Origin: Stappia indica
GTDB lineage: Bacteria; Pseudomonadota; Alphaproteobacteria; Rhizobiales; Stappiaceae
DNA: 64,000 nucleotides
Assembly (NCBI RefSeq): GCF_020177335.1
Contig: NZ_JAIVMG010000001.1
Coordinates: forward strand, 434,001 to 498,000
Direction of reading: 5' to 3'
Position 1 is the stretch's first letter. The number at the start of each line of letters is the position of its first letter. This document shows, piece by piece, positions 1 through 64,000 of this stretch. A program made the position numbers and the translations under genes. The notes below the pieces were generated by a model. The model was not told the origin of the DNA, made no database searches, and was given only the letters and a program-made list of their open reading frames with translations.

Positions 1-1774
1 CGGAGATGAAGAAGACACCGACGACGGCCGTTCCCAGAATGTACGCGATCTCCAGCGGTGTTCCCTTCAGGATCAGCGCCGGATTGAGCACGAAGAAGAA
101 CGGCACGAAGTAGATGATGCTGCCGAGCCGCATGGAGGTCAGGCCGGTCCGCATCGGGCTGGCACCGGCGATGCTGGCCGCCGTGAACGAGCCAAGCGCA
201 ACCGGCGGCGTGATGAAGGACAGCATGCCCCAGTAGAGGATGAACAGATGCACCGCCAACGGATCGAGACCGGCGGAGACAAGCCCCGGCGCCAGAATGA
301 TCGCGAGGAACACATAGGCGGCGGTCACCGTCATGCCCATGCCGAGGAGGAAGCTGGTCACCGCGCCCATCAAGAGCATCAGCACGGCACTGCCGCCGGC
401 CAGCACGATCAGATCGGTCGCCAAGGTTCCGGCCAGGCCGGTCACGACCAACGCGCCGATGATCAGGCCGATACCGGTCAGGATCGCGGTCAGCTCCACC
501 AGCGTCCGGCCGATGTCGTAGACCAGGTTGGTGGCGGCGGACCAGTTCAGCCGCTTGCCGAAGATCTGGTTGACCACCAGCAGAACGACGGTGGCGTAGA
601 ACGGCGCGGCGGCCTCCTGCTTCAGGAACAGGAGCATCCACATCAACAGCGCGAAGGCGAAGATATGGTGCCAGCCTTCCTTCAGGGCATCGCGCACCCG
701 GGGCAGATCCGCGCGCGGAATGCCCTTCAGCTTGCGACGGGCCGAATAGGCGTCGATCTGGAGGAACAGCGCCAGATAGTAGAGCACCGAGGGAATGATC
801 GCGGCGATCACCACGTCGGAATAGGGAATTTGCAGGAACGAGGCCATGATGAAGGCGGTCGCACCCATGACCGGCGGCATCAGGACCGCACCGGTCGAGG
901 CGCAGGCCTCCACGGCGGCGGCGTGCTCCTTGTCGAAGCCGGTCTTGCGCATCGCCGGGATCGACATGGCGCCGGTGGTCAGCACGTTGGTGATGACACT
1001 GCCGCTCATCGACCCGAGAAGGCCGCTGGAAAAGATCGAGACCTTGGCCGCGCCACCGCGTACGGTGCCGAGGATCGCGAAGGACAGATCCATGAACACC
1101 TTGCCGGCGCCGGTCGCCTGCAAGGCCGCGCCGAAGATGATGAAACCGACGACCAGTCCGCCAAAGGCCTGCATCGGAATGCCGAAGGCGCTTTCGCTGG
1201 AAAAGGCGTAGAAGCTGGCCGCGGTCTCCGGCTCCTGCGGGAACCCTTGAATGGGTCCGGGAACCTGATCCGCGACGAGCGGATACAGAGAGAAGATCGC
1301 GACGATGATGCCGAGCGCCGTGCCACCGGCGCGGCGGCTGGCCTCAACGAGAAGCAGCCAGAACAGCGCGGCGACGATCTGGGCTGAGACGGGAGCCACA
1401 TACTCCCAGCCGGCCATGACGATGGTTTCGCTGTTGAGATTGAAGAACAGCAGAATACCAGCCGCCACCAGCGCCAGCACCACATCGTAAAGCGGCACCC
1501 TGTCACGCGGCGCGGAGGCGCTCGCCGGGGCGACGATAAAGATGAAAGGCAGGATGAAGAGCGCAAGCAGATAGAGGAACGACGAGCCAACCAGCGTGTG
1601 CCCAACCAGAAACTGGAGATTGAACAACTGATTGATAACAACCCCCACCGCAGCGATCGTGGCGAGGACCAGAACGACGCGCCAAGTTCCGGTCAGAGTC
1701 CGGTAGCGGAGAGTCTCCGCTACCGTCTCGTTCCGTTCCTCGGTCGAGGGCGCATCGACCCCCGTCGTTGTCAT
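1..1774 (-). CDS. TAXI-type TRAP transporter fused permease (3' part missing)
   Basis: Integral membrane permease of a TAXI-TRAP secondary transporter, with the small (4TM) and large (12TM) membrane subunits fused. About 591 codons are in the window and the C-terminus lies beyond the left edge. The start ATG at 1774 overlaps the TGA of the upstream binding-protein gene (ATGA), which indicates translational coupling. Long hydrophobic segments run throughout, and the large-subunit core shows the family's glycine/serine-rich loops (a GLLGSMSGS stretch and a TGGAMMPPVMG-like loop). It faces a BKACE/SDR pair and an IclR regulator, so it probably imports a carboxylate that those enzymes degrade. 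The substrate cannot be read from the sequence. Confidence 0.9.
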   Translation of the reverse strand, partial: MTTTGVDAPSTEERNETVAETLRYRTLTGTWRVVLVLATIAAVGVVINQLFNLQFLVGHTLVGSSFLYLLALFILPFIFIVAPASASAPRDRVPLYDVVLALVAAGILLFFNLNSETIVMAGWEYVAPVSAQIVAALFWLLLVEASRRAGGTALGIIVAIFSLYPLVADQVPGPIQGFPQEPETAASFYAFSSESAFGIPMQAFGGLVVGFIIFGAALQATGAGKVFMDLSFAILGTVRGGAAKVSIFSSGLLGSMSGSVITNVLTTGAMSIPAMRKTGFDKEHAAAVEACASTGAVLMPPVMGATAFIMASFLQIPYSDVVIAAIIPSVLYYLALFLQIDAYSARRKLKGIPRADLPRVRDALKEGWHHIFAFALLMWMLLFLKQEAAAPFYATVVLLVVNQIFGKRLNWSAATNLVYDIGRTLVELTAILTGIGLIIGALVVTGLAGTLATDLIVLAGGSAVLMLLMGAVTSFLLGMGMTVTAAYVFLAIILAPGLVSAGLDPLAVHLFILYWGMLSFITPPVALGSFTAASIAGASPMRTGLTSMRLGSIIYFVPFFFVLNPALILKGTPLEIAYILGTAVVGVFFIS

Positions 1775-2931
1775 TTAAAGACAGGCTCCATGCCGGCTTC
1801 GGTCAGGGCAGCCGCACGGGCTTCGAGCCAGGCCTTTTCGAACGCCTCGACGGAGAGATCCGCGCCAGCGCTTGCCTTGAAGTCGGTCCAGGCTGTGGCC
1901 AGAACGTCCTGACGCTTGATCAGCCCGTCGTTGTGGGCCTGCATCTCGTCGGTCCACAGGCCCTTTTCCTTGAACAGGCGGATGGCGCCATCATGGTAGG
2001 GAACGGCCCACTTGAAGTTCTGCCGCTCCAGAGCCCAACCGGAGGCACCCGGGGCACCGTCCTTGTAGCTCGGGTAGAGGTCGACCATCGCCTTGGTCAT
2101 GGCATAGACCAGATCGTTGTCCTGGTTGGCGTAGACCATCAGCTGCGGCATCGGGTAGAGCGCGCCGTGATGCGGCTTCTCCGGGCTGACGCCCGCGCCT
2201 TCGGTGCCGACGCTGTAGACGAAATACGGCGCCTTGGCCTTGAGCGCGGCCCAGGCCTTGGTGTCGCTCTCCGGAACTTCCGGCCAGATCAGGCCACGCG
2301 GCGAAGCTTCGAGCTGGTAGGCCCGGCCGGTCGCCATCAGGGCGAAGGCAGCGTCCACCTTGTCGGAGATGATGCCGTCCCAGGAATCGCCGAAGCCGGA
2401 GAACTCGACCACTTCAACGTCGTCCCAGGTCAGGCCGGCGGAGGCCAGCAGAGCCTCGGTGTTGTAGTTCAGCGCCGCCGCTGCCTTGATGCGGGCAACG
2501 CGCTTGCCCTTCAGGTCGGCCAGGGTCTTGACGCCAATGTCATTGGCCACGCCGAGCCCGAGATTGGTGTCGCCGATCGAGGTCATGACGATGCGGATCG
2601 GCTGCGGCCCCCAGTCGGAACCGGAGAAGTCGAACACGCCTTCCTGGGCGAAGTAGCTGGCAACACCGCCGGCAATCGCATGCACCTTGCCGGCACGGGC
2701 CGGAATCGTGCGGGCAATGTCGTTCTTGCCCGGCAGGATGCGCAGGTTCACACCCAGCTCTTCCTTCATCGCCTTGCCGATGGCAACGGCCTGATTGTAG
2801 CTGGCGCCGCCAACGCCGTAGGACGACCAGGCGATGGTCTTCGGCAGTTCCTGCGCGGAAAGCGATGCCGTTCCCAGGATGGTCGCGGCAAGAGCGGCCG
2901 CAGCGAATGCGGTTTTCGAGTAGCGCTTCAA
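1771..2931 (-). CDS. TAXI family TRAP transporter solute-binding protein
   Basis: Periplasmic substrate-binding subunit, 386 aa, for the fused permease that follows it. It has an N-terminal Sec signal peptide (KR, then a run of Ala/Leu ending near SLSAQ) and then the TAXI/NMT1-like fold beginning KTIAWSSYGVGGASYNQ. The start is a TTG at 2931 preceded by GAGGAG at good spacing. The gene is divergent from the BKACE gene, and the shared intergenic region holds a palindrome that could be the IclR operator. Family members bind small carboxylates such as glutamate-like compounds; the ligand here is unknown. Confidence 0.92.
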   Translation of the reverse strand: MKRYSKTAFAAAALAATILGTASLSAQELPKTIAWSSYGVGGASYNQAVAIGKAMKEELGVNLRILPGKNDIARTIPARAGKVHAIAGGVASYFAQEGVFDFSGSDWGPQPIRIVMTSIGDTNLGLGVANDIGVKTLADLKGKRVARIKAAAALNYNTEALLASAGLTWDDVEVVEFSGFGDSWDGIISDKVDAAFALMATGRAYQLEASPRGLIWPEVPESDTKAWAALKAKAPYFVYSVGTEGAGVSPEKPHHGALYPMPQLMVYANQDNDLVYAMTKAMVDLYPSYKDGAPGASGWALERQNFKWAVPYHDGAIRLFKEKGLWTDEMQAHNDGLIKRQDVLATAWTDFKASAGADLSVEAFEKAWLEARAAALTEAGMEPVFK

Positions 2932-3037
2932 GTCTTTCTCCTCTCGGCTGACAAATTACCCGTCGAAGGGTGGATTCGCCCCTCCTATAGGCAGCTTGCA
3001 CAAAATCGCAACTTGGGAAAGCACAAAATGGCACACC

Positions 3038-3054
3038 GTTCCATATTGCGGAAC
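3038..3054. promoter_or_regulatory. Candidate IclR-family operator
   Basis: Imperfect palindrome GTTCC-N7-GGAAC (GTTCCATATTGCGGAAC) in the intergenic region between the divergent TAXI binding protein and the BKACE gene. Many IclR-family regulators bind short inverted repeats of the TTCC...GGAA kind, and an IclR gene lies 1.7 kb away beyond the SDR. The assignment is by pattern and position only. Confidence 0.4.
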
Positions 3055-3155
3055 AGTTGAGGTTGTGGCACAGCTAGCGCGCTCTGGTGCCGCGCAGTCT
3101 CATGCGCCGCGCCGGGCCGATTCAGGTTTTTTGGAACTTCCGGAGTGGAACGCGT

Positions 3156-4031
3156 ATGGCCGACAAAGTCATTATCACCTGTGCGATCACGGGATCCTTC
3201 GACACCCCCAGCAAGAGCGACGCGGTCCCCGTGACGCCGAAGCAGATCGCCGATTCGGCCATTGGCGCGGCCAAGGCCGGCGCGGCTGTGGCGCATATCC
3301 ATGTGCGCGATCCCGAAACGGCCGCTCCGTCGATGGACATCGCCCTTTACCGGGAAGTGGTCGAGCGCGTCCGCGACGCCGATGTCGACATCGTCCTCAA
3401 CCTCACCACCGGTGCCGGCGCGCGCTACATTCCTTCGGCCGAGAACATGAAGGTCGGCGGTCCGGGCACGACCCTTTGCTCGCCCGAAGAACGCGTCTCC
3501 CATGTTCTGGAGCTGAAGCCGGAGCTGTGCACGCTCGACATCGGCACCATGAACTTCGGCGAGCATGCCTTCCTCAACCTCCCCTCGCATCTGCGCACCA
3601 TGGCGCGGCTGGTCGAGGAAGCCGGCACCAAGCCGGAGCTGGAGGTCTTCGACATCGGCCACATCGTGCTGGCCAAGAAGCTGATCGCCGAGGGCGCCCT
3701 CACCGGCACCCCGCTGTTCCAGATCTGCCTCGGCATCCCCTACGGCGCGGATGCCACCCCGCAGTCGCACCTGTTCCTGCAGTCGCAGCTCCCGCAGAAC
3801 GCCAACTGGGCGGCCTTCGGCATCGGCCGGCAGGAGTTCGACATCGTGGCGCTGTCGGCGGTCTGCGGCGGCCATGTGCGCGTCGGTCTGGAAGACAATC
3901 TCTACCTGTCGCGCGGCGTCCTGGCACCGGACAACGCCTCGCTGGTGCGTCGCGCCGTCCAGATCCTGGAGGGTCTCGGCAAGGAAACCGCGAACGCCGC
4001 CGAAGCCCGCGAAATCCTGGAGCTTCGCTGA
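3156..4031 (+). CDS. Beta-keto acid cleavage enzyme (BKACE, DUF849)
   Basis: Predicted 291 aa zinc-dependent BKACE enzyme. The family condenses a beta-keto acid with acetyl-CoA to give acetoacetate plus a new CoA ester. Visible landmarks are the HxH zinc motif at residues 47-49 (HIHVRDPE), the GTTLCSPEERVSHVL and LCTLDIGTMNFG blocks, and the C-terminal GGHVRVGLEDNLYLSRG block. The ATG at 3156 is preceded by GGAG, and an upstream in-frame extension to 3087 has no family similarity. It sits 4 bases before an SDR gene, so the pair may first oxidise a 3-hydroxy acid and then cleave the keto product. The precise substrate (for example 3-keto-5-aminohexanoate or dehydrocarnitine in relatives) is not determinable. 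Confidence 0.92.
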   Translation: MADKVIITCAITGSFDTPSKSDAVPVTPKQIADSAIGAAKAGAAVAHIHVRDPETAAPSMDIALYREVVERVRDADVDIVLNLTTGAGARYIPSAENMKVGGPGTTLCSPEERVSHVLELKPELCTLDIGTMNFGEHAFLNLPSHLRTMARLVEEAGTKPELEVFDIGHIVLAKKLIAEGALTGTPLFQICLGIPYGADATPQSHLFLQSQLPQNANWAAFGIGRQEFDIVALSAVCGGHVRVGLEDNLYLSRGVLAPDNASLVRRAVQILEGLGKETANAAEAREILELR

Positions 4032-4035
4032 GCCG

Positions 4036-4788
4036 ATGCAGATTTCCGCGCAAACCCGGGTCCTGGTGACCGGCGGCTCCTCGGGCATCGGCCTTGCCAC
4101 CGTGGAGGCCTATCTGGCCGCAGGGGCAACGGTTGCGATCAACCATCTGCCGGGAGACGAAAATGTCCCGGCACTGCTCGCCCGTCTGCGTAAGGAACAC
4201 GGCGAAACCCGCGTTCTCTCCGCCCCAGGTGACGTCTCCGTCCGCACGGATGCGGAGACCATGGTCAAGACCGCGATCGCCGACCTCGGCGGGCTTGACG
4301 TTCTGGTAAACAATGCCGGCACGTCGGGAACGCTGGAGCCGATCCCCATGTCGGACCTCGACCGGCTCGACGATGCGTTCTGGGACAAGATCCTGAACAC
4401 CAACCTGATGGGTCCGTTCTGGTGTGCCCGGGCCGCAGCGCCGCATCTGCGCGACGGCGGCGCCATCGTCAACACCGCCAGCATTGCGGGCCTTGGCGGC
4501 GGTGCCAGCTCCATGGCCTATGCCGCCAGCAAGGCGGCGCTGGTCAACATGACCATCAATCTGGCCAAGGGACTGGGCCCGAAGATCCGCGTCAATGCGG
4601 TCGCGCCGGGCCTCACGCGCACCCCCTGGACCGAGACCTGGCCGGAGAGCCGGACCGAAAGCTCGCTGGCGGCAACCACCCTGAAGCGTTGGGTGGAAGC
4701 CTCCGATGTGGCGGAAGCGATCGTGTTCCTGTCGTGCAACGAAGCGATGACCGGACAAACGATCACGCTGGATTGCGGGCGCTTCTGA
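4036..4788 (+). CDS. SDR family NAD(P)-dependent oxidoreductase
   Basis: Classical short-chain dehydrogenase, 250 aa. It has the TGGSSGIG cofactor motif near residue 12, NNAG near 92, the catalytic Ser149, Tyr162 and Lys166 (YAASK), and a C-terminal TGQTITLDCG block typical of the FabG-like group. The ATG lies 4 bases after the BKACE stop, so the two genes are co-transcribed. The likely role is oxidation of a 3-hydroxy acid to the 3-keto acid used by BKACE (inferred from neighbourhood). A hairpin with a T-run follows the gene. Confidence 0.9.
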   Translation: MQISAQTRVLVTGGSSGIGLATVEAYLAAGATVAINHLPGDENVPALLARLRKEHGETRVLSAPGDVSVRTDAETMVKTAIADLGGLDVLVNNAGTSGTLEPIPMSDLDRLDDAFWDKILNTNLMGPFWCARAAAPHLRDGGAIVNTASIAGLGGGASSMAYAASKAALVNMTINLAKGLGPKIRVNAVAPGLTRTPWTETWPESRTESSLAATTLKRWVEASDVAEAIVFLSCNEAMTGQTITLDCGRF

Positions 4789-4823
4789 TCACCGGCCCCA
4801 TCGACCGTTGATCCGCTTTGAAG

Positions 4824-4862
4824 CCGGGCTGTCATCACCAGATGTCAGCCCGGTTTTCGTTT
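4824..4862 (+). terminator. Rho-independent terminator after the SDR gene
   Basis: Eight-base stem CCGGGCTG (4824-4831) pairs with CAGCCCGG (4846-4853) and is followed by TTTTCGTTT on the plus strand. It ends the BKACE-SDR unit and lies just before the convergent IclR stop. Confidence 0.75.
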
Positions 4863-4885
4863 GACCGAAGCGACGTGCCGAAACG

Positions 4886-5725
4886 TCAGATATTGCGGCC
4901 GGCCTCGACCTCGGCCACCAGCGCGCGCGGCGGCAGCGCCGAGATGTGGGAGGCGAGCGCCTCGATGGCCGGACCGAGTTCCGCGACAAGACGCTCCTTC
5001 GGCAACAGGGTCGCGACGCCGCCGCAATTGACCGCCATGCGCGTCTTGGTATCGAGATCGAGCACCGGCGCGGCGATGGCATGAATGCCCGGCAACCAGG
5101 TATCCATCGACAGACAGAACCCCTGCTCTGCGACCTGCCGCCGCGCTTCGGTGACCTTGTCGCCAAGGGTGGCTGCGGCCTGCGGATCACTCTCCGCCAG
5201 CAGCTCGGCGATCTCGGCGATCTCCGCCGCATCGCAGGCCGCCAGATAAGCCTGACCGATGGCGGAGACGACAATCGGCAGACGGTCGCCGACCGTCAGC
5301 CGGGTGGTGACCGCCGCCGCCCCGCGCGCCTGCTCGATATACAGCATGTGCACGCCCTGGCGGATGGCCAGCGACACCGAGACCGAGGCCCGGTCCGCCA
5401 ACTCCTGCATGGGCCGGCGGGCGCGCTGGCGGATGTTCATGCTCGCCAGCGCCGAATAGCCCAGACGCAACGCGCCGGCGCCGATTCGGAAGCCGCCGGT
5501 CTCAAGCGCCGGGCTGAGGTATCCCATGTCGCACAAGACGCCGGTCAGCCGCGAAACCGTCGATTTCGGCATTCCGGTGCGCGCCGATATCTCCGCATTG
5601 CTCAGACTGTCCTCGCCAACGCCGAAGGTTTCAAGGATCAGGAAGCCGCGTCGCAGGCTGTTCAGGGAAGTTTCCTTCTTCAAGGAGTGTCCTCGGCCAT
5701 TCTTATGTTTCAGGAGGGCGGTCAT
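4886..5725 (-). CDS. IclR family transcriptional regulator
   Basis: Repressor/activator of 279 aa. The winged helix-turn-helix spans roughly residues 20-85 (SLRRGFLILETF, then MPKSTVSRLTGVL as the recognition helix). The IclR effector-binding domain occupies the rest (LRLGYSALASMNIRQRA, SVSLAIRQG, GQAYLA). It is convergent with the BKACE-SDR pair and probably controls that locus and the TAXI transporter in response to the imported substrate. The ATG at 5725 gives a slightly long N-terminus with Lys/His-rich residues; a start some 15 codons further in is possible. Confidence 0.9.
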   Translation of the reverse strand: MTALLKHKNGRGHSLKKETSLNSLRRGFLILETFGVGEDSLSNAEISARTGMPKSTVSRLTGVLCDMGYLSPALETGGFRIGAGALRLGYSALASMNIRQRARRPMQELADRASVSVSLAIRQGVHMLYIEQARGAAAVTTRLTVGDRLPIVVSAIGQAYLAACDAAEIAEIAELLAESDPQAAATLGDKVTEARRQVAEQGFCLSMDTWLPGIHAIAAPVLDLDTKTRMAVNCGGVATLLPKERLVAELGPAIEALASHISALPPRALVAEVEAGRNI

Positions 5726-5827
5726 AGCAGATTATCAAGTGGTAATCAGCATTTATAGGCCATTACTCAACCAGAAGATGCCAAAGTCCTCACGCCAGTC
5801 GGCCGGTTCGGCGATGCCAGAACACAA

Positions 5828-5861
5828 AAAACCCGCCGACCTCAGAGAGCCGGCGGGTTTC
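5828..5861 (-). terminator. Rho-independent terminator after the RND pump operon
   Basis: Ten-base stem AAACCCGCCG (5829-5838) with CGGCGGGTTT (5851-5860). On the minus strand the hairpin is followed by TTTTTTGTG, so it terminates transcription from the efflux genes. The A/T arms make it potentially bidirectional. Confidence 0.8.
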
Positions 5862-5886
5862 GATTTCCTGGAGAGCGGCGACGCTA

Positions 5887-8800
5887 TCAGCCCGCCTGCG
5901 GCGCGGCCTCCTTGCCCGGCAGGGGCTCCTCCGGCTCGCGCTCCGTATCGGCGCCGCGATATTGCCCCTTCAGCCGCTCACGGATGATCTGCATCACCAC
6001 ATAGAGAACCGGAATGACGACAACGCCGAACAGGGTCGCGAACAGCATGCCGCCGAAGACCGCGTAGCCAATCGCCTGCTGGCTGGCCGCGCCGGCACCG
6101 GAGGCGGCCAGAAGCGGCACGACACCGAGCAGGAACGACAGCGCCGTCATCATCACAGCCCGGAACCGAAGGCCCGCCGCCTTGCGCGCGGCACCGATGA
6201 TCGACCGGCCCGCTGCCCGCTCCTCCATGGCGAATTCCACGATCAGAATCGCGTTCTTCGCCCCCATGCCGACCAGCATGATCATGCCGATCTGGGTGTA
6301 GAGGTTGACGTCCCGCCCGGTGACCAGAACGGCGACGAAGGCACCGAGCAGAGCGATGGTGACCGACATCAGGATGGCGATCGGCATCGACCAGCTTTCA
6401 TACTGGGCCACCAGGAAGAGATAGGCGAACAGGATCGACAGCAACAGGATGTAGATGACGATGGCGCCCGCCCCTTGCTGCTGCAGCGCCGTTCCGGTCC
6501 ATTCGTAGGCATACCCTGCGGGCAAGGCCTCGGCGGCCGCCTTCTCCATGTCCGCCATCACCGTACCGCTCGATGCCCCCTGCGCGGGCGAGGCGTTGAC
6601 CGACGCCGACCGGAACATGTTGTAGCGGTTGAGGATCTGCGGACCGAGGATATTCTCGATGTTGACCAGCGAGCGCAGTGGCACCATGTCGCCATCCGCG
6701 GAGCGGACGTAGAGCCGGTCGATATCCTCCACCTGATTGCGGAACGCGCCCTCCGCCTGGATCATCACCTTGTAGACCCGGCCGAAGAGATTGAAGTCAT
6801 TCACGTAGTACGAGCCGAGATAGGCCTGCAGCGTGAGGAAGACATCGGAGATCTTGACGCCCAGAAGCTTGGCCTTCTCCCGATCGAGATCGACAAACAC
6901 CTGCGGCACATTGGCCCGGAAGGTGGAATAGGCCTGGCCGATCGACTTCGCCTGATTGGCGGAATAGACCATCGAGCCGATGCCGGAGGCCAGATCCTGC
7001 GGCGTGCCGCCGCCGGTCTGCTGGACCTTCATTTCCACGCCGCCGGTGGTTCCGAGACCCGGGATCGGCGGCGCATTGAAGGCGATGATGTTGGCGCCGG
7101 CAATGGTGGAGAAGTCGCGCCACATGGTGGCCAGGATCCCATCCGCCTTCAGTGCCGGTGTCTGGCGCTCGTCCCAGGGGTCGAGCGTGACGATCACCAT
7201 CGCCGCATTCGGTGACAATCCGGCGTTCAGGATCGAGTAGCCGTTGACGATCACCACATTGGCGATGCCGTCGATCTTCTCCAGCCGGGTTTCCATCTCC
7301 TCGGTGATCTTGTCGGTACGCGGCAGCGCCGCGCCATCGGGCAGCTGCACGTCGACCATCAGGTAGCCCTGATCCTCCAGCGGCAGAAAGCCCTGCGGCA
7401 GCCGGCCGCCGAGCAGCACGATGAGCGCAACCGCCAGACCCACGACGCCCAGACCGATGAAGGAGCGCGGCAAGAGCCGGGAGACGACCCCGACATAGCT
7501 ATTGCGCATACCGTCGATGAGGCGCTCGAACACCGCGAAGATGCCCTTCGGCGGACCGCTGCGCAGCTTCAGCACCAAACCGCACAGCGCCGGCGAAAGG
7601 GTCAGGGCGTTGATCGAGGAAATCACCACCGCGACGGAAATCGTCACGGCAAACTGCGAATAGAGCCGACCGGTGATGCCCGGCATGAAGATGGTGGGCA
7701 CGAACACCGCGAGCAGCACCAGCGTGGTGGCGATCACCGGGGTGGTGATCTGCTCCATCGCCTTGGCGGTGGCCTCCTTCGGCGGAAGCCCCTCCTCCTC
7801 CATGATCCGTTCGACGTTCTCCACCACGATGATGGCGTCATCAACGACGATACCGATGGCCAGAACCAGCGCGAACAGGCTGATGGTGTTGAGCGACATG
7901 CCCGCCGCAAGGAGAATGGCGAAGGTGCCGATCAGTGACACCGGAATGGCAACCGTCGGAATGACCGTCGCGCGCCAGTTTCCAAGGAAGATGAACACCA
8001 CGGACACGACAAGCGTGAAGGTCAGGAACAGGGTGAAGACCACATCGCTCAGCGACTGCTTGACGAAGTCCGTCGTGTTGAACGGAACCTCATAGTCCAT
8101 GTCGTCGGGGAAGGCCTTCGACAGTTCCTCAAGCCGCTTGAGCACGCCTTCGGAGACCGCCAGGGCATTGGCTCCCGGCGCCTGATAGACCGCCAACACC
8201 GTCGCCGGACGGCCATTGAAGCGGCCGTTGGCGGAGTAGATCTGCGAGCCCAGTTCGACCCGGGCGACATCGCCGATGCGCACGACCGCACCATCGGACC
8301 CGGTGCGCAGCACGATCTGCTCGAACTGCTCGACGGTCGCCAGGCGTCCCTGTGCCTTGATGGTGTACTGGAACTGCTGCCCGTCCGGCACCGGCGGGGC
8401 GCCGATCTGGCCGGCGGCGACCTGCAGGTTCTGGTCCTGGATCGCCGAGATGAAATCCGCCGGCGTCATGCTCATGCTCGTCAGCCGGTCGGGGTCGAGC
8501 CAGATGCGCATGCCATAGGCAAAGTCGGTCAGCACGTCCGCCTTGCCGACGCCGGGAACACGCGCGAGCGCATCCTTCAGGTTGATCGAGGCATAGTTGG
8601 CGAGAAAGACCTCGTCATAGGTCTTGTTCGGCGAATAAAGCGTGGTGACCAGCAGCATGTTGGTGCTGGCCTTCTGCACCGTCACGCCGTTCTTGGTCAC
8701 GTCGGACGGCAGCTGGCTGGTCGCCTGGCTCACCCGGTTCTGCACGTTCACCGTGGCGATATCCGGATCGGTCCCGACCGCGAAGGTGACGTTGAGCGAA

Positions 8801-9066
8801 TAGTTGCCGTTGTCGGTGCTGTTCGACGACATGTAGATCATGTCGTCGACACCGTTCACCTGCGCCTCGATCGGCGCGGCGACGGTTTCCTCAAGCACCT
8901 CGGCGTTGGCGCCGGTGTAGGTGGCCGAGACATTGACCACCGGCGGCGTGATGTCGGGGAACTGCTCGACCGGGAGGGCCATGTAGCCCAGAGCGCCGGC
9001 AATCGAAATCACCAGCGAAATCACCAGAGCGAATTTCGGCCGGTAAATGAAGATCCGTGACAGCAT
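5887..9066 (-). CDS. HAE1-type RND efflux pump inner-membrane permease
   Basis: Proton-driven multidrug exporter subunit, 1059 aa, the normal length for AcrB-like trimers. The N-terminal TM1 is followed by VEQFPDITPPVV, a hallmark of the hydrophobe/amphiphile efflux family. The TM4 proton-relay motif VDDAIIVVENVER carries the paired Asp, and TM10 carries GMGAKNAILIVEF with the conserved Lys. It starts 5 bases after its membrane-fusion partner. No outer-membrane TolC-like gene is linked, so an unlinked channel is probably used. Substrates are unknown. Confidence 0.95.
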   Translation of the reverse strand: MLSRIFIYRPKFALVISLVISIAGALGYMALPVEQFPDITPPVVNVSATYTGANAEVLEETVAAPIEAQVNGVDDMIYMSSNSTDNGNYSLNVTFAVGTDPDIATVNVQNRVSQATSQLPSDVTKNGVTVQKASTNMLLVTTLYSPNKTYDEVFLANYASINLKDALARVPGVGKADVLTDFAYGMRIWLDPDRLTSMSMTPADFISAIQDQNLQVAAGQIGAPPVPDGQQFQYTIKAQGRLATVEQFEQIVLRTGSDGAVVRIGDVARVELGSQIYSANGRFNGRPATVLAVYQAPGANALAVSEGVLKRLEELSKAFPDDMDYEVPFNTTDFVKQSLSDVVFTLFLTFTLVVSVVFIFLGNWRATVIPTVAIPVSLIGTFAILLAAGMSLNTISLFALVLAIGIVVDDAIIVVENVERIMEEEGLPPKEATAKAMEQITTPVIATTLVLLAVFVPTIFMPGITGRLYSQFAVTISVAVVISSINALTLSPALCGLVLKLRSGPPKGIFAVFERLIDGMRNSYVGVVSRLLPRSFIGLGVVGLAVALIVLLGGRLPQGFLPLEDQGYLMVDVQLPDGAALPRTDKITEEMETRLEKIDGIANVVIVNGYSILNAGLSPNAAMVIVTLDPWDERQTPALKADGILATMWRDFSTIAGANIIAFNAPPIPGLGTTGGVEMKVQQTGGGTPQDLASGIGSMVYSANQAKSIGQAYSTFRANVPQVFVDLDREKAKLLGVKISDVFLTLQAYLGSYYVNDFNLFGRVYKVMIQAEGAFRNQVEDIDRLYVRSADGDMVPLRSLVNIENILGPQILNRYNMFRSASVNASPAQGASSGTVMADMEKAAAEALPAGYAYEWTGTALQQQGAGAIVIYILLLSILFAYLFLVAQYESWSMPIAILMSVTIALLGAFVAVLVTGRDVNLYTQIGMIMLVGMGAKNAILIVEFAMEERAAGRSIIGAARKAAGLRFRAVMMTALSFLLGVVPLLAASGAGAASQQAIGYAVFGGMLFATLFGVVVIPVLYVVMQIIRERLKGQYRGADTEREPEEPLPGKEAAPQAG

Positions 9067-9071
9067 CTGGC

Positions 9072-10229
9072 TTACTCCACCGGCGTGCCGGCAAGCACAG
9101 CGTTGACGGGAACGCCGGGACGGACCTTCTGAAGCCCCTCGGTGATGACGCGGTCACCTTGCTGAAGGCCCTTCTTGACCACGAAGTCGGTCTCGACCTG
9201 CTCGCCCAGTTCGACGTAGCGCTGCTCGACCATCTCCTGCTGGCCGATGGCGAGCACGAAGGCGCCACGCTGATCCCGCTGGATCGCCGCCTGCGGGATC
9301 AACAGCTCGTTCGAGCTTTCGCCCGCCTCGATCACCACGGTGACGAAGGTGCCCGCAACCAGCAGCGTATCCTTGTTGGCGAACTGACCACGCACGGAGA
9401 TTGTGCCGGTCCTCGGATCGACGGTGTTGTCGATGAAGACGATCTCCCCATCCTCGCCGTATCGCTTGCCGTTCGGCAGAATGAGATGGATCTGGATCTT
9501 GGCATCGCCGGACTTCACATCGTCAGGCGATTTGCCCGATCCGCGCACCGCGTCGAGATAATCCTTCTCGCTGATGGCGAAGTTGACATAGACCGGCGCC
9601 AGACGCACGAGCCGGGCAAGGGGCTGCGACGTCGGCCCGACCACATCGCCAACGCTATAGGTGGTCTTGCCAATCTTGCCCGGGAACGGTGCGTAGATGT
9701 CGGTATAGCCGAGATTGAGCTCGGCCTGCTTGACCTGCGCATGGGCGGCTTCCACCGCCGCGTCGGCCTGTTCCTTGGTCGCCAGCGTCGCCTGGAACTT
9801 GGCCTTGGAGACATGCCCCTTTTCGAAGAGGTCGGTATCCCGCTCCAGGTCGGCGGCCTTCAGCGCGGCATCGGCCTCGGCTTTCTCGGCATCGGCCTTT
9901 GCCGAAGCAAGCGTAGCCTCATAGGACGCCTTTTCGATGGTGAAAAGGATCTGGTCCTTCTCCACCGATGCGCCGTCCTTGATCTGCTTGCTTTCAAGGA
10001 AGCCAGACACGCGGGCCAGCAGGTTGACATCGTCAACCGCCTCGATCTGGCCGACGAAACTGGCCGACTGGCGAATCTCCTTCTTGAAGGCCGCCGCAAC
10101 CTGGACAGAAGGCGGCGGAGCGGCGGTCGCCTTTTCTTCCTGCGGTTTGCACGCAGCAACGCCAACGGCGACAAGAACGAGCGCAATGCCGCCAGTGTTC
10201 CGCATATACCGACCGACCGCAGAAATCAT
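9072..10229 (-). CDS. RND efflux membrane fusion protein (periplasmic adaptor)
   Basis: Adaptor of 385 aa that bridges the inner-membrane permease and an outer-membrane channel. The signal ends in a lipobox-like VAAC (Cys27 from this start), indicating a lipoprotein as in AcrA/MexA. It then has the biotinyl-lipoyl half motif (VNLLARVSGFLESK), an alpha-helical hairpin rich in Ala/Glu/Lys (roughly residues 100-170), and the beta-barrel region (VYVNFAISEKDYL, TGTISVRGQF). A second ATG eight codons further in (MRNTGG) is an equally good start. It is the first gene of the pump operon; no TetR-type regulator is adjacent. Confidence 0.93.
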   Translation of the reverse strand: MISAVGRYMRNTGGIALVLVAVGVAACKPQEEKATAAPPPSVQVAAAFKKEIRQSASFVGQIEAVDDVNLLARVSGFLESKQIKDGASVEKDQILFTIEKASYEATLASAKADAEKAEADAALKAADLERDTDLFEKGHVSKAKFQATLATKEQADAAVEAAHAQVKQAELNLGYTDIYAPFPGKIGKTTYSVGDVVGPTSQPLARLVRLAPVYVNFAISEKDYLDAVRGSGKSPDDVKSGDAKIQIHLILPNGKRYGEDGEIVFIDNTVDPRTGTISVRGQFANKDTLLVAGTFVTVVIEAGESSNELLIPQAAIQRDQRGAFVLAIGQQEMVEQRYVELGEQVETDFVVKKGLQQGDRVITEGLQKVRPGVPVNAVLAGTPVE

Positions 10230-10362
10230 TCGCCCTAGCTCCTTGAGTATTCCGAGGATGCGCCGTCACCGGCTCTCTTACGTATGTCGGCGACCCGGAG
10301 ATCACCTTGCGTTCTGGTCCGCACCCGGCATAGCCACCCCGGGCACCTCATTCGAATTGTCT

Positions 10363-10389
10363 ACTATAGTCACGTGACGGTACAGCCAA
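10363..10389 (-). promoter_or_regulatory. Possible promoter/operator of the RND pump
   Basis: Upstream of the adaptor gene the minus strand reads TATAGT (10363-10368), a five of six match to a -10 element. It is directly adjacent to the perfect palindrome GTCACGTGAC (10369-10378), with a weak TTGGCT (-35-like) at 10384-10389. An unlinked repressor could act at the palindrome. Pattern only. Confidence 0.3.
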
Positions 10390-10390
10390 G

Positions 10391-11257
10391 TCAGGCAAAA
10401 ACAAGCGACAAACCGTGCTCGGCCGTCTCCGGCACCACCAGACCTTCCGGCGCAAGCACATAGTCCATGCCTGCTTTTTCAAGCCGCGCGATGAGCGCCG
10501 CCCGGTCCGCCCCGCGAATGACAAGCGCGGCAATGACCGGCGCGCCCGCCGGATCGCGAGGGGCAGCCTGCGCGAACAAACCGGCGAAAGCGCCGGGGGT
10601 AAAGAGCCGAACAGCCCCGCGCGGGGTGTCAATGGTAATACCGAGGCTGCTGGCGCGCATGTCGCGCACGCCGGTAAATGCCGAGTAGAAGATATGATGG
10701 CTGGCGGGCTCATCGCAAACGACGATCACCGCCTCCAACGACTGCGCCCCGTTCTCATGCTGCCGGTAGTCCGCCGACCAGAAGTTTTCCGGGTAGCGAT
10801 TGTGGCAGGTGAAGAAACCGTTGCGGGTATCGTCGCGGTCGCGGGTGAAGGTCAGATCGAACCCGACCTTGCGCACGCCGCCATCGGCCAGGGTCTGCTC
10901 CCGCTCGAAAGCGAACGGCGCGAACACCGGAAGTCCGGCCTGTTCGAAGGCGCGCCGGTCGGCAGCCGGGTCCTGGCTCTCGGCAACCAGCATCGACGCG
11001 CCCTCGCCCGTTTCCAGGAAATCGCGGTTGAACGCCCCGAAGGAGAAGGTCGCATTGGCTGCGGGCGGGATCTGCGCCGCCTCGCCCACGGTCAGCAATT
11101 CGATGAAGAACCCGTCGAACTGCACGCAGCGGTTTTCGGTACCCCAGGGATGACGGGCGCGCGGGGTGACGGTGAAGCCGAGGCGTTGAAGACAGTCCGC
11201 GACCGTATCGAGGTCACGCACCGCCCACACAAGATGATCCAGTCCGCGCGCGTGCAT
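10391..11257 (-). CDS. VOC family (glyoxalase-like) protein
   Basis: Protein of 288 aa with an N-terminal vicinal-oxygen-chelate fold beginning GLDHLVWAVRDLD, followed by HPWGTENRCVQF and FIELLTV. This is the pattern of the Glyoxalase_3-type family of unknown enzymatic role. The start was set at the ATG at 11257, which has a GGGGGAG upstream and begins right before the domain; the longer reading frame to 11389 encodes a basic low-complexity stretch with no family similarity. It is downstream of pyrG on the same strand but separated by about 100 bases. Possible functions are metal-dependent isomerase or lyase; none can be assigned. Confidence 0.8.
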   Translation of the reverse strand: MHARGLDHLVWAVRDLDTVADCLQRLGFTVTPRARHPWGTENRCVQFDGFFIELLTVGEAAQIPPAANATFSFGAFNRDFLETGEGASMLVAESQDPAADRRAFEQAGLPVFAPFAFEREQTLADGGVRKVGFDLTFTRDRDDTRNGFFTCHNRYPENFWSADYRQHENGAQSLEAVIVVCDEPASHHIFYSAFTGVRDMRASSLGITIDTPRGAVRLFTPGAFAGLFAQAAPRDPAGAPVIAALVIRGADRAALIARLEKAGMDYVLAPEGLVVPETAEHGLSLVFA

Positions 11258-11354
11258 GCCCTGTCGCTCCCCCCTCGTGCCCCTCCTCCTGTCCGGCGCA
11301 TCCTCATGCGCCGGAACGGGGCAAGTCTTCCGTTTTCTCTGAACTTGACCGGCG

Positions 11355-13097
<1,743 letters not shown>

Positions 13098-13478
13098 TTA
13101 CTGCGCGGCCGGAACCTGCGGCCCTGCCGGCGCCGCCGGCTGCTCTTGCGGCTTCAACTGATCCAGGATGCCGTTGCCGGAGCCCTCGGTCTGGCCGAGC
13201 GGTGCCGTCTGGGTGCCGGGCGCCGCATCGAGAATCGACGCCGGACGGTCGCCGGTGCGCGCCAGAATGGCGAGGGTCAGCGAGGTCGCGAAAAAGGCAG
13301 CGCCAAGAATGGCGGTCGCACGGGTCAGCACATTGGCGCTGCCACGGCTGGACATCAGACCGCCGCCGCCACCGCCGCCACCCATTCCGAGCGCGCCACC
13401 TTCGGAGCGCTGCAACAGAACGACGAGCACGAGCGCGAGCACGACCATCAGATGAATGACGATGATAACGGTTTCCAT
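13098..13478 (-). CDS. secG: Preprotein translocase subunit SecG
   Basis: Small membrane subunit of the SecYEG channel, 126 aa. Two TM helices are visible (VIIVIHLMVVLALVLVVLLQ and ATAILGAAFFATSLTLAIL), joined by the conserved glycine-rich cytosolic loop (SEGGALGMGGG, with eight consecutive Gly) and RGSANVLTRAT. The Pro/Gln/Ala-rich C-terminal tail is usual for alphaproteobacteria. The start at 13478 was chosen because the protein then begins directly at the first TM helix. It is followed by a terminator. Confidence 0.93.
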   Translation of the reverse strand: METVIIVIHLMVVLALVLVVLLQRSEGGALGMGGGGGGGGLMSSRGSANVLTRATAILGAAFFATSLTLAILARTGDRPASILDAAPGTQTAPLGQTEGSGNGILDQLKPQEQPAAPAGPQVPAAQ

Positions 13479-13654
13479 CGGACACCAGATTGGATCAACC
13501 GGCCGGACTACCGAAAGCCCAAAGGCCGGCGCGTTGATCGGGGTCAGAATTCCGAAGACATGATTCATGCCCCAGCAAGGGGCGGAATCTGCCTCGGTGT
13601 TACGAATTTGGCGTGGGTTCTACACCAATGCGACGGTGCTTTCCACCCTTGTCG

Positions 13655-14431
13655 TCACCCCTTGTGCGTCACGGCCGCCGTGGCGGCCGCAATCGCAAGG
13701 AAGTCGGCGGCCTTGAGACTCGCGCCGCCCACCAGCGCGCCGTTGACATGGGCCACCGACATCAGCTCGCCGGCATTGCCCGGCTTCACCGAACCGCCAT
13801 AGAGAAGCCGGATCCCCTCACCGGCCGCGCCGAAACGCTCCACCAAACCGGCCCGCAGCGAGGCATGCATTTCCGCCACATCCTCGGCGGTGGGCGTCAG
13901 CCCCGTGCCGATGGCCCAGACCGGCTCATAGGCAACGATCAGCCGCTGCGCATCGGCCCCGTCGGGCACCGAGCCGGCGAGCTGCTTGCCGACCACCTCA
14001 AGCGCCGTGCCTGCCTTGCGCTCCGCCTCGGTTTCGCCGACGCACAGGATCGCCACCAGGCCGGCCCGCCATGCGGCCTCCGCCTTGGCCCGCACGCAGG
14101 CGTCGTCCTCGCCATGATCGGCGCGGCGCTCGGAATGGCCGACAATCACCATGCTCGCGCCGGCATCGGCAAGCATCTCGGCGGAAATATCGCCGGTGTG
14201 CGCGCCGCTGGCCGCCGTGTGGCAATCCTGGCCGCCGGTGGCAATGCCCGAGCCGCGCAGGGCATCCGCCGCGGCCGCCACCAGGGTCGCGGGCGGGCAC
14301 ACCGCCATGTCGACCCGCCCGGCGGTTGCCTCGGCAACACCGCGTGCCAGCGCGTCCAGCTCCGCCCGGGAGGCGCTCAATCCGTTCATCTTCCAGTTTC
14401 CGGCAATGAGCGGTTTCACGGTCTGGGTCAT
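13655..14431 (-). CDS. tpiA: Triose-phosphate isomerase
   Basis: Interconverts glyceraldehyde 3-phosphate and dihydroxyacetone phosphate, 258 aa. It shows GNWKMN with the catalytic Lys near the N-terminus, VIVGHSERR with the electrophilic His, the active-site Glu in [11 protein letters not shown], and the phosphate-binding [11 protein letters not shown]. The ATG at 14431 has a GGAGG seven bases upstream. It is divergent from the ppiD-like gene. Confidence 0.97.
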
Positions 14432-14622
14432 TCGGGCCTCCGGCTGATGGGACATGTTTCGCGTTCCTGCTAACAGAAATCGTGGAGGGATCAAGCCACC
14501 AGCGCTACCAATGCCCTCGCGGCGCCTTGCTCCGGACAGTTCGCATCTCTATGCTCCGCTCGCTTTGGTCCGGTCGGAACGTCTCCGCGCCGGTTGTGTG
14601 CGTTCGAACAACGGAAACCGCA

Positions 14623-16509
14623 ATGCTCGACACTCTGCGCAGCGGCGCAAAGTCCTGGATCTCAAAACTCCTCATCGGTCTGCTCGTGATCAGCTTTGCG
14701 ATCTGGGGGATCTCCGGCGACTTGCTCAATACAAGCGGCGACCAGGTCGCGACTGTCGGCTCGCAGAAGGTGGCGACCGCCGATTTCGACGCCGCCTACC
14801 GGCGCCAGCTCCGCCAGCTCGGGCAACGCATCGGCCGTCCGCTGTCGACCACCGAGGGCGCGGCGCTCGGCCTGCCCGGCCAGGTGCTGGGCGGCATGAT
14901 CGCCGAAGCGGCGCTGAACCAGGCGGCCAGCGACCTGAACCTCGGCATCTCCGACGAGCAGCTGGTGCGCCAGATCCAGTCCTCCCCGGCCTTCCAGGGG
15001 CCGTCCGGCGGCTATGACCGCAACCGGCTCGCCCAGGTACTTCAGGCCAACGGCCTTACCGAAGACGACTTCGTTGCCGATCAGCGCAAGCTGGAAGAGC
15101 GGCTGCAGCTTGCCGCAGCGGTCTCCGGCGGGCTCACCACCCCGGCGCCGATGCTGGAGGTGTTCAACCTCCACGCCAACGAGGAACGCACCCTGCGCTA
15201 TATCGTCCTGACGGCCGAACCGGCCGAGGCGATTGCCGCACCGGACGACGATGCTCTCGCCGCCTATTTTGAGGCCAACAAACCCGCGTTCCGGGCGCCC
15301 GAGTATCGCACCCTCGATTTCATCACCATGACCCCGGAGAGCGTTGCCCGTCCTGAAGAAGTCAGCGACGCGGATATCCAGCAGAGCTATGAGGCCGCCG
15401 GCGAGCGGTTCGGCGAGCCGGAGCGGCGGGAGATCCTGCAGATCACCTTTGCCTCCAGGGACGAAGCCGACGCGGCGCGGGCAGCGCTGACCGAGGGCAA
15501 GAGCTTTGAAGAGATCGTCACCGACAGCGGCAAGACCATCGAGGACGTGACCCTCGGCGCTCTGGCCAAGAGCGACATGCTCGACCCGGCGATTGCCGAG
15601 GTGGCCTTTACGCTTGAGGAAGGCGCCGCCTCCGAGATCGTCGAGGGCCGTTTCGCCCCGGTGCTTCTGAAGGTCGCCAAGATCGCCCCGGCGCACAAGA
15701 CGCCGCTGGCCGAGGTCGCCGACACCCTGCGTAAGGAACTGGCCGAGCAGGCCGCCGAGCGGGAAATTCTCGACCTTTACGACGAGATCGAGGATGCGCG
15801 CGCCGGCGGCGCCCTGCTGGCCGAGGTTGCCGACCGGTTCAAGCTGAAGCTTGAGACCTCCAAGCCCTTCGACAGCGCTGGCAAGGCCGAGGACGGCACC
15901 CCCGCCGGCCTGCCGGATGTGGCCCCCCTGATCAGTGAAGCCTTCGAAAGCGACGTTGGCGTGGAAGCCGATCCGCTGCAGCTTGGCCGCACCGGCTTCC
16001 TGTGGTTCGAGGTCAAAGCCGTGACCCCGGCCCGCGACCGAGAACTGGACGAGGTGCGCGCCGACGTGGTCGCTGCCTGGATCGAGGCCGAGAGGACCAA
16101 GGAACTTCAAGCCCGCGCCGAAGCTGCCCTGGCCGCCATCAAGGGTGGCAAGTCGCTGGACGAGGTGGCCACCGAAAACGAGACGACCGTCGCGACGGCA
16201 ACCGGCGTGAAGCGCAATGGCGCCCATGACACCCTGCCCGCCGAGGCTGTGTCCAGTGCCTTCACCGGACCGGTGGGCACCGCCGGTGAGGCCGCCGGCA
16301 CGGATGGCACCCGCGTCGTCTTCATGGTCGAGGCGGTCAGCAGCCCGGCCTTCTTCCGCGAGGCGGGCGAGATCACCGCGCTCGACACACGCCTGTCCGA
16401 GGCATTGCGCGATTCGGTGATCGGTCAATATGCTGGCGAGCTTCAGGACAAGCTTGGGGTGACCGTCAATCAGACCAACATCGGCCGGGTGATCGGTCAG
16501 GGCGGATAA
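14623..16509 (+). CDS. PpiD/SurA-like peptidyl-prolyl cis-trans isomerase
   Basis: Membrane-anchored periplasmic folding factor of 628 aa. There is an N-terminal TM anchor (ISKLLIGLLVISFAIWGIS), a SurA-N-like helical region (residues about 40-190), a parvulin-type region around 240-370 (PERREILQITFASRDEADAARA) and a second SurA-like stretch. The length and topology match alphaproteobacterial PpiD. The ATG at 14623 places the anchor at the expected position; the frame is open further upstream without conserved features. It assists folding of outer-membrane and periplasmic proteins. It precedes trpD by 65 bases. Confidence 0.9.
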   Translation: MLDTLRSGAKSWISKLLIGLLVISFAIWGISGDLLNTSGDQVATVGSQKVATADFDAAYRRQLRQLGQRIGRPLSTTEGAALGLPGQVLGGMIAEAALNQAASDLNLGISDEQLVRQIQSSPAFQGPSGGYDRNRLAQVLQANGLTEDDFVADQRKLEERLQLAAAVSGGLTTPAPMLEVFNLHANEERTLRYIVLTAEPAEAIAAPDDDALAAYFEANKPAFRAPEYRTLDFITMTPESVARPEEVSDADIQQSYEAAGERFGEPERREILQITFASRDEADAARAALTEGKSFEEIVTDSGKTIEDVTLGALAKSDMLDPAIAEVAFTLEEGAASEIVEGRFAPVLLKVAKIAPAHKTPLAEVADTLRKELAEQAAEREILDLYDEIEDARAGGALLAEVADRFKLKLETSKPFDSAGKAEDGTPAGLPDVAPLISEAFESDVGVEADPLQLGRTGFLWFEVKAVTPARDRELDEVRADVVAAWIEAERTKELQARAEAALAAIKGGKSLDEVATENETTVATATGVKRNGAHDTLPAEAVSSAFTGPVGTAGEAAGTDGTRVVFMVEAVSSPAFFREAGEITALDTRLSEALRDSVIGQYAGELQDKLGVTVNQTNIGRVIGQGG

Positions 16510-16574
16510 GCCCACCGCGCGTTCGCCCGGGGTCCGGGGGAACGCGCGGCCATTCATTTTCGGAGTGAGACAGC

Positions 16575-17588
16575 GTGAGCAACCTCAAGGCCTTGATCGC
16601 GAAAGTCGCCGACGGAAACGCCCTGACGCGGCCCGAGGCGCAGACCGCGTTCGATATCATCATGTCGGGCGCCGCCACCCCGGCGCAGATCGGCGGCTTC
16701 CTGATGGCCCTGCGCGTGCGCGGCGAAACCGTCGACGAAATTGCCGGCGCGGTCAGCACCATGCGGGCGAAGATGTTGCCGGTGGAGGCGCCGGAGGATG
16801 CGGTCGATGTGGTCGGCACCGGTGGCGATGCCTCCGGCAGCTACAATATCTCCACCTGCTCGGCCTTTGTCGTGTCCGGCTGCGGCGTGCCGGTCGCCAA
16901 GCATGGCAACCGGTCGCTGTCGTCGAAATCCGGCTCGGCGGACGTGCTGATGGCGCTCGGCGTGAATATCGATATTTCGGCCGAGCATATCGGCCGTTGC
17001 ATCCGTGAGGTCGGCCTCGGCTTCATGTTCGCGCCGAATCATCATTCGGCGATGAAGCATGTGGGACCGGCCCGGGTGGAGCTGGGAACGCGGACCATCT
17101 TCAACCTGCTCGGCCCCCTGTCCAATCCGGCCGGGGTGCAGCGGCAGATGGTCGGCGTCTTTGCCGAGCGCTGGGTGGAGCCGATTGCCGAGGTGTTGGC
17201 CGCGCTTGGCTCGAAAGCGGTGTGGGTCGTGCACGGGTCCGACGGGCTCGACGAGATCACCACCACCGGCCCGACCAAGGTCGCCGCGCTTGAAGAGGGG
17301 CGGATCCGGACCTTCGAGGTCACGCCGCAGGAGGTTGGACTGTCGCTCTGGAAGTCAGAGGACCTTCTGGGCGGCGAAGCGCCGGTCAATGCGGCGGCGC
17401 TGAAGGCCGTGCTGGAGGGTGAGAAGAACGCCTATCGCGACACGGTGCTGATGAACGCCGGTGCGACTCTGGTGGTCGCCGGACGGGCGAAGGACCTGGC
17501 CGAGGGCGTTGCCCTGTCGGCCCAGTCGATCGACAGCGGCGCGGCGCTTGCCCGCCTGTCGCATCTTGTTGCCGTCTCCAACGGGTGA
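16575..17588 (+). CDS. trpD: Anthranilate phosphoribosyltransferase
   Basis: Second step of tryptophan synthesis: anthranilate plus PRPP gives phosphoribosyl anthranilate. The protein is 337 aa with a GTG start. It has the PRPP-binding GTGGD motif, [17 protein letters not shown], the NHHSAMKHV segment with anthranilate-site residues, and [14 protein letters not shown]. Its stop overlaps a possible GTG start for trpC, so the two are tightly coupled. trpE and trpG are not in the window. Confidence 0.96.
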
Positions 17589-17593
17589 GCCGC

Positions 17594-18409
17594 ATGAGTG
17601 ATATTCTCTCCAAGATCGAAGCCTACAAGCGGGTGGAGATCGCCGCCGCCAAGGCAGCCGTTGACGAAGACGAGATCCGGCGGCGCGCCGAGGCCGCCGA
17701 CGCGCCGCGCGGCTTCTTCAACGCGCTGGCCGACCACCACGCCATCGGCGCCTACGGCCTGATTGCCGAGATCAAGAAGGCAAGCCCGTCGAAGGGCCTG
17801 ATCCGGGAGGATTTCGATCCGCCGGCGCTGGCCCGAGCCTATGAAGAAGGCGGCGCCGCCTGCCTGTCCGTTCTGACCGACACCCCCTCGTTTCAGGGGC
17901 ACCCGGACTTCCTCAAGGCCGCGCGGGCGGCCTGCACGCTGCCGGTGCTGCGCAAGGATTTTCTCTATGACACCTACCAGGTGTTCGAGGCGCGCGCCTG
18001 GGGCGCGGACTGCATCCTGATCATTCTCGCCGCCGTCGATGACGAAACCGCGGATGCGCTGGAGCGCACCGCCTTCAGTCTCGGCATGGATGTGCTGATC
18101 GAGGTGCATGACGGCGCCGAGCTTGATCGGGCCTTGCGGATGCGTTCACCGCTGATCGGCATCAACAACCGCAATCTGAAGACCTTCGAGACCCGGCTTG
18201 AGGTCAGCGAGGAATTGGCACCGCGTATTCCGGACGACCGGATCGTCGTCGGCGAATCCGGGCTCTTCACCCCGGCGGACCTTGTCCGCATGGGCGCGGT
18301 CGGCATCACCACCTTCCTGATCGGCGAAAGCCTGATGCGGCAGGCGGACGTGGCCGCCGCCACCCGGGCGCTGCTGTCGCGCGAGGGCGGAGCGGCGATG
18401 GCGGGCTAG
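17594..18409 (+). CDS. trpC: Indole-3-glycerol phosphate synthase
   Basis: Ring-closing step of tryptophan synthesis, 271 aa TIM barrel. Motifs are [10 protein letters not shown] with the catalytic Lys, [23 protein letters not shown] and VGESGLF. The ATG at 17594 follows the trpD stop by 5 bases; a GTG at 17585 overlapping the trpD stop is the alternative start. It is a stand-alone enzyme, not fused to TrpF. Confidence 0.95.
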
Positions 18410-18445
18410 CTCCCGTCCCGCGGCCCATTCCAGGAGAGAATGCCT

Positions 18446-18949
18446 ATGACGTCCTCCAAGAGCCTGACACATCTCGATGCCTCCGGCAGCGCCAACATGG
18501 TCGATGTCTCGGCCAAGGACGACACCACCCGCGAGGCGCGGGCGGAAGGCTTCGTACAGATGAAGCCGGAAACCCTTGCCATGATCCGGGACGGCAACGC
18601 CAAGAAGGGCGATGTGCTGGCGACGGCGCGGATCGCCGGCATCATGGCCGCCAAGCGCACCCATGAGCTCATTCCGCTCTGCCACCCGCTCGCCCTGTCG
18701 AAGGTCGCGGTCGATATCGAGATCGACGAGGCGCTGCCCGGCCTTCGGGTGGAAAGCTATGCCAAGCTGTCCGGCAAGACCGGGGTCGAGATGGAGGCGC
18801 TCACCGCCTGTTCGGTCGCCTGCCTGACGATCTACGACATGGCCAAGGCCGCCGATCGCGGCATGACCATTTCCGGCATTCGCGTTCTGGCGAAATCCGG
18901 CGGCAAGTCCGGCGACTGGTCGGTCGATGCGCGCGAAACGGCGGAGTGA
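18446..18949 (+). CDS. moaC: Cyclic pyranopterin monophosphate synthase
   Basis: Molybdenum cofactor biosynthesis step after MoaA, 167 aa. Conserved segments are [27 protein letters not shown] and [20 protein letters not shown], including the catalytic Asp/Lys region. Two nearby ATGs exist (18440 and 18446). The second has better spacing to AGGAG. It is followed 3 bases later by moeA. Confidence 0.96.
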
Positions 18950-18952
18950 TCC

Positions 18953-20173
18953 ATGGCGTTGATTTCCGTCGACGAGGCGCTTGAGCGGCTGTTGCAGGGC
19001 GCGGTGGCGCTGCCCGCCGAGGGGGTCGAGCTGACCAAGGCCAACGGCCGGGTGCTTGCCAGCGACCTTGCCGCGACCCGCACACAGCCCCCCTTCTCCG
19101 CCTCGGCGATGGATGGCTATGCGGTGCGCGCCGCCGACCTCGCCCATCCCCCCGCCGCGCTCACGGTCATCGGCGAAGCGCCGGCCGGGCACGGCTATTC
19201 CGGCAAGGTCTTGCAGGGAGAGGCGGTCCGCATCTTCACCGGCGCACCGGTGCCCGAGGGCGCGGACGCGATCTTGATCCAGGAAAACGCGCAGCGCGAA
19301 GGCGATACGGTGACGGCACTGGAGACGGTCTCCAAAGGCCAGTTCGTCCGCCCCGCCGGTCTCGATTTTCACGCCGGCGAGGTGTTGCTGCGGGCCGGAA
19401 CTCGGATCGGTTTTCGCGAGCTGGCGCTGGCCGCCGCCATGAACCACGCCAGGTTGCCGGTGCACCGACGGCCGCGCGTTGCCATTCTTGCCACCGGCGA
19501 TGAGCTGGTGCCACCGGGCACGGACCCGGGGCCGGATCAGATCATCGCCTCCAACCATGCCGGCGTCGCCGCGCTGGTGGAAGATTGTGGCGGTACGCCG
19601 ATCCACCTTGGCATCGCGCCGGACCGGCAGGAGGCGCTGAACGAGCGGATCGCGGCGGCGCGCGAGGCCAATGCCGATGTGCTCGTCACCCTTGGCGGCG
19701 CCTCCGTCGGCGACCATGACCTGGTGCAGGACGCGCTTGGCGGCGCCGGCATGGCACTCGCCTTCTGGCGCATCGCTATGCGCCCGGGCAAGCCGTTGAT
19801 GGCCGGGCATATCGACGAGATGCGGGTCCTCGGTTTGCCGGGCAACCCGGTCTCCAGCCTCGTCTGTTCGCTCTTGTTCCTGCGCCCGCTGATGGATGCG
19901 CTGCTGGGCCGCCCGCCCGCGCCGAGGATCGGTGAAACCCTGCCTTTGGCGGTGGGTGTCGGCGCGAACGACCAACGCGAGGACTACCTGCGGGCCGCCC
20001 TGACCCACGACGCGGAGGGCGTGGAGCAGGTGACCCCCTTCCCGCGCCAGGACAGCTCCATGCTGGCGACGCTGGCCCAGGCCGATGCCCTCGTCATTCG
20101 CCCGCCGCACGCCCCGCCGCTGGCCGCCGGTGCCCGGGTGCCGATCCTGCGCCTGCCCCGCTCCCGGGGCTGA
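18953..20173 (+). CDS. moeA: Molybdopterin molybdenumtransferase
   Basis: Inserts molybdate into adenylylated molybdopterin, 406 aa. It has the N-terminal MoeA domain (SASAMDGYAVRAADL), the central MoCF-biosynthesis domain with ATGDELV and GGASVGDHDLVQDAL, the LPGNPVSSLVCS segment, and a C-terminal beta domain. It is co-transcribed with moaC and is the last gene before the lexA promoter. Confidence 0.96.
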   Translation: MALISVDEALERLLQGAVALPAEGVELTKANGRVLASDLAATRTQPPFSASAMDGYAVRAADLAHPPAALTVIGEAPAGHGYSGKVLQGEAVRIFTGAPVPEGADAILIQENAQREGDTVTALETVSKGQFVRPAGLDFHAGEVLLRAGTRIGFRELALAAAMNHARLPVHRRPRVAILATGDELVPPGTDPGPDQIIASNHAGVAALVEDCGGTPIHLGIAPDRQEALNERIAAAREANADVLVTLGGASVGDHDLVQDALGGAGMALAFWRIAMRPGKPLMAGHIDEMRVLGLPGNPVSSLVCSLLFLRPLMDALLGRPPAPRIGETLPLAVGVGANDQREDYLRAALTHDAEGVEQVTPFPRQDSSMLATLAQADALVIRPPHAPPLAAGARVPILRLPRSRG

Positions 20174-20226
20174 CCCGGGGCTCCATCGCCACTTGCGACT
20201 GACAAACATACCCGGCAAGACTTGTG

Positions 20227-20241
20227 GAACAGGTCGGGAAC
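20227..20241. promoter_or_regulatory. SOS box (LexA operator), site 1
   Basis: GAAC-N7-GAAC (GAACAGGTCGGGAAC), the reverse complement of the alphaproteobacterial LexA consensus GTTC-N7-GTTC. It lies 63 bases upstream of the lexA start and fits autoregulation. Confidence 0.85.
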
Positions 20242-20252
20242 GGTTAGATTGT

Positions 20253-20267
20253 GTTCATGTTTTGTAC
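20253..20267. promoter_or_regulatory. Near-consensus SOS box, site 2
   Basis: GTTC-N7-GTAC (GTTCATGTTTTGTAC), one mismatch from the alphaproteobacterial LexA direct repeat, 11 bases downstream of site 1 and on the opposite orientation. It is possibly a second operator for tighter lexA autorepression. Confidence 0.5.
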
Positions 20268-20303
20268 ATAGAATAGATCGACCGAAACCGAGGAGCCCAG
20301 TCC

Positions 20304-21020
20304 ATGTTGACCCGCAAGCAGCACGAGTTGCTCCTGTTCATTCACGAAAGACTGAAGGAAACCGGGGTTCCGCCGTCTTTCGATGAAATGAAGGATGCGC
20401 TCGATCTGCGGTCGAAGTCGGGGATTCATCGGCTGATCACGGCGCTGGAGGAACGCGGGTTCATTCGCCGGTTGCCGAATCGGGCGCGGGCGCTGGAGAT
20501 CATCAAGCTGCCGGAATCGGTGGCTCCGGGGCTGGCGACGCAGCGGGCACAAGGTTTTTCGCCGGCGGTGATCGAGGGATCGCTTGGGCGGGTGCGTCCG
20601 GTCGAAAGCCCTCGGGACGACACGCCGCCGGCGGCCGACACGGTCGCCATTCCGGTGATGGGCCGGATCGCCGCAGGTGTGCCGATCGAGGCGATCCAGT
20701 CTCATTCACACACCGTGTCCATGCCGGCGGATCTACTGGGCAGCGGCGAGCATTTCGCGCTTGAGGTGCGGGGCGATTCGATGATCGACGCGGGCATTCT
20801 CGATGGCGACACGGTGGTGATCCGCCGTTCCGATGCCGCCGACAGCGGCGATATCGTCGTTGCTCTGATCGATGATGAGGAAGCGACCTTGAAGCGCCTG
20901 CGCAAGAAAGGCGCCTCGGTCGCGCTGGAGGCCGCCAACCCGGCCTATGAGACGCGCATCTTCGGCCCCGGACGGGTGCGAATCCAGGGACGGCTGGTGT
21001 CGCTGTTCCGCCGGTACTGA
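20304..21020 (+). CDS. lexA: SOS response repressor LexA
   Basis: DNA-damage repressor, 238 aa. The N-terminal winged helix starts [13 protein letters not shown] and includes [11 protein letters not shown] and [21 protein letters not shown]. The self-cleavage site is Ala-Gly in [11 protein letters not shown], and the S24 protease dyad is Ser in [10 protein letters not shown] and Lys in [10 protein letters not shown]. The length matches alphaproteobacterial LexA, which has a longer linker than E. coli. GAGGAG precedes the ATG. SOS boxes upstream support autoregulation. Confidence 0.97.
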
Positions 21021-21108
21021 GGCCGCTATCGAGCAAAGGCGTGGCCCTTCCGATTCACAGATGGGAGCGGTCCATAAGGTTTGTGTGCCGGCTGCCAGCT
21101 GGGGCTTG

Positions 21109-23685
21109 CTAGCGTGCCTCTCCCGGCTCCGTAGTCCGGTTCCAGGGGCGCTGCCAGCGGTAGCTCGGGGTCAGGTTCAGGTCCGTTCCGCCGGCGCCAT
21201 CCGCCGTCAGGCGAAGGGCGACGGTTCCACTGCGGCGCAGCCGGTCGGCGTCGAACACCTGACGGGCGGCGCAATCCTCAGGCGCCTGCAGACGGGTGAC
21301 GATGATATCGGCGCGCTGGCAGTCGTCGGCAAAGGCATCGGCCCGGCGCACCAGGGCGATGATGAGCGGCGGAGAACGGGTTGCCGCGTGGCTCTGTGCC
21401 GCTAGCACCTCTTGGGCCGGCCGGTGGCCAGCAGGAGCGACGCCGGCCGGTACCGACGTGGCCGAGTGATGGGCGCCGGCCTGGCGAGACCCGGGCGCGG
21501 ATGATGCGCTTGCCGTGTGTTCCAGTCCGGATGTCGGCGACGCGGTGTTTAGAGGTCCGCCCGTCGGAGGACCATGTGCCATGCCGGCGCGAGGCGCGGC
21601 CTGTCCTGCTCTCGCTCTTGCCCCGACCTCTTCCACTTCCCCAACTGGACCGTAGGCAAGCAGGATGCAGCCGGTGGGATCGCAGGACATGGCCGATTTC
21701 GGCACGCGGCGCCGTCGTCGCTCCGCCTCCGGTATTCCCTCCGCCCGCAGCCAGACCTCGCCGAGAAAGCCGGTCGGCCGCATGGTGACATGCAGTGTGC
21801 CGTTGCGATCCCGCAGGGCCAGCGACTTGCCATCGTCGGATATCAAGAGATCGGGCGGTTGATACTGCAGGTAGAGAACGAGCGCGGCGGCGAGCGGGAG
21901 AAGGCACGCGCGCCGGTAGCCCTTCGGCGCGAGACAGGCCACCAGTCCGGCGAGCACGATCAACAGCGTGGCCGCTGCGGATGGCGCGCCGACCGTGCCT
22001 TCGCCCGGCGTGCTTTCTTGCGCCCAAAGGGCAAGCGCCACCACCTGATCGATGGCCGCGCCCATGATGGTAAGCGGCACGACCTCCAGCCCCAGCGGCA
22101 GCAGCGCCAGCGCCAGCACCGCCATCGGCATCACCAGTGCCGTGACGATCGGCATGGCCAAGAGGTTGATCAACGGCCCGAGCGGCGCGATCCGATGGAA
22201 ATGTTGGACACCGATGGCGCCGGTGGCGACACCGGCGATCAGCGACGTCAGGAAGATCGCCCCGAGCCATTTCACGCCCCAGAGCAGCGCCTGCCGAATG
22301 CCGCCCCCTTGCGGTTCCTCGTGACGCTCGCGCTGCCGGGCGAGCCGGCGGCGGGTGATCTCCTCATAGGCGGTGATCAGCGCGACCACGGCGGCGAAGG
22401 ACATCTGGAACCCGGGCTCCAGCAGCGCCTCCGGCGTCACCAGCAGGATCGCGAAGGCAGCGATGGCGACGCTGCGCAAGGTCAGCGAGCGGCGCCCGAG
22501 CAGGCGTCCGGCCAGCACCAGAACGATCATCACATAGGCGCGCTGGGTCGCGACCGAAGCCCCGGACAGCACCAGATAGAAGCTCGCGGCAAAGAGCGCG
22601 CCCCACGCGGCCCAGATGTCGATGGGGTGGGATTGCGATAGGCGCATGGACAGCGCCAACCCCGCGCGAATGACAAAGAACACCGAGCCGGCGAACAGTG
22701 CCATGTGCAGGCCGGAAATGGCGAGGATGTGGGCGAGACCTGCGGTGCGCAGCGCATCGGTGACCGGCTCGGGGATGCCGGAGCGGTCGCCGACAATCAA
22801 CGCCGCCGCCAGACCGCTGGCCGTCCCCGGCCCCAGAGCCTCGACAATACGCCGGGTCACTGCGGCGCGCAGGCTGGCAATGGCCGCATGCAGGCGCAGG
22901 TCCGCCGGCACAGCGCCGAGATCTGCGGGGCGGACGGCACCGAAGACAAAGCCGGTCGCGCCGATGCCGTCGAAGAAGGCGCGGAAGGAGAAATCGTAGC
23001 CGCCCGGCATGGTGGCCCGGGGCGGCGGCATCAGCCGCGCCCGCAGCCGCACCGCCGCGCCAACGCCCGGCGCCTTCACCTCCCCGCGCAGCGATACCCG
23101 GACGCGGGCGGGGCGCGCCGCCGCGTCGAGACCGCCAGCGGAGACGACACGGAGCACCAGCCGGTACCCGCGTGCGGTCCTGTCGACGTGCTCGATGAAG
23201 CCGGCCAGCTCGACGGTGCGCGGCCGGTCGAGCCGTGGCGCCTCCACTGCGCGGGTGCGCACACCGGCAGCCGTCATGCCGGCGAGCAGCAGCGCGGCGA
23301 TGATCAACCCGGCCGGTGCCTGCCCGGCCCGGCGCAGCCAGAGAGAAAGCCCGGTGAGCAGCCCGGCGAGCAGACCGAGGACGATCACCGAGGGTTCGGC
23401 CGGCAGATGGAAGTAAAGGGCGATGCCGAGGCCGAACGGCAGCACCGCCCAGACAAGCCCCTGCCCCCGGTCGAGCGCCTCCGCTACGGCCTGGGAAAAG
23501 CGGTGGGATACCGCAGCGCGGCCCCGGCGGGACGGCGATGGGCGCGGGCGCGATGGGCGGGGCCGGAACCGGGCAAGCCCCACGCCCCACCGCTCGCCAA
23601 GGCGCGCGGTGGCAGCCACCGCCTCCGGCGCGGCGTCCTCCGCATCCTGTCCGATGGCAGGTGGCCCCCCGGAACGCCCCGACAC
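21109..23685 (-). CDS. comEC: ComEC/Rec2 family DNA-uptake channel protein
   Basis: Multi-pass membrane protein of about 858 aa, the inner-membrane channel used in natural transformation. It has an N-terminal DUF4131-type region ([18 protein letters not shown] and neighbouring helices, then an OB-like soluble part), then the Competence domain with [16 protein letters not shown] and many TM helices (about residues 300-560). The C-terminal soluble part is weakly conserved, with a low-complexity Gly/Ala/Ser stretch and no obvious metallo-beta-lactamase HxHxDH motif. The chosen GTG start at 23685 has GGGAGGGGGG upstream; the frame is open to 23802. It is divergent from gltX. Confidence 0.85.
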
Positions 23686-23842
23686 CTTGCCCCCCTCCCA
23701 GCGCCGACCTTGCCAGCACCGCACATTTGTGGCTATGGCCACACCGGCGCCTATGCTACACGGGCGCCGACCTCGCGCCACGCCCAAACGTGCAGCCGGC
23801 ACGCGGTACGCGGCATGAGGGAGTTCCTATTCTGCCCGCTGC

Positions 23843-23884
23843 CAGTCGTCCGTCGCCTGTCGTCTGTCGTCTGTCGTCTGTCGC
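23843..23884. repeat. Heptanucleotide tandem repeat upstream of gltX
   Basis: Six consecutive 7-base units. The last four (23857-23884) read CTGTCGT, CTGTCGT, CTGTCGT, CTGTCGC. The preceding two are degenerate (CAGTCGT, CCGTCGC). The array ends 38 bases before the gltX ATG, in the comEC-gltX intergenic region. Confidence 0.85.
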
Positions 23885-23922
23885 GATCTGAAATTCACAC
23901 CCGATCACAAGGCCCATCGTTC

Positions 23923-25353
23923 ATGAGCGCAGCCGTCATCACACGTTTCGCCCCCTCCCCAACCGGCTTCCTGCATATCGGCGGAGCCCGGACGGCGCTG
24001 TTCAACTGGCTCTACGCCAAGCGCCATGGCGGCAAGATGCTGCTGCGGATCGAGGATACGGACCGGGAGCGCAGCACCGAGCCGGCGGTTGCGGCAATCC
24101 TCGACGGGCTGACCTGGCTGGGGCTCGACTGGGAAGGCGAGCCGATCTCACAGTTCGCCCGGGCAGAGCGGCACCGGGACGTGGCCGAACAGCTCATCGC
24201 AGCAGGCCGCGCCTACTACTGCTATGCCAGCCAGGAAGAGCTGACGGAAATGCGCGAGAAGGCGCGGGCCGAGGGCCGGCCGCCGCGCTACGATGGCCGC
24301 TGGCGCGACCGCGACGCTTCGGAAGCCCCGGAGGGTATCAAGCCGGTGGTGCGGCTGAAGGCGCCGACCGAGGGCGAAACCATCGTCGATGACAAGGTGC
24401 AGGGGCGGGTCAGCTTCCCCAACAAGGATCTCGATGATCTGGTGCTGCTGCGCTCGGACGGCACGCCGACCTACATGCTGGCGGTGGTGGTCGACGATCA
24501 CGACATGGGCATCACCCATATCGTGCGCGGCGACGATCACCTGACCAATGCCGCCCGCCAGACCCTGATCTATCAGGCGATGGGGTGGGATGTGCCGGTG
24601 ATGGCACATATTCCGCTGATCCACGGTCCGGACGGCGCCAAGCTCTCCAAGCGTCACGGGGCGCTCGGCGCGGAGGCCTACCGGGCGATGGGCTACCTGC
24701 CCGCTGCCATGCGCAACTACCTGGCACGGCTCGGCTGGAGCCACGGCGACGACGAGATCTTCTCCACCGAGGAGATGATCGGCTGGTTCGACCTCGACGC
24801 TATCGGCAAATCGCCCTCGCGGTTCGATTTCCAGAAGCTGCAGAACCTCAATGGCCACTACATGCGCGCGGCGGATACGGATTCGCTGATGGCCGACCTG
24901 ATGGCCTTCCTGCCGCATGTGGAAAATGGCCAACCGATTCTGGACTGGCTCGCCGATCCGGCTCACGAGGCGATGCTACGCATGGCCCTTCCCGGTCTCA
25001 AGGATCGCGCGAAGACACTTGTCGAACTCATTGACAGCGCGGGATATCTCTGGGCAACCCGACCGCTCGACATCGACGAAAAGGCGGCCAAGCTTCTCGG
25101 TGCCGAAGGTGCGCGTGACACCATCGCTGCCCTGCACGCTCGGCTTGCAGCACTGCCCGAGTGGAGCGCGGAGAGCACCGAAGCGGCGGTGCGCGCCTAT
25201 GCCGAGGAGGTCGAATTGAAGCTGGGCAAGGCGGCGCAGCCCCTGCGCGCGGCACTGACTGGCCGGGGCACCTCGCCTGGCATTTTCGACGTTCTGGCGG
25301 TTCTCGGCCGAGAGGAATCACTCGCCCGCCTGCTCGATCAGGCCCAGAGCTGA
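23923..25353 (+). CDS. gltX: Glutamate--tRNA ligase
   Basis: Class I aminoacyl-tRNA synthetase charging tRNA with glutamate, 476 aa. It starts [19 protein letters not shown] with the HIGH-type motif, has the KLSKRHGA (KMSKS-type) loop in the middle, and a C-terminal helical anticodon-binding region. The ATG at 23923 was chosen because the conserved catalytic fold begins at residue 6; the frame is open far upstream over comEC but is only a shadow there. A short heptad repeat sits in its leader. Confidence 0.96.
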
Positions 25354-25592
25354 ATTCAAGACAATCTGAAACAAGGAGTGGAAACCCTGGATTCCCCTCG
25401 GGAAGCTCTGGCGTTTTCACTCCTTTTCGCCCCCCCTGTGACGAAAGCGTCATGGGCGCGCGCTTGCGGGGGGGCGGCAAATGGGATAGGCAACGGGCAC
25501 CATTCCTCCCGCCGTGCCACCGGTCCGGTTCCCCGCAAACGGGGCCACTTCCGGCTGTGCAACCGCGCCTTACTCAAATGGGGGTAGCCTGA

Positions 25593-26885
25593 ATGAGCGA
25601 CAAGACTGCCAAGTTGACGATCGGTGACCAGTCCTGGGATCTCGGGGTCCGTTCCGGATCCGTTGGACCGGACGTCATCGATATCGCGTCCCTTTACGGA
25701 CAGACCGGTTGCTTCACCTACGACCCAGGGTTCACATCCACGGCTTCGTGTGAATCCCAGATCACCTACATCGACGGCAATGCCGGAACGCTGCTGTATC
25801 GCGGCTATCCGATCGAACAGCTGGCCGAGCATGGCGATTTCCTGGAGAGCTGCTACCTGCTGCTCTACGGCGAACTGCCGACGAAGGCCCAGAAGGACGA
25901 TTTCGTGCAGCGTGTGACCTATCACACGATGATCCACGAGCAGATGAGCCGCTTCTTCACCGGCTTCCGCCGGGATGCCCACCCGATGGCCATCATGGTC
26001 GGCACGGTCGGCGCGCTGTCCGCCTTCTACCATGACTCCACCGACATCTCCGATCCGCATCAGCGCATGGTTGCATCGCTGCGCATGATCGCCAAGATGC
26101 CGACGCTGGCGGCCATGGCCTACAAGTACCATGTGGGACAGCCGTTCGTTTACCCGCGCAACGACCTCGACTATGCGTCGAACTTCCTGCACATGTGCTT
26201 TGCCGTGCCGTGCGAGGAATACAAGGTCAATCCGGTGCTGGCGCGGGCAATGGACCGCATCTTCATCCTGCATGCGGACCACGAGCAGAACGCCTCAACC
26301 TCGACCGTGCGTCTTGCCGGCTCCTCGGGTGCCAACCCGTTCGCCTGCATCGCCGCCGGCATCGCCTGCCTCTGGGGTCCGGCCCATGGCGGCGCCAACG
26401 AGGCCGCGCTCAACATGCTGGCCGAGATCGGCTCCGTCGACAACATCCCCGAGTACATCGCCCGGGCCAAGGACAAGAACGATCCGTTCCGTCTGATGGG
26501 CTTCGGTCACCGGGTCTACAAGAACTATGACCCGCGTGCGCGGATCATGCAGAAGACCACCCATGAGGTGCTCGCCGAGCTGGGCCATCGCGACGACCCG
26601 CTGCTGGAAGTGGCGATGGAGCTGGAGCGCATCGCGCTCAGCGACGAGTATTTCGTCGAGAAGAAGCTTTACCCGAACATCGACTTCTACTCGGGCATCA
26701 CGCTGCGTGCGCTCGGCTTCCCGACCACCATGTTCACCGTGCTGTTCGCCCTGGCGCGGACCGTCGGCTGGATCGCCCAGTGGAAGGAAATGGTCGAGGA
26801 CCCCTCGCAGAAGATCGGCCGGCCGCGTCAGCTCTACACGGGCGCCGGGCCGCGCGACTACATGCCGATCAACCAGCGTCGCTGA
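25593..26885 (+). CDS. gltA: Citrate synthase (type II)
   Basis: First step of the TCA cycle, 430 aa, the length of the hexameric, NADH-sensitive type II enzyme of Gram-negative bacteria. It has the N-terminal beta-rich domain ([21 protein letters not shown]), [14 protein letters not shown] with a catalytic His, [14 protein letters not shown] with the second catalytic His, and NIDFYSG with the catalytic Asp. It lies 239 bases after gltX in the same direction and is followed by a terminator. Confidence 0.97.
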
Positions 26886-27199
26886 CGTCTGGAGCCATTC
26901 GGCCACATTTGAAGGGCGCCCCTCGGGGCGCCCTTCTCGCGTTTTGCGGAACAAATGCCTGTGTTTCGGGGCCCTTGCTGCGCGGATGCGACAGAAAAGC
27001 TGTTGAAACCGCGCCCGATGCAGTCCCACCAGAACGAATGGCTGCTGAATTTGCGACGATGACGTTACACTGACGCGGCGTCGCTCCGCGTGACCTGGGC
27101 ATCCCCGCCCTCCTCGCGAAGGAGCACCCGTCAGTTCCCCTGCGCCCGGCAGGAAATCCCACTCACTCATGCTGCCGCCTTTCATGGAGATGCTGTTTC
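26886..27199 (+). other. Intergenic region gltA-purU with two small hairpins
   Basis: A 314-base gap. It begins with the gltA terminator. Further on there are two small stem-loops close to purU: ACGCGG (27073-27078) with CCGCGT (27086-27091), and CTCCT (27110-27114) with AGGAG (27120-27124). These could be part of a structured purU leader, but no known riboswitch class is recognisable. I see no convincing open reading frame in it. It marks the left edge of the accessory region. Confidence 0.5.
26911..26947 (+). terminator. Terminator after gltA
   Basis: Near-perfect 11- to 12-base GC-rich stem, GAAGGGCGCCC (26911-26921) with GGGCGCCCTTC (26926-26936), followed by TCGCGTTTT. The T-tract is short and offset, but the stem is very strong. 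Confidence 0.7.
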
Positions 27200-28054
27200 A
27201 TGTCGACCCGCTCGTTCGTCCTCACCCTGTCCTGTGATGACAAGCCCGGCATCGTTGCCGCGGTGACGACGGAACTGGCCAGCCTTGGCGCCAACATCGC
27301 CGAGAGCAACCAGTTCTGGGATCGCCAGACCGGCCGCTTTTTCATGCGCATTGCCTTTACCGCCGGCGAAGACGTCAGCCGGGAGACGGTCGAGCACAGC
27401 CTGAAACCGGCGGTCGACCGTTTCGACATGCGCATCAACATCCTTGATGGGGACTACCGCCCCAAGATCATCATCATGGTGTCGCGGTTCGACCACGCCA
27501 TGCTGCATCTGCTCTATCAGATCCGGGTCGGCTGGCTGAACGCGGAGGTGGTCGCCATCGTCTCCAACCACGAGGGCAGCCGCCGCACCGCCGAGATCGA
27601 AGGCATCCCGTTCCATCACTGGCCGGTGACCAAGGCGAACAAGACCGAGCAGGAAGAAAAGCTGCTGGCGCTGGTCAAGGAAACCGGAACCGATCTGGTG
27701 GTGCTCGCCCGCTACATGCAGGTGCTGTCCGACACCCTGTCAAAGCGGCTTTACGGCAAGGTGATCAACATCCACCATTCGTTCCTGCCGAGCTTCAAGG
27801 GCGCCCGCCCCTATCATCAGGCGCATGAGCGGGGCATCAAGCTGATCGGCGCCACGGCGCATTACGTGACGCCGGATCTCGACGAGGGGCCGATCATCGA
27901 GCAGGAAACCGGCCGGGTGACCCATGCGATGGGTCCGGAGGATCTGGTCGCCACGGGCCGCGACATCGAAAGCCGGGTGCTGGCCGCCGCGGTGAAGATG
28001 CACCTGGAAGGGCGCGTGATGCTGAACGGACACAAGACCGTGGTCTTCAGCTAA
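27200..28054 (+). CDS. purU: Formyltetrahydrofolate deformylase
   Basis: Hydrolyses 10-formyl-THF to formate and THF, 284 aa. It has an N-terminal ACT domain (SFVLTLSCDDKPGIVAAVT, residues about 5-80) and a C-terminal formyltransferase-like domain with INIHHSFLPSFKGARPYHQA and HYVTPDLDEGPIIEQE carrying the catalytic Asn/His/Asp set. It is a single gene, convergent with the RidA/TRAP operon. PurU commonly balances C1 pools during degradation of methylated amines; such genes are not adjacent here. Confidence 0.95.
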   Translation: MSTRSFVLTLSCDDKPGIVAAVTTELASLGANIAESNQFWDRQTGRFFMRIAFTAGEDVSRETVEHSLKPAVDRFDMRINILDGDYRPKIIIMVSRFDHAMLHLLYQIRVGWLNAEVVAIVSNHEGSRRTAEIEGIPFHHWPVTKANKTEQEEKLLALVKETGTDLVVLARYMQVLSDTLSKRLYGKVINIHHSFLPSFKGARPYHQAHERGIKLIGATAHYVTPDLDEGPIIEQETGRVTHAMGPEDLVATGRDIESRVLAAAVKMHLEGRVMLNGHKTVVFS

Positions 28055-28056
28055 CG

Positions 28057-28093
28057 CCAAAAAACGGCGCGCACCCGGAAAGGGCGCGCGCCG
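28057..28093 (-). terminator. Rho-independent terminator of the RidA/TRAP operon
   Basis: Stem CGGCGCGC (28065-28072) with GCGCGCCG (28086-28093). On the minus strand it is followed immediately by six T (28064-28059). It lies between the convergent purU and RidA stops. Confidence 0.8.
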
Positions 28094-28163
28094 GAGTTCG
28101 TTTCCGAGGCGAGAGCACCCGCCAAAACGTGCCGGGGACGACCCCGCCCCCGGCCATCGTTGA

Positions 28164-28523
28164 TCAGCCGTCGAGAGCAGCGACCGCCAGAACCTCGATC
28201 AGGTAATGGGGCTTGGCCATCGGCGCCTCGACGCAGACGCGCACCGGCTTGGCGCGTCCTTCCAGCCAGTGATCCCACGCAGCGTTCATGCCATCGTAGT
28301 CGCTCATGTCGCGGAGCCAGATCTGCGCCGACAAGAGGCTGTCGCGGCTGCAACCGGCCTCGGCCAGCATGGCATCGATCTTGGCGAACACATCCTCGCT
28401 CTGGGCGGTGATGTCGCCATCGACGAGCTGCGACACCTGGCCGGCGAGATACACCGTGTTGCCGTGGACGACGATGCTGGAAAAGCGGGTCTGCGCGCCG
28501 AAGCGCTTGACGGTTGAGGTCAT
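28164..28523 (-). CDS. RidA family protein (first copy)
   Basis: Small enamine/imine deaminase-fold protein, 119 aa (YjgF/YER057c/UK114 superfamily). It starts TSTVKRFGAQTRFSS, then VYLAGQVSQL, DIWLRDMSDYDGMNAAW and VRVCVEAPMAKPHYLIEV. An Arg in RVCVEAPMA corresponds to the conserved ligand-binding Arg region. The start at 28523 is the standard N-terminus. It is the last gene of the TAXI-TRAP unit and may hydrolyse reactive imines formed by PLP- or flavin-dependent amine oxidation of the imported compound (inference). Confidence 0.88.
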   Translation of the reverse strand: MTSTVKRFGAQTRFSSIVVHGNTVYLAGQVSQLVDGDITAQSEDVFAKIDAMLAEAGCSRDSLLSAQIWLRDMSDYDGMNAAWDHWLEGRAKPVRVCVEAPMAKPHYLIEVLAVAALDG

Positions 28524-28660
28524 GTCAAAATCCCTGAATGGAGGAAGGGGCCGCACATGCGGCAGGAAACGGCGGTCCCGACCAGGGAGGCTGGCTGGGA
28601 CCGTCCGGGTGAAGGGAGAAAGCGTTGAGCAGGTACGGCGCCGGGAGCGACCGGAAGAAG

Positions 28661-29092
28661 TCAGGCCCGCAGGCTGGCGGTGACCTCAAGCAGCACCGGC
28701 GCGTTGCGTGGCAGGCAGGAGACGCCGATGACGGAGCGCGGGTGCCGGCCGCGCTCGCCAAGAACCTCGGCGAAGATCCCGGAGGCCGCATCCGCGACCT
28801 GTGAGATCTCGCCGAACCCGTCGGCCACCGCTACATAGACGCTGATCCGCAGGATCCGGTCGATCCGCTCCAGCGATCCGGTTTCCCGCTCCAGCCACGC
28901 CAGTGCCTGCCGGGCGGCGATCCGGGCGCTTTCGCGTGCATCGTCCAGCGAGACCTCACCGCCAACGCGGCCGGCGATGTGGATGGTCTCCGGCCCGGTC
29001 TTGGGGATCTGGCCGGCAAGACACAGGATCCGGCCATCGGTGGCGGAGGGAATGTAGTCGAAGACGGTCTCGAAGGCTTCGCCAAGGGCCAT
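28661..29092 (-). CDS. RidA family protein (second copy)
   Basis: Second RidA-fold protein, 143 aa, clearly divergent from its neighbour. Segments are YIPSATDGRILCLAGQIPKT, ARQALAWLERETGSLERI, RISVYVAVADGF and RSVIGVSCLPRNAPVLLEV. The ATG at 29092 has GGAAGGAG at seven bases; a GTG at 29098 overlapping the permease stop is less well spaced. It is tightly linked to the TAXI-TRAP permease, so its function is tied to the transported substrate. Confidence 0.85.
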   Translation of the reverse strand: MALGEAFETVFDYIPSATDGRILCLAGQIPKTGPETIHIAGRVGGEVSLDDARESARIAARQALAWLERETGSLERIDRILRISVYVAVADGFGEISQVADAASGIFAEVLGERGRHPRSVIGVSCLPRNAPVLLEVTASLRA

Positions 29093-29094
29093 GA

Positions 29095-30993
29095 TCACGC
29101 TCCTTCCTTGAGCGCATCGCCGCGCGCGCGCGCCTCGCCCTTCGCCCGCCAGCGCTGCACCGCGTAGATCGCGGCGGCCAGCGCCAGCCCGGCCAGTGTC
29201 GTCGTCAGATCCGGATGGATCATCAGCGCCGCCACCCCGAGAAGCAGGGCCCGGCCGACAACCGGCAGGCGGGTGCCGCCGATCCAGCCGACGATCATGA
29301 TCGACAGCGCGCCGATGGCAACGAGACTGCGCAAGACAGTGGCAAGGAATTCCGGGGTCAGTTGCGGCGCCAGCAACTCGGTGTTGGCGACGAACAGGAA
29401 CGGAATGATGTAGACCGGGATGCCGAGGGCAAAGGCGCTCCAGCCAACCCGGGACGGGGTCTCCCCGGCGATCGGCGCGGCCGCATAGGCGGCGACGGCG
29501 AGCGGCGGCGTCACCTGCCCCAGCACGGCGTAGTAGAAGACGAAGAAATGCGCCGCCAGCGGATCGGCGCCCAGCTTGATCAGCACCGGCGCGACCAGGG
29601 TTGCCTGGACAATGTAGGCCGGTGTCGTCGGCATGCCCATGCCGAAGATGAAGGAGGCGATCATCGCCAGGAACAGCGCCGCATCGAGATTGTTGCCGGC
29701 GATATCGGTCACCAGCGCACTGAAGCGGAAGCCGAGGCCGGAAATCTGCACGATGCCGACGATGATTCCGGCGGAGGCGCAGGCGGCGGCGACGATCACC
29801 GCGCCCTGGACACCAAGCTTTATGCCGGTGACGAGACGGGGCAAGGTGATGAAGGTGGAGCGGCGCAGAAACGGCACCGCGAGTGTCGCCAGCACGCCGA
29901 AGAAGGCGCTGAAGCTGGCGGTGTAGCCCTTCAGCATCATGCCGATGATCACGGCCACCGGAATGATGAAGGTCCAGCCGGCCTTGAAGGTGGCCCAGGT
30001 GGAGCCGCGCTCGCCTTCCTCAAGCGGCGCCAGATCGCTCTTTAGCGCCGTGAAGTGCACCGCAATCAGCAGCGCGGCGAAGAACAGAAGTGCCGGAACG
30101 AGTGCCGCCGAGGCGATTTCCAGATAGTCGCGACCGAGGATCGCCGCCATCAGGAAGGCCGCCGCCCCCATGATCGGCGGGGTGATCTGCCCGCCGGTGG
30201 AGGCAATGGCTTCCACCGCGCCGGCGAAACGCGCCGGATAGCCGAGCTTCTTCATCATCGGAATGGTCAGCGAGCCGGTGGTCGCCACATTGGCGACCGA
30301 GCTGCCGGACATCATGCCCATCAGGCCGCTGGCGATGACCGCCATCTTGGCCGGCCCGCCCCGGCTCGCGCCGGTGGCCGCACGGGTCAGATTGATGAAG
30401 AAATCGCCGCCGCCGGCCACCTGCAACACCGCACCGAACATGACGAACAGGAAGATGTATTCCGCCGAAACGCCAAGCGCGGTGCCGAAGATGCCTTCGA
30501 AGCTGAAGTACATCTGGTCGACGAACTCGTTGATGCCGACACCGCGATGGGCGAGCGGCCGGAGCCAGTCGACGAAGCGAAGATAGGGGCCGACAAACGC
30601 ATAGGCGATGAAGGCCAGGCACAGACCGGTGATGGTCATGCCAAGGCTGCGCCGTGTGACCTCAAGAACGACGACGATCGCACCCAGCGCCACGAACAGC
30701 TCGAAGGGCGAGGCCTCAAGCGTCCAGGGCGGGCGGACCGAGATGGCCTGATGCTCGACCACCGCATAGCCAATGCACAGGATACCGAGCGCCATCAGCG
30801 CGCCATCCACCCAGCGGGGGAAGAAGCGCGTGCGCGCGGGGAACATCAGGATGCCGATGATCACCGCGAACAGAAGATGGACGCCCCGCAGCACCAGGTT
30901 CGGCGCGATCCAGAACGGCGATGCGGCGGCGAGGTGAAAGAGGGTCATCATCACCGCAAGCACGGAGATGACGACCACACGCCGGTCCTTCAT
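29095..30993 (-). CDS. TAXI-type TRAP transporter fused permease (second system)
   Basis: Fused 4TM/12TM TRAP permease of about 632 aa. It has a DctQ-like N-terminal part (RRVVVISVLAVMMTLFHLA and following helices) and a DctM-like core with GLMGMMSGSSVANVATTGS, STGGQITPPIMGAAAFLM and GMGMPTTPAYIVQATLVAP. It follows its binding protein directly; a TTG at 31011 overlapping that gene's stop is an alternative start, and I used the first ATG. It is distinct in sequence from the permease at the left edge of the window. The substrate is unknown. Confidence 0.92.
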   Translation of the reverse strand: MKDRRVVVISVLAVMMTLFHLAAASPFWIAPNLVLRGVHLLFAVIIGILMFPARTRFFPRWVDGALMALGILCIGYAVVEHQAISVRPPWTLEASPFELFVALGAIVVVLEVTRRSLGMTITGLCLAFIAYAFVGPYLRFVDWLRPLAHRGVGINEFVDQMYFSFEGIFGTALGVSAEYIFLFVMFGAVLQVAGGGDFFINLTRAATGASRGGPAKMAVIASGLMGMMSGSSVANVATTGSLTIPMMKKLGYPARFAGAVEAIASTGGQITPPIMGAAAFLMAAILGRDYLEIASAALVPALLFFAALLIAVHFTALKSDLAPLEEGERGSTWATFKAGWTFIIPVAVIIGMMLKGYTASFSAFFGVLATLAVPFLRRSTFITLPRLVTGIKLGVQGAVIVAAACASAGIIVGIVQISGLGFRFSALVTDIAGNNLDAALFLAMIASFIFGMGMPTTPAYIVQATLVAPVLIKLGADPLAAHFFVFYYAVLGQVTPPLAVAAYAAAPIAGETPSRVGWSAFALGIPVYIIPFLFVANTELLAPQLTPEFLATVLRSLVAIGALSIMIVGWIGGTRLPVVGRALLLGVAALMIHPDLTTTLAGLALAAAIYAVQRWRAKGEARARGDALKEGA

Positions 30994-31007
30994 GGGCCAC
31001 ACGGGCG

Positions 31008-32042
31008 TCAACCCTTGTCTTGTGCGAGTGTGGATGGCGAAACGGGGATGCCCTGTTCCTTGTAATAGGCCAGCGCGCCCGGATGGATCGGCACGCTCAT
31101 GCCGCGCCCGACGGTCTCTTCAGAGACGCCGGCCAGAAGCGCGTGAATGCCCTTGAAGTCCTCGCGGCGGGTCCAGATCGCCTCGACCACGGCGCGCGCC
31201 AGATCGTCGGGCATATCCTCGGAGGCGAAGAGGAAGGTCGCGGTGCCGACGGTATGGGCCTCCTCGGCCTGACCACCGTAAAGCCCCTTCGGCAGGGTCA
31301 GCTTCTCATAGCCGCCGCCGGTCAGCTCCAGGAAACGATCGATGGTGGATGCATCGAGAGACAGAGTGCGGATCGGCCGGGCGGTTTCGGTCTCGCGCAC
31401 GCTCGGATGCGGGAACAGCGACAGCCACATGACCGCGTCGAGCTGCCCGTTGCGCAGGGCATTGTGCGATTCTGCCCAGCTCAGCTCACGGATCGCGCCG
31501 CCATCGGCCTCGATGTCGGCCATGGACATGCCGGCGGCCTCAAGCAGGGTCTTGAAGGCATTCCAGGAGGTCTGGCCCGGCTGACCGGCGCTGACCTGCT
31601 TGCCGCGAAGATCGGCGAGCGAGTGAATGTCGGAGGTGGCATCGACCCAGATCTGAATTCCGCTCTGCATCAGGGACATGAGACCACGGGTCTTGCGCAC
31701 CGGCGCTTCCGGCGTTGCCGGATCCTTGCCGTTCCACGCATCCCAGGCGTTGCTGGCGGAGGTCAGACCGAGATCCGCCTGGCCGGACTGGACCCGCAGG
31801 AGATTCGGCCCGGAGCCGCCCGGCTGCACGTCGATGATCGTGTCGGGGTAGACGCCGCGCAGGATGTCGGCAATGCCGGTGGCGACGATGTTGAACACAC
31901 CGCCCGAGGGGCCGGCACCGATCGCCAGAAAATCCGGAGCGGCGGCAAAGGCCCGACCGCCGGACAGCGGCAGCGCGGCGGCCAGAGCGCCGGCGCCGGT
32001 GTACTTGAGGAATGTGCGTCTGTTCAGTGCTTCAACCATCAT
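31008..32042 (-). CDS. TAXI family TRAP transporter solute-binding protein (second system)
   Basis: Binding protein of 344 aa with a twin-arginine-type signal (NRRTFLKYTGAGALAAALPL), so it may be exported folded. The mature TAXI domain begins DFLAIGAGPSGGVFNIVATG and includes LLRVQSGQADLGLTSASN. GGAGG precedes the ATG. It is first in a four-gene unit with the permease and two RidA proteins, and convergent-proximal to a LysR gene on the same strand. Confidence 0.92.
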   Translation of the reverse strand: MMVEALNRRTFLKYTGAGALAAALPLSGGRAFAAAPDFLAIGAGPSGGVFNIVATGIADILRGVYPDTIIDVQPGGSGPNLLRVQSGQADLGLTSASNAWDAWNGKDPATPEAPVRKTRGLMSLMQSGIQIWVDATSDIHSLADLRGKQVSAGQPGQTSWNAFKTLLEAAGMSMADIEADGGAIRELSWAESHNALRNGQLDAVMWLSLFPHPSVRETETARPIRTLSLDASTIDRFLELTGGGYEKLTLPKGLYGGQAEEAHTVGTATFLFASEDMPDDLARAVVEAIWTRREDFKGIHALLAGVSEETVGRGMSVPIHPGALAYYKEQGIPVSPSTLAQDKG

Positions 32043-32155
32043 GGTTCCTCCCTGAAGGCAACGGATCGCGCAAGCGACGCTGCGTCGTTTTAACCGATGC
32101 TCTACGGGTGCCGCGTGGCCGCCTTTCCATCAAGCTTAAATTTCTGATGCGAATT

Positions 32156-33037
32156 TCAGTTTTCCTGAAGCTTCAACCTGAGATCGCGCAACTCTTCCAG
32201 GAACGCCAGAACCGCCGGGCTGGGAACCGCACGGGCCGCGCGCAGGATCCCGACCCTCCGTCGTACGTTTTCGTCGGCCAGTGGCAGGAACCGCAGATCC
32301 GACACCCCCTGCATGGTCAGCTCCGGCAGGAGGGTCACGCCGACCCCGGCGCGGACCAGCGAGAACAGTGAGGTGTTGTTGCGCACCATCATGCGGGACC
32401 CGTCGAGGATCGGTTTGAATTCCGCCCCGGTGATCTGGAAGCAGGTGCCGTTGGCGAGGAAGTCGAGCCCTTGCAGATCGCTCCAGTCGACAGGCGTTCC
32501 CCGCCTGGCCAACGGATGATCCGGCGGACAGACCAGCCCGAATGGGTCCGACAGAAATGGCTCGCCGAGCAGTTCCCCGCTGTCGTTGGCAAAGCTCGCA
32601 AGTCCGATATCGACCCGGCCGCGGGTCAACTCGCGGGTTACCGCAAGCGAATCCATGTCCCGCAAGTCGATGAAGACCCCCGGCCGTGCGCGGGCAAAGG
32701 TCTTGATTACCTCCGGCAGGATACTCGCCGCGACCGAGGGCACCGCAGCGATCCGCACCGATCCGGATTCGGAACGGGCATAGCTCAGCATTTCATCGAC
32801 CGTGCCATCGAACTGGTTCACGGTCTGCAGCGCTTGCTCGAAGATATGCTGGCCAAGGCCGGTCAGCTTGCTCTTGCGCTCGGTCTCGAACAGAGGCGCG
32901 CCGAGGTGCTCCTCGAACTGCTTGAGCATCATCGACACCGCCGAGGGGGTGCGGCCAAGATGGTCCGCAGCCTCCGACAGATTGCCCCGCTGCGCCACCG
33001 CCGCGAAACAGCGCAACATCTCCAGCTTGATTGCCAT
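32156..33037 (-). CDS. LysR family transcriptional regulator
   Basis: Regulator of 293 aa. The N-terminal winged HTH begins IKLEMLRCFAAVAQRGNLSEAA, with LGRTPSAVSMMLKQFEEHLG as the recognition region. The periplasmic-binding-like effector domain runs from about residue 90 to the end (SGSVRIAAVPSVAASILPEV, VGVTLLPELTM). The start at 33037 gives the canonical N-terminus; an upstream ATG (28 codons into the longer frame) is possible. It is divergent from the M19-like gene and upstream of the TAXI-TRAP unit, so it probably regulates one or both. Confidence 0.92.
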   Translation of the reverse strand: MAIKLEMLRCFAAVAQRGNLSEAADHLGRTPSAVSMMLKQFEEHLGAPLFETERKSKLTGLGQHIFEQALQTVNQFDGTVDEMLSYARSESGSVRIAAVPSVAASILPEVIKTFARARPGVFIDLRDMDSLAVTRELTRGRVDIGLASFANDSGELLGEPFLSDPFGLVCPPDHPLARRGTPVDWSDLQGLDFLANGTCFQITGAEFKPILDGSRMMVRNNTSLFSLVRAGVGVTLLPELTMQGVSDLRFLPLADENVRRRVGILRAARAVPSPAVLAFLEELRDLRLKLQEN

Positions 33038-33165
33038 TTCAGGTTTTCTCAAATTCGTTTCAGATATTTGATTTTGACTGAAATCCATCTCCGGGTCGAG
33101 AGTGCGCCAACAGTCGCACCGCCGTTTCGGGCGGCGCTTTCTTTTCAAGGAGCTCGACCCCGCCC

Positions 33166-34185
33166 ATGGCAAGCCCGGCCTTTCGCATCGACAATCTTCA
33201 GTACGCCAACTGGTCGCGTAAGATCTTTGAACAGATGCGCGCCGGCGGGCTCGACGCTGTGCATGTGACCATCGCCTATCACGAGACCTTCCGCGAAACC
33301 GTCGCCAACATGGAGAAGTGGAACCGCTGGTTCGAGCAGCACGGCGATCTGATCATGCCCGGACGCTGGGCCAGCGACGTGCGCCGGGCGCGCGAAACCG
33401 GCCGCACGGCGATCTTCTTCGGCTTCCAGAACCCCTCGCCCATCGAAGACGATATCGGCCTCGTCGAGGTGCTTCATGACCTCGGCGCGCGGTTCATGCA
33501 GCTCAGCTACAACAACCAGTCGCTGCTCGCCACCGGGTGCTACGAGCGGGAAGACCCCGGCATCACCCGCATGGGCAAGGAAGTGATCCGCGAGATGAAC
33601 CGGGTCGGGCTCGTCATCGACATGAGCCATTCGGCGGACCGGTCCACCTTCGAGGCGATGGAGATTTCCACCCGGCCGATTGCCATCACCCACGCCAATC
33701 CGAAGGCCTGGGCCCCTGCCCTGCGCAACAAGAGCGACGACATCCTGCGGGCGCTGGCGCAGTCCGGCGGCATGCTCGGCTTCTCGCTCTATCCGCATCA
33801 CCTGAAGGACGGTCCCAACTGCACGCTGGCCAGCTTCTGCGAAATGGCCGCGCGCACGGCGGAAATCATGGGGCCGGCCGCCATCGGCATCGGCTCGGAC
33901 CTGTGTCAGGACCAGCCGGACAGCGTGGTGGAATGGATGCGTGTCGGCCGCTGGTCGAAGTCGATCGACTATGGCGAGGGCTCGGCGGACAATCCCGGCT
34001 TCCCGCCGATGCCGGAGTGGTACCGGGACAACCGGGATTTCGGCATCTTGCGCGACGGGTTGCTGGCGGCCGGTTTCTCCGCCTCCGAGGCCGACGGCAT
34101 TCTCGGCGAGAACTGGCTGCGCTTCTACGAGACCAACTTCGTTCCGGCAAAGGCTCTTGCCGGCGATCTGGCGAAAGCTGTCTGA
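33166..34185 (+). CDS. M19 membrane-dipeptidase-like protein lacking the HxD motif
   Basis: Protein of 339 aa with the fold of peptidase M19 (renal dipeptidase). It retains the Glu of the bridging position (PIED, Glu94), the DMSHS block (His155), ITHAN (His176), RNKSDD and GIGSDLCQD. However, the N-terminal metal-binding HxD of the family (DGHNDLP) is replaced by a His-free IDNLQYANW, and the usual LTH is LSY (Tyr115). It may therefore bind fewer metals or have a different reaction. It faces the LysR gene and is the only plus-strand gene between purU and the AraC gene. Its substrate is unknown. Confidence 0.8.
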   Translation: MASPAFRIDNLQYANWSRKIFEQMRAGGLDAVHVTIAYHETFRETVANMEKWNRWFEQHGDLIMPGRWASDVRRARETGRTAIFFGFQNPSPIEDDIGLVEVLHDLGARFMQLSYNNQSLLATGCYEREDPGITRMGKEVIREMNRVGLVIDMSHSADRSTFEAMEISTRPIAITHANPKAWAPALRNKSDDILRALAQSGGMLGFSLYPHHLKDGPNCTLASFCEMAARTAEIMGPAAIGIGSDLCQDQPDSVVEWMRVGRWSKSIDYGEGSADNPGFPPMPEWYRDNRDFGILRDGLLAAGFSASEADGILGENWLRFYETNFVPAKALAGDLAKAV

Positions 34186-34219
34186 GCGCCTTCCCCCTCC
34201 AGGGCTGCTCCAGCATGAA

Positions 34220-34263
34220 ACCGGCCGGGTCCTTGAACGGATCCGGCCGGCTTCCTGTTTTTC
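34220..34263 (+). terminator. Terminator between the M19-like gene and the BMC operon
   Basis: Long stem beginning CCGGCCGGGTCC (34221-34232) that pairs with GGATCCGGCCGG (34239-34250, one bulge), followed by CTTCCTGTTTTT on the plus strand. It is best as the M19-like gene terminator and can also stop the convergent BMC operon. Confidence 0.7.
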
Positions 34264-34290
34264 ACTGTCGATTTTCCGTGCGCAGCGTCC

Positions 34291-34920
34291 TCAGCCCGCC
34301 CGGCCCTTCACCTGTTCCAGTGTCCGGGTGATGGCATCGCGCGCCTTTTCCATCTCCGCCCGCGAGCCCGACATGAAGATGCGGCCGGTGGCGCCCATCA
34401 TCTGCACATCGTTGATCGTGGCTTCGGGCGCGGCCCGTTCCGCCTCGTTGGCGGCGACGCAGGCAAACAGCGCCGGCGCCATTTCGTAGATCAGCAAGGA
34501 CACGCCCGGCACCAGGATCGACGCATCGCGCGACCGGTTGAGGATGATCGCGTGCTGGTCCGACAGGTCGTCGATGATGTCCTGAAACAGGATCTTCGGC
34601 ACCATCTGATCGCTGGCCTTGGCGCCGATCCCCTTGAGGATCGCCTGTCCGGCCTTCTGCAATTCCTCCGGATCGTCGGAATGCAGCTCCAGCAATCCGA
34701 ACTGTCGCTCGGTGAAGAGAATGCCGGGCTCCATGTCCGGCGATTCCTTCAAGGCCAGATCGGCGATCCGGTGAATGGCAAGCGCGGGGGCCACCTCGAT
34801 GATCAGGCTGTTCTGACCCTCAAACGGCGGATAGCCCCGCGCCCGCAGCGGCGTTGCAAGATAGGCCGCAAACTGTGGCTGCAGATCCTGGATCGGCAGA
34901 TAGACCCTGAGTTCTGTCAT
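34291..34920 (-). CDS. BMC-T tandem-domain shell protein, CsoS1D-like (distal copy)
   Basis: Microcompartment shell protein of 209 aa with two BMC domains that would form pseudohexameric trimers. Domain 1 spans about residues 5-105 and domain 2 about 108-205. The permuted N-terminus (LRVYLPIQDLQPQFAAYLAT) and the segment LFTERQFGLLELHS match the CsoS1D/CcmP type, in which adjacent Glu and Arg gate a large central pore; here they are Glu71-Arg72. It is the last gene of the BMC operon, 28 bases after the hexamer protein gene. It probably gives a gated, possibly double-stacked pore for cofactors or larger metabolites. Confidence 0.88.
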   Translation of the reverse strand: MTELRVYLPIQDLQPQFAAYLATPLRARGYPPFEGQNSLIIEVAPALAIHRIADLALKESPDMEPGILFTERQFGLLELHSDDPEELQKAGQAILKGIGAKASDQMVPKILFQDIIDDLSDQHAIILNRSRDASILVPGVSLLIYEMAPALFACVAANEAERAAPEATINDVQMMGATGRIFMSGSRAEMEKARDAITRTLEQVKGRAG

Positions 34921-34947
34921 GGTTCCGGCCCTCTCCTGATCGATGCC

Positions 34948-35232
34948 TTACTTGACGTTCGCGGCTTCGAAATGCTTGCCGAGATCGGGATGCGGACGCG
35001 GGATCACATGCACCGACACCACTTCGCCGATCTGGTTGGCGGCTTCCGCGCCGGCCTCGGTCGCGGCCTTGACCGCACCGACATCGCCCTTGACGACCAC
35101 CGAGACGAGGCCGCCGCCGACCTCGTTGCGGGCGACGATCTCCACATTGGCCGCCTTGACCATCGCGTCGGCGGCGGTCAGCGCCGGCACATAGCCACGG
35201 GTCTCGATCATTCCAATTGCCTGACTAGCCAT
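34948..35232 (-). CDS. BMC-H hexameric shell protein (PduA/EutM-like)
   Basis: Major facet protein, 94 aa with a single BMC domain. It begins [20 protein letters not shown], then [11 protein letters not shown], the pore loop NEVGGG (residues 36-41), [18 protein letters not shown] and [11 protein letters not shown]. The sequence follows PduA closely except for the pore loop, where KIGSG-type residues are replaced by VGGG, which suggests a small neutral pore. It is the only hexamer protein of the locus, so facets would be built from this one protein plus the tandem proteins. Confidence 0.95.
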
Positions 35233-35280
35233 GATGCTTCTCCTCTTTCAGGTCTTGTCCAGAACGGGCGGGGCCGCCCG

Positions 35281-35517
35281 TCAGTTCTCGTCGATCGAGC
35301 CGATGATCAGCGCATCGACCGGAGCCTTGATCTTGGTGAAATATCCAGCGGCAACAGAGCCCTGGGTGATCAGCACATCCTCACCCTCGGCGCAGCCGAG
35401 CGGATCGAAGGCAACGATGGTGGTGCCGGCGACATCGACCTCCAGCAGCGAGCCGACCGGCAGGGTTTCGATGCGTTTGGTGGCCCAGACCCGGCCTGTC
35501 ACTTTTCCACGGATCAT
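35281..35517 (-). CDS. BMC-P pentameric vertex protein (EutN/CcmL family)
   Basis: Vertex-capping protein of 78 aa. It begins MIRGKVTGRVWATKR, then VGSLLEVDVAGTTIVAFDPLGCAEGEDVLITQGSVA in broken pieces of the EutN/CcmL fold, and ends PVDALIIGSIDE. Its ATG overlaps the stop of the upstream unknown gene (ATGA), giving coupling. A closed icosahedral-like shell needs such pentamers at its vertices, so the presence of this gene supports a complete compartment. Confidence 0.95.
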   Translation of the reverse strand: MIRGKVTGRVWATKRIETLPVGSLLEVDVAGTTIVAFDPLGCAEGEDVLITQGSVAAGYFTKIKAPVDALIIGSIDEN

Positions 35518-35963
35518 GACGCTGTCCTTTCAAGTCGGATGCCCCGACGCCGCAGCTCGTCGCGGGCCAGAGGGGTGAGCCGCACGGATTTGTCCGCAAG
35601 CACCGATGTCGTCCCGTCCGGCAGGCCGGCGATGTCCCGTTCCGAGATCATCCCCCGGTCGAACCGCACCTGGCGGGGCGCTGCCTGTGGCGGCGGGGCC
35701 GCCGGCTGATGCGCCTCGATCCGCACCGGAGCCGCATCGTCGGCGAGACGGAACCGGTGGCGTCCGGCGAGAATGTCGGCCCGACGGGCGCCATCCTGGG
35801 CCATCTCCAGCACCCGGAGGGCGAAGGCGTTGAGATCGGCGCTGGAACGGATCGCCACCGCTTCCTGCGTCACCTGCGGCGCGGCGGCGGGCGCCAGATC
35901 CGCCCGCACCCGGCCCAGTTCCTCGCGCAACAACTCGCGAATAACCTGGCGAAGGTCGTCCAC
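35514..35963 (-). CDS. BMC-associated unknown protein with N-terminal encapsulation-like helix
   Basis: Protein of 149 aa with no enzyme fold that I recognise. The first 20 residues form a strong amphipathic helix (DDLRQVIRELLREELGRVR), the type used to attach cargo to BMC shells. Then follow an Ala/Pro-rich linker, a short helical middle part (LNAFALRVLEMAQDGARRAD, about 44-63), a second Pro-rich linker (about 84-97), and a C-terminal unit ending LTPLARDELRRRGIRLE, a motif seen in EutT/PduO-type BMC-associated proteins. The GTG start at 35963 shares a base with the TAG of the upstream shell gene. It may be a scaffold or assembly factor. Confidence 0.75.
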   Translation of the reverse strand: MDDLRQVIRELLREELGRVRADLAPAAAPQVTQEAVAIRSSADLNAFALRVLEMAQDGARRADILAGRHRFRLADDAAPVRIEAHQPAAPPPQAAPRQVRFDRGMISERDIAGLPDGTTSVLADKSVRLTPLARDELRRRGIRLERTAS

Positions 35964-36574
35964 TAGACCGCTCCCGCCGACCGCAGCGCGGCTTCCGCGG
36001 CGTTGCGCGCATTGCGCACCTCCGCCTCGTCGCCGGCGAGATAAAGCCGCCCGTTCGGGCCGATCATCCGGTAGTCGATCAGCTTGATGTTCGCTTCCTT
36101 CTCCGCCTCGTTGCAGGCCAGCATGGCGTAGGACGCCGACTGGCATTCCAGGAGGTAGAGGCTGTCGCCGCCGAGGATCATCGAGCCCATGCGGTTGCGG
36201 TTCATCAAGAAGGCGTGCTGGTGGTCCACACGCGTGACGATCTTCGAGGCAAGGATCTTCGGCGGGGCCGCATCCTCGCGCCGCGCCCCAAGGGCATGGA
36301 GCACCGCGTCGGCGCCGGCCTGCACCTCGGCGGTGGAGCGGGAGTGGAACTCCAGCGTGCCGAACTGGCGCTCGACCACCAGAAGGCCGGCCTTCACGTC
36401 GGCGCTCTTCAGCGCCACGTCGGTCAGGGCCTCGATATCAAGCCCAGGGGCGATCTCGATGATCTGCGCGGCCATGCGTGAGCGTGGCAGGCTGCCGCGC
36501 ATCCAGGTCGCCACATAGGCCAGCGTCTGCGGCTGCAACTGGTCGATGAAGATGAAGGAGCGAAGGTCTGCCAT
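35963..36574 (-). CDS. BMC-T tandem-domain shell protein, CsoS1D-like (proximal copy)
   Basis: Second tandem-BMC shell protein, 203 aa. It starts DLRSFIFIDQLQPQTLAYVA and continues MAAQIIEIAPGLDIEAL and VVERQFGTLEFHS, a close match to my recollection of the carboxysome protein CsoS1D. The gating pair is Glu68-Arg69. The second domain includes HAFLMNRNRMGSMILGG and LACNEAEKEANIKLIDY. It lies 4 bases after the aldehyde dehydrogenase stop. Its paralogue at the operon end differs in pore-lining residues, so the two may gate different molecules. Confidence 0.9.
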   Translation of the reverse strand: MADLRSFIFIDQLQPQTLAYVATWMRGSLPRSRMAAQIIEIAPGLDIEALTDVALKSADVKAGLLVVERQFGTLEFHSRSTAEVQAGADAVLHALGARREDAAPPKILASKIVTRVDHQHAFLMNRNRMGSMILGGDSLYLLECQSASYAMLACNEAEKEANIKLIDYRMIGPNGRLYLAGDEAEVRNARNAAEAALRSAGAV

Positions 36575-36578
36575 GGGG

Positions 36579-38162
36579 TTATTTCCTCAGGAGATCGCGG
36601 AGCTCGGCCGCAATCAGGCGGCGCAGCTCGTCCTTGGTTGCAGCGTCCAGCGAGGACGCGGCAGACGGTGCAGGTGTCGGCGCCGCGAAACGCGGCGGCG
36701 CAGTGCCCGGCACACCATCGGCGGGCGCGGTGGGAAGCTGCCCCCGGAAGGCGCGGCCTACCCCCTGGAAGTTGCCGAAGGGCACCTTCCGGTCGGCGTT
36801 GTAGGCAATGCGGGTCCAGTGAACGAGGTGCTGGGGGCCGACGTTCTCGCCGATGGACGAGCGGCCAAAGAAACCGGTGCCGATGGTGAAGGTGGGCGCC
36901 AGATTGGTGGCGAACCCCGCCGCCCCTTGCGAGCAGGGCGCATTCACCACCACGCGGTAGGCCTCCACCAGCGCGGCATAGTCCATGATCACCGCCTCAT
37001 CGCGGGCATGGATTGCCGCCGAGTGCCCGGCTCCGGTCAACCGCAGGACCGCGCGGGCCTGGGAGAGGGCCTGCGTTCGGGTCTTTGCAACATGAAGAGC
37101 CAGAACCGGGCACAGCTTTTCCTTGGACAGCCGCTCTTCCACGCCGATCTGCGTGATGGGCGTCACCAGGATCCGGGTGTTGGCGGGAACGCGAATGTTG
37201 CATTCCTGGGCAATCCAGGTGGCGTCCCGGCCAATGGCTTCCACGTTGAAGCCGCGCGGATGGAACAGGAACCGGCGCAAGGCCGCCGTCTCCTCGTCCG
37301 TGCACAGGTAGGCGCCGGCGGATTTCAGCGCCATCCGCAACTGGTTCTCGACCTCCGGAACCGTGATCAGCACGCTTTCATTGGTGCACAGGATCGAGTT
37401 GTCGAAGGATTTTGAGGCAACGATGGCCTGGGCGGCCGCACCGATATCCGCCGTGGCATCGACGAACACCGGGGCATTGCCCGGCCCCACGCCAATCGCC
37501 GGATTGGAGGAGGAATAGGCCGCGCGCACCATCGGCGTGCCGCCGGTTGCCAGGATCACGTTGGTCTTCGGCGAGGTCATGAAAGCCTCGACCAGCGGAA
37601 TTGACGGCGTCTCCAGGATCTGGATGGCACCGCTCGGCGCACCGGCGGCCTCCGCCGCCCGGGCCAGCGCCGTTGCCGCCTCGATCGAGACCGCGCGCGC
37701 CGCCGGATGGGGCGAGATGACGATGGCATTACGAGTCATCATCGCCAGCAGGATCTTGTAGTTGAGGGTCGCCACCGGATTGGTCGAGGGGGTCAGCGCG
37801 AAGATCACCCCGGCTGGCCGGGGAATCTCGACGATCTTCCGCGCGTCATCAATACGGGAGTTGACGAAGTCCTGATCGCGGTAATGCTCCACCAGCGGGC
37901 GGGCGGTCAGCTCGTTCTTCAGCTTCTTGTGCTCGGCGACGCCAAAGCCGGTTTCCTCCACCGCCTTCGTTGCCATCTCCCCGGCCATCGCATGAGCCGC
38001 CTCGGCGACCGCATCGACAATGGCCATGGTCGCGGCCCGGTCGTAGCGGTCGAATACGGTGGCGGCCCAGCGGGCACGATCCAGCATCAGATCCGCCTTG
38101 CCGGCGCGCGCGGCGGGGCTGTCCGAAATATCGACAAGCGAGTTGTAAAGCGCCTGATCCAT
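36579..38162 (-). CDS. CoA-acylating aldehyde dehydrogenase, BMC signature enzyme
   Basis: PduP/EutE-type aldehyde dehydrogenase of 527 aa: aldehyde plus CoA plus NAD gives acyl-CoA plus NADH. The catalytic Cys259 is in FDNSILCTNES. Cofactor segments are FALTPSTNPVATLNYK and ATGGTPMVRAAYSS. The catalytic domain ends near residue 475 and is followed by an Ala/Pro-rich linker and a terminal amphipathic helix (KDELRRLIAAELRDLLRK), a typical C-terminal encapsulation peptide. Its start overlaps the stop of the class III PLP gene by one base. It is predicted to consume the aldehyde produced inside the shell. Confidence 0.92.
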   Translation of the reverse strand: MDQALYNSLVDISDSPAARAGKADLMLDRARWAATVFDRYDRAATMAIVDAVAEAAHAMAGEMATKAVEETGFGVAEHKKLKNELTARPLVEHYRDQDFVNSRIDDARKIVEIPRPAGVIFALTPSTNPVATLNYKILLAMMTRNAIVISPHPAARAVSIEAATALARAAEAAGAPSGAIQILETPSIPLVEAFMTSPKTNVILATGGTPMVRAAYSSSNPAIGVGPGNAPVFVDATADIGAAAQAIVASKSFDNSILCTNESVLITVPEVENQLRMALKSAGAYLCTDEETAALRRFLFHPRGFNVEAIGRDATWIAQECNIRVPANTRILVTPITQIGVEERLSKEKLCPVLALHVAKTRTQALSQARAVLRLTGAGHSAAIHARDEAVIMDYAALVEAYRVVVNAPCSQGAAGFATNLAPTFTIGTGFFGRSSIGENVGPQHLVHWTRIAYNADRKVPFGNFQGVGRAFRGQLPTAPADGVPGTAPPRFAAPTPAPSAASSLDAATKDELRRLIAAELRDLLRK

Positions 38163-39433
38163 CAGTACGTCCTCCGGCGGCTGCCCATGACCTCATCCCG
38201 CGCCAGCTCGACGGCGATGGCGACGCGCCGGAGCACATCCTCGGCATCGGCCTGGCTGAGCAGAAGGCCCGGCTTGAACTGCAGCACCCGCGGATCGAGC
38301 GTGGAAAAGATCGCCCAGACCCCGTTTTCATAAAGGTGCTTCATCACCGGCTTGGCGCCCTGTTCGTGATTGAACTCCAGCCCCATGATCACGCCATGCT
38401 GGCGGATGCCGATGAAGAAGTCGGGGAACTGGACCATGATGTCGTCGAGACCTGCGCGCAGGTAATCGCCGATGTACTGCACCATGGTGCGCACCTCCGG
38501 GCGCTGGATGATCTCCAGCGTCTTCATGGCGACGATGCAGCCAAGCTCGGCGCCGCCCATGGTGGAGATGTGGCCGAATCCATCCTCCGACAGCCAGCCG
38601 CCGCAACGCTCGGAAATCAGCACACAGGCAATGGGGTACATGCCGCCGGAAATGCCCTTGCCGGTGACCATGATGTCCGGCTCGACGCCGTATTTGGTGC
38701 AGCCCCACATCTCACCGGTGCGCATGAGGCCGGTCTGCACCTCGTCGGCGATGTAGAAGGCGTCGTATTTCTCGCAGAGCTTCTTCACCGCCGGCAGATA
38801 GCCGACCTCGGGCATGGGAAAGCCATAGGTCGCCGGGATCGTTTCCATGATCACGGCGGCGACATCCCGGCCGCGCAGGGCGTCCTCCATCGCGTTGAGA
38901 TCGTTGAAGGGAACCTGAACGAACTCGCCTTGCGCATCCTCGGAGAGGAACAGCTTGGAAAAGCGGTCGTCGCCGGTTTTCACCGCCAAGCCGGTGTGGC
39001 CGTGGTAGGCCTTGACGATCGAGACGATCTTCTTCTTCTGCGCGGCGTGGCGGGCGGTCTTCAAGGCGATGTCGATGGCTTCGCCGCCACCGGACCCGTA
39101 GGCGGTGTATTTGAAGTTGGGACCGGGGGCGACCGCCTGCAGCGCCTCGGCCAGCGCGGTGCGGGCCAGCGCCGGGAAATGGTGGTTGCCCATGTCGAAG
39201 CGCTCGGTGCCGGCCTTCAACACTTCCACCAGCTCCGGATGGCGATGTCCGAGGTTGTAGGTTCCGCCATTGAGGTGCAGGTCGATCAGGCGGCGACCGT
39301 CCATATCGTAAAGGTGATAGCCTTCACGCCGGTCGATCACCAGATCGACACCCATGTCGATCCAGTCCTGCGTCTTCCCTGGATTCCAGAAGGTTTTCGA
39401 CCGCTCCAGAAACTCTGTCTTCGCCTGGGACAT
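38162..39433 (-). CDS. Class III PLP enzyme, probable amino-alcohol-phosphate phospho-lyase
   Basis: Fold-type I PLP enzyme of the class III aminotransferase family, 423 aa. It has GSGGGEAIDIALKTAR (cofactor phosphate site), DEVQTG at 230-235 (Asp on the PLP nitrogen) and the Schiff-base Lys259 in VTGKGISGG. It is paired with an APH-fold kinase, as in human ETNPPL/PHYKPL with HYKK and in the mycobacterial AAUM locus. It therefore probably eliminates phosphate and ammonia from a phospho-amino alcohol to release an aldehyde, rather than transaminating. The start at 39433 has AAGGAAG upstream. Confidence 0.85.
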   Translation of the reverse strand: MSQAKTEFLERSKTFWNPGKTQDWIDMGVDLVIDRREGYHLYDMDGRRLIDLHLNGGTYNLGHRHPELVEVLKAGTERFDMGNHHFPALARTALAEALQAVAPGPNFKYTAYGSGGGEAIDIALKTARHAAQKKKIVSIVKAYHGHTGLAVKTGDDRFSKLFLSEDAQGEFVQVPFNDLNAMEDALRGRDVAAVIMETIPATYGFPMPEVGYLPAVKKLCEKYDAFYIADEVQTGLMRTGEMWGCTKYGVEPDIMVTGKGISGGMYPIACVLISERCGGWLSEDGFGHISTMGGAELGCIVAMKTLEIIQRPEVRTMVQYIGDYLRAGLDDIMVQFPDFFIGIRQHGVIMGLEFNHEQGAKPVMKHLYENGVWAIFSTLDPRVLQFKPGLLLSQADAEDVLRRVAIAVELARDEVMGSRRRTY

Positions 39434-39461
39434 CGGGCTTCCTTTCAACAGTTACCGCTAC

Positions 39462-40523
39462 TTAGAGCGATTTCCGCAGGACTGACTTGACAGGTCCGCA
39501 GTTTGAATTGACAGGCTGGCCTTCCCCCATGCGGCGCAGGTAGTCCGCGCCCAGATCCGCCGTCACACGCGCAAATCCGGGTGCCAACGCCTGCGGCTCG
39601 GGCGCCTCGATATGGCTGCCGATCCAGGCCAGCAACGCCATCCGGCGGAGCATGATGAAGGTGTCGATCTCCCGCTCTTCCGCTGCACCGAGTGGTCGGT
39701 TCCGGCGGTAGCCGCGCACCCAGGCGGCCTTCAGATCCGGCACGGCAGGATGGTCTTCCATGAAGCTGATGGCGGAGGCGAAATCGTAGAGGAACCAGCC
39801 CATGCCGCAGTCGTCGAAGTCGATCAGGCGCGGCCCCTCGGGACTGAGCAGAAGGTTGGCAAGGCGCATGTCCGCGTGGATCAGGCCGAACCTGTCCGGC
39901 CCCTTGCCGAAGGCGGCCAGCCGCTGGCGAACCAGCGCCTCGACCTCCTCCAGCACTTCGCGGACCTGACCATCCACCTCCGGGCCATCGCGCCAGTCGC
40001 CCCAGGTCGGGTTCCGCCCGAAGACCGCCTCCTCCTCCCACACCAGCCGTTCGAAGTTGCCCGGACGCTGCCAACTGGCGGAATGGGTGTGGGTGCGGGC
40101 GGCAATCTCGCCGAGCTTCTCGAAATGGCCGACCAGATCCTGGCTTTCGTCCGGCTGCGCACCCTCGACGAAATGGAACATCACCATGTAGCGCGGCGCC
40201 GGCAGGCCCGGCACGCTGCCTTGCTGAATGCGCTTGCCGTTGCGCCCGACATAGACGCCGGGGGTGGTGATGCCGGCCTCGGCATTCAGCGCATCGGACC
40301 AGGCCAGCTCGCATTCGATCGCCCGTTCGGAGTGATAGTTCTCCCGGTGCACCCGCAGGACGGAGCGAAAGTCCCCGGCTTCGACCAGATAGGTCGCGTT
40401 CTCCGAGACGTTGATCAGGCGGGCCGTTGCCCCGTCCGGAATGTCCCAGAGGGTGAGTGAGCGATTGGCAAGCGTCTCCAATCGCTCGAGGAGCTCCTCG
40501 AGCGGCATATCGCATTTAGACAT
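39462..40523 (-). CDS. APH-fold small-molecule kinase (probable amino alcohol kinase)
   Basis: Phosphotransferase of 353 aa with the aminoglycoside-phosphotransferase fold. Catalytic-loop residues are His216, Asp218 and Asn223 in HADMRLAN, with the metal-binding Asp235 in LIDFDD. The N-lobe is consistent (ENATYLVEAG, RSVLRVHR). The neighbourhood points to phosphorylation of a small amino alcohol (1-amino-2-propanol in AAUM loci; ethanolamine or hydroxylysine-like compounds are alternatives), not antibiotic resistance. The N-terminal MPLEELLERLETLANRSL is an amphipathic helix that could help encapsulation but may be part of the fold. AGGA precedes the ATG. Confidence 0.85.
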   Translation of the reverse strand: MSKCDMPLEELLERLETLANRSLTLWDIPDGATARLINVSENATYLVEAGDFRSVLRVHRENYHSERAIECELAWSDALNAEAGITTPGVYVGRNGKRIQQGSVPGLPAPRYMVMFHFVEGAQPDESQDLVGHFEKLGEIAARTHTHSASWQRPGNFERLVWEEEAVFGRNPTWGDWRDGPEVDGQVREVLEEVEALVRQRLAAFGKGPDRFGLIHADMRLANLLLSPEGPRLIDFDDCGMGWFLYDFASAISFMEDHPAVPDLKAAWVRGYRRNRPLGAAEEREIDTFIMLRRMALLAWIGSHIEAPEPQALAPGFARVTADLGADYLRRMGEGQPVNSNCGPVKSVLRKSL

Positions 40524-40649
40524 GCTGTTTCCTAACGTTGGGCGTCCGGGCCGCCCCGCCGCCTGGCTAGGCGCGAGGGCCCCGACTGCTGGAATTCGAT
40601 CGGGCTTTCCGGTCGCGGCGCCCTATCCGGGCACCGCGCGAAGGCCGAT

Positions 40650-41420
40650 CTAGATCTCCGCAATCGCCTCAAGCGATTCGGGGAGGATCTGCCCGCCATC
40701 GACCACGATCTGCTGACCGGTGATGTAGCCGGCCTCATCGGAGGCGAAGAACAGGGCCGCGTTGCCGATATCCTCCACCGCGCCGAGGCGTTTCAGCGGG
40801 ATCGAGGCGGCCATGGTGTCGAGATAGTCCTGGCCTAGGTCCTGAAGGCCCTCGGTGTAGATGTTGCCGGGCATGACCGCGTTGATGGTGGCGTTGTAGC
40901 GCGCCAGTTCCATCGCGGCGGTCTTCAGGAAGCCCAGTTGCCCGGCCTTCGAGGCACCATAGTGGGACCAGCCGGGAAAGCCCGTCACTGGTCCGGTGAT
41001 CGAGGAGGTCAGCACCACCCTGCCCTTGCCCGCCTTCTCGAAATGAGGAATGCAGGCCTTCACCGACAGGAACGAAGAACGCAAATTGGTCGCCATCACC
41101 CGGTCCCATTCGGCCGGGTCCATGTCGACCATCTTGGTCTGGGGAAAGACGCCCGCATTGGCGCACAGGATGTCGATCCCGCCCTGCGCCCGGGCCGTGC
41201 TGTCGACCATGGCGCGCATGCTGTCCCAGTCGGCGACATCGCAGACCTCATAGCGCACCTCCCCGCCGATCTCGGCGGCAGCAGATTTCAGCGCCTCCTC
41301 GCCGCGTGCCGCCAGGGTCACCTTCGCGCCCTGCCGGGCGAAGACCGTCGCGATGCCCCGGCCGATCCCCTTCGACCCGCCAGTGACAATGACGCTTTTT
41401 CCCTTGATGGATGTAAGCAT
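40650..41420 (-). CDS. SDR dehydrogenase of the BMC operon (probable amino ketone/alcohol)
   Basis: Short-chain dehydrogenase, 256 aa. It has TGGSKGIG at 13-20, NAG at 88-90, and catalytic Ser140, Tyr154 and Lys158 (YGASK), with TGQQIVVDGG near the end and a short C-terminal tail LPESLEAIAEI. In AAUM-type loci an SDR interconverts aminoacetone and 1-amino-2-propanol, supplying the substrate for the kinase; the same role is inferred here. It lies between the ABC importer and the kinase, with a 126-base gap to the kinase gene. Confidence 0.85.
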   Translation of the reverse strand: MLTSIKGKSVIVTGGSKGIGRGIATVFARQGAKVTLAARGEEALKSAAAEIGGEVRYEVCDVADWDSMRAMVDSTARAQGGIDILCANAGVFPQTKMVDMDPAEWDRVMATNLRSSFLSVKACIPHFEKAGKGRVVLTSSITGPVTGFPGWSHYGASKAGQLGFLKTAAMELARYNATINAVMPGNIYTEGLQDLGQDYLDTMAASIPLKRLGAVEDIGNAALFFASDEAGYITGQQIVVDGGQILPESLEAIAEI

Positions 41421-41468
41421 GGTTCCTCCCCAGTTGCTTCAAGTTCGTGTGTTCTTGTCCCGCCGCTC

Positions 41469-42275
41469 CTATCCGGCCCGCGCCTCCCGCACGGACCGGA
41501 CCAGCCAGCCGATGGACATGGCCAGAAGGATCAGGGCAAAGGAGCCGACGACCGACATCACTCCCAGTGTCGGCACAAGCGGCGAATAGCCGGAGACCAT
41601 CTTCGCGTAGAGCCACTCCGGCAGGGTCGAATCCGCGCCGGTGGTGAACAGCGACAGCGGGAAGTTGCCCCAGCTGAGCAGAAAGGCGAACAGGCCGGCG
41701 GAGACGAGACCCGGCATCAGCAGCGGCAGGGTCACCTCGCGCAGGATCGTCACCGTCGATGCCCCCATGTCGCGCGCCGCCTCCTCCAGCGCCGGGTCGA
41801 AACTATAGGCGCGAATGGCAACGATCAGGGTGGCGATCGGTGCGATCCAGACGAGATGGGCGACGACAGCGGTCTTCCAGGAGGGGATCACCCCGACCGA
41901 GTTGAACCACATCAAGAGCGCCAGCCCGAGCACGGTCTGCGGAAAGAAGATCGGCAGCAGGATCAGCTTCTGAAACAGGCTGCGAAATCGCCACTGGTAG
42001 CGGGCAAAGGCCAGCGCGCCGAAAAAGGCCACCACCATCGACACCAGCGTGACGATCACCGCCACCTTCAGCGAGGTGAAGAGCAGATCGCTCACCGTAT
42101 CGCTGCGCAGCGCCTCGGCGTACCATTTGGTCGAGTAGTGCCGGATCGGGAAGCTCAGGTAGCGCGCCTTGGAAATCGAGGCGAAGCCGACCGACACCAG
42201 CGGCAGGTAGAGAAAGCCGATGATCAGCACGCCATAGACATAGAGCGCGATCCGGGTTGTCTGGCTCGTGTTCAT
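41469..42275 (-). CDS. ABC transporter permease (PotC-like)
   Basis: Second inner-membrane permease of a polyamine/opine-type importer, 268 aa with six predicted TM helices. The EAA loop is EEAARDMGASTVTILREVTLPLLMPG, shown here in part, with the Gly-Ala that docks to the ATPase. It starts in overlap with the upstream permease stop. It is part of the four-gene importer that heads the BMC operon. Confidence 0.92.
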   Translation of the reverse strand: MNTSQTTRIALYVYGVLIIGFLYLPLVSVGFASISKARYLSFPIRHYSTKWYAEALRSDTVSDLLFTSLKVAVIVTLVSMVVAFFGALAFARYQWRFRSLFQKLILLPIFFPQTVLGLALLMWFNSVGVIPSWKTAVVAHLVWIAPIATLIVAIRAYSFDPALEEAARDMGASTVTILREVTLPLLMPGLVSAGLFAFLLSWGNFPLSLFTTGADSTLPEWLYAKMVSGYSPLVPTLGVMSVVGSFALILLAMSIGWLVRSVREARAG

Positions 42276-43132
42276 CAGCGTTTCCTCCCCATGATCGCGT
42301 CGAGATCGATCCGGCTGACACCGAACAGCGCAAGCCCGCCGATGATGACGATCAGCACCATGGAAAGCGCCGCGCCGAGCGGCCAGTTCTGGCCGAAGGT
42401 GAAGGCGGTTTCGATGTCATCGGCGATGACGATCACCGCCTGACCGCCGAGGATCTTGGATTCCGCCAGCGCCCCAGCCGCCAGCACGAAGGTCAGGAGG
42501 GAGCCGACCATGATGCCGGGCGCGGCCAGTGGCAGCTCGACCTGGCAGAGGATCTGCCAGCGCGAAGCGCCGAGATCGGCCGCCGCCTGACGTGTGTCGT
42601 CCGGAACCATGGAAATGCCCTGGGCCAGCGGAAACAGCATGAACGGCAGATAGACGTAGACCAGCCCGAAGATGATGATGCCGGTGTTGTAGAGCGGGCT
42701 GTCAAAGCCGATGCCGGTCAGAGAGCGGAAGTAGCCCTCGAACAACCCGCCCTTCATCAGGGTCAGCACCCATCCGAACAGGCGGATGTTTTCCGACACG
42801 AACAGGCTCATCACCACGGCAACGGTGAGGACCAGGGTAAACCGGCCAAACACCTTGGCCATGCCGAAGGCCAGCGGCCAGCAGACCAGGAACAGCGCCA
42901 GGGTGGCAATGAGCGCCATGGCAAGCGACCACAGCAGCGATTTGTAGTAGCCGCGCTCGAAGAAGACGCCATAGGCGGAAAAGTCCGGCATATGCGCCAG
43001 GGTGAACACCTTCGCCGGCATCACGGAAAAGACGGCGACCACCACAAGCGGCGCCAGGAAGCTGAGCACGAGGATCAGCCCCAGGGGCATCGCCGACAGA
43101 AGACCCAGTTTGCGGTCGTGACGCTCCATCAC
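42275..43132 (-). CDS. ABC transporter permease (PotB-like)
   Basis: First permease of the importer, 285 aa. The N-terminal helix is LLSAMPLGLILVLSFLAPLV and the EAA loop is TRQAAADLGASRWQILCQVE. Its ATG overlaps the ATPase stop (ATGA), and its own stop overlaps the next permease, which indicates strict co-expression. It forms a heterodimer with the PotC-like protein. Confidence 0.92.
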   Translation of the reverse strand: MMERHDRKLGLLSAMPLGLILVLSFLAPLVVVAVFSVMPAKVFTLAHMPDFSAYGVFFERGYYKSLLWSLAMALIATLALFLVCWPLAFGMAKVFGRFTLVLTVAVVMSLFVSENIRLFGWVLTLMKGGLFEGYFRSLTGIGFDSPLYNTGIIIFGLVYVYLPFMLFPLAQGISMVPDDTRQAAADLGASRWQILCQVELPLAAPGIMVGSLLTFVLAAGALAESKILGGQAVIVIADDIETAFTFGQNWPLGAALSMVLIVIIGGLALFGVSRIDLDAIMGRKR

Positions 43133-44214
43133 TGCCCCCGGATCAGGTGAACATGATCGCCATCGAACCCCAGCACCACCTCGGCGCCCGGCTGACGGTC
43201 GACCCGGTCCTCGCGCAGCTTCTCCACGGTGATCACCTGCCCGCCTGGCGTCTCCACCTCGTATTGAATGCGCGAGCCAAGGGCGTATTCGCCGTGCAAA
43301 ATGCCGCGCAGGGTGAAGTCGGCGGTGTCGGAACTGGCGAGGAAGCGCACGTATTCCGGCCGCACCATCAAAGTGCCACTGGCACCGGGCGCCATCGCCA
43401 CCCCGCAGGTCTCGGCATGGCCGTTCATATGACTTTCCAGCCCCGCACCGGCAAGCCCTCCGCCGGCGGTGCCGGTGACATCGAACAGGTTGACCTCGCC
43501 CATGAACTCGGCGACGAACCGGTTGACCGGCCGGCCGTAGATCTCGTCGGCCACGGCGATCTGCTCGAAATGCCCCTTGTTCATGATGGCGATCCGATCG
43601 GACATCACCATCGCCTCTTCCAGCGAATGGGTGATGTAGACGAAGGTCTTGCCGGTGCGGGTGTGCAGATCCTTCAGCTCTTTTTCCAGCGTCTTGCGAA
43701 GCCGGTAATCGAGCGCGGAAAGCGGTTCGTCGAAGAACAGGATCTCCGGATCGAAGGCGAGCGCGCGGGCCAGCGCCACCCGCTGCCGTTCACCACCGGA
43801 ACATTGCGAAATCCGCTTGCTGTAGTAGCTCTGGGGCAGACGCAGAAGATCCAGGAGCTCCAGCGCCCGGGCCCGGCGTTCCTCGGCCGGGACCTTGCGC
43901 AGTTTCAACGGAAATTCCACGTTCTGCCCCACGCTCATGTGCGGAAACAGCGCAAGCGACTGGAACACCATGCAGGTGGGACGCTGATTGGCGGGGGTCT
44001 GGTCGATGCGCCGGTCACGCAGCCAGATTTCCCCGTCCGTCACCTCGTCCATGCCGACCAGAAGCCGGATCAACGTCGATTTCCCACTGCCCGAGGGACC
44101 GACGATGGTGAAGAACTCACCTTCTTCGATATCGAGGTTCACACCAGGCAGTGCGGTGAAGCTCCCGAAGGTCTTGACGACATTCCGAAGCCGCAAGATG
44201 GGTTGCGATGTCAT
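43129..44214 (-). CDS. ABC transporter ATP-binding protein (PotA-like)
   Basis: Energising subunit, 361 aa. It has Walker A GPSGSGKST, signature CSGGERQRVALARAL (the usual LSGGQ appears as CSGGE), Walker B EILFFDEPLSALD, the H-loop ITHSLEEAM, and a C-terminal TOBE domain from about residue 270. This is the CUT1/PotA architecture of spermidine/putrescine-type importers. It lies 26 bases after the binding-protein gene. Confidence 0.93.
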   Translation of the reverse strand: MTSQPILRLRNVVKTFGSFTALPGVNLDIEEGEFFTIVGPSGSGKSTLIRLLVGMDEVTDGEIWLRDRRIDQTPANQRPTCMVFQSLALFPHMSVGQNVEFPLKLRKVPAEERRARALELLDLLRLPQSYYSKRISQCSGGERQRVALARALAFDPEILFFDEPLSALDYRLRKTLEKELKDLHTRTGKTFVYITHSLEEAMVMSDRIAIMNKGHFEQIAVADEIYGRPVNRFVAEFMGEVNLFDVTGTAGGGLAGAGLESHMNGHAETCGVAMAPGASGTLMVRPEYVRFLASSDTADFTLRGILHGEYALGSRIQYEVETPGGQVITVEKLREDRVDRQPGAEVVLGFDGDHVHLIRGQ

Positions 44215-44240
44215 GAATGGCTTCCAGCGCTTGGCTTCGC

Positions 44241-45377
44241 TCAGGTGCGACGGGCTTCGGTGTAGATGTCGATCAGCGCGTCGTAGGATGTCACCACATC
44301 GTAGTCGAGCGACCGGGCCATCTCCTCCGCCAGGCTGTCCATCTGGATCGCGTTCAGCTCCTCGCTGTCGAACTGCGCCAGCACGTCCGGATTGCCCATC
44401 TGGCTGACCGGGTTGTAGGTGCCCTCGGTGAAGGCCACCGCCTTGGCGATCTCCGGCGTCTGCACGAACTCCAGGAAGTCCTCGGCCACGGAGCTGGGAT
44501 CGGGATTGTTCACCGCCGAGGTCAGCTCGACCCAGACGCAGCCGCCCTTGCCATCGACCGGACCGGAGTTCGGCGTGATTGCCCGCACATTGTCCGCCCC
44601 GTCATAGCGGGCCGGCGACGCGGTATAGGTACCGCCGGTGAAATAGGCATCGATCTCGCCATTGATCAGCGCGGTGTTCATAGCGACGAGATCGTCGGTG
44701 AGCAGCTTCGCCCCGCCGAAAATCCCCATTGCCGTGTCGCGGAACTTCGACAAGTTCTCACCCTCAATGGCGGCGAAGGGATTGAGCCCGGCGGTCAGGC
44801 ACATGTGAATGACGTTCCAGTTGTCGTAGGTCAGAACGCCGTAGCGGCCTTTCATCGCCGGATCGAGGAACAGGTTCCAGCCCTGGTCCTCCGCCGTCTC
44901 GCGGCTGATCTTGTCGGTGTTGACGACGAAACTGAACGGGCCGTAGCGCTGCGGCATGCCCAGGAGATTGCCATCGTCGGCGAAGGCCAGCGGATAGGGC
45001 GCGGCGAACTCCGGCAGCATCTTGTCGAAATACGGCAGGAACCGCTCCTTGCTGAGCGGCTTGATCAGCCCTTCGGGGTAAAGCTGATCGCGGGCCCAGG
45101 GCTGGTTGACGTTGATCAGGTCCCAGACGCTGGTCTCGCCAGCACGCAGCTTGTTGATCATGTCCGGGTCGGAGGTGCCGCTTTCGGCGCGCACGGTGAC
45201 CCCGGAGTTGGCGGCGCGGAACGGCCCGAGCACCCCATCGGAGTTGTACCCCTCCCAGCAGAGAATGTTCATCTGGTCATTGCGCGCGGCACGGGCCGGC
45301 GACATGCGGCCGGCAACCATCAGACCCGCTGCCGTGGCGGCGGTTCCAGCCAGAAATCGTCTGCGTGTAACAGTCAT
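44241..45377 (-). CDS. Extracellular substrate-binding protein (PotD-like)
   Basis: Periplasmic binding protein of 378 aa with a twin-arginine signal (RRRFLAGTAATAAGLMVAG). The mature fold begins MNILCWEGYNSDGVLGPF, the pattern of PotD/PotF-type polyamine and related binding proteins. It is the first gene of the BMC operon, so it presumably captures the amino compound metabolised in the compartment. An upstream TAAAAT is a possible -10. Confidence 0.92.
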   Translation of the reverse strand: MTVTRRRFLAGTAATAAGLMVAGRMSPARAARNDQMNILCWEGYNSDGVLGPFRAANSGVTVRAESGTSDPDMINKLRAGETSVWDLINVNQPWARDQLYPEGLIKPLSKERFLPYFDKMLPEFAAPYPLAFADDGNLLGMPQRYGPFSFVVNTDKISRETAEDQGWNLFLDPAMKGRYGVLTYDNWNVIHMCLTAGLNPFAAIEGENLSKFRDTAMGIFGGAKLLTDDLVAMNTALINGEIDAYFTGGTYTASPARYDGADNVRAITPNSGPVDGKGGCVWVELTSAVNNPDPSSVAEDFLEFVQTPEIAKAVAFTEGTYNPVSQMGNPDVLAQFDSEELNAIQMDSLAEEMARSLDYDVVTSYDALIDIYTEARRT

Positions 45378-45421
45378 TGGATTCCCCTCCGGTCAGGCTC
45401 TGGTTAGGCATTTCGTTCCTT

Positions 45422-45427
45422 ATTTTA
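45422..45427 (-). promoter_or_regulatory. Possible -10 element of the BMC operon promoter
   Basis: Minus-strand TAAAAT, five of six matches to the -10 consensus, 45 bases upstream of the binding-protein start. There is no recognisable -35 at 17 bases, which would suit a promoter needing an activator such as the divergent AraC protein. Inference from pattern. Confidence 0.3.
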
Positions 45428-45584
45428 TCCTTCCAGCCTAATACCGGTTTCCTCCGCATGACTTGACAAGCGACAGTTCAAATTTAACACTACTTTCCAA
45501 CCTGACCCGTCAACGAGGTCGGTTTCCAGAGGGATGGCTACGAGGCATAAAGCCCGTGCCGGCAAACCATGAATCGAAAAATCC

Positions 45585-46616
45585 GTGCAACAGCCAGTAA
45601 ATTCGTGCGAATTCACGGCGCCGTCTAAAGTTCTGTCGGCAGCGGCAAATGGAGCGAAACAATTGTTTCGCGCGTGTGGGGGAGACATCGACCGGATCCT
45701 TGGCCAGACCGGGATCCGACACGAGGACTTCGAAAACCCGGTTTCCGAAGTAAATCTCTCTCAGTATTGCCACATGTTCGAGGTTGCGGCGCAGCAAACC
45801 GGGAACCACAACATCGGGTTGCATTTCGGCAAGAATTTCCAGCCAAAACAACTTGGGATGCTCGGTTATGCGGCGATCAGCTCGCCGACACTGGCCGCAG
45901 GCCTGCGCCATATGGAGACCTACTTCCCCGCCCATCAGGGGCAGACCACCTTCGGGCTCTTGCCGGACGATGGCGTTCTGTGGCTGAGCTACCAGATCGT
46001 CGATCCCAGGGTGGTCAACCGGCGTCAGGATGCGGAACTGTCGCTGGGCATGTTCTGCAACGTGTTCCGCGCCGCACTCGGTGAAGACTGGGCTCCGCTG
46101 GAAGTGCGCTTCGAACACGCCGCACCCGATGACGGCAGGGAGCATGAGCGGCTGTTCAACGCACCGGTGCGGTTCGGACGCCGGACCAACGCGATCGCCT
46201 TCCGGCGCAAGGATCTCGACGCCAAGATGCCGGATCAGGATCCTTATCTGTTCTCGGTGGTGAAAGCCTTCCTGGAAAGCCGCAACGCTTCGGTGGAGGA
46301 CCCGACGGATTTCGCCACGCTGGTGCGCAATCAGGTCAAGCTCAACCTGGGCTCCCGCTTGCCGACCCTGCCGGAGATCGCCTCGGTACTGGGGCTGTCC
46401 TGCTCCAGCTTCCAGAAGCAGCTCAGGCGGCACGGCCTTGCCTTCCCGGACATCCTCAAGGCCGCCCGGCATGAGCTTGCGTTGCACTATATGGACGACC
46501 CGGACATGTCGCTGACGGAAATCGCCTACAACCTCGGCTACTCGGAGCAGTCGGCCTTCACCCGCGCCTTCCGCAACTGGACGGGCATGAGCCCGCAGCG
46601 CTACCGCCGGCTTTAG
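45585..46616 (+). CDS. AraC family transcriptional regulator of the BMC locus
   Basis: Regulator of 343 aa. It has an N-terminal arabinose_bd/AraC-E-type effector domain (residues about 20-210) and a C-terminal double HTH (LPTLPEIASVLGLSCSSFQ and MSLTEIAYNLGYSEQSAF, then FTRAFRNWTGMSPQRYRR). The GTG start at 45585 lacks a strong SD, and no other start is available for 60 codons. It is divergent from the BMC/ABC operon across 207 bases and likely activates it. Its stop overlaps the convergent lpxB stop by a few bases, marking a tight right edge of the accessory region. Confidence 0.92.
   Translation: MQQPVNSCEFTAPSKVLSAAANGAKQLFRACGGDIDRILGQTGIRHEDFENPVSEVNLSQYCHMFEVAAQQTGNHNIGLHFGKNFQPKQLGMLGYAAISSPTLAAGLRHMETYFPAHQGQTTFGLLPDDGVLWLSYQIVDPRVVNRRQDAELSLGMFCNVFRAALGEDWAPLEVRFEHAAPDDGREHERLFNAPVRFGRRTNAIAFRRKDLDAKMPDQDPYLFSVVKAFLESRNASVEDPTDFATLVRNQVKLNLGSRLPTLPEIASVLGLSCSSFQKQLRRHGLAFPDILKAARHELALHYMDDPDMSLTEIAYNLGYSEQSAFTRAFRNWTGMSPQRYRRL
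45654..45671. promoter_or_regulatory. Perfect 18-bp palindrome inside the 5' end of the AraC gene
   Basis: GCGAAACAATTGTTTCGC, a perfect 18-base inverted repeat, located about 70 bases into the AraC-family reading frame. It may be an autoregulatory operator or a chance feature; palindromes of this length are rare in GC-rich DNA. Confidence 0.4.
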
Positions 46617-47842
46617 TCGGCCCTTTGTCGCCGTGCGACGTCGATAACGATCCGTGCGGCACGGCCTGACGGCGTCTCGCCATTGTCGAGCTGCATGGCC
46701 TCGTCCAGCCGGGAAAAGACGCGGGTCTGACGAGCGCGCTCCGGTGTGTCGCCCAACAGCGGCACCAGCGCGGCGGCCAGGGTCTCCGGCGATGCATCAT
46801 CGTCGAGAAACTCCGGAACGGCGTTTTCCTCCAGGATGATGTTCGGCAGCACCATTGAGGTGACGCCAGCGAACTTCAGCACCTTGTTGAGGTCCTTGAT
46901 CCGCCGGTACACCCAGTCGAGCCGATAGGCAATGATCATCGGAACGCCGGCGATCGCCAGTTCAAGCGATACTGTACCAGACGCGGCCAAGGCCGCGTGC
47001 GCGCTGCGGAAGGCGGCGAATTTTGCCTCTTCACCGATGATGATTTCCGGCACTGTTTTCCAACCGGCCACCTGCTTGCGGATCTCGTCCGCCAGATGCG
47101 GCACAGCTGGCAGCAACACCCGCAAATTGGGGCATTGGGCATGGACCCGCTCGACCGCCTGACCGAAATCGGCGAGCAGACGCGACACCTCACTGCGCCG
47201 GCTTCCCGGCAACAGCAGCAGCACACGCTCGGTCTCCAGTGCGTCAAGCGGCGCGCGCTCCCCGTCGGCGGGTCGCAATTCGTCAATACGCTCGATCAGC
47301 GGGTGGCCGACGTAGCTGGTCGGCGGGCCGCCCAGGCGCCGATGGGCGGCCGGCTCGAACGGCAGAATCGCCAGGAGATGATCCACATAGGCCGCCATCT
47401 TGCGCGCGCGCCCCGGGCGCCAGGCCCAGACCGAGGGCGAGACGTAGTCGACAATGGGAATATGCGGCGCGCGTTTGCGCACCCGCTTGGCGACATTATG
47501 GGTGAAATCCGGACTGTCGATGATCACCAGCACATCCGGATCGGCGGCAATCACATCGTCCACGGCCTGATAGACCCGGCGAACGATGGTCGGCAGGCGC
47601 GGCAGCACCGCCGTCAACCCCATCACCGCGATGTCGGAAATCGGGAAGAGCGATGTCAGCCCCTCACCGGCCATCCGCTCGCCGCCGACGCCGCGAAAGC
47701 GCACCCCATCGCCAAGTTCGCCCTTCAGCGAGCGCATCAGCCGGGCGCCGAGCTGATCGCCCGATTCCTCGCCAACGATCAGATAAACATTCAGCGGCTT
47801 GTGCGGGCTCTCAGGCTCGCCGTGTGGCTGGTCGGCGGTCAT
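46613..47842 (-). CDS. lpxB: Lipid-A-disaccharide synthase
   Basis: Glycosyltransferase (GT19) joining UDP-2,3-diacylglucosamine and lipid X, 409 aa. Conserved segments are YLIVGEESGDQLGARLM, GVGGERM, IDSPDFTHNVAKRV, VDYVSPSVWAWRPGRA and YVGHPLIE. It overlaps lpxI by four bases and is last in the lpxD-fabZ-lpxA-lpxI-lpxB series. Confidence 0.96.
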   Translation of the reverse strand: MTADQPHGEPESPHKPLNVYLIVGEESGDQLGARLMRSLKGELGDGVRFRGVGGERMAGEGLTSLFPISDIAVMGLTAVLPRLPTIVRRVYQAVDDVIAADPDVLVIIDSPDFTHNVAKRVRKRAPHIPIVDYVSPSVWAWRPGRARKMAAYVDHLLAILPFEPAAHRRLGGPPTSYVGHPLIERIDELRPADGERAPLDALETERVLLLLPGSRRSEVSRLLADFGQAVERVHAQCPNLRVLLPAVPHLADEIRKQVAGWKTVPEIIIGEEAKFAAFRSAHAALAASGTVSLELAIAGVPMIIAYRLDWVYRRIKDLNKVLKFAGVTSMVLPNIILEENAVPEFLDDDASPETLAAALVPLLGDTPERARQTRVFSRLDEAMQLDNGETPSGRAARIVIDVARRQRAD

Positions 47843-48729
47843 GCGTCACCCGGTTGGCTGGAGGAAAGCGTCGGCGCTTGCGGAAGGGTCGGCATGCCCC
47901 AGAGGAACACTTTCGAGCTGCCGGCCAGTTGCAGCGTTCGCGCCCGCTCGGCGATCAGCACCCGCCCCGCTTCGACCGCAACGCCGGCAAGGCCGGCGGC
48001 GGCGGCAAGCTCCACCGTTGCCGGGCCGATGGCCGGCAGGTCGATGCGCAGGTCCTGTCCCGGCTTGGCGCATTTGACGAGAACGCCGCCCTTGCCCTTC
48101 ACCCGGCCGATCTGCCGCAATTCGGCGCAGCGGCGCAGCATGGCATCCGTGCCTTCCGCGCCTTCGACGGCGACGATCCGCCCGGCGATGGCAACCGCCC
48201 CCTGACCGATATCCAGGCGGCCCAGCTCGATCACCGCCCGGCGAGCCAGTTCCAGATCGGCCATCGCCTCGGCTGAAGGGCGCGGGCCGGCAATCACCCC
48301 CTCGCCCGCCAGCAGCTCCGGCGCAATCTCATGGGCACCGATGATCCGAAAGCCCTCGTCCTCGAACAGCCGGATGATCCGGGTCAGCAGGGAATCGTCG
48401 CCGCCGACCAGCGCCGCGACGATGCGCGGCAGGCGCCGCATCGTGCCGAGATCACCAACGATTTCACGGATTTCCGGCCGGCGCGTGACACCGCCGATCA
48501 TCACCACATCGCGGCAGGATTCACGCTTGAGCAGGTCGGCGAGTTTGCCGATCTGTCCCCAGCCGAGATAGGCCGGGTCATGCTCGGCGATAGCGGGATC
48601 GGCCTCGCCCTTGATGGCGATGGCGACCACCTTGCGCCCACTGGCGCGCGCCGCCGTCACCACCTCCACCGGCAGCCGCCCGCTGCCGCAGATCACTGCA
48701 ACGGGAGTGGGATCATCGCCGGAGGTCAC
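47839..48729 (-). CDS. lpxI: UDP-2,3-diacylglucosamine diphosphatase LpxI
   Basis: Hydrolyses UDP-2,3-diacylglucosamine to lipid X and UMP, the alphaproteobacterial replacement for LpxH (DUF1009), 296 aa. It begins PVAVICGSGRLPVEVVTAAR and contains GGVTRRPEIREI, GAHEIAPELLAGEGV, EGTDAMLRRCAELR and KCAKPGQDLRIDLPAIG. It sits between lpxA and lpxB as in related genomes. No LpxH is in the window. Confidence 0.95.
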   Translation of the reverse strand: MTSGDDPTPVAVICGSGRLPVEVVTAARASGRKVVAIAIKGEADPAIAEHDPAYLGWGQIGKLADLLKRESCRDVVMIGGVTRRPEIREIVGDLGTMRRLPRIVAALVGGDDSLLTRIIRLFEDEGFRIIGAHEIAPELLAGEGVIAGPRPSAEAMADLELARRAVIELGRLDIGQGAVAIAGRIVAVEGAEGTDAMLRRCAELRQIGRVKGKGGVLVKCAKPGQDLRIDLPAIGPATVELAAAAGLAGVAVEAGRVLIAERARTLQLAGSSKVFLWGMPTLPQAPTLSSSQPGDA

Positions 48730-48735
48730 CGGTCC

Positions 48736-49533
48736 TCACCCTTCGGATGCGGGTGTACAGAACCGACGGTCGGTCTTTTCCAGAATGAAATCCGTGACCT
48801 TGAGCACCAGAGCTCGATCCGCATAGGCCGCGGCGACCTTTTCCGCGCGCTGGCGCAAGGTGCCTTCCTCGACCTCGAACAGGTCCTTGTAGGCGCTGCG
48901 CAGGGCATGAATATCCTCACGGGCATAGCCGTGCCGCTTCAGGCCAACGAGGTTGAGCCCATTGAGCCGCGCCCGATTGCCCATCACCATACCGAAGGGG
49001 ATGAGGTCGTTTTCCAGACCCGCGAGCCCGCCGACAAAGGCATTGTCGCCAATGCGGGTAAACTGGATCACGGCGGCGCCGCCACCGAAAATGACGTGAT
49101 TTCCAACCGTCACATGGCCGGCGATCATCACATTGTTCGACAGGATGATGTTGTCGCCGAGGCGCGAGTCGTGCCCCACATGAGAATTGGCAAGGAACGC
49201 ACAGCGATTGCCGATCACCGTTTCATGACCGCCACCGGCGGTGCCCGGATTGATCGTCACCCCCTCGCGGATGATGCAGTCGGCGCCAATCATCAGGCGC
49301 GCTTCCTCACCCTGGAACTTCAGGTCCTGGGCCTGATGTCCGACGGAGGCGAAGGGAAAGATCACCGTGCGGGCGCCAACCTGGGTGTTGCCCGCCACGA
49401 CCGCGTGAGACTTCAGCTCGACGCCTTCGCCAAGCTCGACCTCCGGCCCCACATGGCAAAACGGGCCGATGACGACATCCGCGCCAAGCCGCGCGCCATC
49501 TTCCACCACCGCGGACGGGTGAATTCGTGCCAT
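48736..49533 (-). CDS. lpxA: UDP-N-acetylglucosamine acyltransferase
   Basis: First lipid A step, 265 aa. It is a left-handed beta-helix of hexapeptide repeats from IHPSAVVEDGARLGADVVIG to about residue 190, with the catalytic His in VTVGNHVIFGG or the nearby GHD segment. A C-terminal helical domain follows. The ATG at 49533 has GAGG upstream; four extra in-frame codons before it are not conserved. Confidence 0.96.
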   Translation of the reverse strand: MARIHPSAVVEDGARLGADVVIGPFCHVGPEVELGEGVELKSHAVVAGNTQVGARTVIFPFASVGHQAQDLKFQGEEARLMIGADCIIREGVTINPGTAGGGHETVIGNRCAFLANSHVGHDSRLGDNIILSNNVMIAGHVTVGNHVIFGGGAAVIQFTRIGDNAFVGGLAGLENDLIPFGMVMGNRARLNGLNLVGLKRHGYAREDIHALRSAYKDLFEVEEGTLRQRAEKVAAAYADRALVLKVTDFILEKTDRRFCTPASEG

Positions 49534-49541
49534 TAAAGTCC

Positions 49542-50015
49542 TCAATCGTCGTTGTTGTCGACCAGCATTGCGCTGATTTCCGCTTCCGCCACCTTCACAC
49601 CGTCGACCAGCGCGACGCCGTCGAATTTCCAGATGTTGGAACGGTTGCGGATCTTCTTCATATGGTACTCGACCCGATCACCGGGGACGACCGGCCGGCG
49701 GAATTTCGCACGGTCGATGGTCATGAAATAGACCAGCTTCGGCGTGTCGGCATTGCCGCGCGAATGGACGCAGAGCGCACCGGCGGTCTGGGCCATGCCC
49801 TCGATCAGCAACACGCCCGGCATCACCGGCTGGCCCGGGAAGTGGCCCATGAAATGAGGCTCGTTCGCCGTGACATTCTTGATGCCGATGGCGGACTGAT
49901 CCCCATCCATGTCGATGATCCGGTCGACCATCAGGAAGGGGTACCGATGTGGCAGAAGTTCCAGAACCCGAAGGATATCCGCACTTCCCAACGTCTTGTG
50001 TTCGCCCTCGCTCAT
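49542..50015 (-). CDS. fabZ: 3-hydroxyacyl-ACP dehydratase FabZ
   Basis: Hot-dog-fold dehydratase of fatty acid synthesis, 157 aa. The catalytic His is in [20 protein letters not shown], with the Glu in the following helix. It starts at the ATG at 50015 rather than the TTG at 50030. It is in the standard position between lpxD and lpxA, balancing fatty acid and lipid A synthesis. Confidence 0.96.
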
Positions 50016-50133
50016 GCCCTCAGTCCTCAACCTGATGTGTTTTTATTTCCTGCGTCACGAAAATCCGGCCCTGTCTCCGGAGGCGACTCCACCGACCTTC
50101 TCCCATTCCCCTGGGAGATGACAAGGCAGGCCG

Positions 50134-51186
50134 TTAGTCGGTCGGCTTTTTCAATCCGCGTTCAGCCAGCTTGGCAAGGGTCTTCACCTCGCGGAACCAG
50201 ACCTTTACCGGCTTGGCCGGAACTCCGCCATAGCGCTCGCCCGGAGGCACATCCGCCTCCACGACGCTGACGGCGGCGATCTGCGCGCCCATGCCTATGG
50301 TGACGTGACCGCGAACGCCGGTCTGCCCGCCGATGGCGACATAATCCTGCAAGGTCGCGCTGCCGGAAATGCCGACCTGCGAGACGATCACGCAATGGCG
50401 GCCAATGACAACGTTGTGGCCGATCTGCACCTGGTTGTCGATCTTGGTGCCCTCGCCGATCACCGTATCGCGATTGGCCCCGCGATCCACCGTGGTGTTG
50501 GCCCCGATCTCAACATCATCCTGAATGATGACCCGGCCGATCTGCGGCACCTTCAGGTGTCCTTGCGCGCCCATGGCAAAGCCGAAGCCATCCTGGCCGA
50601 CACACACGCCCGGATGCAGAATCACCCGATTGCCGATCAACGTGCTTTGCACCACCGCATTGGCGCCAATCGCACAATCGCGGCCGATGCGCACCCGCGC
50701 GCCGATCACCGCATTCGCCTGGATGCGGGTACCCCTGCCGATTTCGGCCTCCGGGCCGATCACGGCCCCGCCCTCGACCACCACGCCATCTTCCAGACGC
50801 GCGCTCGGATCAATGCGCGCGGCGGGCGAGATCCCGCCGAGGGTGCCGTCCATCGTCATCGGCGAGAGCGCGGCCGGATAAAGGCGGCCGAGAATGATGC
50901 CCCAGGCCCGGTACGGCTCGCGCACCACGATGGGGGTGACACTTTCCGGCACCTTGGCCGCATGACGCTGCGAAACGAGACAGGCGGTCGCCACGGTTTC
51001 GGCCAGCATCGGGAGGTACTTGGTATTGTCGAAGAACACCAGTTGCCCGGAAACCGCGTCTTCCAGCGGCCCGACACTGTCGATCACCCGTTCACCGCCG
51101 CCGGCGGGCAGATCGCCCTCCACCCAGGCCGCCAGATCGGCAATGGTCACCGGTGCGAAGGCGTCGAAAAAGACCGGGTCTGTCAT
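50134..51186 (-). CDS. lpxD: UDP-3-O-acyl-glucosamine N-acyltransferase
   Basis: Third lipid A step, 350 aa. The N-terminal uridine-binding domain ([12 protein letters not shown] region) is followed by hexapeptide repeats from about residue 100 ([20 protein letters not shown]) with [16 protein letters not shown] and [17 protein letters not shown]-terminal extension follows. It is downstream of bamA, as in most alphaproteobacteria. Confidence 0.96.
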
Positions 51187-51257
51187 GGTTTCCTCACGAG
51201 CAAACCGGCCACCGAACGAGCGGCAGCCGGTTCATTTTCCAGCAGTGTTCACACCGA

Positions 51258-53627
51258 TCAGAAGCGCGTGCCGCCGCCGATGCGGAAGAACTGCGTGCGG
51301 TCACCGGTTTCCTTGACCAGCGGCCAGGCGAAGTCGGCGCGGATCGGCCCGAAGGGCGACACCCACTTAACACCGAAACCGGCGGACACCCGCGGCGAGA
51401 AGCCGTTGGAAGTCACCGAGCCAGCAGCCTGCGTACCACCGCACCCGTTCGCGGTCTCAACGCAAGCGATAAGCGCCGGATCGGCATCCCAGACAGCGCC
51501 GAAGTCGGTGAACACGGCGCCGAACAGGCCGAGCTCGCGCGGCAGACCGAAGATCGGGAACTCCGCTTCCGCATTGGCATGCACATACCAGCGGCCACCG
51601 AGCGAATCGCCCGTGGTGGCGTCACGCGGACCGATGCCCTGCGGCTCGAAACCACGCAGCCAGGAGTCACGATGCTGGAACTGGTCGGTCACCCGCAGCG
51701 CCTTGCCGAGACCGAAGATGTTGCCACCGCCGGCGCGCAGCACGCCAACCACGCCCCATTCAGGCAGGAGCTCCTTGTAGGCGCGGGCATCGACCGTGGT
51801 CGACAGGTAGCGGGAATCGCCGCCGAGACCAGCCAACTCCTGACCGAAGGTCGCATAGAAGCCGTCGCGCGGATCCATCCGGCTGTCGCGGGTATCATAC
51901 ACCAGCGTGTACCCGATCGACGAAGTGATGTTCCGACCGTACGAAGACGTCAGCGCATTCGACAGGGTGCCCACGTTCTTGCGACTCACCTCCTGGTCGA
52001 AGATCCGGTAGACCAGGTTCAGGCGCAGCTCGTCATCGCGCAGCGGAAGCCCGAGACCGATCGAACCACCGGTGGTGTCCAACTCGTAATCGCGGAAGTC
52101 GGTCTCGCCATAGACCCGGCGGTAGACATCCAGCGAAAGCGCGACCCGGCGACCAAGGAAATACGGCTCGGTAAACGCGAACTCATAGGACTGGGTCGAG
52201 CTGCCGACGCCAAGCTTGGCGCGAACAAACTGGCCGCGACCAAGGAAGTTGCGCTCACTGATGGTGACGTCACCGATCACACCATCGGAGGTCGAGTAGC
52301 CAACACCGAAGCCAACCTCACCAGTGGGCTGCTCTTCCACATCCACATTAACGATGATGCGATCCGGCGCACTGCCCCGCGCGGTGGTGATCCGTACATT
52401 CTTGAAGAACTGCAGATCCTTGAGGCGACGTTCGGCCTTGTCGATCAGCACCCGGTTGAAGGCATCACCTTCGGCCAGATCGAACTCGCGCCGAATGACG
52501 TATTCCCGGGTCCGGTCGTTGCCGCGAATATTGATCCGCTCGACATAGACCCGAGGACCTTCCTCAATGAAATAGGTCAGCGAGATCGTCCGGTTCTCGT
52601 AATCGCGCGTGGCGCGCGGACGAACCTGAGCGAAGGCATACCCCTGCCGCGAGGCATCCAGGGTCAGCGCCTCTAGCGACTTCTCGACCTCAAGCGAGGA
52701 ATAGGTATCGCCCGGATCGGTGCGCAGCTTGCGCCGCAGCTCCTCCGGATCGACGCTGGCAAGCGACGTCTGCACATCAACATCGCCGTAGGTGTACTGC
52801 TCACCCTCTTCGATCGTGAAGGTGACGTAGAACACGTTCTCCTCACGGTCGAGATCGGCCACGGCGGAAATGATGCGGAAATCCGCATAGCCATGCCGGT
52901 AATAGAACTGACGAATAAGCTCCTGATCGGCATCGAGACGATCCGGATCGAAGCTGTCGGTGGTGCGCAGGAAGCTGAGCAACCCACTTTGGCGGGTGCG
53001 GATCACATCCTTCAGACGGCCGTCACTGAACTTGGTGTTGCCGATGAAGGTAATGCGCTCGACGCCGGTCCGCTCACCTTCGTTGATCTCGAACACCAGA
53101 TCGACACGGTTGCTGTCACGGCTGATGATCTTCGGCTCGACGGTCGCGCGATAGCGACCGGAGCGACGATACGCCTCGAGAATGTTCTGAACGTCGGACT
53201 GCACCTTGGCGCGGGTCAGCATTGACCGCTCCTGAGTCCGCACCGCACCCTTCAGCGTCTCATCCGAAATCCGCTTGTTGCCCTCGAAGGACACACGACT
53301 GACCATCGGGTTCTCGACCACGGACACCACAAGGGCATTTCCCTGGCGATTGATCGAGACATCCTCGAACAGCCCGGTAGCGAACAGCGCCTTGAGCGAT
53401 TCGTCGATATCAGCCGGACCATAGGGCCGACCGGGACGAATCGTCAGGTAGCTTTCGACCGTCGCAGGCTCGATGCGCGTATTGCCACGCACGACAACCC
53501 GGCTGATCACGGCGGCTTCGGCCTCAGAGGTTCCGATGACCGGTACGGAATGCGGCAGGATCGGCGCGACCCCGCACATCATTGCGGCTACCAGGATCGT
53601 TCTGGTCGTGTTCTGCAGACGCTGCAT
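51258..53627 (-). CDS. bamA: Outer membrane protein assembly factor BamA
   Basis: Core of the BAM complex, 789 aa. It has a signal sequence (TILVAAMMCGVAPIL), five POTRA domains (about residues 40-440) and a 16-strand barrel. The conserved LRGF motif is in WLRGFEPQG, and the protein ends with the C-terminal Phe of the beta-signal (GGGTRF). It is followed by lpxD and preceded by rseP, the common order. Confidence 0.96.
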   Translation of the reverse strand: MQRLQNTTRTILVAAMMCGVAPILPHSVPVIGTSEAEAAVISRVVVRGNTRIEPATVESYLTIRPGRPYGPADIDESLKALFATGLFEDVSINRQGNALVVSVVENPMVSRVSFEGNKRISDETLKGAVRTQERSMLTRAKVQSDVQNILEAYRRSGRYRATVEPKIISRDSNRVDLVFEINEGERTGVERITFIGNTKFSDGRLKDVIRTRQSGLLSFLRTTDSFDPDRLDADQELIRQFYYRHGYADFRIISAVADLDREENVFYVTFTIEEGEQYTYGDVDVQTSLASVDPEELRRKLRTDPGDTYSSLEVEKSLEALTLDASRQGYAFAQVRPRATRDYENRTISLTYFIEEGPRVYVERINIRGNDRTREYVIRREFDLAEGDAFNRVLIDKAERRLKDLQFFKNVRITTARGSAPDRIIVNVDVEEQPTGEVGFGVGYSTSDGVIGDVTISERNFLGRGQFVRAKLGVGSSTQSYEFAFTEPYFLGRRVALSLDVYRRVYGETDFRDYELDTTGGSIGLGLPLRDDELRLNLVYRIFDQEVSRKNVGTLSNALTSSYGRNITSSIGYTLVYDTRDSRMDPRDGFYATFGQELAGLGGDSRYLSTTVDARAYKELLPEWGVVGVLRAGGGNIFGLGKALRVTDQFQHRDSWLRGFEPQGIGPRDATTGDSLGGRWYVHANAEAEFPIFGLPRELGLFGAVFTDFGAVWDADPALIACVETANGCGGTQAAGSVTSNGFSPRVSAGFGVKWVSPFGPIRADFAWPLVKETGDRTQFFRIGGGTRF

Positions 53628-53810
53628 AAAGACACTGTGCCTTTTTCTGGTTCCGCCACCTCAGGTACCTGCTGACTACAGGTCGGATGAGCGGCCGAGA
53701 TTCTTCATATACGTCAGTCGTTTTACAGTCTTTTGCCACGGACGCAACCGCTCAAACCGTCCCTTCGGCGATTCAAGCGCAGGCGTTGCAGCAGCGACAC
53801 GCTTTCCGCC

Positions 53811-54947
53811 TCACAGGGCGGAAAGGTGCAACACATCGTTCCATGTCGCGAATACCATCAGGAACAGCACGATGGCTATCCCCAATCGGAATCCGTACTC
53901 CTGAGCGCGCTCGCTCAAGGGCTTTCCGCGCACCGCCTCGGCTGCGTAGAACAGCAGATGCCCACCATCCAGCATGGGAATCGGCAGCAGATTGAGCAGG
54001 CCGATGCTAACGGAAAGAACCGCCGTCAGGTTCAGCAGAGCGGCAAAGCCGAGGGTCGCCACCTGCCCGGAGATCTGGGCGACGCGGATGGGGCCACCCA
54101 ACTGGTCGACCGACTCGCGTCCGGCAAAGATACCAGCCACGTAGCCGCCGGTGCGCGCGACCACGAACCAGGTTTCCTTCACGCCTTCCTGCAGCGCTTC
54201 GATCGGCCCGAACTGACGCTTGACGATATCCTCCGGCTTGGCACTGCGGCTGATACCGAGCAGCCCCACCTTCTGGACATTGCCGAAACGGTCGGTGATC
54301 TCCTGCCGCTTGGGCGTGACCGTGACGTCGATCAGCCGCCCGGCGCGATCAATCGCCAACTGAAGCGGAACATCGGCGCTGATGCTGACCGCCCGCTGAA
54401 GCTCGGAAAAGGTCTCGATCGGCTGACCGCCGATGGCAACGATCAGGTCCCCGGGCAGAATGCCGGCTTCCTGCGCGGCGCTTTCCGCCTGCACCTGATC
54501 GACGCGCGGGGAGATCTCCGAGCGGCCCAGCACGGAAAACAGCAACGCGAAGATGACAATCGACAGGATGAAGTTGGCAATCGGTCCGGCGGCGACGATG
54601 GCGGCCCGCCGGGCGACGCTCTTGGTCTGGAAGGCACCGGCGCGCTCTTCCGCGCTCATCCGGGCGAGCGCTGCGGTATCGGGAGCGCTCGCCTCATTCT
54701 CGTCACCGGCAAACTTGACGTAGCCGCCGAGCGGAATGGCGCAGACCTTCCAGCGCGTCCCCTTCCGGTCATTGCGGCCAAACAGCTCCGGCCCAAAGCC
54801 GACGGAAAAAGCCAGAACCCTGACGCCGCACCAGCGCGCGACCAGGAAATGACCCAGTTCGTGAAAGAACACGACAACTGTCAGAACAAAGAGGAACGGC
54901 AGAAGATATCCCGCCGCAGATCCGAACACAGATCCGATCAGTTCCAT
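53811..54947 (-). CDS. rseP: RIP metalloprotease RseP
   Basis: Site-2 intramembrane zinc protease, 378 aa. HELGH is in VVFFHELGHFLVARWCGV near the N-terminus, a PDZ domain lies around residues 130-210 (AQEAGILPGDLIVAIGG), and the second motif is NLLPIPMLDGGHL. The start at 54947 has GGAGG upstream and gives an N-terminus with the first TM helix (YLLPFLFVLTVVVF). It lies between bamA and dxr. Confidence 0.95.
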   Translation of the reverse strand: MELIGSVFGSAAGYLLPFLFVLTVVVFFHELGHFLVARWCGVRVLAFSVGFGPELFGRNDRKGTRWKVCAIPLGGYVKFAGDENEASAPDTAALARMSAEERAGAFQTKSVARRAAIVAAGPIANFILSIVIFALLFSVLGRSEISPRVDQVQAESAAQEAGILPGDLIVAIGGQPIETFSELQRAVSISADVPLQLAIDRAGRLIDVTVTPKRQEITDRFGNVQKVGLLGISRSAKPEDIVKRQFGPIEALQEGVKETWFVVARTGGYVAGIFAGRESVDQLGGPIRVAQISGQVATLGFAALLNLTAVLSVSIGLLNLLPIPMLDGGHLLFYAAEAVRGKPLSERAQEYGFRLGIAIVLFLMVFATWNDVLHLSAL

Positions 54948-55009
54948 TCGTATCCCCTCCGCCTGGGCCAGCATTCTGCCCCCGACGAGTTAAGAAGCTG
55001 TTTGCATCA

Positions 55010-56239
55010 TCAGCCGGTCAATCCGGCAAGGTTCCGTGCCGTCTTGCGGGCCAGCGCGTCCACCTGAAGCACCTCATCTACCGAACCGGGCGCGGTCAGC
55101 TCGCCATTGCGCCCCAAGGTCTCCAGCACCGCCTCCACCGTCTCGGCGATCTCAAGAAAGCCGATGCGGCGGTTCAGAAAGGCCTCGACCAGAACCTCAT
55201 CCGCCGCATTCAGTGCGGCCGTGGCGGCCGTTCCGGTCGCCATTGCCTCACGCGCCAGACGCAAAGCCGGGAAGCGGATCGGATCCGGAGCCTCGAAGGT
55301 GAGCGTTCCCAATGCGGCGAGATCAAGGCGCTGTGCCGGCGTCCGCATACGGCGGGGCCAGGCGAGGCAGTGCGAAATCGGCGTGCGCATGTCCGGCGAC
55401 CCGAGCTGCGCCAGCACCGACCCGTCGCGGTATTGTACCATACCATGCACCACGGACTGTGGATGCACCAGCACGTCAAGTTGATCGGGGCGGACCGGGA
55501 ACAGGTGCCGCGCCTCGATAACTTCGAACCCCTTGTTCATCATCGTCGCGCTGTCGATGGAGATGCGCGCGCCCATGCTCCAGTTCGGATGACGCAGCGC
55601 CGCTTCCGGCGTGACGTGACGCATCTCCTCAAGCGAAAAGGTCCGGAACGGCCCGCCGGAGGCGGTCAGGGTCAAGCGCTCGACTTGCCCCGCATTGGCC
55701 GTCTCGAACACCTGGAACAAGGCATTGTGTTCCGAATCCACCGGCAGGATCGTCGTGCCGGCGGCACGTGCCGCCTGCATGAACAGATCGCCGGCGCAAA
55801 CAAGGCATTCCTTGTTGGCAAGCGCGATGGTCGTGCCCACCCGCACCGCCGCCAGGGTCGGCGCCAGTCCGGCGGCCCCGACAATCGCCGCCACCAGCAT
55901 GTCGGCCGGCCGCTCGGCCGCCGCGATCACCGCTTCCGCGCCCGCCGCCGCCTCGATCCCGGAGCCGGCCAAGGCGGCCTTCAGGGTCGCATACGCCGTC
56001 GGATCCGCCACCACGGCCAGACGGGCCCCGACCCGGATCGCCGCGTCCGCCAGCGCCTCGGCGCTGGTGTTTGCCGTCAGCGCCTGAACCTCGAACCGCT
56101 CCGGATAGCGCTCGACCAGATCCAGAGTGCTGCGACCGATCGAGCCGCTCGCCCCCAGCACCGTCAGGCGCATCGGCGCCCCGGCGGCCTCGTCGTGATC
56201 TGCGCCGCCCGGACCTTGCATCATTTCGCTCACTATCAC
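55010..56239 (-). CDS. dxr: 1-deoxy-D-xylulose 5-phosphate reductoisomerase
   Basis: Second step of the MEP isoprenoid pathway, about 400 aa. It has NADPH-binding LGASGSIGRSTLDLVERY, ANKECLVCAG, PVDSEHNALFQ with metal ligands, LTASGGPFR and SIDSATMMNKGFEVIEA. The exact start is uncertain: GTG at 56239, GTG at 56233 or ATG at 56224 are all within 15 bases, and the conserved fold starts at MRLTVLG. The gene lies just after cdsA. Confidence 0.95.
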   Translation of the reverse strand: MIVSEMMQGPGGADHDEAAGAPMRLTVLGASGSIGRSTLDLVERYPERFEVQALTANTSAEALADAAIRVGARLAVVADPTAYATLKAALAGSGIEAAAGAEAVIAAAERPADMLVAAIVGAAGLAPTLAAVRVGTTIALANKECLVCAGDLFMQAARAAGTTILPVDSEHNALFQVFETANAGQVERLTLTASGGPFRTFSLEEMRHVTPEAALRHPNWSMGARISIDSATMMNKGFEVIEARHLFPVRPDQLDVLVHPQSVVHGMVQYRDGSVLAQLGSPDMRTPISHCLAWPRRMRTPAQRLDLAALGTLTFEAPDPIRFPALRLAREAMATGTAATAALNAADEVLVEAFLNRRIGFLEIAETVEAVLETLGRNGELTAPGSVDEVLQVDALARKTARNLAGLTG

Positions 56240-56248
56240 TGTTCCTGG

Positions 56249-57124
56249 TCAGTATCCCTGGGCGGTCATCAGCCGGTAGACCGGATCGGCAACGCTTCCG
56301 CTCACCACCACCGCGACCAGATAGCCGAGGATTCCAGCACCGGCGAGCCCGTCGAGCCGATCCATGATCCCGCCATGGCCGGGAATGAGATGTCCCGAAT
56401 CCTTCACCCCGAAGTGGCGCTTGAGAGAGGATTCGAACAAATCGCCCGCTTGCGAGAACACGGAGAGGACGGCGGCCGCCGGGATCCAGAACAGGGGCGA
56501 CACCGCGTGGTCGAGCACGGACGCGGCAACCCCGACGGCGATCGCGGCCGCCAACCCGCCGAGAGCCCCGCTCCAGGTCTTCTTCGGCGACACCCTCGGC
56601 CACAGCTTCGGACCACCGATGGACCGACCCGCGAAATACGCGGCGATATCCGTCGCCCAGACCACCGCAAAGAGAAAAAGAACCATCGCCAGCCCATGCG
56701 CGCCGGCGCGCACATCAATCAGGACGAGACCAAGCAGCCCGCCATAGAGCACCCCCCCGGCAAGCCAGGTCCACAGCGTCCGGCCCGTCATCACGCCGGC
56801 AAGCGCAACGCCGCCGGCGGTGATCGCCAGCACCAGGGTCGCAAGCGCCGCCTGCCCGGTCGCAACCGCCAACACCAGCGCCGGCAGCACTCCAGCGAGC
56901 GTCGCCAGCGCCATGCCACGCCCTTGCCGAAGGGCACCAGCCATCGCCGCCCATTCCCACACGAGCCACAAGGCGCAGGCGCCGACGCCAAGATCAAAGG
57001 CCAAGCCACCGACGTAGGTCCCGGCCAGCGCCAGAGGCGCGAGCACGGCGGCGGACAGGATCCGAAGGGTCAGTTCCGACCGGTTCGGACCGCCGGGCTG
57101 CGGCCGCGGATCAGAATGCGTCAT
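56249..57124 (-). CDS. cdsA: Phosphatidate cytidylyltransferase
   Basis: Makes CDP-diacylglycerol from phosphatidate and CTP, 291 aa with about eight TM helices. The signature is in SPKKTWSGALGG and FSQAGDLFESSLKRHFGVKD followed by GHGGIMDRLDG near the C-terminus. Its ATG overlaps the uppS stop. Confidence 0.96.
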   Translation of the reverse strand: MTHSDPRPQPGGPNRSELTLRILSAAVLAPLALAGTYVGGLAFDLGVGACALWLVWEWAAMAGALRQGRGMALATLAGVLPALVLAVATGQAALATLVLAITAGGVALAGVMTGRTLWTWLAGGVLYGGLLGLVLIDVRAGAHGLAMVLFLFAVVWATDIAAYFAGRSIGGPKLWPRVSPKKTWSGALGGLAAAIAVGVAASVLDHAVSPLFWIPAAAVLSVFSQAGDLFESSLKRHFGVKDSGHLIPGHGGIMDRLDGLAGAGILGYLVAVVVSGSVADPVYRLMTAQGY

Positions 57125-57885
57125 CTTGCCACTTTCGCGGAAAGCCCGCCAAATCTGCGATCCCGTTCCGCATAGGCCGCGAAGGCCTCATCCAGCGCAT
57201 GCTCATCGAAGTCGGGCCAGTGAAGGTCCGGGAAATAGAATTCCGAATAGGCCGCTTGCCACAGCAGAAAATTCGACAGGCGTTGCTCGCCGCTGGTGCG
57301 GATGATCAGATCGGGATCCGGCAGGTCAGCGGTGTCGAGATTTGCCGAAATCGTCGCCTCATCGATCTCCCCGGGGGCCAACTCGCCAGCGGCGACCCTT
57401 TCGGCAACCTTGCGCGTCGCCCGCAGGATCTCATTACGGGACCCGTAATTGAAGGCGACCACCAGCGTCATGCCGGTGTTGTTCCGCGTCAGCTCCTCGG
57501 CTTCGAGGATCAACCCGAGAATCGACGGCTCCAGCCCCTCGCGCTCGCCGATCATCGTCACACGCACGCCCTGGCGGTGGATTTCCGCCAGATCGCGGCG
57601 CACGAACCGATGAAGCAGGCTCATTAGAAAACCGACTTCGGCGGCCGGCCGGCTCCAGTTCTCGGAGGAAAAGCTGAACAGCGTGAGGAACTCGACGCCG
57701 CGCGCGGCGCTATGGCGGACAATCCGGCGGAGCGCGGCCACGCCCGCCCGATGCCCCTCCGTGCGCGGCAAGCCTCGCTGCACCGCCCACCGGCCATTGC
57801 CATCCATGATCACGGCGACGTGCCGGGGGACATCCCCCGGCGCCTTGTCCCGCGCGGAGACATTCAGGTCTGCCGTCACCGTCAT
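57121..57885 (-). CDS. uppS: Undecaprenyl diphosphate synthase
   Basis: cis-Prenyltransferase for the cell-wall carrier lipid, 254 aa. It has VIMDGNGRWA with the catalytic Asp, FSFSSENWSRP, VAFNYGSRNEIL and LIIRTSGEQRLSNFLLWQ. The start at 57885 has GGGAG then AAGGA upstream; the frame is open to 57969, overlapping frr, but that extension is not conserved. Confidence 0.95.
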   Translation of the reverse strand: MTVTADLNVSARDKAPGDVPRHVAVIMDGNGRWAVQRGLPRTEGHRAGVAALRRIVRHSAARGVEFLTLFSFSSENWSRPAAEVGFLMSLLHRFVRRDLAEIHRQGVRVTMIGEREGLEPSILGLILEAEELTRNNTGMTLVVAFNYGSRNEILRATRKVAERVAAGELAPGEIDEATISANLDTADLPDPDLIIRTSGEQRLSNFLLWQAAYSEFYFPDLHWPDFDEHALDEAFAAYAERDRRFGGLSAKVAR

Positions 57886-57925
57886 TCCTTGCTCCCTCAT
57901 CCGCCGACCAGGCCGCCGCATGCGG

Positions 57926-58489
57926 CTAGACTTGGGAAATTTCCTGCTCTTTCTTCGCCAGCATGGCATCGATCTCGACGATCATCTCGTCGGTCATCTT
58001 CTGGACACGCTCGGCGGAGACCCGGCTGTCATCTTCGCTGATGTCGCCATCCTTCTCCAGCTTCTTCAAGGTGTCCATGCCATCGCGGCGGACGTGGCGC
58101 ACGGCGACCTTCGACTGTTCCGCATATTTATGCGCCAGCTTGATGAGATCCTTGCGCCGCTCGGCGTTCAGTTCCGGAATCGGCAGCCGCAGGGTGGTGC
58201 CGTCCACCACCGGATTGAGACCGAGATTGGATTCGCGAATGGCCTTCTCCACCGCAGAGACCATCGATTTGTCCCAGACCTGCACGGAGATCATCCGCGG
58301 CTCGGGAACGCTGACCGTCGCCACCTGGTTGATCGGCATCGGCGAGCCGTATGCATCCACCGAAACCGCATCCAGCATGTTGGACGAGGCGCGCCCGGTC
58401 CGCAGACCGGCCAGATCCGTCTTCAACACGCTGATCGCCCCGTTCATGCGGCGCTCCAGATCCGCGTAGTCGACATCCTGATCCGCCAT
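57926..58489 (-). CDS. frr: Ribosome recycling factor
   Basis: Releases ribosomes after termination together with EF-G, 187 aa. It starts [17 protein letters not shown] and contains [31 protein letters not shown] and [19 protein letters not shown], the L-shaped three-helix bundle/beta-hinge pattern. It lies 218 bases downstream of pyrH, the conserved order. Confidence 0.97.
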
Positions 58490-58707
58490 AGTGACCTCTC
58501 CTTTTTCGGTCGGCCCACATGCACATGGCCAACCCCATAAAACAACTGCGTCTTATTTCCATGAGCGGGGGCCGAAAGGCAAGCGCTTCCGCGCCGCTGC
58601 AGGCCCTGCGCGACGGCAAACGACCGGAATTCACGGGAAATTCCGAAAAACGCCGAGCCAGTGCGGCGGCCCACACCGCCGCGCCAGCCCGGCGCCTCAC
58701 ACAATCA

Positions 58708-59442
58708 TCAATCGGAAATGACGGTGTACTTGCCGACACCATTCATCACGTCGACCAGAGCGCCGGGCGTGCGAATGGAAAAGACGATCACGGGAATCGC
58801 GTTATCGCGCGCCAGCGCGACCGCGGTCGCATCCATGACCTTCAGGTCACGGCCGAGCATCTCGCCCGGGGTCAGCGTCTCGTAACGCTCCGCGTCCGGC
58901 ACCTTCTTGGGGTCGTCGGAATAGACGCCATCGACGCTGGTGCCCTTCAGGAAGGCATCGCAGCGCATTTCGGCGGCGCGCAGCGCCGCACCACTGTCCG
59001 TGGTGAAGAACGGGTTGCCCGTGCCACCCGCGAAGACGATCACGTCTCCGTCTTCCATATAGCGCTCGGCACCGCGCTGGGTGAAGGTCTCGCAAATCGA
59101 GGGCACCGGCACCGCCGACAGCACACGCGCGGGCACGCCCAGGCGCCGCAGCGCATCGGCAAGCGTCAGCGAGTTCATTACCGTCGCCAGCATGCCCATG
59201 TGGTCACCGGTCACCCGGTTGCCACCCTTGGCCGCCACCGCGACGCCGCGAAAGATATTGCCGCCACCGACGACCACACCAACCTGCGCCCCGAGGCTGA
59301 CCGCCTCGGCGACTTCCTTGGCCACCCGGCCGACCGTCTCCGGGTCAATGCCAAAGTCCTGGGAGCCCATCAATGCTTCGCCCGACAGTTTCACAAGCAC
59401 GCGCCGCCAGCGAAGTTTTCTCGTCATCATCCGTCCCGCCAT
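58708..59442 (-). CDS. pyrH: UMP kinase
   Basis: Phosphorylates UMP to UDP, 244 aa, amino acid kinase fold. It has VLVKLSGEALMG, VVVGGGNIFRGV, the regulatory DHMGMLATVMNSL and GVYSDDPKKVPDA. Several ATGs lie at the N-terminus (59442, 59430, 59427). It follows tsf, from which it is separated by a strong hairpin terminator. Confidence 0.96.
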   Translation of the reverse strand: MAGRMMTRKLRWRRVLVKLSGEALMGSQDFGIDPETVGRVAKEVAEAVSLGAQVGVVVGGGNIFRGVAVAAKGGNRVTGDHMGMLATVMNSLTLADALRRLGVPARVLSAVPVPSICETFTQRGAERYMEDGDVIVFAGGTGNPFFTTDSGAALRAAEMRCDAFLKGTSVDGVYSDDPKKVPDAERYETLTPGEMLGRDLKVMDATAVALARDNAIPVIVFSIRTPGALVDVMNGVGKYTVISD

Positions 59443-59601
59443 TGGATGTTTCAGTTTCCGCCGGGTCTGCCCGGCTTCAGATGGCGCTCATCGACGTCTT
59501 GTACCACGACACCTGCTGGCCCGCAGAAAAATGCCGCGCGTCCTTCCCCAAAGGAAAGGCCCGCTCGGCATGGTACATCTTCCAATGAGCGCCGGATAGA
59601 A

Positions 59602-59630
59602 GAAGGGCGCCGGGATCATCCGGCGCCCTA
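59602..59630 (-). terminator. Terminator between tsf and pyrH
   Basis: Ten-base stem AGGGCGCCGG (59604-59613) with CCGGCGCCCT (59620-59629) and a six-base loop. On the minus strand it is followed by TCTTCTATC. It sits 7 bases after the tsf stop. Confidence 0.7.
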
Positions 59631-59636
59631 CTGGAC

Positions 59637-60560
59637 TTAGCTACCGACCGCCGCGGCGACTTCCGCGGCGAAATCGGATTCTTCTTTCTCGATCCCCTCA
59701 CCGAGGGCATAGCGCACAAAGGCAACAAGCTTGACCGGGCTGCCGAGCTCCTTGGCGAAGGCCTCGACCGCTTCCTCGACCGTCTTGTCCGGATCGACGA
59801 CGAAGGCCTGCTTCACGAGGGTCACTTCCTCGTAGAACTTGCGCAGACGACCTTCGACCATCTTCTCGATGATGTTTTCCGGCTTGCCCGACTCGCGCGC
59901 CTGCTCGGCGAAGATCTGACGCTCGCGCTCGACGACGTCCGCATCCAGCTCATCGACATTGAGCGCAAGCGGGTTGGTCGCAGCGATGTGCATCGCGATC
60001 TTGCGGCCGAATGCGGCAAGGGCCTCGGCATCGCCGTCGGACTCAAGGCCGACCAGCACGCCGATCTTGCCCATGTTGTCGGCAATCGCACCGTGCACGT
60101 AGGAGGCAACGGCGCCCTTGGAAACGGACACGGCAGCCGTGCGGCGCAGAGACATATTCTCGCCGATGGTCGCGATTGCTTCCTTGATCTCGCCTTCGAC
60201 GGTCTTGTCGCTGCCCGGGAAGGAAGCGGCAGCAAGCGCCTCGACGTCGCCGTTCACTTCAAGCGCCGCCTTCGACACACCGGCGATCAGAGCCTGGAAA
60301 CCCTCGTTGCGGGCAACGAAATCGGTTTCGGAGTTCAGCTCGACCACCGCCGCGCTGGCGCCATTGGAAGCAACGCCGACCAGGCCTTCAGCCGCGACGC
60401 GACCAGCCTTCTTGGCGGCCTTGGCCAGACCCTTGGTCCGCAGCCAGTCCACAGCAGCTTCCATGTCCCCGTCGGTTTCCTTCAGGGCTCCCTTGCAGTC
60501 CATCATGCCAGCACCGGTCTTTTCCCGGAGCTCTTTCACCATCGCTGCGGTAATGCTCAT
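59637..60560 (-). CDS. tsf: Elongation factor Ts
   Basis: Nucleotide exchange factor for EF-Tu, 307 aa. The N-terminal UBA-like helix is [20 protein letters not shown], the conserved contact loop is [14 protein letters not shown], and the dimerisation domain includes [16 protein letters not shown]. It is co-transcribed with rpsB, 136 bases upstream. Confidence 0.97.
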
Positions 60561-60696
60561 AGATCGCCTCGTTGACGGGTTTGCACCCCGGCGAGCTTAG
60601 CCGAGGCCCTACATAGGATTAATGACAGGCACCGCCCTTTTTCAGAGCGGCAGCCGGCGGAGCCTGAAAGGCCCCGCCGGCATGTAGTCTCAATGA

Positions 60697-61503
60697 TCAG
60701 CCGGCCTGGACCTGCGACGCATCGTCCGCAGCAACTTCCGCTGCCGGCTCGGCGTCCAGAGCAGGCTCGATCGGCGCCTCTTCGGCCGCACCGATATCAA
60801 GACCCATGCCACCCTGGGCGCGGGAGATACCGTCGATCGCGGCGCGAGCGATGAGATCGCAGTAAAGGGTGATCGCCCGACCGGCGTCGTCGTTACCCGG
60901 AACCGGGAAGTCGATGCCGTCCGGATCGCAGTTGCTGTCGACGATAGCAGCAACCGGAATGCCAAGACGCTTGGCTTCCTGGATCGCGATGGCCTCGCGG
61001 TTGGTGTCGATCACGAACAGCAGGTCCGGCAGACCACCCATGTCCTTGATACCGCCCAGGTTCCGCTCCAGCTTCTCGCGCTCGCGGTCCATGAACAGAC
61101 GCTCTTTCTTGGTCAGCCCGCCACCTTCGTTGGACAGGGTGGACTCAAGCTTGCGCAGGCGCTGGATCGACTGGGAAATGGTCTTCCAGTTGGTCAGCAT
61201 GCCGCCGAGCCAGCGGGCATTGACGTGGTACTGGGCCGAGCGACGAGCGCCCTCGGCGACAGGCTCCTGAGCCTGACGCTTGGTGCCGACCAGCAGCACG
61301 CGACCGCCGGCGGCAACCGTGTCGGACACGGCCTTCAGCGCCTGGTGCATCAGCGGAACGGTCTGGGCAAGGTCGATGATGTGGATGTTGTTGCGCACAC
61401 CAAAGATGTACGAACCCATCTTCGGGTTCCAACGGTGCTTCTGGTGACCGAAGTGAACACCGGCCTCCAACAACTGACGCATCGTGAAATCGGGCAGGGC
61501 CAT
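60697..61503 (-). CDS. rpsB: 30S ribosomal protein S2
   Basis: Small-subunit protein of 268 aa. It contains [53 protein letters not shown] and [20 protein letters not shown]. An Ala/Glu-rich C-terminal tail beyond residue 235 is common in alphaproteobacteria. The start at 61503 is the conserved MALPDF. A good promoter lies about 110 bases upstream. Confidence 0.97.
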
Positions 61504-61622
61504 GGCCGTGCAACTCCTTGATTTTCCGGTTAAACCTCCGCAGGGCGTGGCGACACTCACGTGCCGGCACCGGATGGACCCCGTTTCTCGACGAAAACCA
61601 ACCCTGCGTGTGGAATGCGCGC

Positions 61623-61651
61623 GTTATAATCGCCGCGCCCCGGCAATTCAA
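61623..61651 (-). promoter_or_regulatory. Sigma-70-type promoter of rpsB-tsf
   Basis: Minus-strand TTGAAT (61646-61651) as -35, a 17-base spacer, and TATAAC (61623-61628) as -10, four and five of six consensus matches. A-rich tracts (AATAAAAAAG and CAAAAACG) lie just upstream on the same strand and could act as an UP element, fitting a highly expressed ribosomal operon. Confidence 0.75.
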
Positions 61652-61758
61652 GCCCGCCCTGCCCTTCGCCCGCGTTTTTGACGCTTTTTTATTGTTGATC
61701 GGCATGGATCGACCGCGCCGGCCCACTTCCTGCCTCGCCCGCTCAAGGGGGCGCGGCG

Positions 61759-64000
<2,242 letters not shown>

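Follow-up and report, generated by a model that had tools for sequence, protein, structure and literature searches.

A probable RMM1-type microcompartment operon for aminoacetone/1-amino-2-propanol in Stappia indica, with comparative evidence on its PLP-dependent step

RMM/AAUM loci are among the less characterised metabolosomes, and their central step has reportedly been drawn by Mallette and Kimber as a phosphorylation followed by an elimination. A transaminase route was put forward by Axen 2014 (PMC4207490) and Ravcheev 2019 (PMC6620236), as given in the available parts of both papers. The RMM1 form (AAUM or Aut), known from Mycolicibacterium smegmatis and Rhodococcus, combines its shell proteins with an SDR oxidoreductase, a kinase, a class III PLP enzyme and a CoA-acylating aldehyde dehydrogenase (AldDH), with no phosphotransacylase gene in the operon; RMM2 has the same set plus a diol dehydratase. 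The RMM/Aut type has already been published from Proteobacteria and Firmicutes (available part of PMC6620236), and RMM2 from the alphaproteobacterium Paracoccus yeei (available part of PMC8156839).

We analysed a window of 64,000 nucleotides from Stappia indica (the whole stretch of DNA under study), in which the same four enzymes, again with no phosphotransacylase gene, are encoded together with four shell proteins, all of RMM1 types. The Stappia locus differs from RMM1 in that its 13 genes form one close-packed minus-strand series (34291-45377, gaps of -4 to +126 bases). All genes named in a preliminary description of this DNA were intact open reading frames where it had placed them, and the families of the SDR, APH-fold kinase, class III PLP enzyme and AldDH that it had recognised were upheld by Pfam. 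The features are as follows.

45585..46616, plus strand: AraC-family regulator, divergent from the operon (PF12625 and PF12833)
44241..45377, minus strand: solute-binding protein, PotD/PotF-like, of a PotABCD-type ABC importer (SBP_bac_6 E 1.3e-5; 55% identity to an A. fabrum 'PotD/PotF family' protein)
43129..44214, minus strand: importer ATPase, PotA-like (55% to the ABC ATPase of the A. fabrum shell-less cluster)
42275..43132, minus strand: importer permease, PotB-like (50% to the A. fabrum permease; 4-base overlap with the ATPase gene)
41469..42275, minus strand: importer permease, PotC-like (60% to the A. fabrum permease)
40650..41420, minus strand: SDR oxidoreductase, predicted aminoacetone/1-amino-2-propanol oxidoreductase (Pfam E 2e-60; PDB 6ci8/6ci9 E 5e-90/4e-89)
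39462..40523, minus strand: APH-fold kinase, predicted amino-alcohol kinase (PF01636 E 9e-26; PDB 6ef6 E 2e-86, next best 9e-11)
38162..39433, minus strand: PLP enzyme of class III, predicted to act as an amino-alcohol-phosphate phospho-lyase (PF00202 E 1e-72; Gln in place of the transaminase Arg, followed by Lys at +2; start set at ATG 39433, the open reading frame itself opening at TTG 39448)
36579..38162, minus strand: CoA-acylating AldDH (PF00171 E 5e-22; PDB 5j78 E 4e-90)
36582..36635, minus strand: C-terminal end of the AldDH, a putative encapsulation peptide (KDELRRLIAAELRDLLRK; LRxLIxxEL-like motif)
35963..36574, minus strand: BMC-T shell protein T1, MSM0275 type (PDB 5l39 MSM0275 E 1e-79)
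35514..35963, minus strand: U, conserved protein with an encapsulation-peptide-like N-terminus, proposed lumen linker
35281..35517, minus strand: BMC-P vertex protein, MSM0273 type (PF03319, EutN_CcmL, E 4e-19; PDB 5l37 MSM0273 E 3e-23)
34948..35232, minus strand: BMC-H shell protein, MSM0272 type (PF00936 E 6e-28; PDB 5l38 MSM0272 E 4e-37)
34291..34920, minus strand: BMC-T shell protein T2, MSM0271 type (PDB 5suh MSM0271 E 6e-82)
34221..34250, no strand assigned: possible terminator, a 12-pair GC-rich stem-loop from a pattern scan, lying where the T2 gene and an M19 dipeptidase gene converge
26886..46612, no strand assigned: segment of about 19.7 kb inserted in comparison with congeners

The shell genes had been expected to match BMC-domain models, and BMC-H, BMC-P and BMC-T1 (E 2e-10) did so in Pfam; BMC-T2 gave no Pfam match at 1e-3 and was recognised by its PDB match and by the NCBIfam CcmP model (E 5e-50, under the CcmP cut-off). 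For BMC-H, the MSM0272 chain was the best natural chain, an engineered tandem fusion ranking above it. The five shell or shell-associated genes described earlier were all present; the two BMC-T genes, each double-domain, are not 'tandem' as had been stated, being separated by U, BMC-P and BMC-H. The order AldDH-T1-U-P-H-T2 was shared with plasmid pRHL2 of R. jostii RHA1 and was found in 14 complete loci among 19 of RMM type; the other five are truncated at the end of a contig or stretch. Because the shell proteins have mycobacterial RMM proteins as their top solved relatives, the gene order is that of R. jostii, and the kinase and SDR match 6ef6 and 6ci8 (which we take to be the M. smegmatis aminopropanol kinase and aminopropanol dehydrogenase), we firmly assign the Stappia locus, by sequence, to the RMM/AAUM group, as first proposed.

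Each of the 14 complete loci had a homologue of U in the same place, and so did R. jostii; U itself gave no match in Pfam or NCBIfam at 1e-3, and its structure model (pLDDT 86, pTM 0.39) retrieved nothing at E<=0.001 in a fold search of the PDB. The LRxLIxxEL-like motif was present in 14 of the 14 AldDHs whose C-terminus was given by the open-reading-frame step, the pattern having been picked after the sequences were seen, and the hydrophobic moment of the putative AldDH and U peptides did not exceed that of shuffled versions, of which 701 and 945 in 5000 scored as high. The kinase, SDR and PLP enzyme of Stappia showed no encapsulation-like tail by eye and thus may be cytosolic.

R. jostii pRHL2 carries homologues of the shell proteins (T1 67%, H 77%, T2 63%), U, AldDH (48%) and kinase (38%), with the shell set partly duplicated, and no SDR match was found in its 32.5-kb stretch. 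Its PLP enzyme was only 26% identical to that of Stappia, grouped with a phospho-lyase-type enzyme of A. fabrum (46%), and bears a C-terminal peptide of its own, of the same kind as that of the AldDH. The A. fabrum C58 enzyme is encoded in a shell-less cluster on plasmid pAt, where homologues of the importer (50-60%), SDR (58%) and kinase (42%) accompany this class III PLP enzyme and no shell or AldDH homologue was found in the stretch; it belongs to the phospho-lyase family, its top PDB matches being phospho-lyases (E 1e-105 and 1e-95).

From family membership, gene order, the loss of the transaminase Arg and linkages in relatives, we infer substrate, reactions, encapsulation and regulation, and consider it likely that this is an RMM1-type operon taking aminoacetone/1-amino-2-propanol through an O-phosphate and propionaldehyde to propionyl-CoA. 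The amine would be imported by the PotABCD-type importer, aminoacetone and (S)-1-amino-2-propanol would be interconverted by the SDR, the O-phosphate would be formed by the APH-fold kinase, and the class III PLP enzyme would eliminate phosphate and ammonia to yield propionaldehyde. The AldDH, targeted to the shell interior through its C-terminal peptide, would convert this aldehyde, retained by the shell, into propionyl-CoA, and the NADH that it forms could be oxidised again by the SDR; U, whose N-terminus bears a similar peptide, would be a lumen-side linker or scaffold. Propionyl-CoA would exit via the large BMC-T pores towards methylmalonyl-CoA mutase, a family present in the S. indica genome. 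Counting against this reading, 2-amino-3-ketobutyrate CoA ligase, a possible origin of aminoacetone, gave a match below the cut-off only (278 of 493 bits).

The chemistry had been proposed to be that of AAUM. The top PDB relatives of the PLP enzyme were putrescine aminotransferases, and it was nearer to E. coli PatA (29% identity) than to phospho-lyases (25-26%), which is consistent with a transaminase route inside an RMM shell, whereby 1-amino-2-propanol would give lactaldehyde (or aminoacetone would give methylglyoxal), the AldDH would form lactyl- or pyruvyl-CoA, and the kinase would act late or elsewhere. The Proteobacterial Aut clusters surveyed in the available part of PMC6620236 lacked a kinase gene, a point for transamination that we count against our own reading. 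However, the Arg found at the acceptor-carboxylate position in E. coli PatA, AstC, GabT, ArgD and PuuE was replaced by Gln, with Lys at +2, in all 34 aligned PLP enzymes of the window type. This Arg presumably binds the acceptor carboxylate, a role known from ornithine and GABA aminotransferases; it was present in five of six E. coli transaminases (BioA having Tyr), none with a basic residue at +2, and the same two positions were Lys and Arg in three of three phospho-lyase-type enzymes. Moreover, transamination leaves no clear use for a kinase with homologues in 19 of 20 other locus-bearing genomes (inside the examined stretch in 14 of 19 RMM-type loci), runs against the phospho-lyase family membership of the A. 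fabrum enzyme in a homologous cluster, and would yield lactaldehyde where the diol dehydratase neighbouring related loci would give propionaldehyde. We regard it as unlikely; the Arg loss with a basic +2 residue, the A. fabrum enzyme and the diol dehydratase near kinase genes are the reasons why the kinase/phospho-lyase route is favoured on comparative grounds.

Comparison with actinobacterial enzymes by phylogeny, suggested earlier, was followed for the PLP enzyme, whose 33 window-type rows formed one clade (100/99), the enzymes of R. jostii and A. fabrum pairing apart from it (100/100). With the A. fabrum enzyme as stand-in for 5g4i and 6tor, which were not among the tree sequences, the window enzyme appears to lie outside the ethanolamine-phosphate phospho-lyase clade; it may work like a phospho-lyase despite this separate placement. 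We know of no assayed member of the window type. One such gene adjoins a kinase gene without a shell in Pseudomonas sp. MPC6, which speaks for the kinase/phospho-lyase route. One locus (L011) carries both PLP types, so that the two are maybe not interchangeable, a point against it. Since the AutA proteins linked to BMC loci in Actinobacteria, Firmicutes and Proteobacteria form a single branch in the available part of PMC6620236 and the PLP enzyme of Brevibacillus (L025) was 60% identical to that of Stappia, the pRHL2 enzyme is probably the exception among RMM loci, and the idea that the PLP enzyme was swapped in alphaproteobacteria was dropped. We are evenly divided on whether the RMM/Aut PLP enzyme represents a second, independent class III phospho-lyase lineage, derived from a PatA-like aminotransferase by loss of the acceptor Arg and a shift of the positive charge to the residue two further along the strand, a change that the ethanolamine-phosphate phospho-lyases would have undergone separately, with RMM lineages using either enzyme and the Rhodococcus one bearing an encapsulation tail.

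A different amino alcohol had been thought possible, and diol dehydratase near related loci suggests the same C3 aldehyde instead. Among the 21 genomes that carry this type of locus, ten had the enzyme, as RMM2 does, and in nine of these ten it lay at most 9 kb from a kinase gene, a proximity that indicates propionaldehyde; in G453 (L009) the enzyme and the counted kinase lie on a different contig from the shell genes, G461 yielded a fragment of 97 positions, and in G460 its contig has no kinase. The same search returned none in the S. indica genome, in line with RMM1 and against RMM2. Ethanolamine, handled by the same kinase, lyase and AldDH logic through phosphoethanolamine and acetaldehyde to acetyl-CoA, would accord with the AldDH, whose best PDB match, 5j78, is an acetylating acetaldehyde dehydrogenase also compatible with a C2 substrate and whose NCBIfam matches were acetylating families, below their cut-offs. 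The R. jostii region includes a gene for an ethanolamine permease, and EutB, the ethanolamine ammonia-lyase of the EUT microcompartment, was absent from the Stappia genome (the same search was positive in E. coli), so another ethanolamine route would be needed. We nevertheless hold this substrate to be improbable: the SDR, which accompanies the locus (57-98% identity in 13 loci), would have no role, and the diol dehydratase near related loci speaks against it.

The locus had been credited with its own importer and an AraC regulator, and both were found, the regulator lying beyond the range first described; it had a homologue in eight of 19 related loci, within the stretches examined. The importer is labelled PotABCD-like because of its A. 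fabrum homologues; matches of its solute-binding protein were weak (PotD-type PDB chains E 1e-6; SBP_bac_6 25.2 bits, cut-off 24.6), and the structure model of this protein (mean pLDDT 56, built from 11 close sequences) was kept out of the fold search. Actinobacterial RMM loci carry an amino-acid permease, where Stappia has a polyamine-type importer, and GntR, where it has AraC, in the available parts of PMC4207490 and PMC6620236, and the importer's cargo could be something other than 1-amino-2-propanol or aminoacetone, which counts against the reading we prefer. Both differences would fit an RMM shell and core fed with a different secondary amino alcohol, or with an amine derived from polyamines, a case we judge very improbable given how close the SDR and kinase are to the solved mycobacterial chains. 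Moreover, BMC loci are known to differ among themselves in transporter and regulator.

Within the genus, the locus is a patchy insertion between gltA (25593-26885) and lpxB (46613-47842), which are adjacent, 135-285 bases apart, in all three congeners examined, and the gene set was apparently acquired in Stappia; the nearest AldDH (98%) came from Stappia taiwanensis. Stem-loop sites of the terminator kind were not in excess in the region (6 observed, 7.8 in shuffles), a promoter scan found none (1.8 expected), and no Rfam match reached the gathering score. The M19 dipeptidase is probably outside the system because of its sparse occurrence among 46 loci (97% in L001, elsewhere weak at 24-28% in L027 and L031 only). 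The locus had been presented as notable since such systems were thought to come mainly from Actinobacteria; this novelty is reduced by the published proteobacterial and Firmicutes loci and by a shell gene in 11 of 385 sampled alphaproteobacterial genomes, and the Stappia locus is no first for Proteobacteria.

What is new here is sequence-based comparative evidence on the disputed PLP step of RMM/AAUM: the Stappia locus and its relatives lend support to phosphorylation and elimination and identify residues to test, Gln390 and Lys392 when counted from the TTG. They also supply a marine alphaproteobacterium whose genes for the system all stand in a single close-packed series. The shell-less Agrobacterium cluster offers a natural control for the shell's contribution. 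If the PLP enzyme is indeed a phospho-lyase outside the known clade, 'aminotransferases' encoded beside kinases would need their annotation checked.

The interval named in the preliminary description corresponds exactly to one minus-strand series of 13 genes, spaced -4 to +126 bases apart and encoding in order a solute-binding protein, an ATPase, two permeases, an SDR, an APH kinase, a class III PLP enzyme, a CoA-acylating aldehyde dehydrogenase (AldDH), the BMC-T shell protein T1, a conserved protein of unknown fold (U), the BMC-P and BMC-H shell proteins (P, H) and a second BMC-T protein (T2).

34291-45377, minus strand: the 13-gene operon
45585-46616, divergent from the operon: AraC regulator gene
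34221-34250: GC-rich stem-loop between T2 and the convergent M19 dipeptidase gene

No second microcompartment locus was found in the Stappia genome by PF00936 (two matches, H and T1), PF03319 (one match) and T1 searches, the last returning T1 and T2 only.

The assignment to the RMM/AAUM type was borne out, all four shell proteins having mycobacterial RMM shell proteins as their best natural PDB chains: MSM0275 for T1 (1e-79; runner-up 7e-49), MSM0271 for T2 (6e-82; runner-up 8e-40), MSM0273 for P (3e-23; runner-up 7e-4) and MSM0272 for H (4e-37, below an engineered tandem fusion at 1e-54). The kinase matched 6ef6 best (2e-86; runner-up 9e-11) and the SDR 6ci8 (5e-90), 6ci9 (4e-89) and then 3rih (6e-84); we take 6ef6, 6ci8 and 6ci9 to be the aminopropanol enzymes that Mallette and Kimber described from M. 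smegmatis. Plasmid pRHL2 of R. jostii RHA1 shares the order AldDH-T1-U-P-H-T2 with the window, at identities of 48, 67, 26, 47, 77 and 63%, respectively; T1-U-P-H is present twice there, with identical protein accessions (L057:14560-21490).

The window locus is a new member of the RMM/Aut compartment type, differing from known ones in its importer and its regulator. These two features of the proposed alphaproteobacterial version stood; the argument that such loci are mainly actinobacterial was weakened, the type being in print from Actinobacteria, Firmicutes and Proteobacteria (PMC6620236). RMM2, which adds a diol dehydratase to the RMM1 set, is described in Paracoccus yeei (PMC8156839). For RMM1 in Alphaproteobacteria our literature search turned up Axen 2014 only, and the supplements of a 2021 catalog (PMC8217296) may list such loci; the literature search found no publication on a Stappia microcompartment.

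Among 46 loci found in genome contigs, 19 were of window type (L001-L017, L040, L041), and the order T1-U-P-H-T2 was kept in all 14 of these free of contig or stretch-end cuts. Of the 19 stretches, 14 contained an importer gene at 50% or above, L009 and four short pieces lacking one; 14 contained a kinase homologue and 12 an SDR at 57% or above. At genome level, a kinase homologue occurred in 19 of 20 genomes (those of the 19 loci plus L025's), L010's being the miss. A further 26 loci (L018-L046 minus L025, L040 and L041) come from Chloroflexota and one Bacillota; 24 of them carry AldDH, BMC-H and a T1-like BMC-T (39-43%) with no kinase or PLP homologue in the stretch and one weak SDR match (L045). 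We read these as a different type of compartment whose shell is related. T1 without a window-type PLP enzyme occurred in the alphaproteobacterial genome G357 and also in G185 and G279; in G357 (L118:6626-13116), RMM-like shell genes and AldDH accompany a TauD-type Fe/2-oxoglutarate dioxygenase in place of kinase, PLP enzyme and SDR, possibly a dioxygenase-fed aldehyde compartment.

Distribution of the locus was sparse: T1 was found in 1/13 other genomes of the genus, 0/23 from other genera of the family, 3/24 from other families of the order and 11/385 sampled genomes of the class, Stappia indica counted. Citrate synthase and lpxB, only 135-285 bases apart in all three congeners examined (of 12 lacking T1), flank 19.7 kb in the window. 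Stappia taiwanensis (L001), with the closest AldDH (98% identity), matches the window, over the stretch compared, from lpxB via the operon to the formyltransferase gene. Besides the operon and the AraC gene, the cargo of this insertion (26886-34216) comprises an ACT-domain formyltransferase, a TAXI-type TRAP transporter (a DctM-type protein and an NMT1-like binding protein) and the M19 dipeptidase.

Diol dehydratase was detected in 10 of 21 genomes searched, and not in those of the window and S. taiwanensis; in nine of the ten it shares a contig with a kinase homologue, 42-8958 bases apart, that contig in G453 differing from the one bearing the L009 shell genes, the match in G461 covering a fragment where a contig begins, and those in G460 sitting on other contigs. 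Pfam confirmed the large/medium fusion and small subunits in L002 and L013. Supply of the shell from either 1,2-propanediol or an amino alcohol points to propionaldehyde as the intermediate that both routes would share. The Stappia genome carries methylmalonyl-CoA mutase family genes, and a genome search found no EutB.

U occupied the same position in 14/14 complete loci and in R. jostii. Its N-terminal stretch, LRxLIRExLxEEL, resembles the AldDH tail, and the pattern, composed like the other peptide motifs after the sequences had been viewed, matches 23 of 28 rows (three rows duplicate loci already in the set); hydrophobic moments of both window peptides were not above shuffles. An AlphaFold model of U showed two small alpha/beta parts (pLDDT 86, pTM 0.39), and its fold search against PDB returned nothing at E<=0.001. 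The L118 protein at U's place has a SnoaL domain between U-like ends, a likeness seen by eye with no BLAST match. We infer that U may be a lumen-side linker.

The class III PLP enzyme is drawn as an aminotransferase in Axen 2014 (PMC4207490) and Ravcheev 2019 (PMC6620236). Four comparative observations, on residues, the A. fabrum cluster, shell-less neighbours and the tree, instead favour a phospho-lyase, which would act on the kinase product. The transaminase-Arg position is Gln in 34/34 window-type enzymes (among them L001, L016 and seven loci from the class-level set; being related, these enzymes do not amount to 34 separate events) and Lys in 3/3 phospho-lyase-type enzymes; among E. coli enzymes it is Arg in PatA, AstC, GabT, ArgD and PuuE and Tyr in BioA. 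Two residues further on, Lys (34/34) and Arg (3/3) are found, respectively, and no basic residue in the six E. coli enzymes. The second observation concerns a shell-less cluster.

L060:2486-11161, A. fabrum C58 plasmid pAt: importer, SDR and kinase homologues with a phospho-lyase-family enzyme

Identities to the window are 50-60% (importer), 58% (SDR) and 42% (kinase), and the phospho-lyase structures 5g4i (1e-105) and 6tor (1e-95) are the best PDB matches of its PLP enzyme; a DeoR regulator gene lies directly outside (L060:1728-2489). The R. jostii enzyme is of this type (46% to A. fabrum's) and carries an encapsulation-like C-terminal peptide resembling that of AldDH. Window-type PLP genes also adjoin a kinase gene in Pseudomonas sp. 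MPC6 and a type I phosphodiesterase gene (by Pfam in L061) on Phyllobacterium and Mesorhizobium plasmids, with no shell gene in these stretches. The plasmid pairs (alkaline-phosphatase-family gene; L061:6706-9263, L063:6706-9242) lie with genes for a DeoR regulator and an ABC importer of the dipeptide type, and their PLP enzymes place inside the BMC-linked clade.

That the enzyme is a true aminotransferase, as drawn, seems improbable to us, even though it is overall closer to PatA (29%) than to the phospho-lyase type (25-26%), L011 has both PLP kinds, and Proteobacterial clusters lacking the kinase gene are reported in PMC6620236. In L011 (48-8920), a kinase fragment and a phospho-lyase-type gene lie about 5.5 kb before the window-type PLP-AldDH pair. 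In the tree, where all these groups sit on long branches, the 33 rows of window type group together as a single clade (100/99); outside it lie the two phospho-lyase-type rows, which pair (100/100), and PatA and AstC. Because of this separation, window-type enzymes, if phospho-lyases, would constitute a second phospho-lyase lineage, and it is this comparative argument on the PLP step that we regard as the useful outcome of studying the locus.
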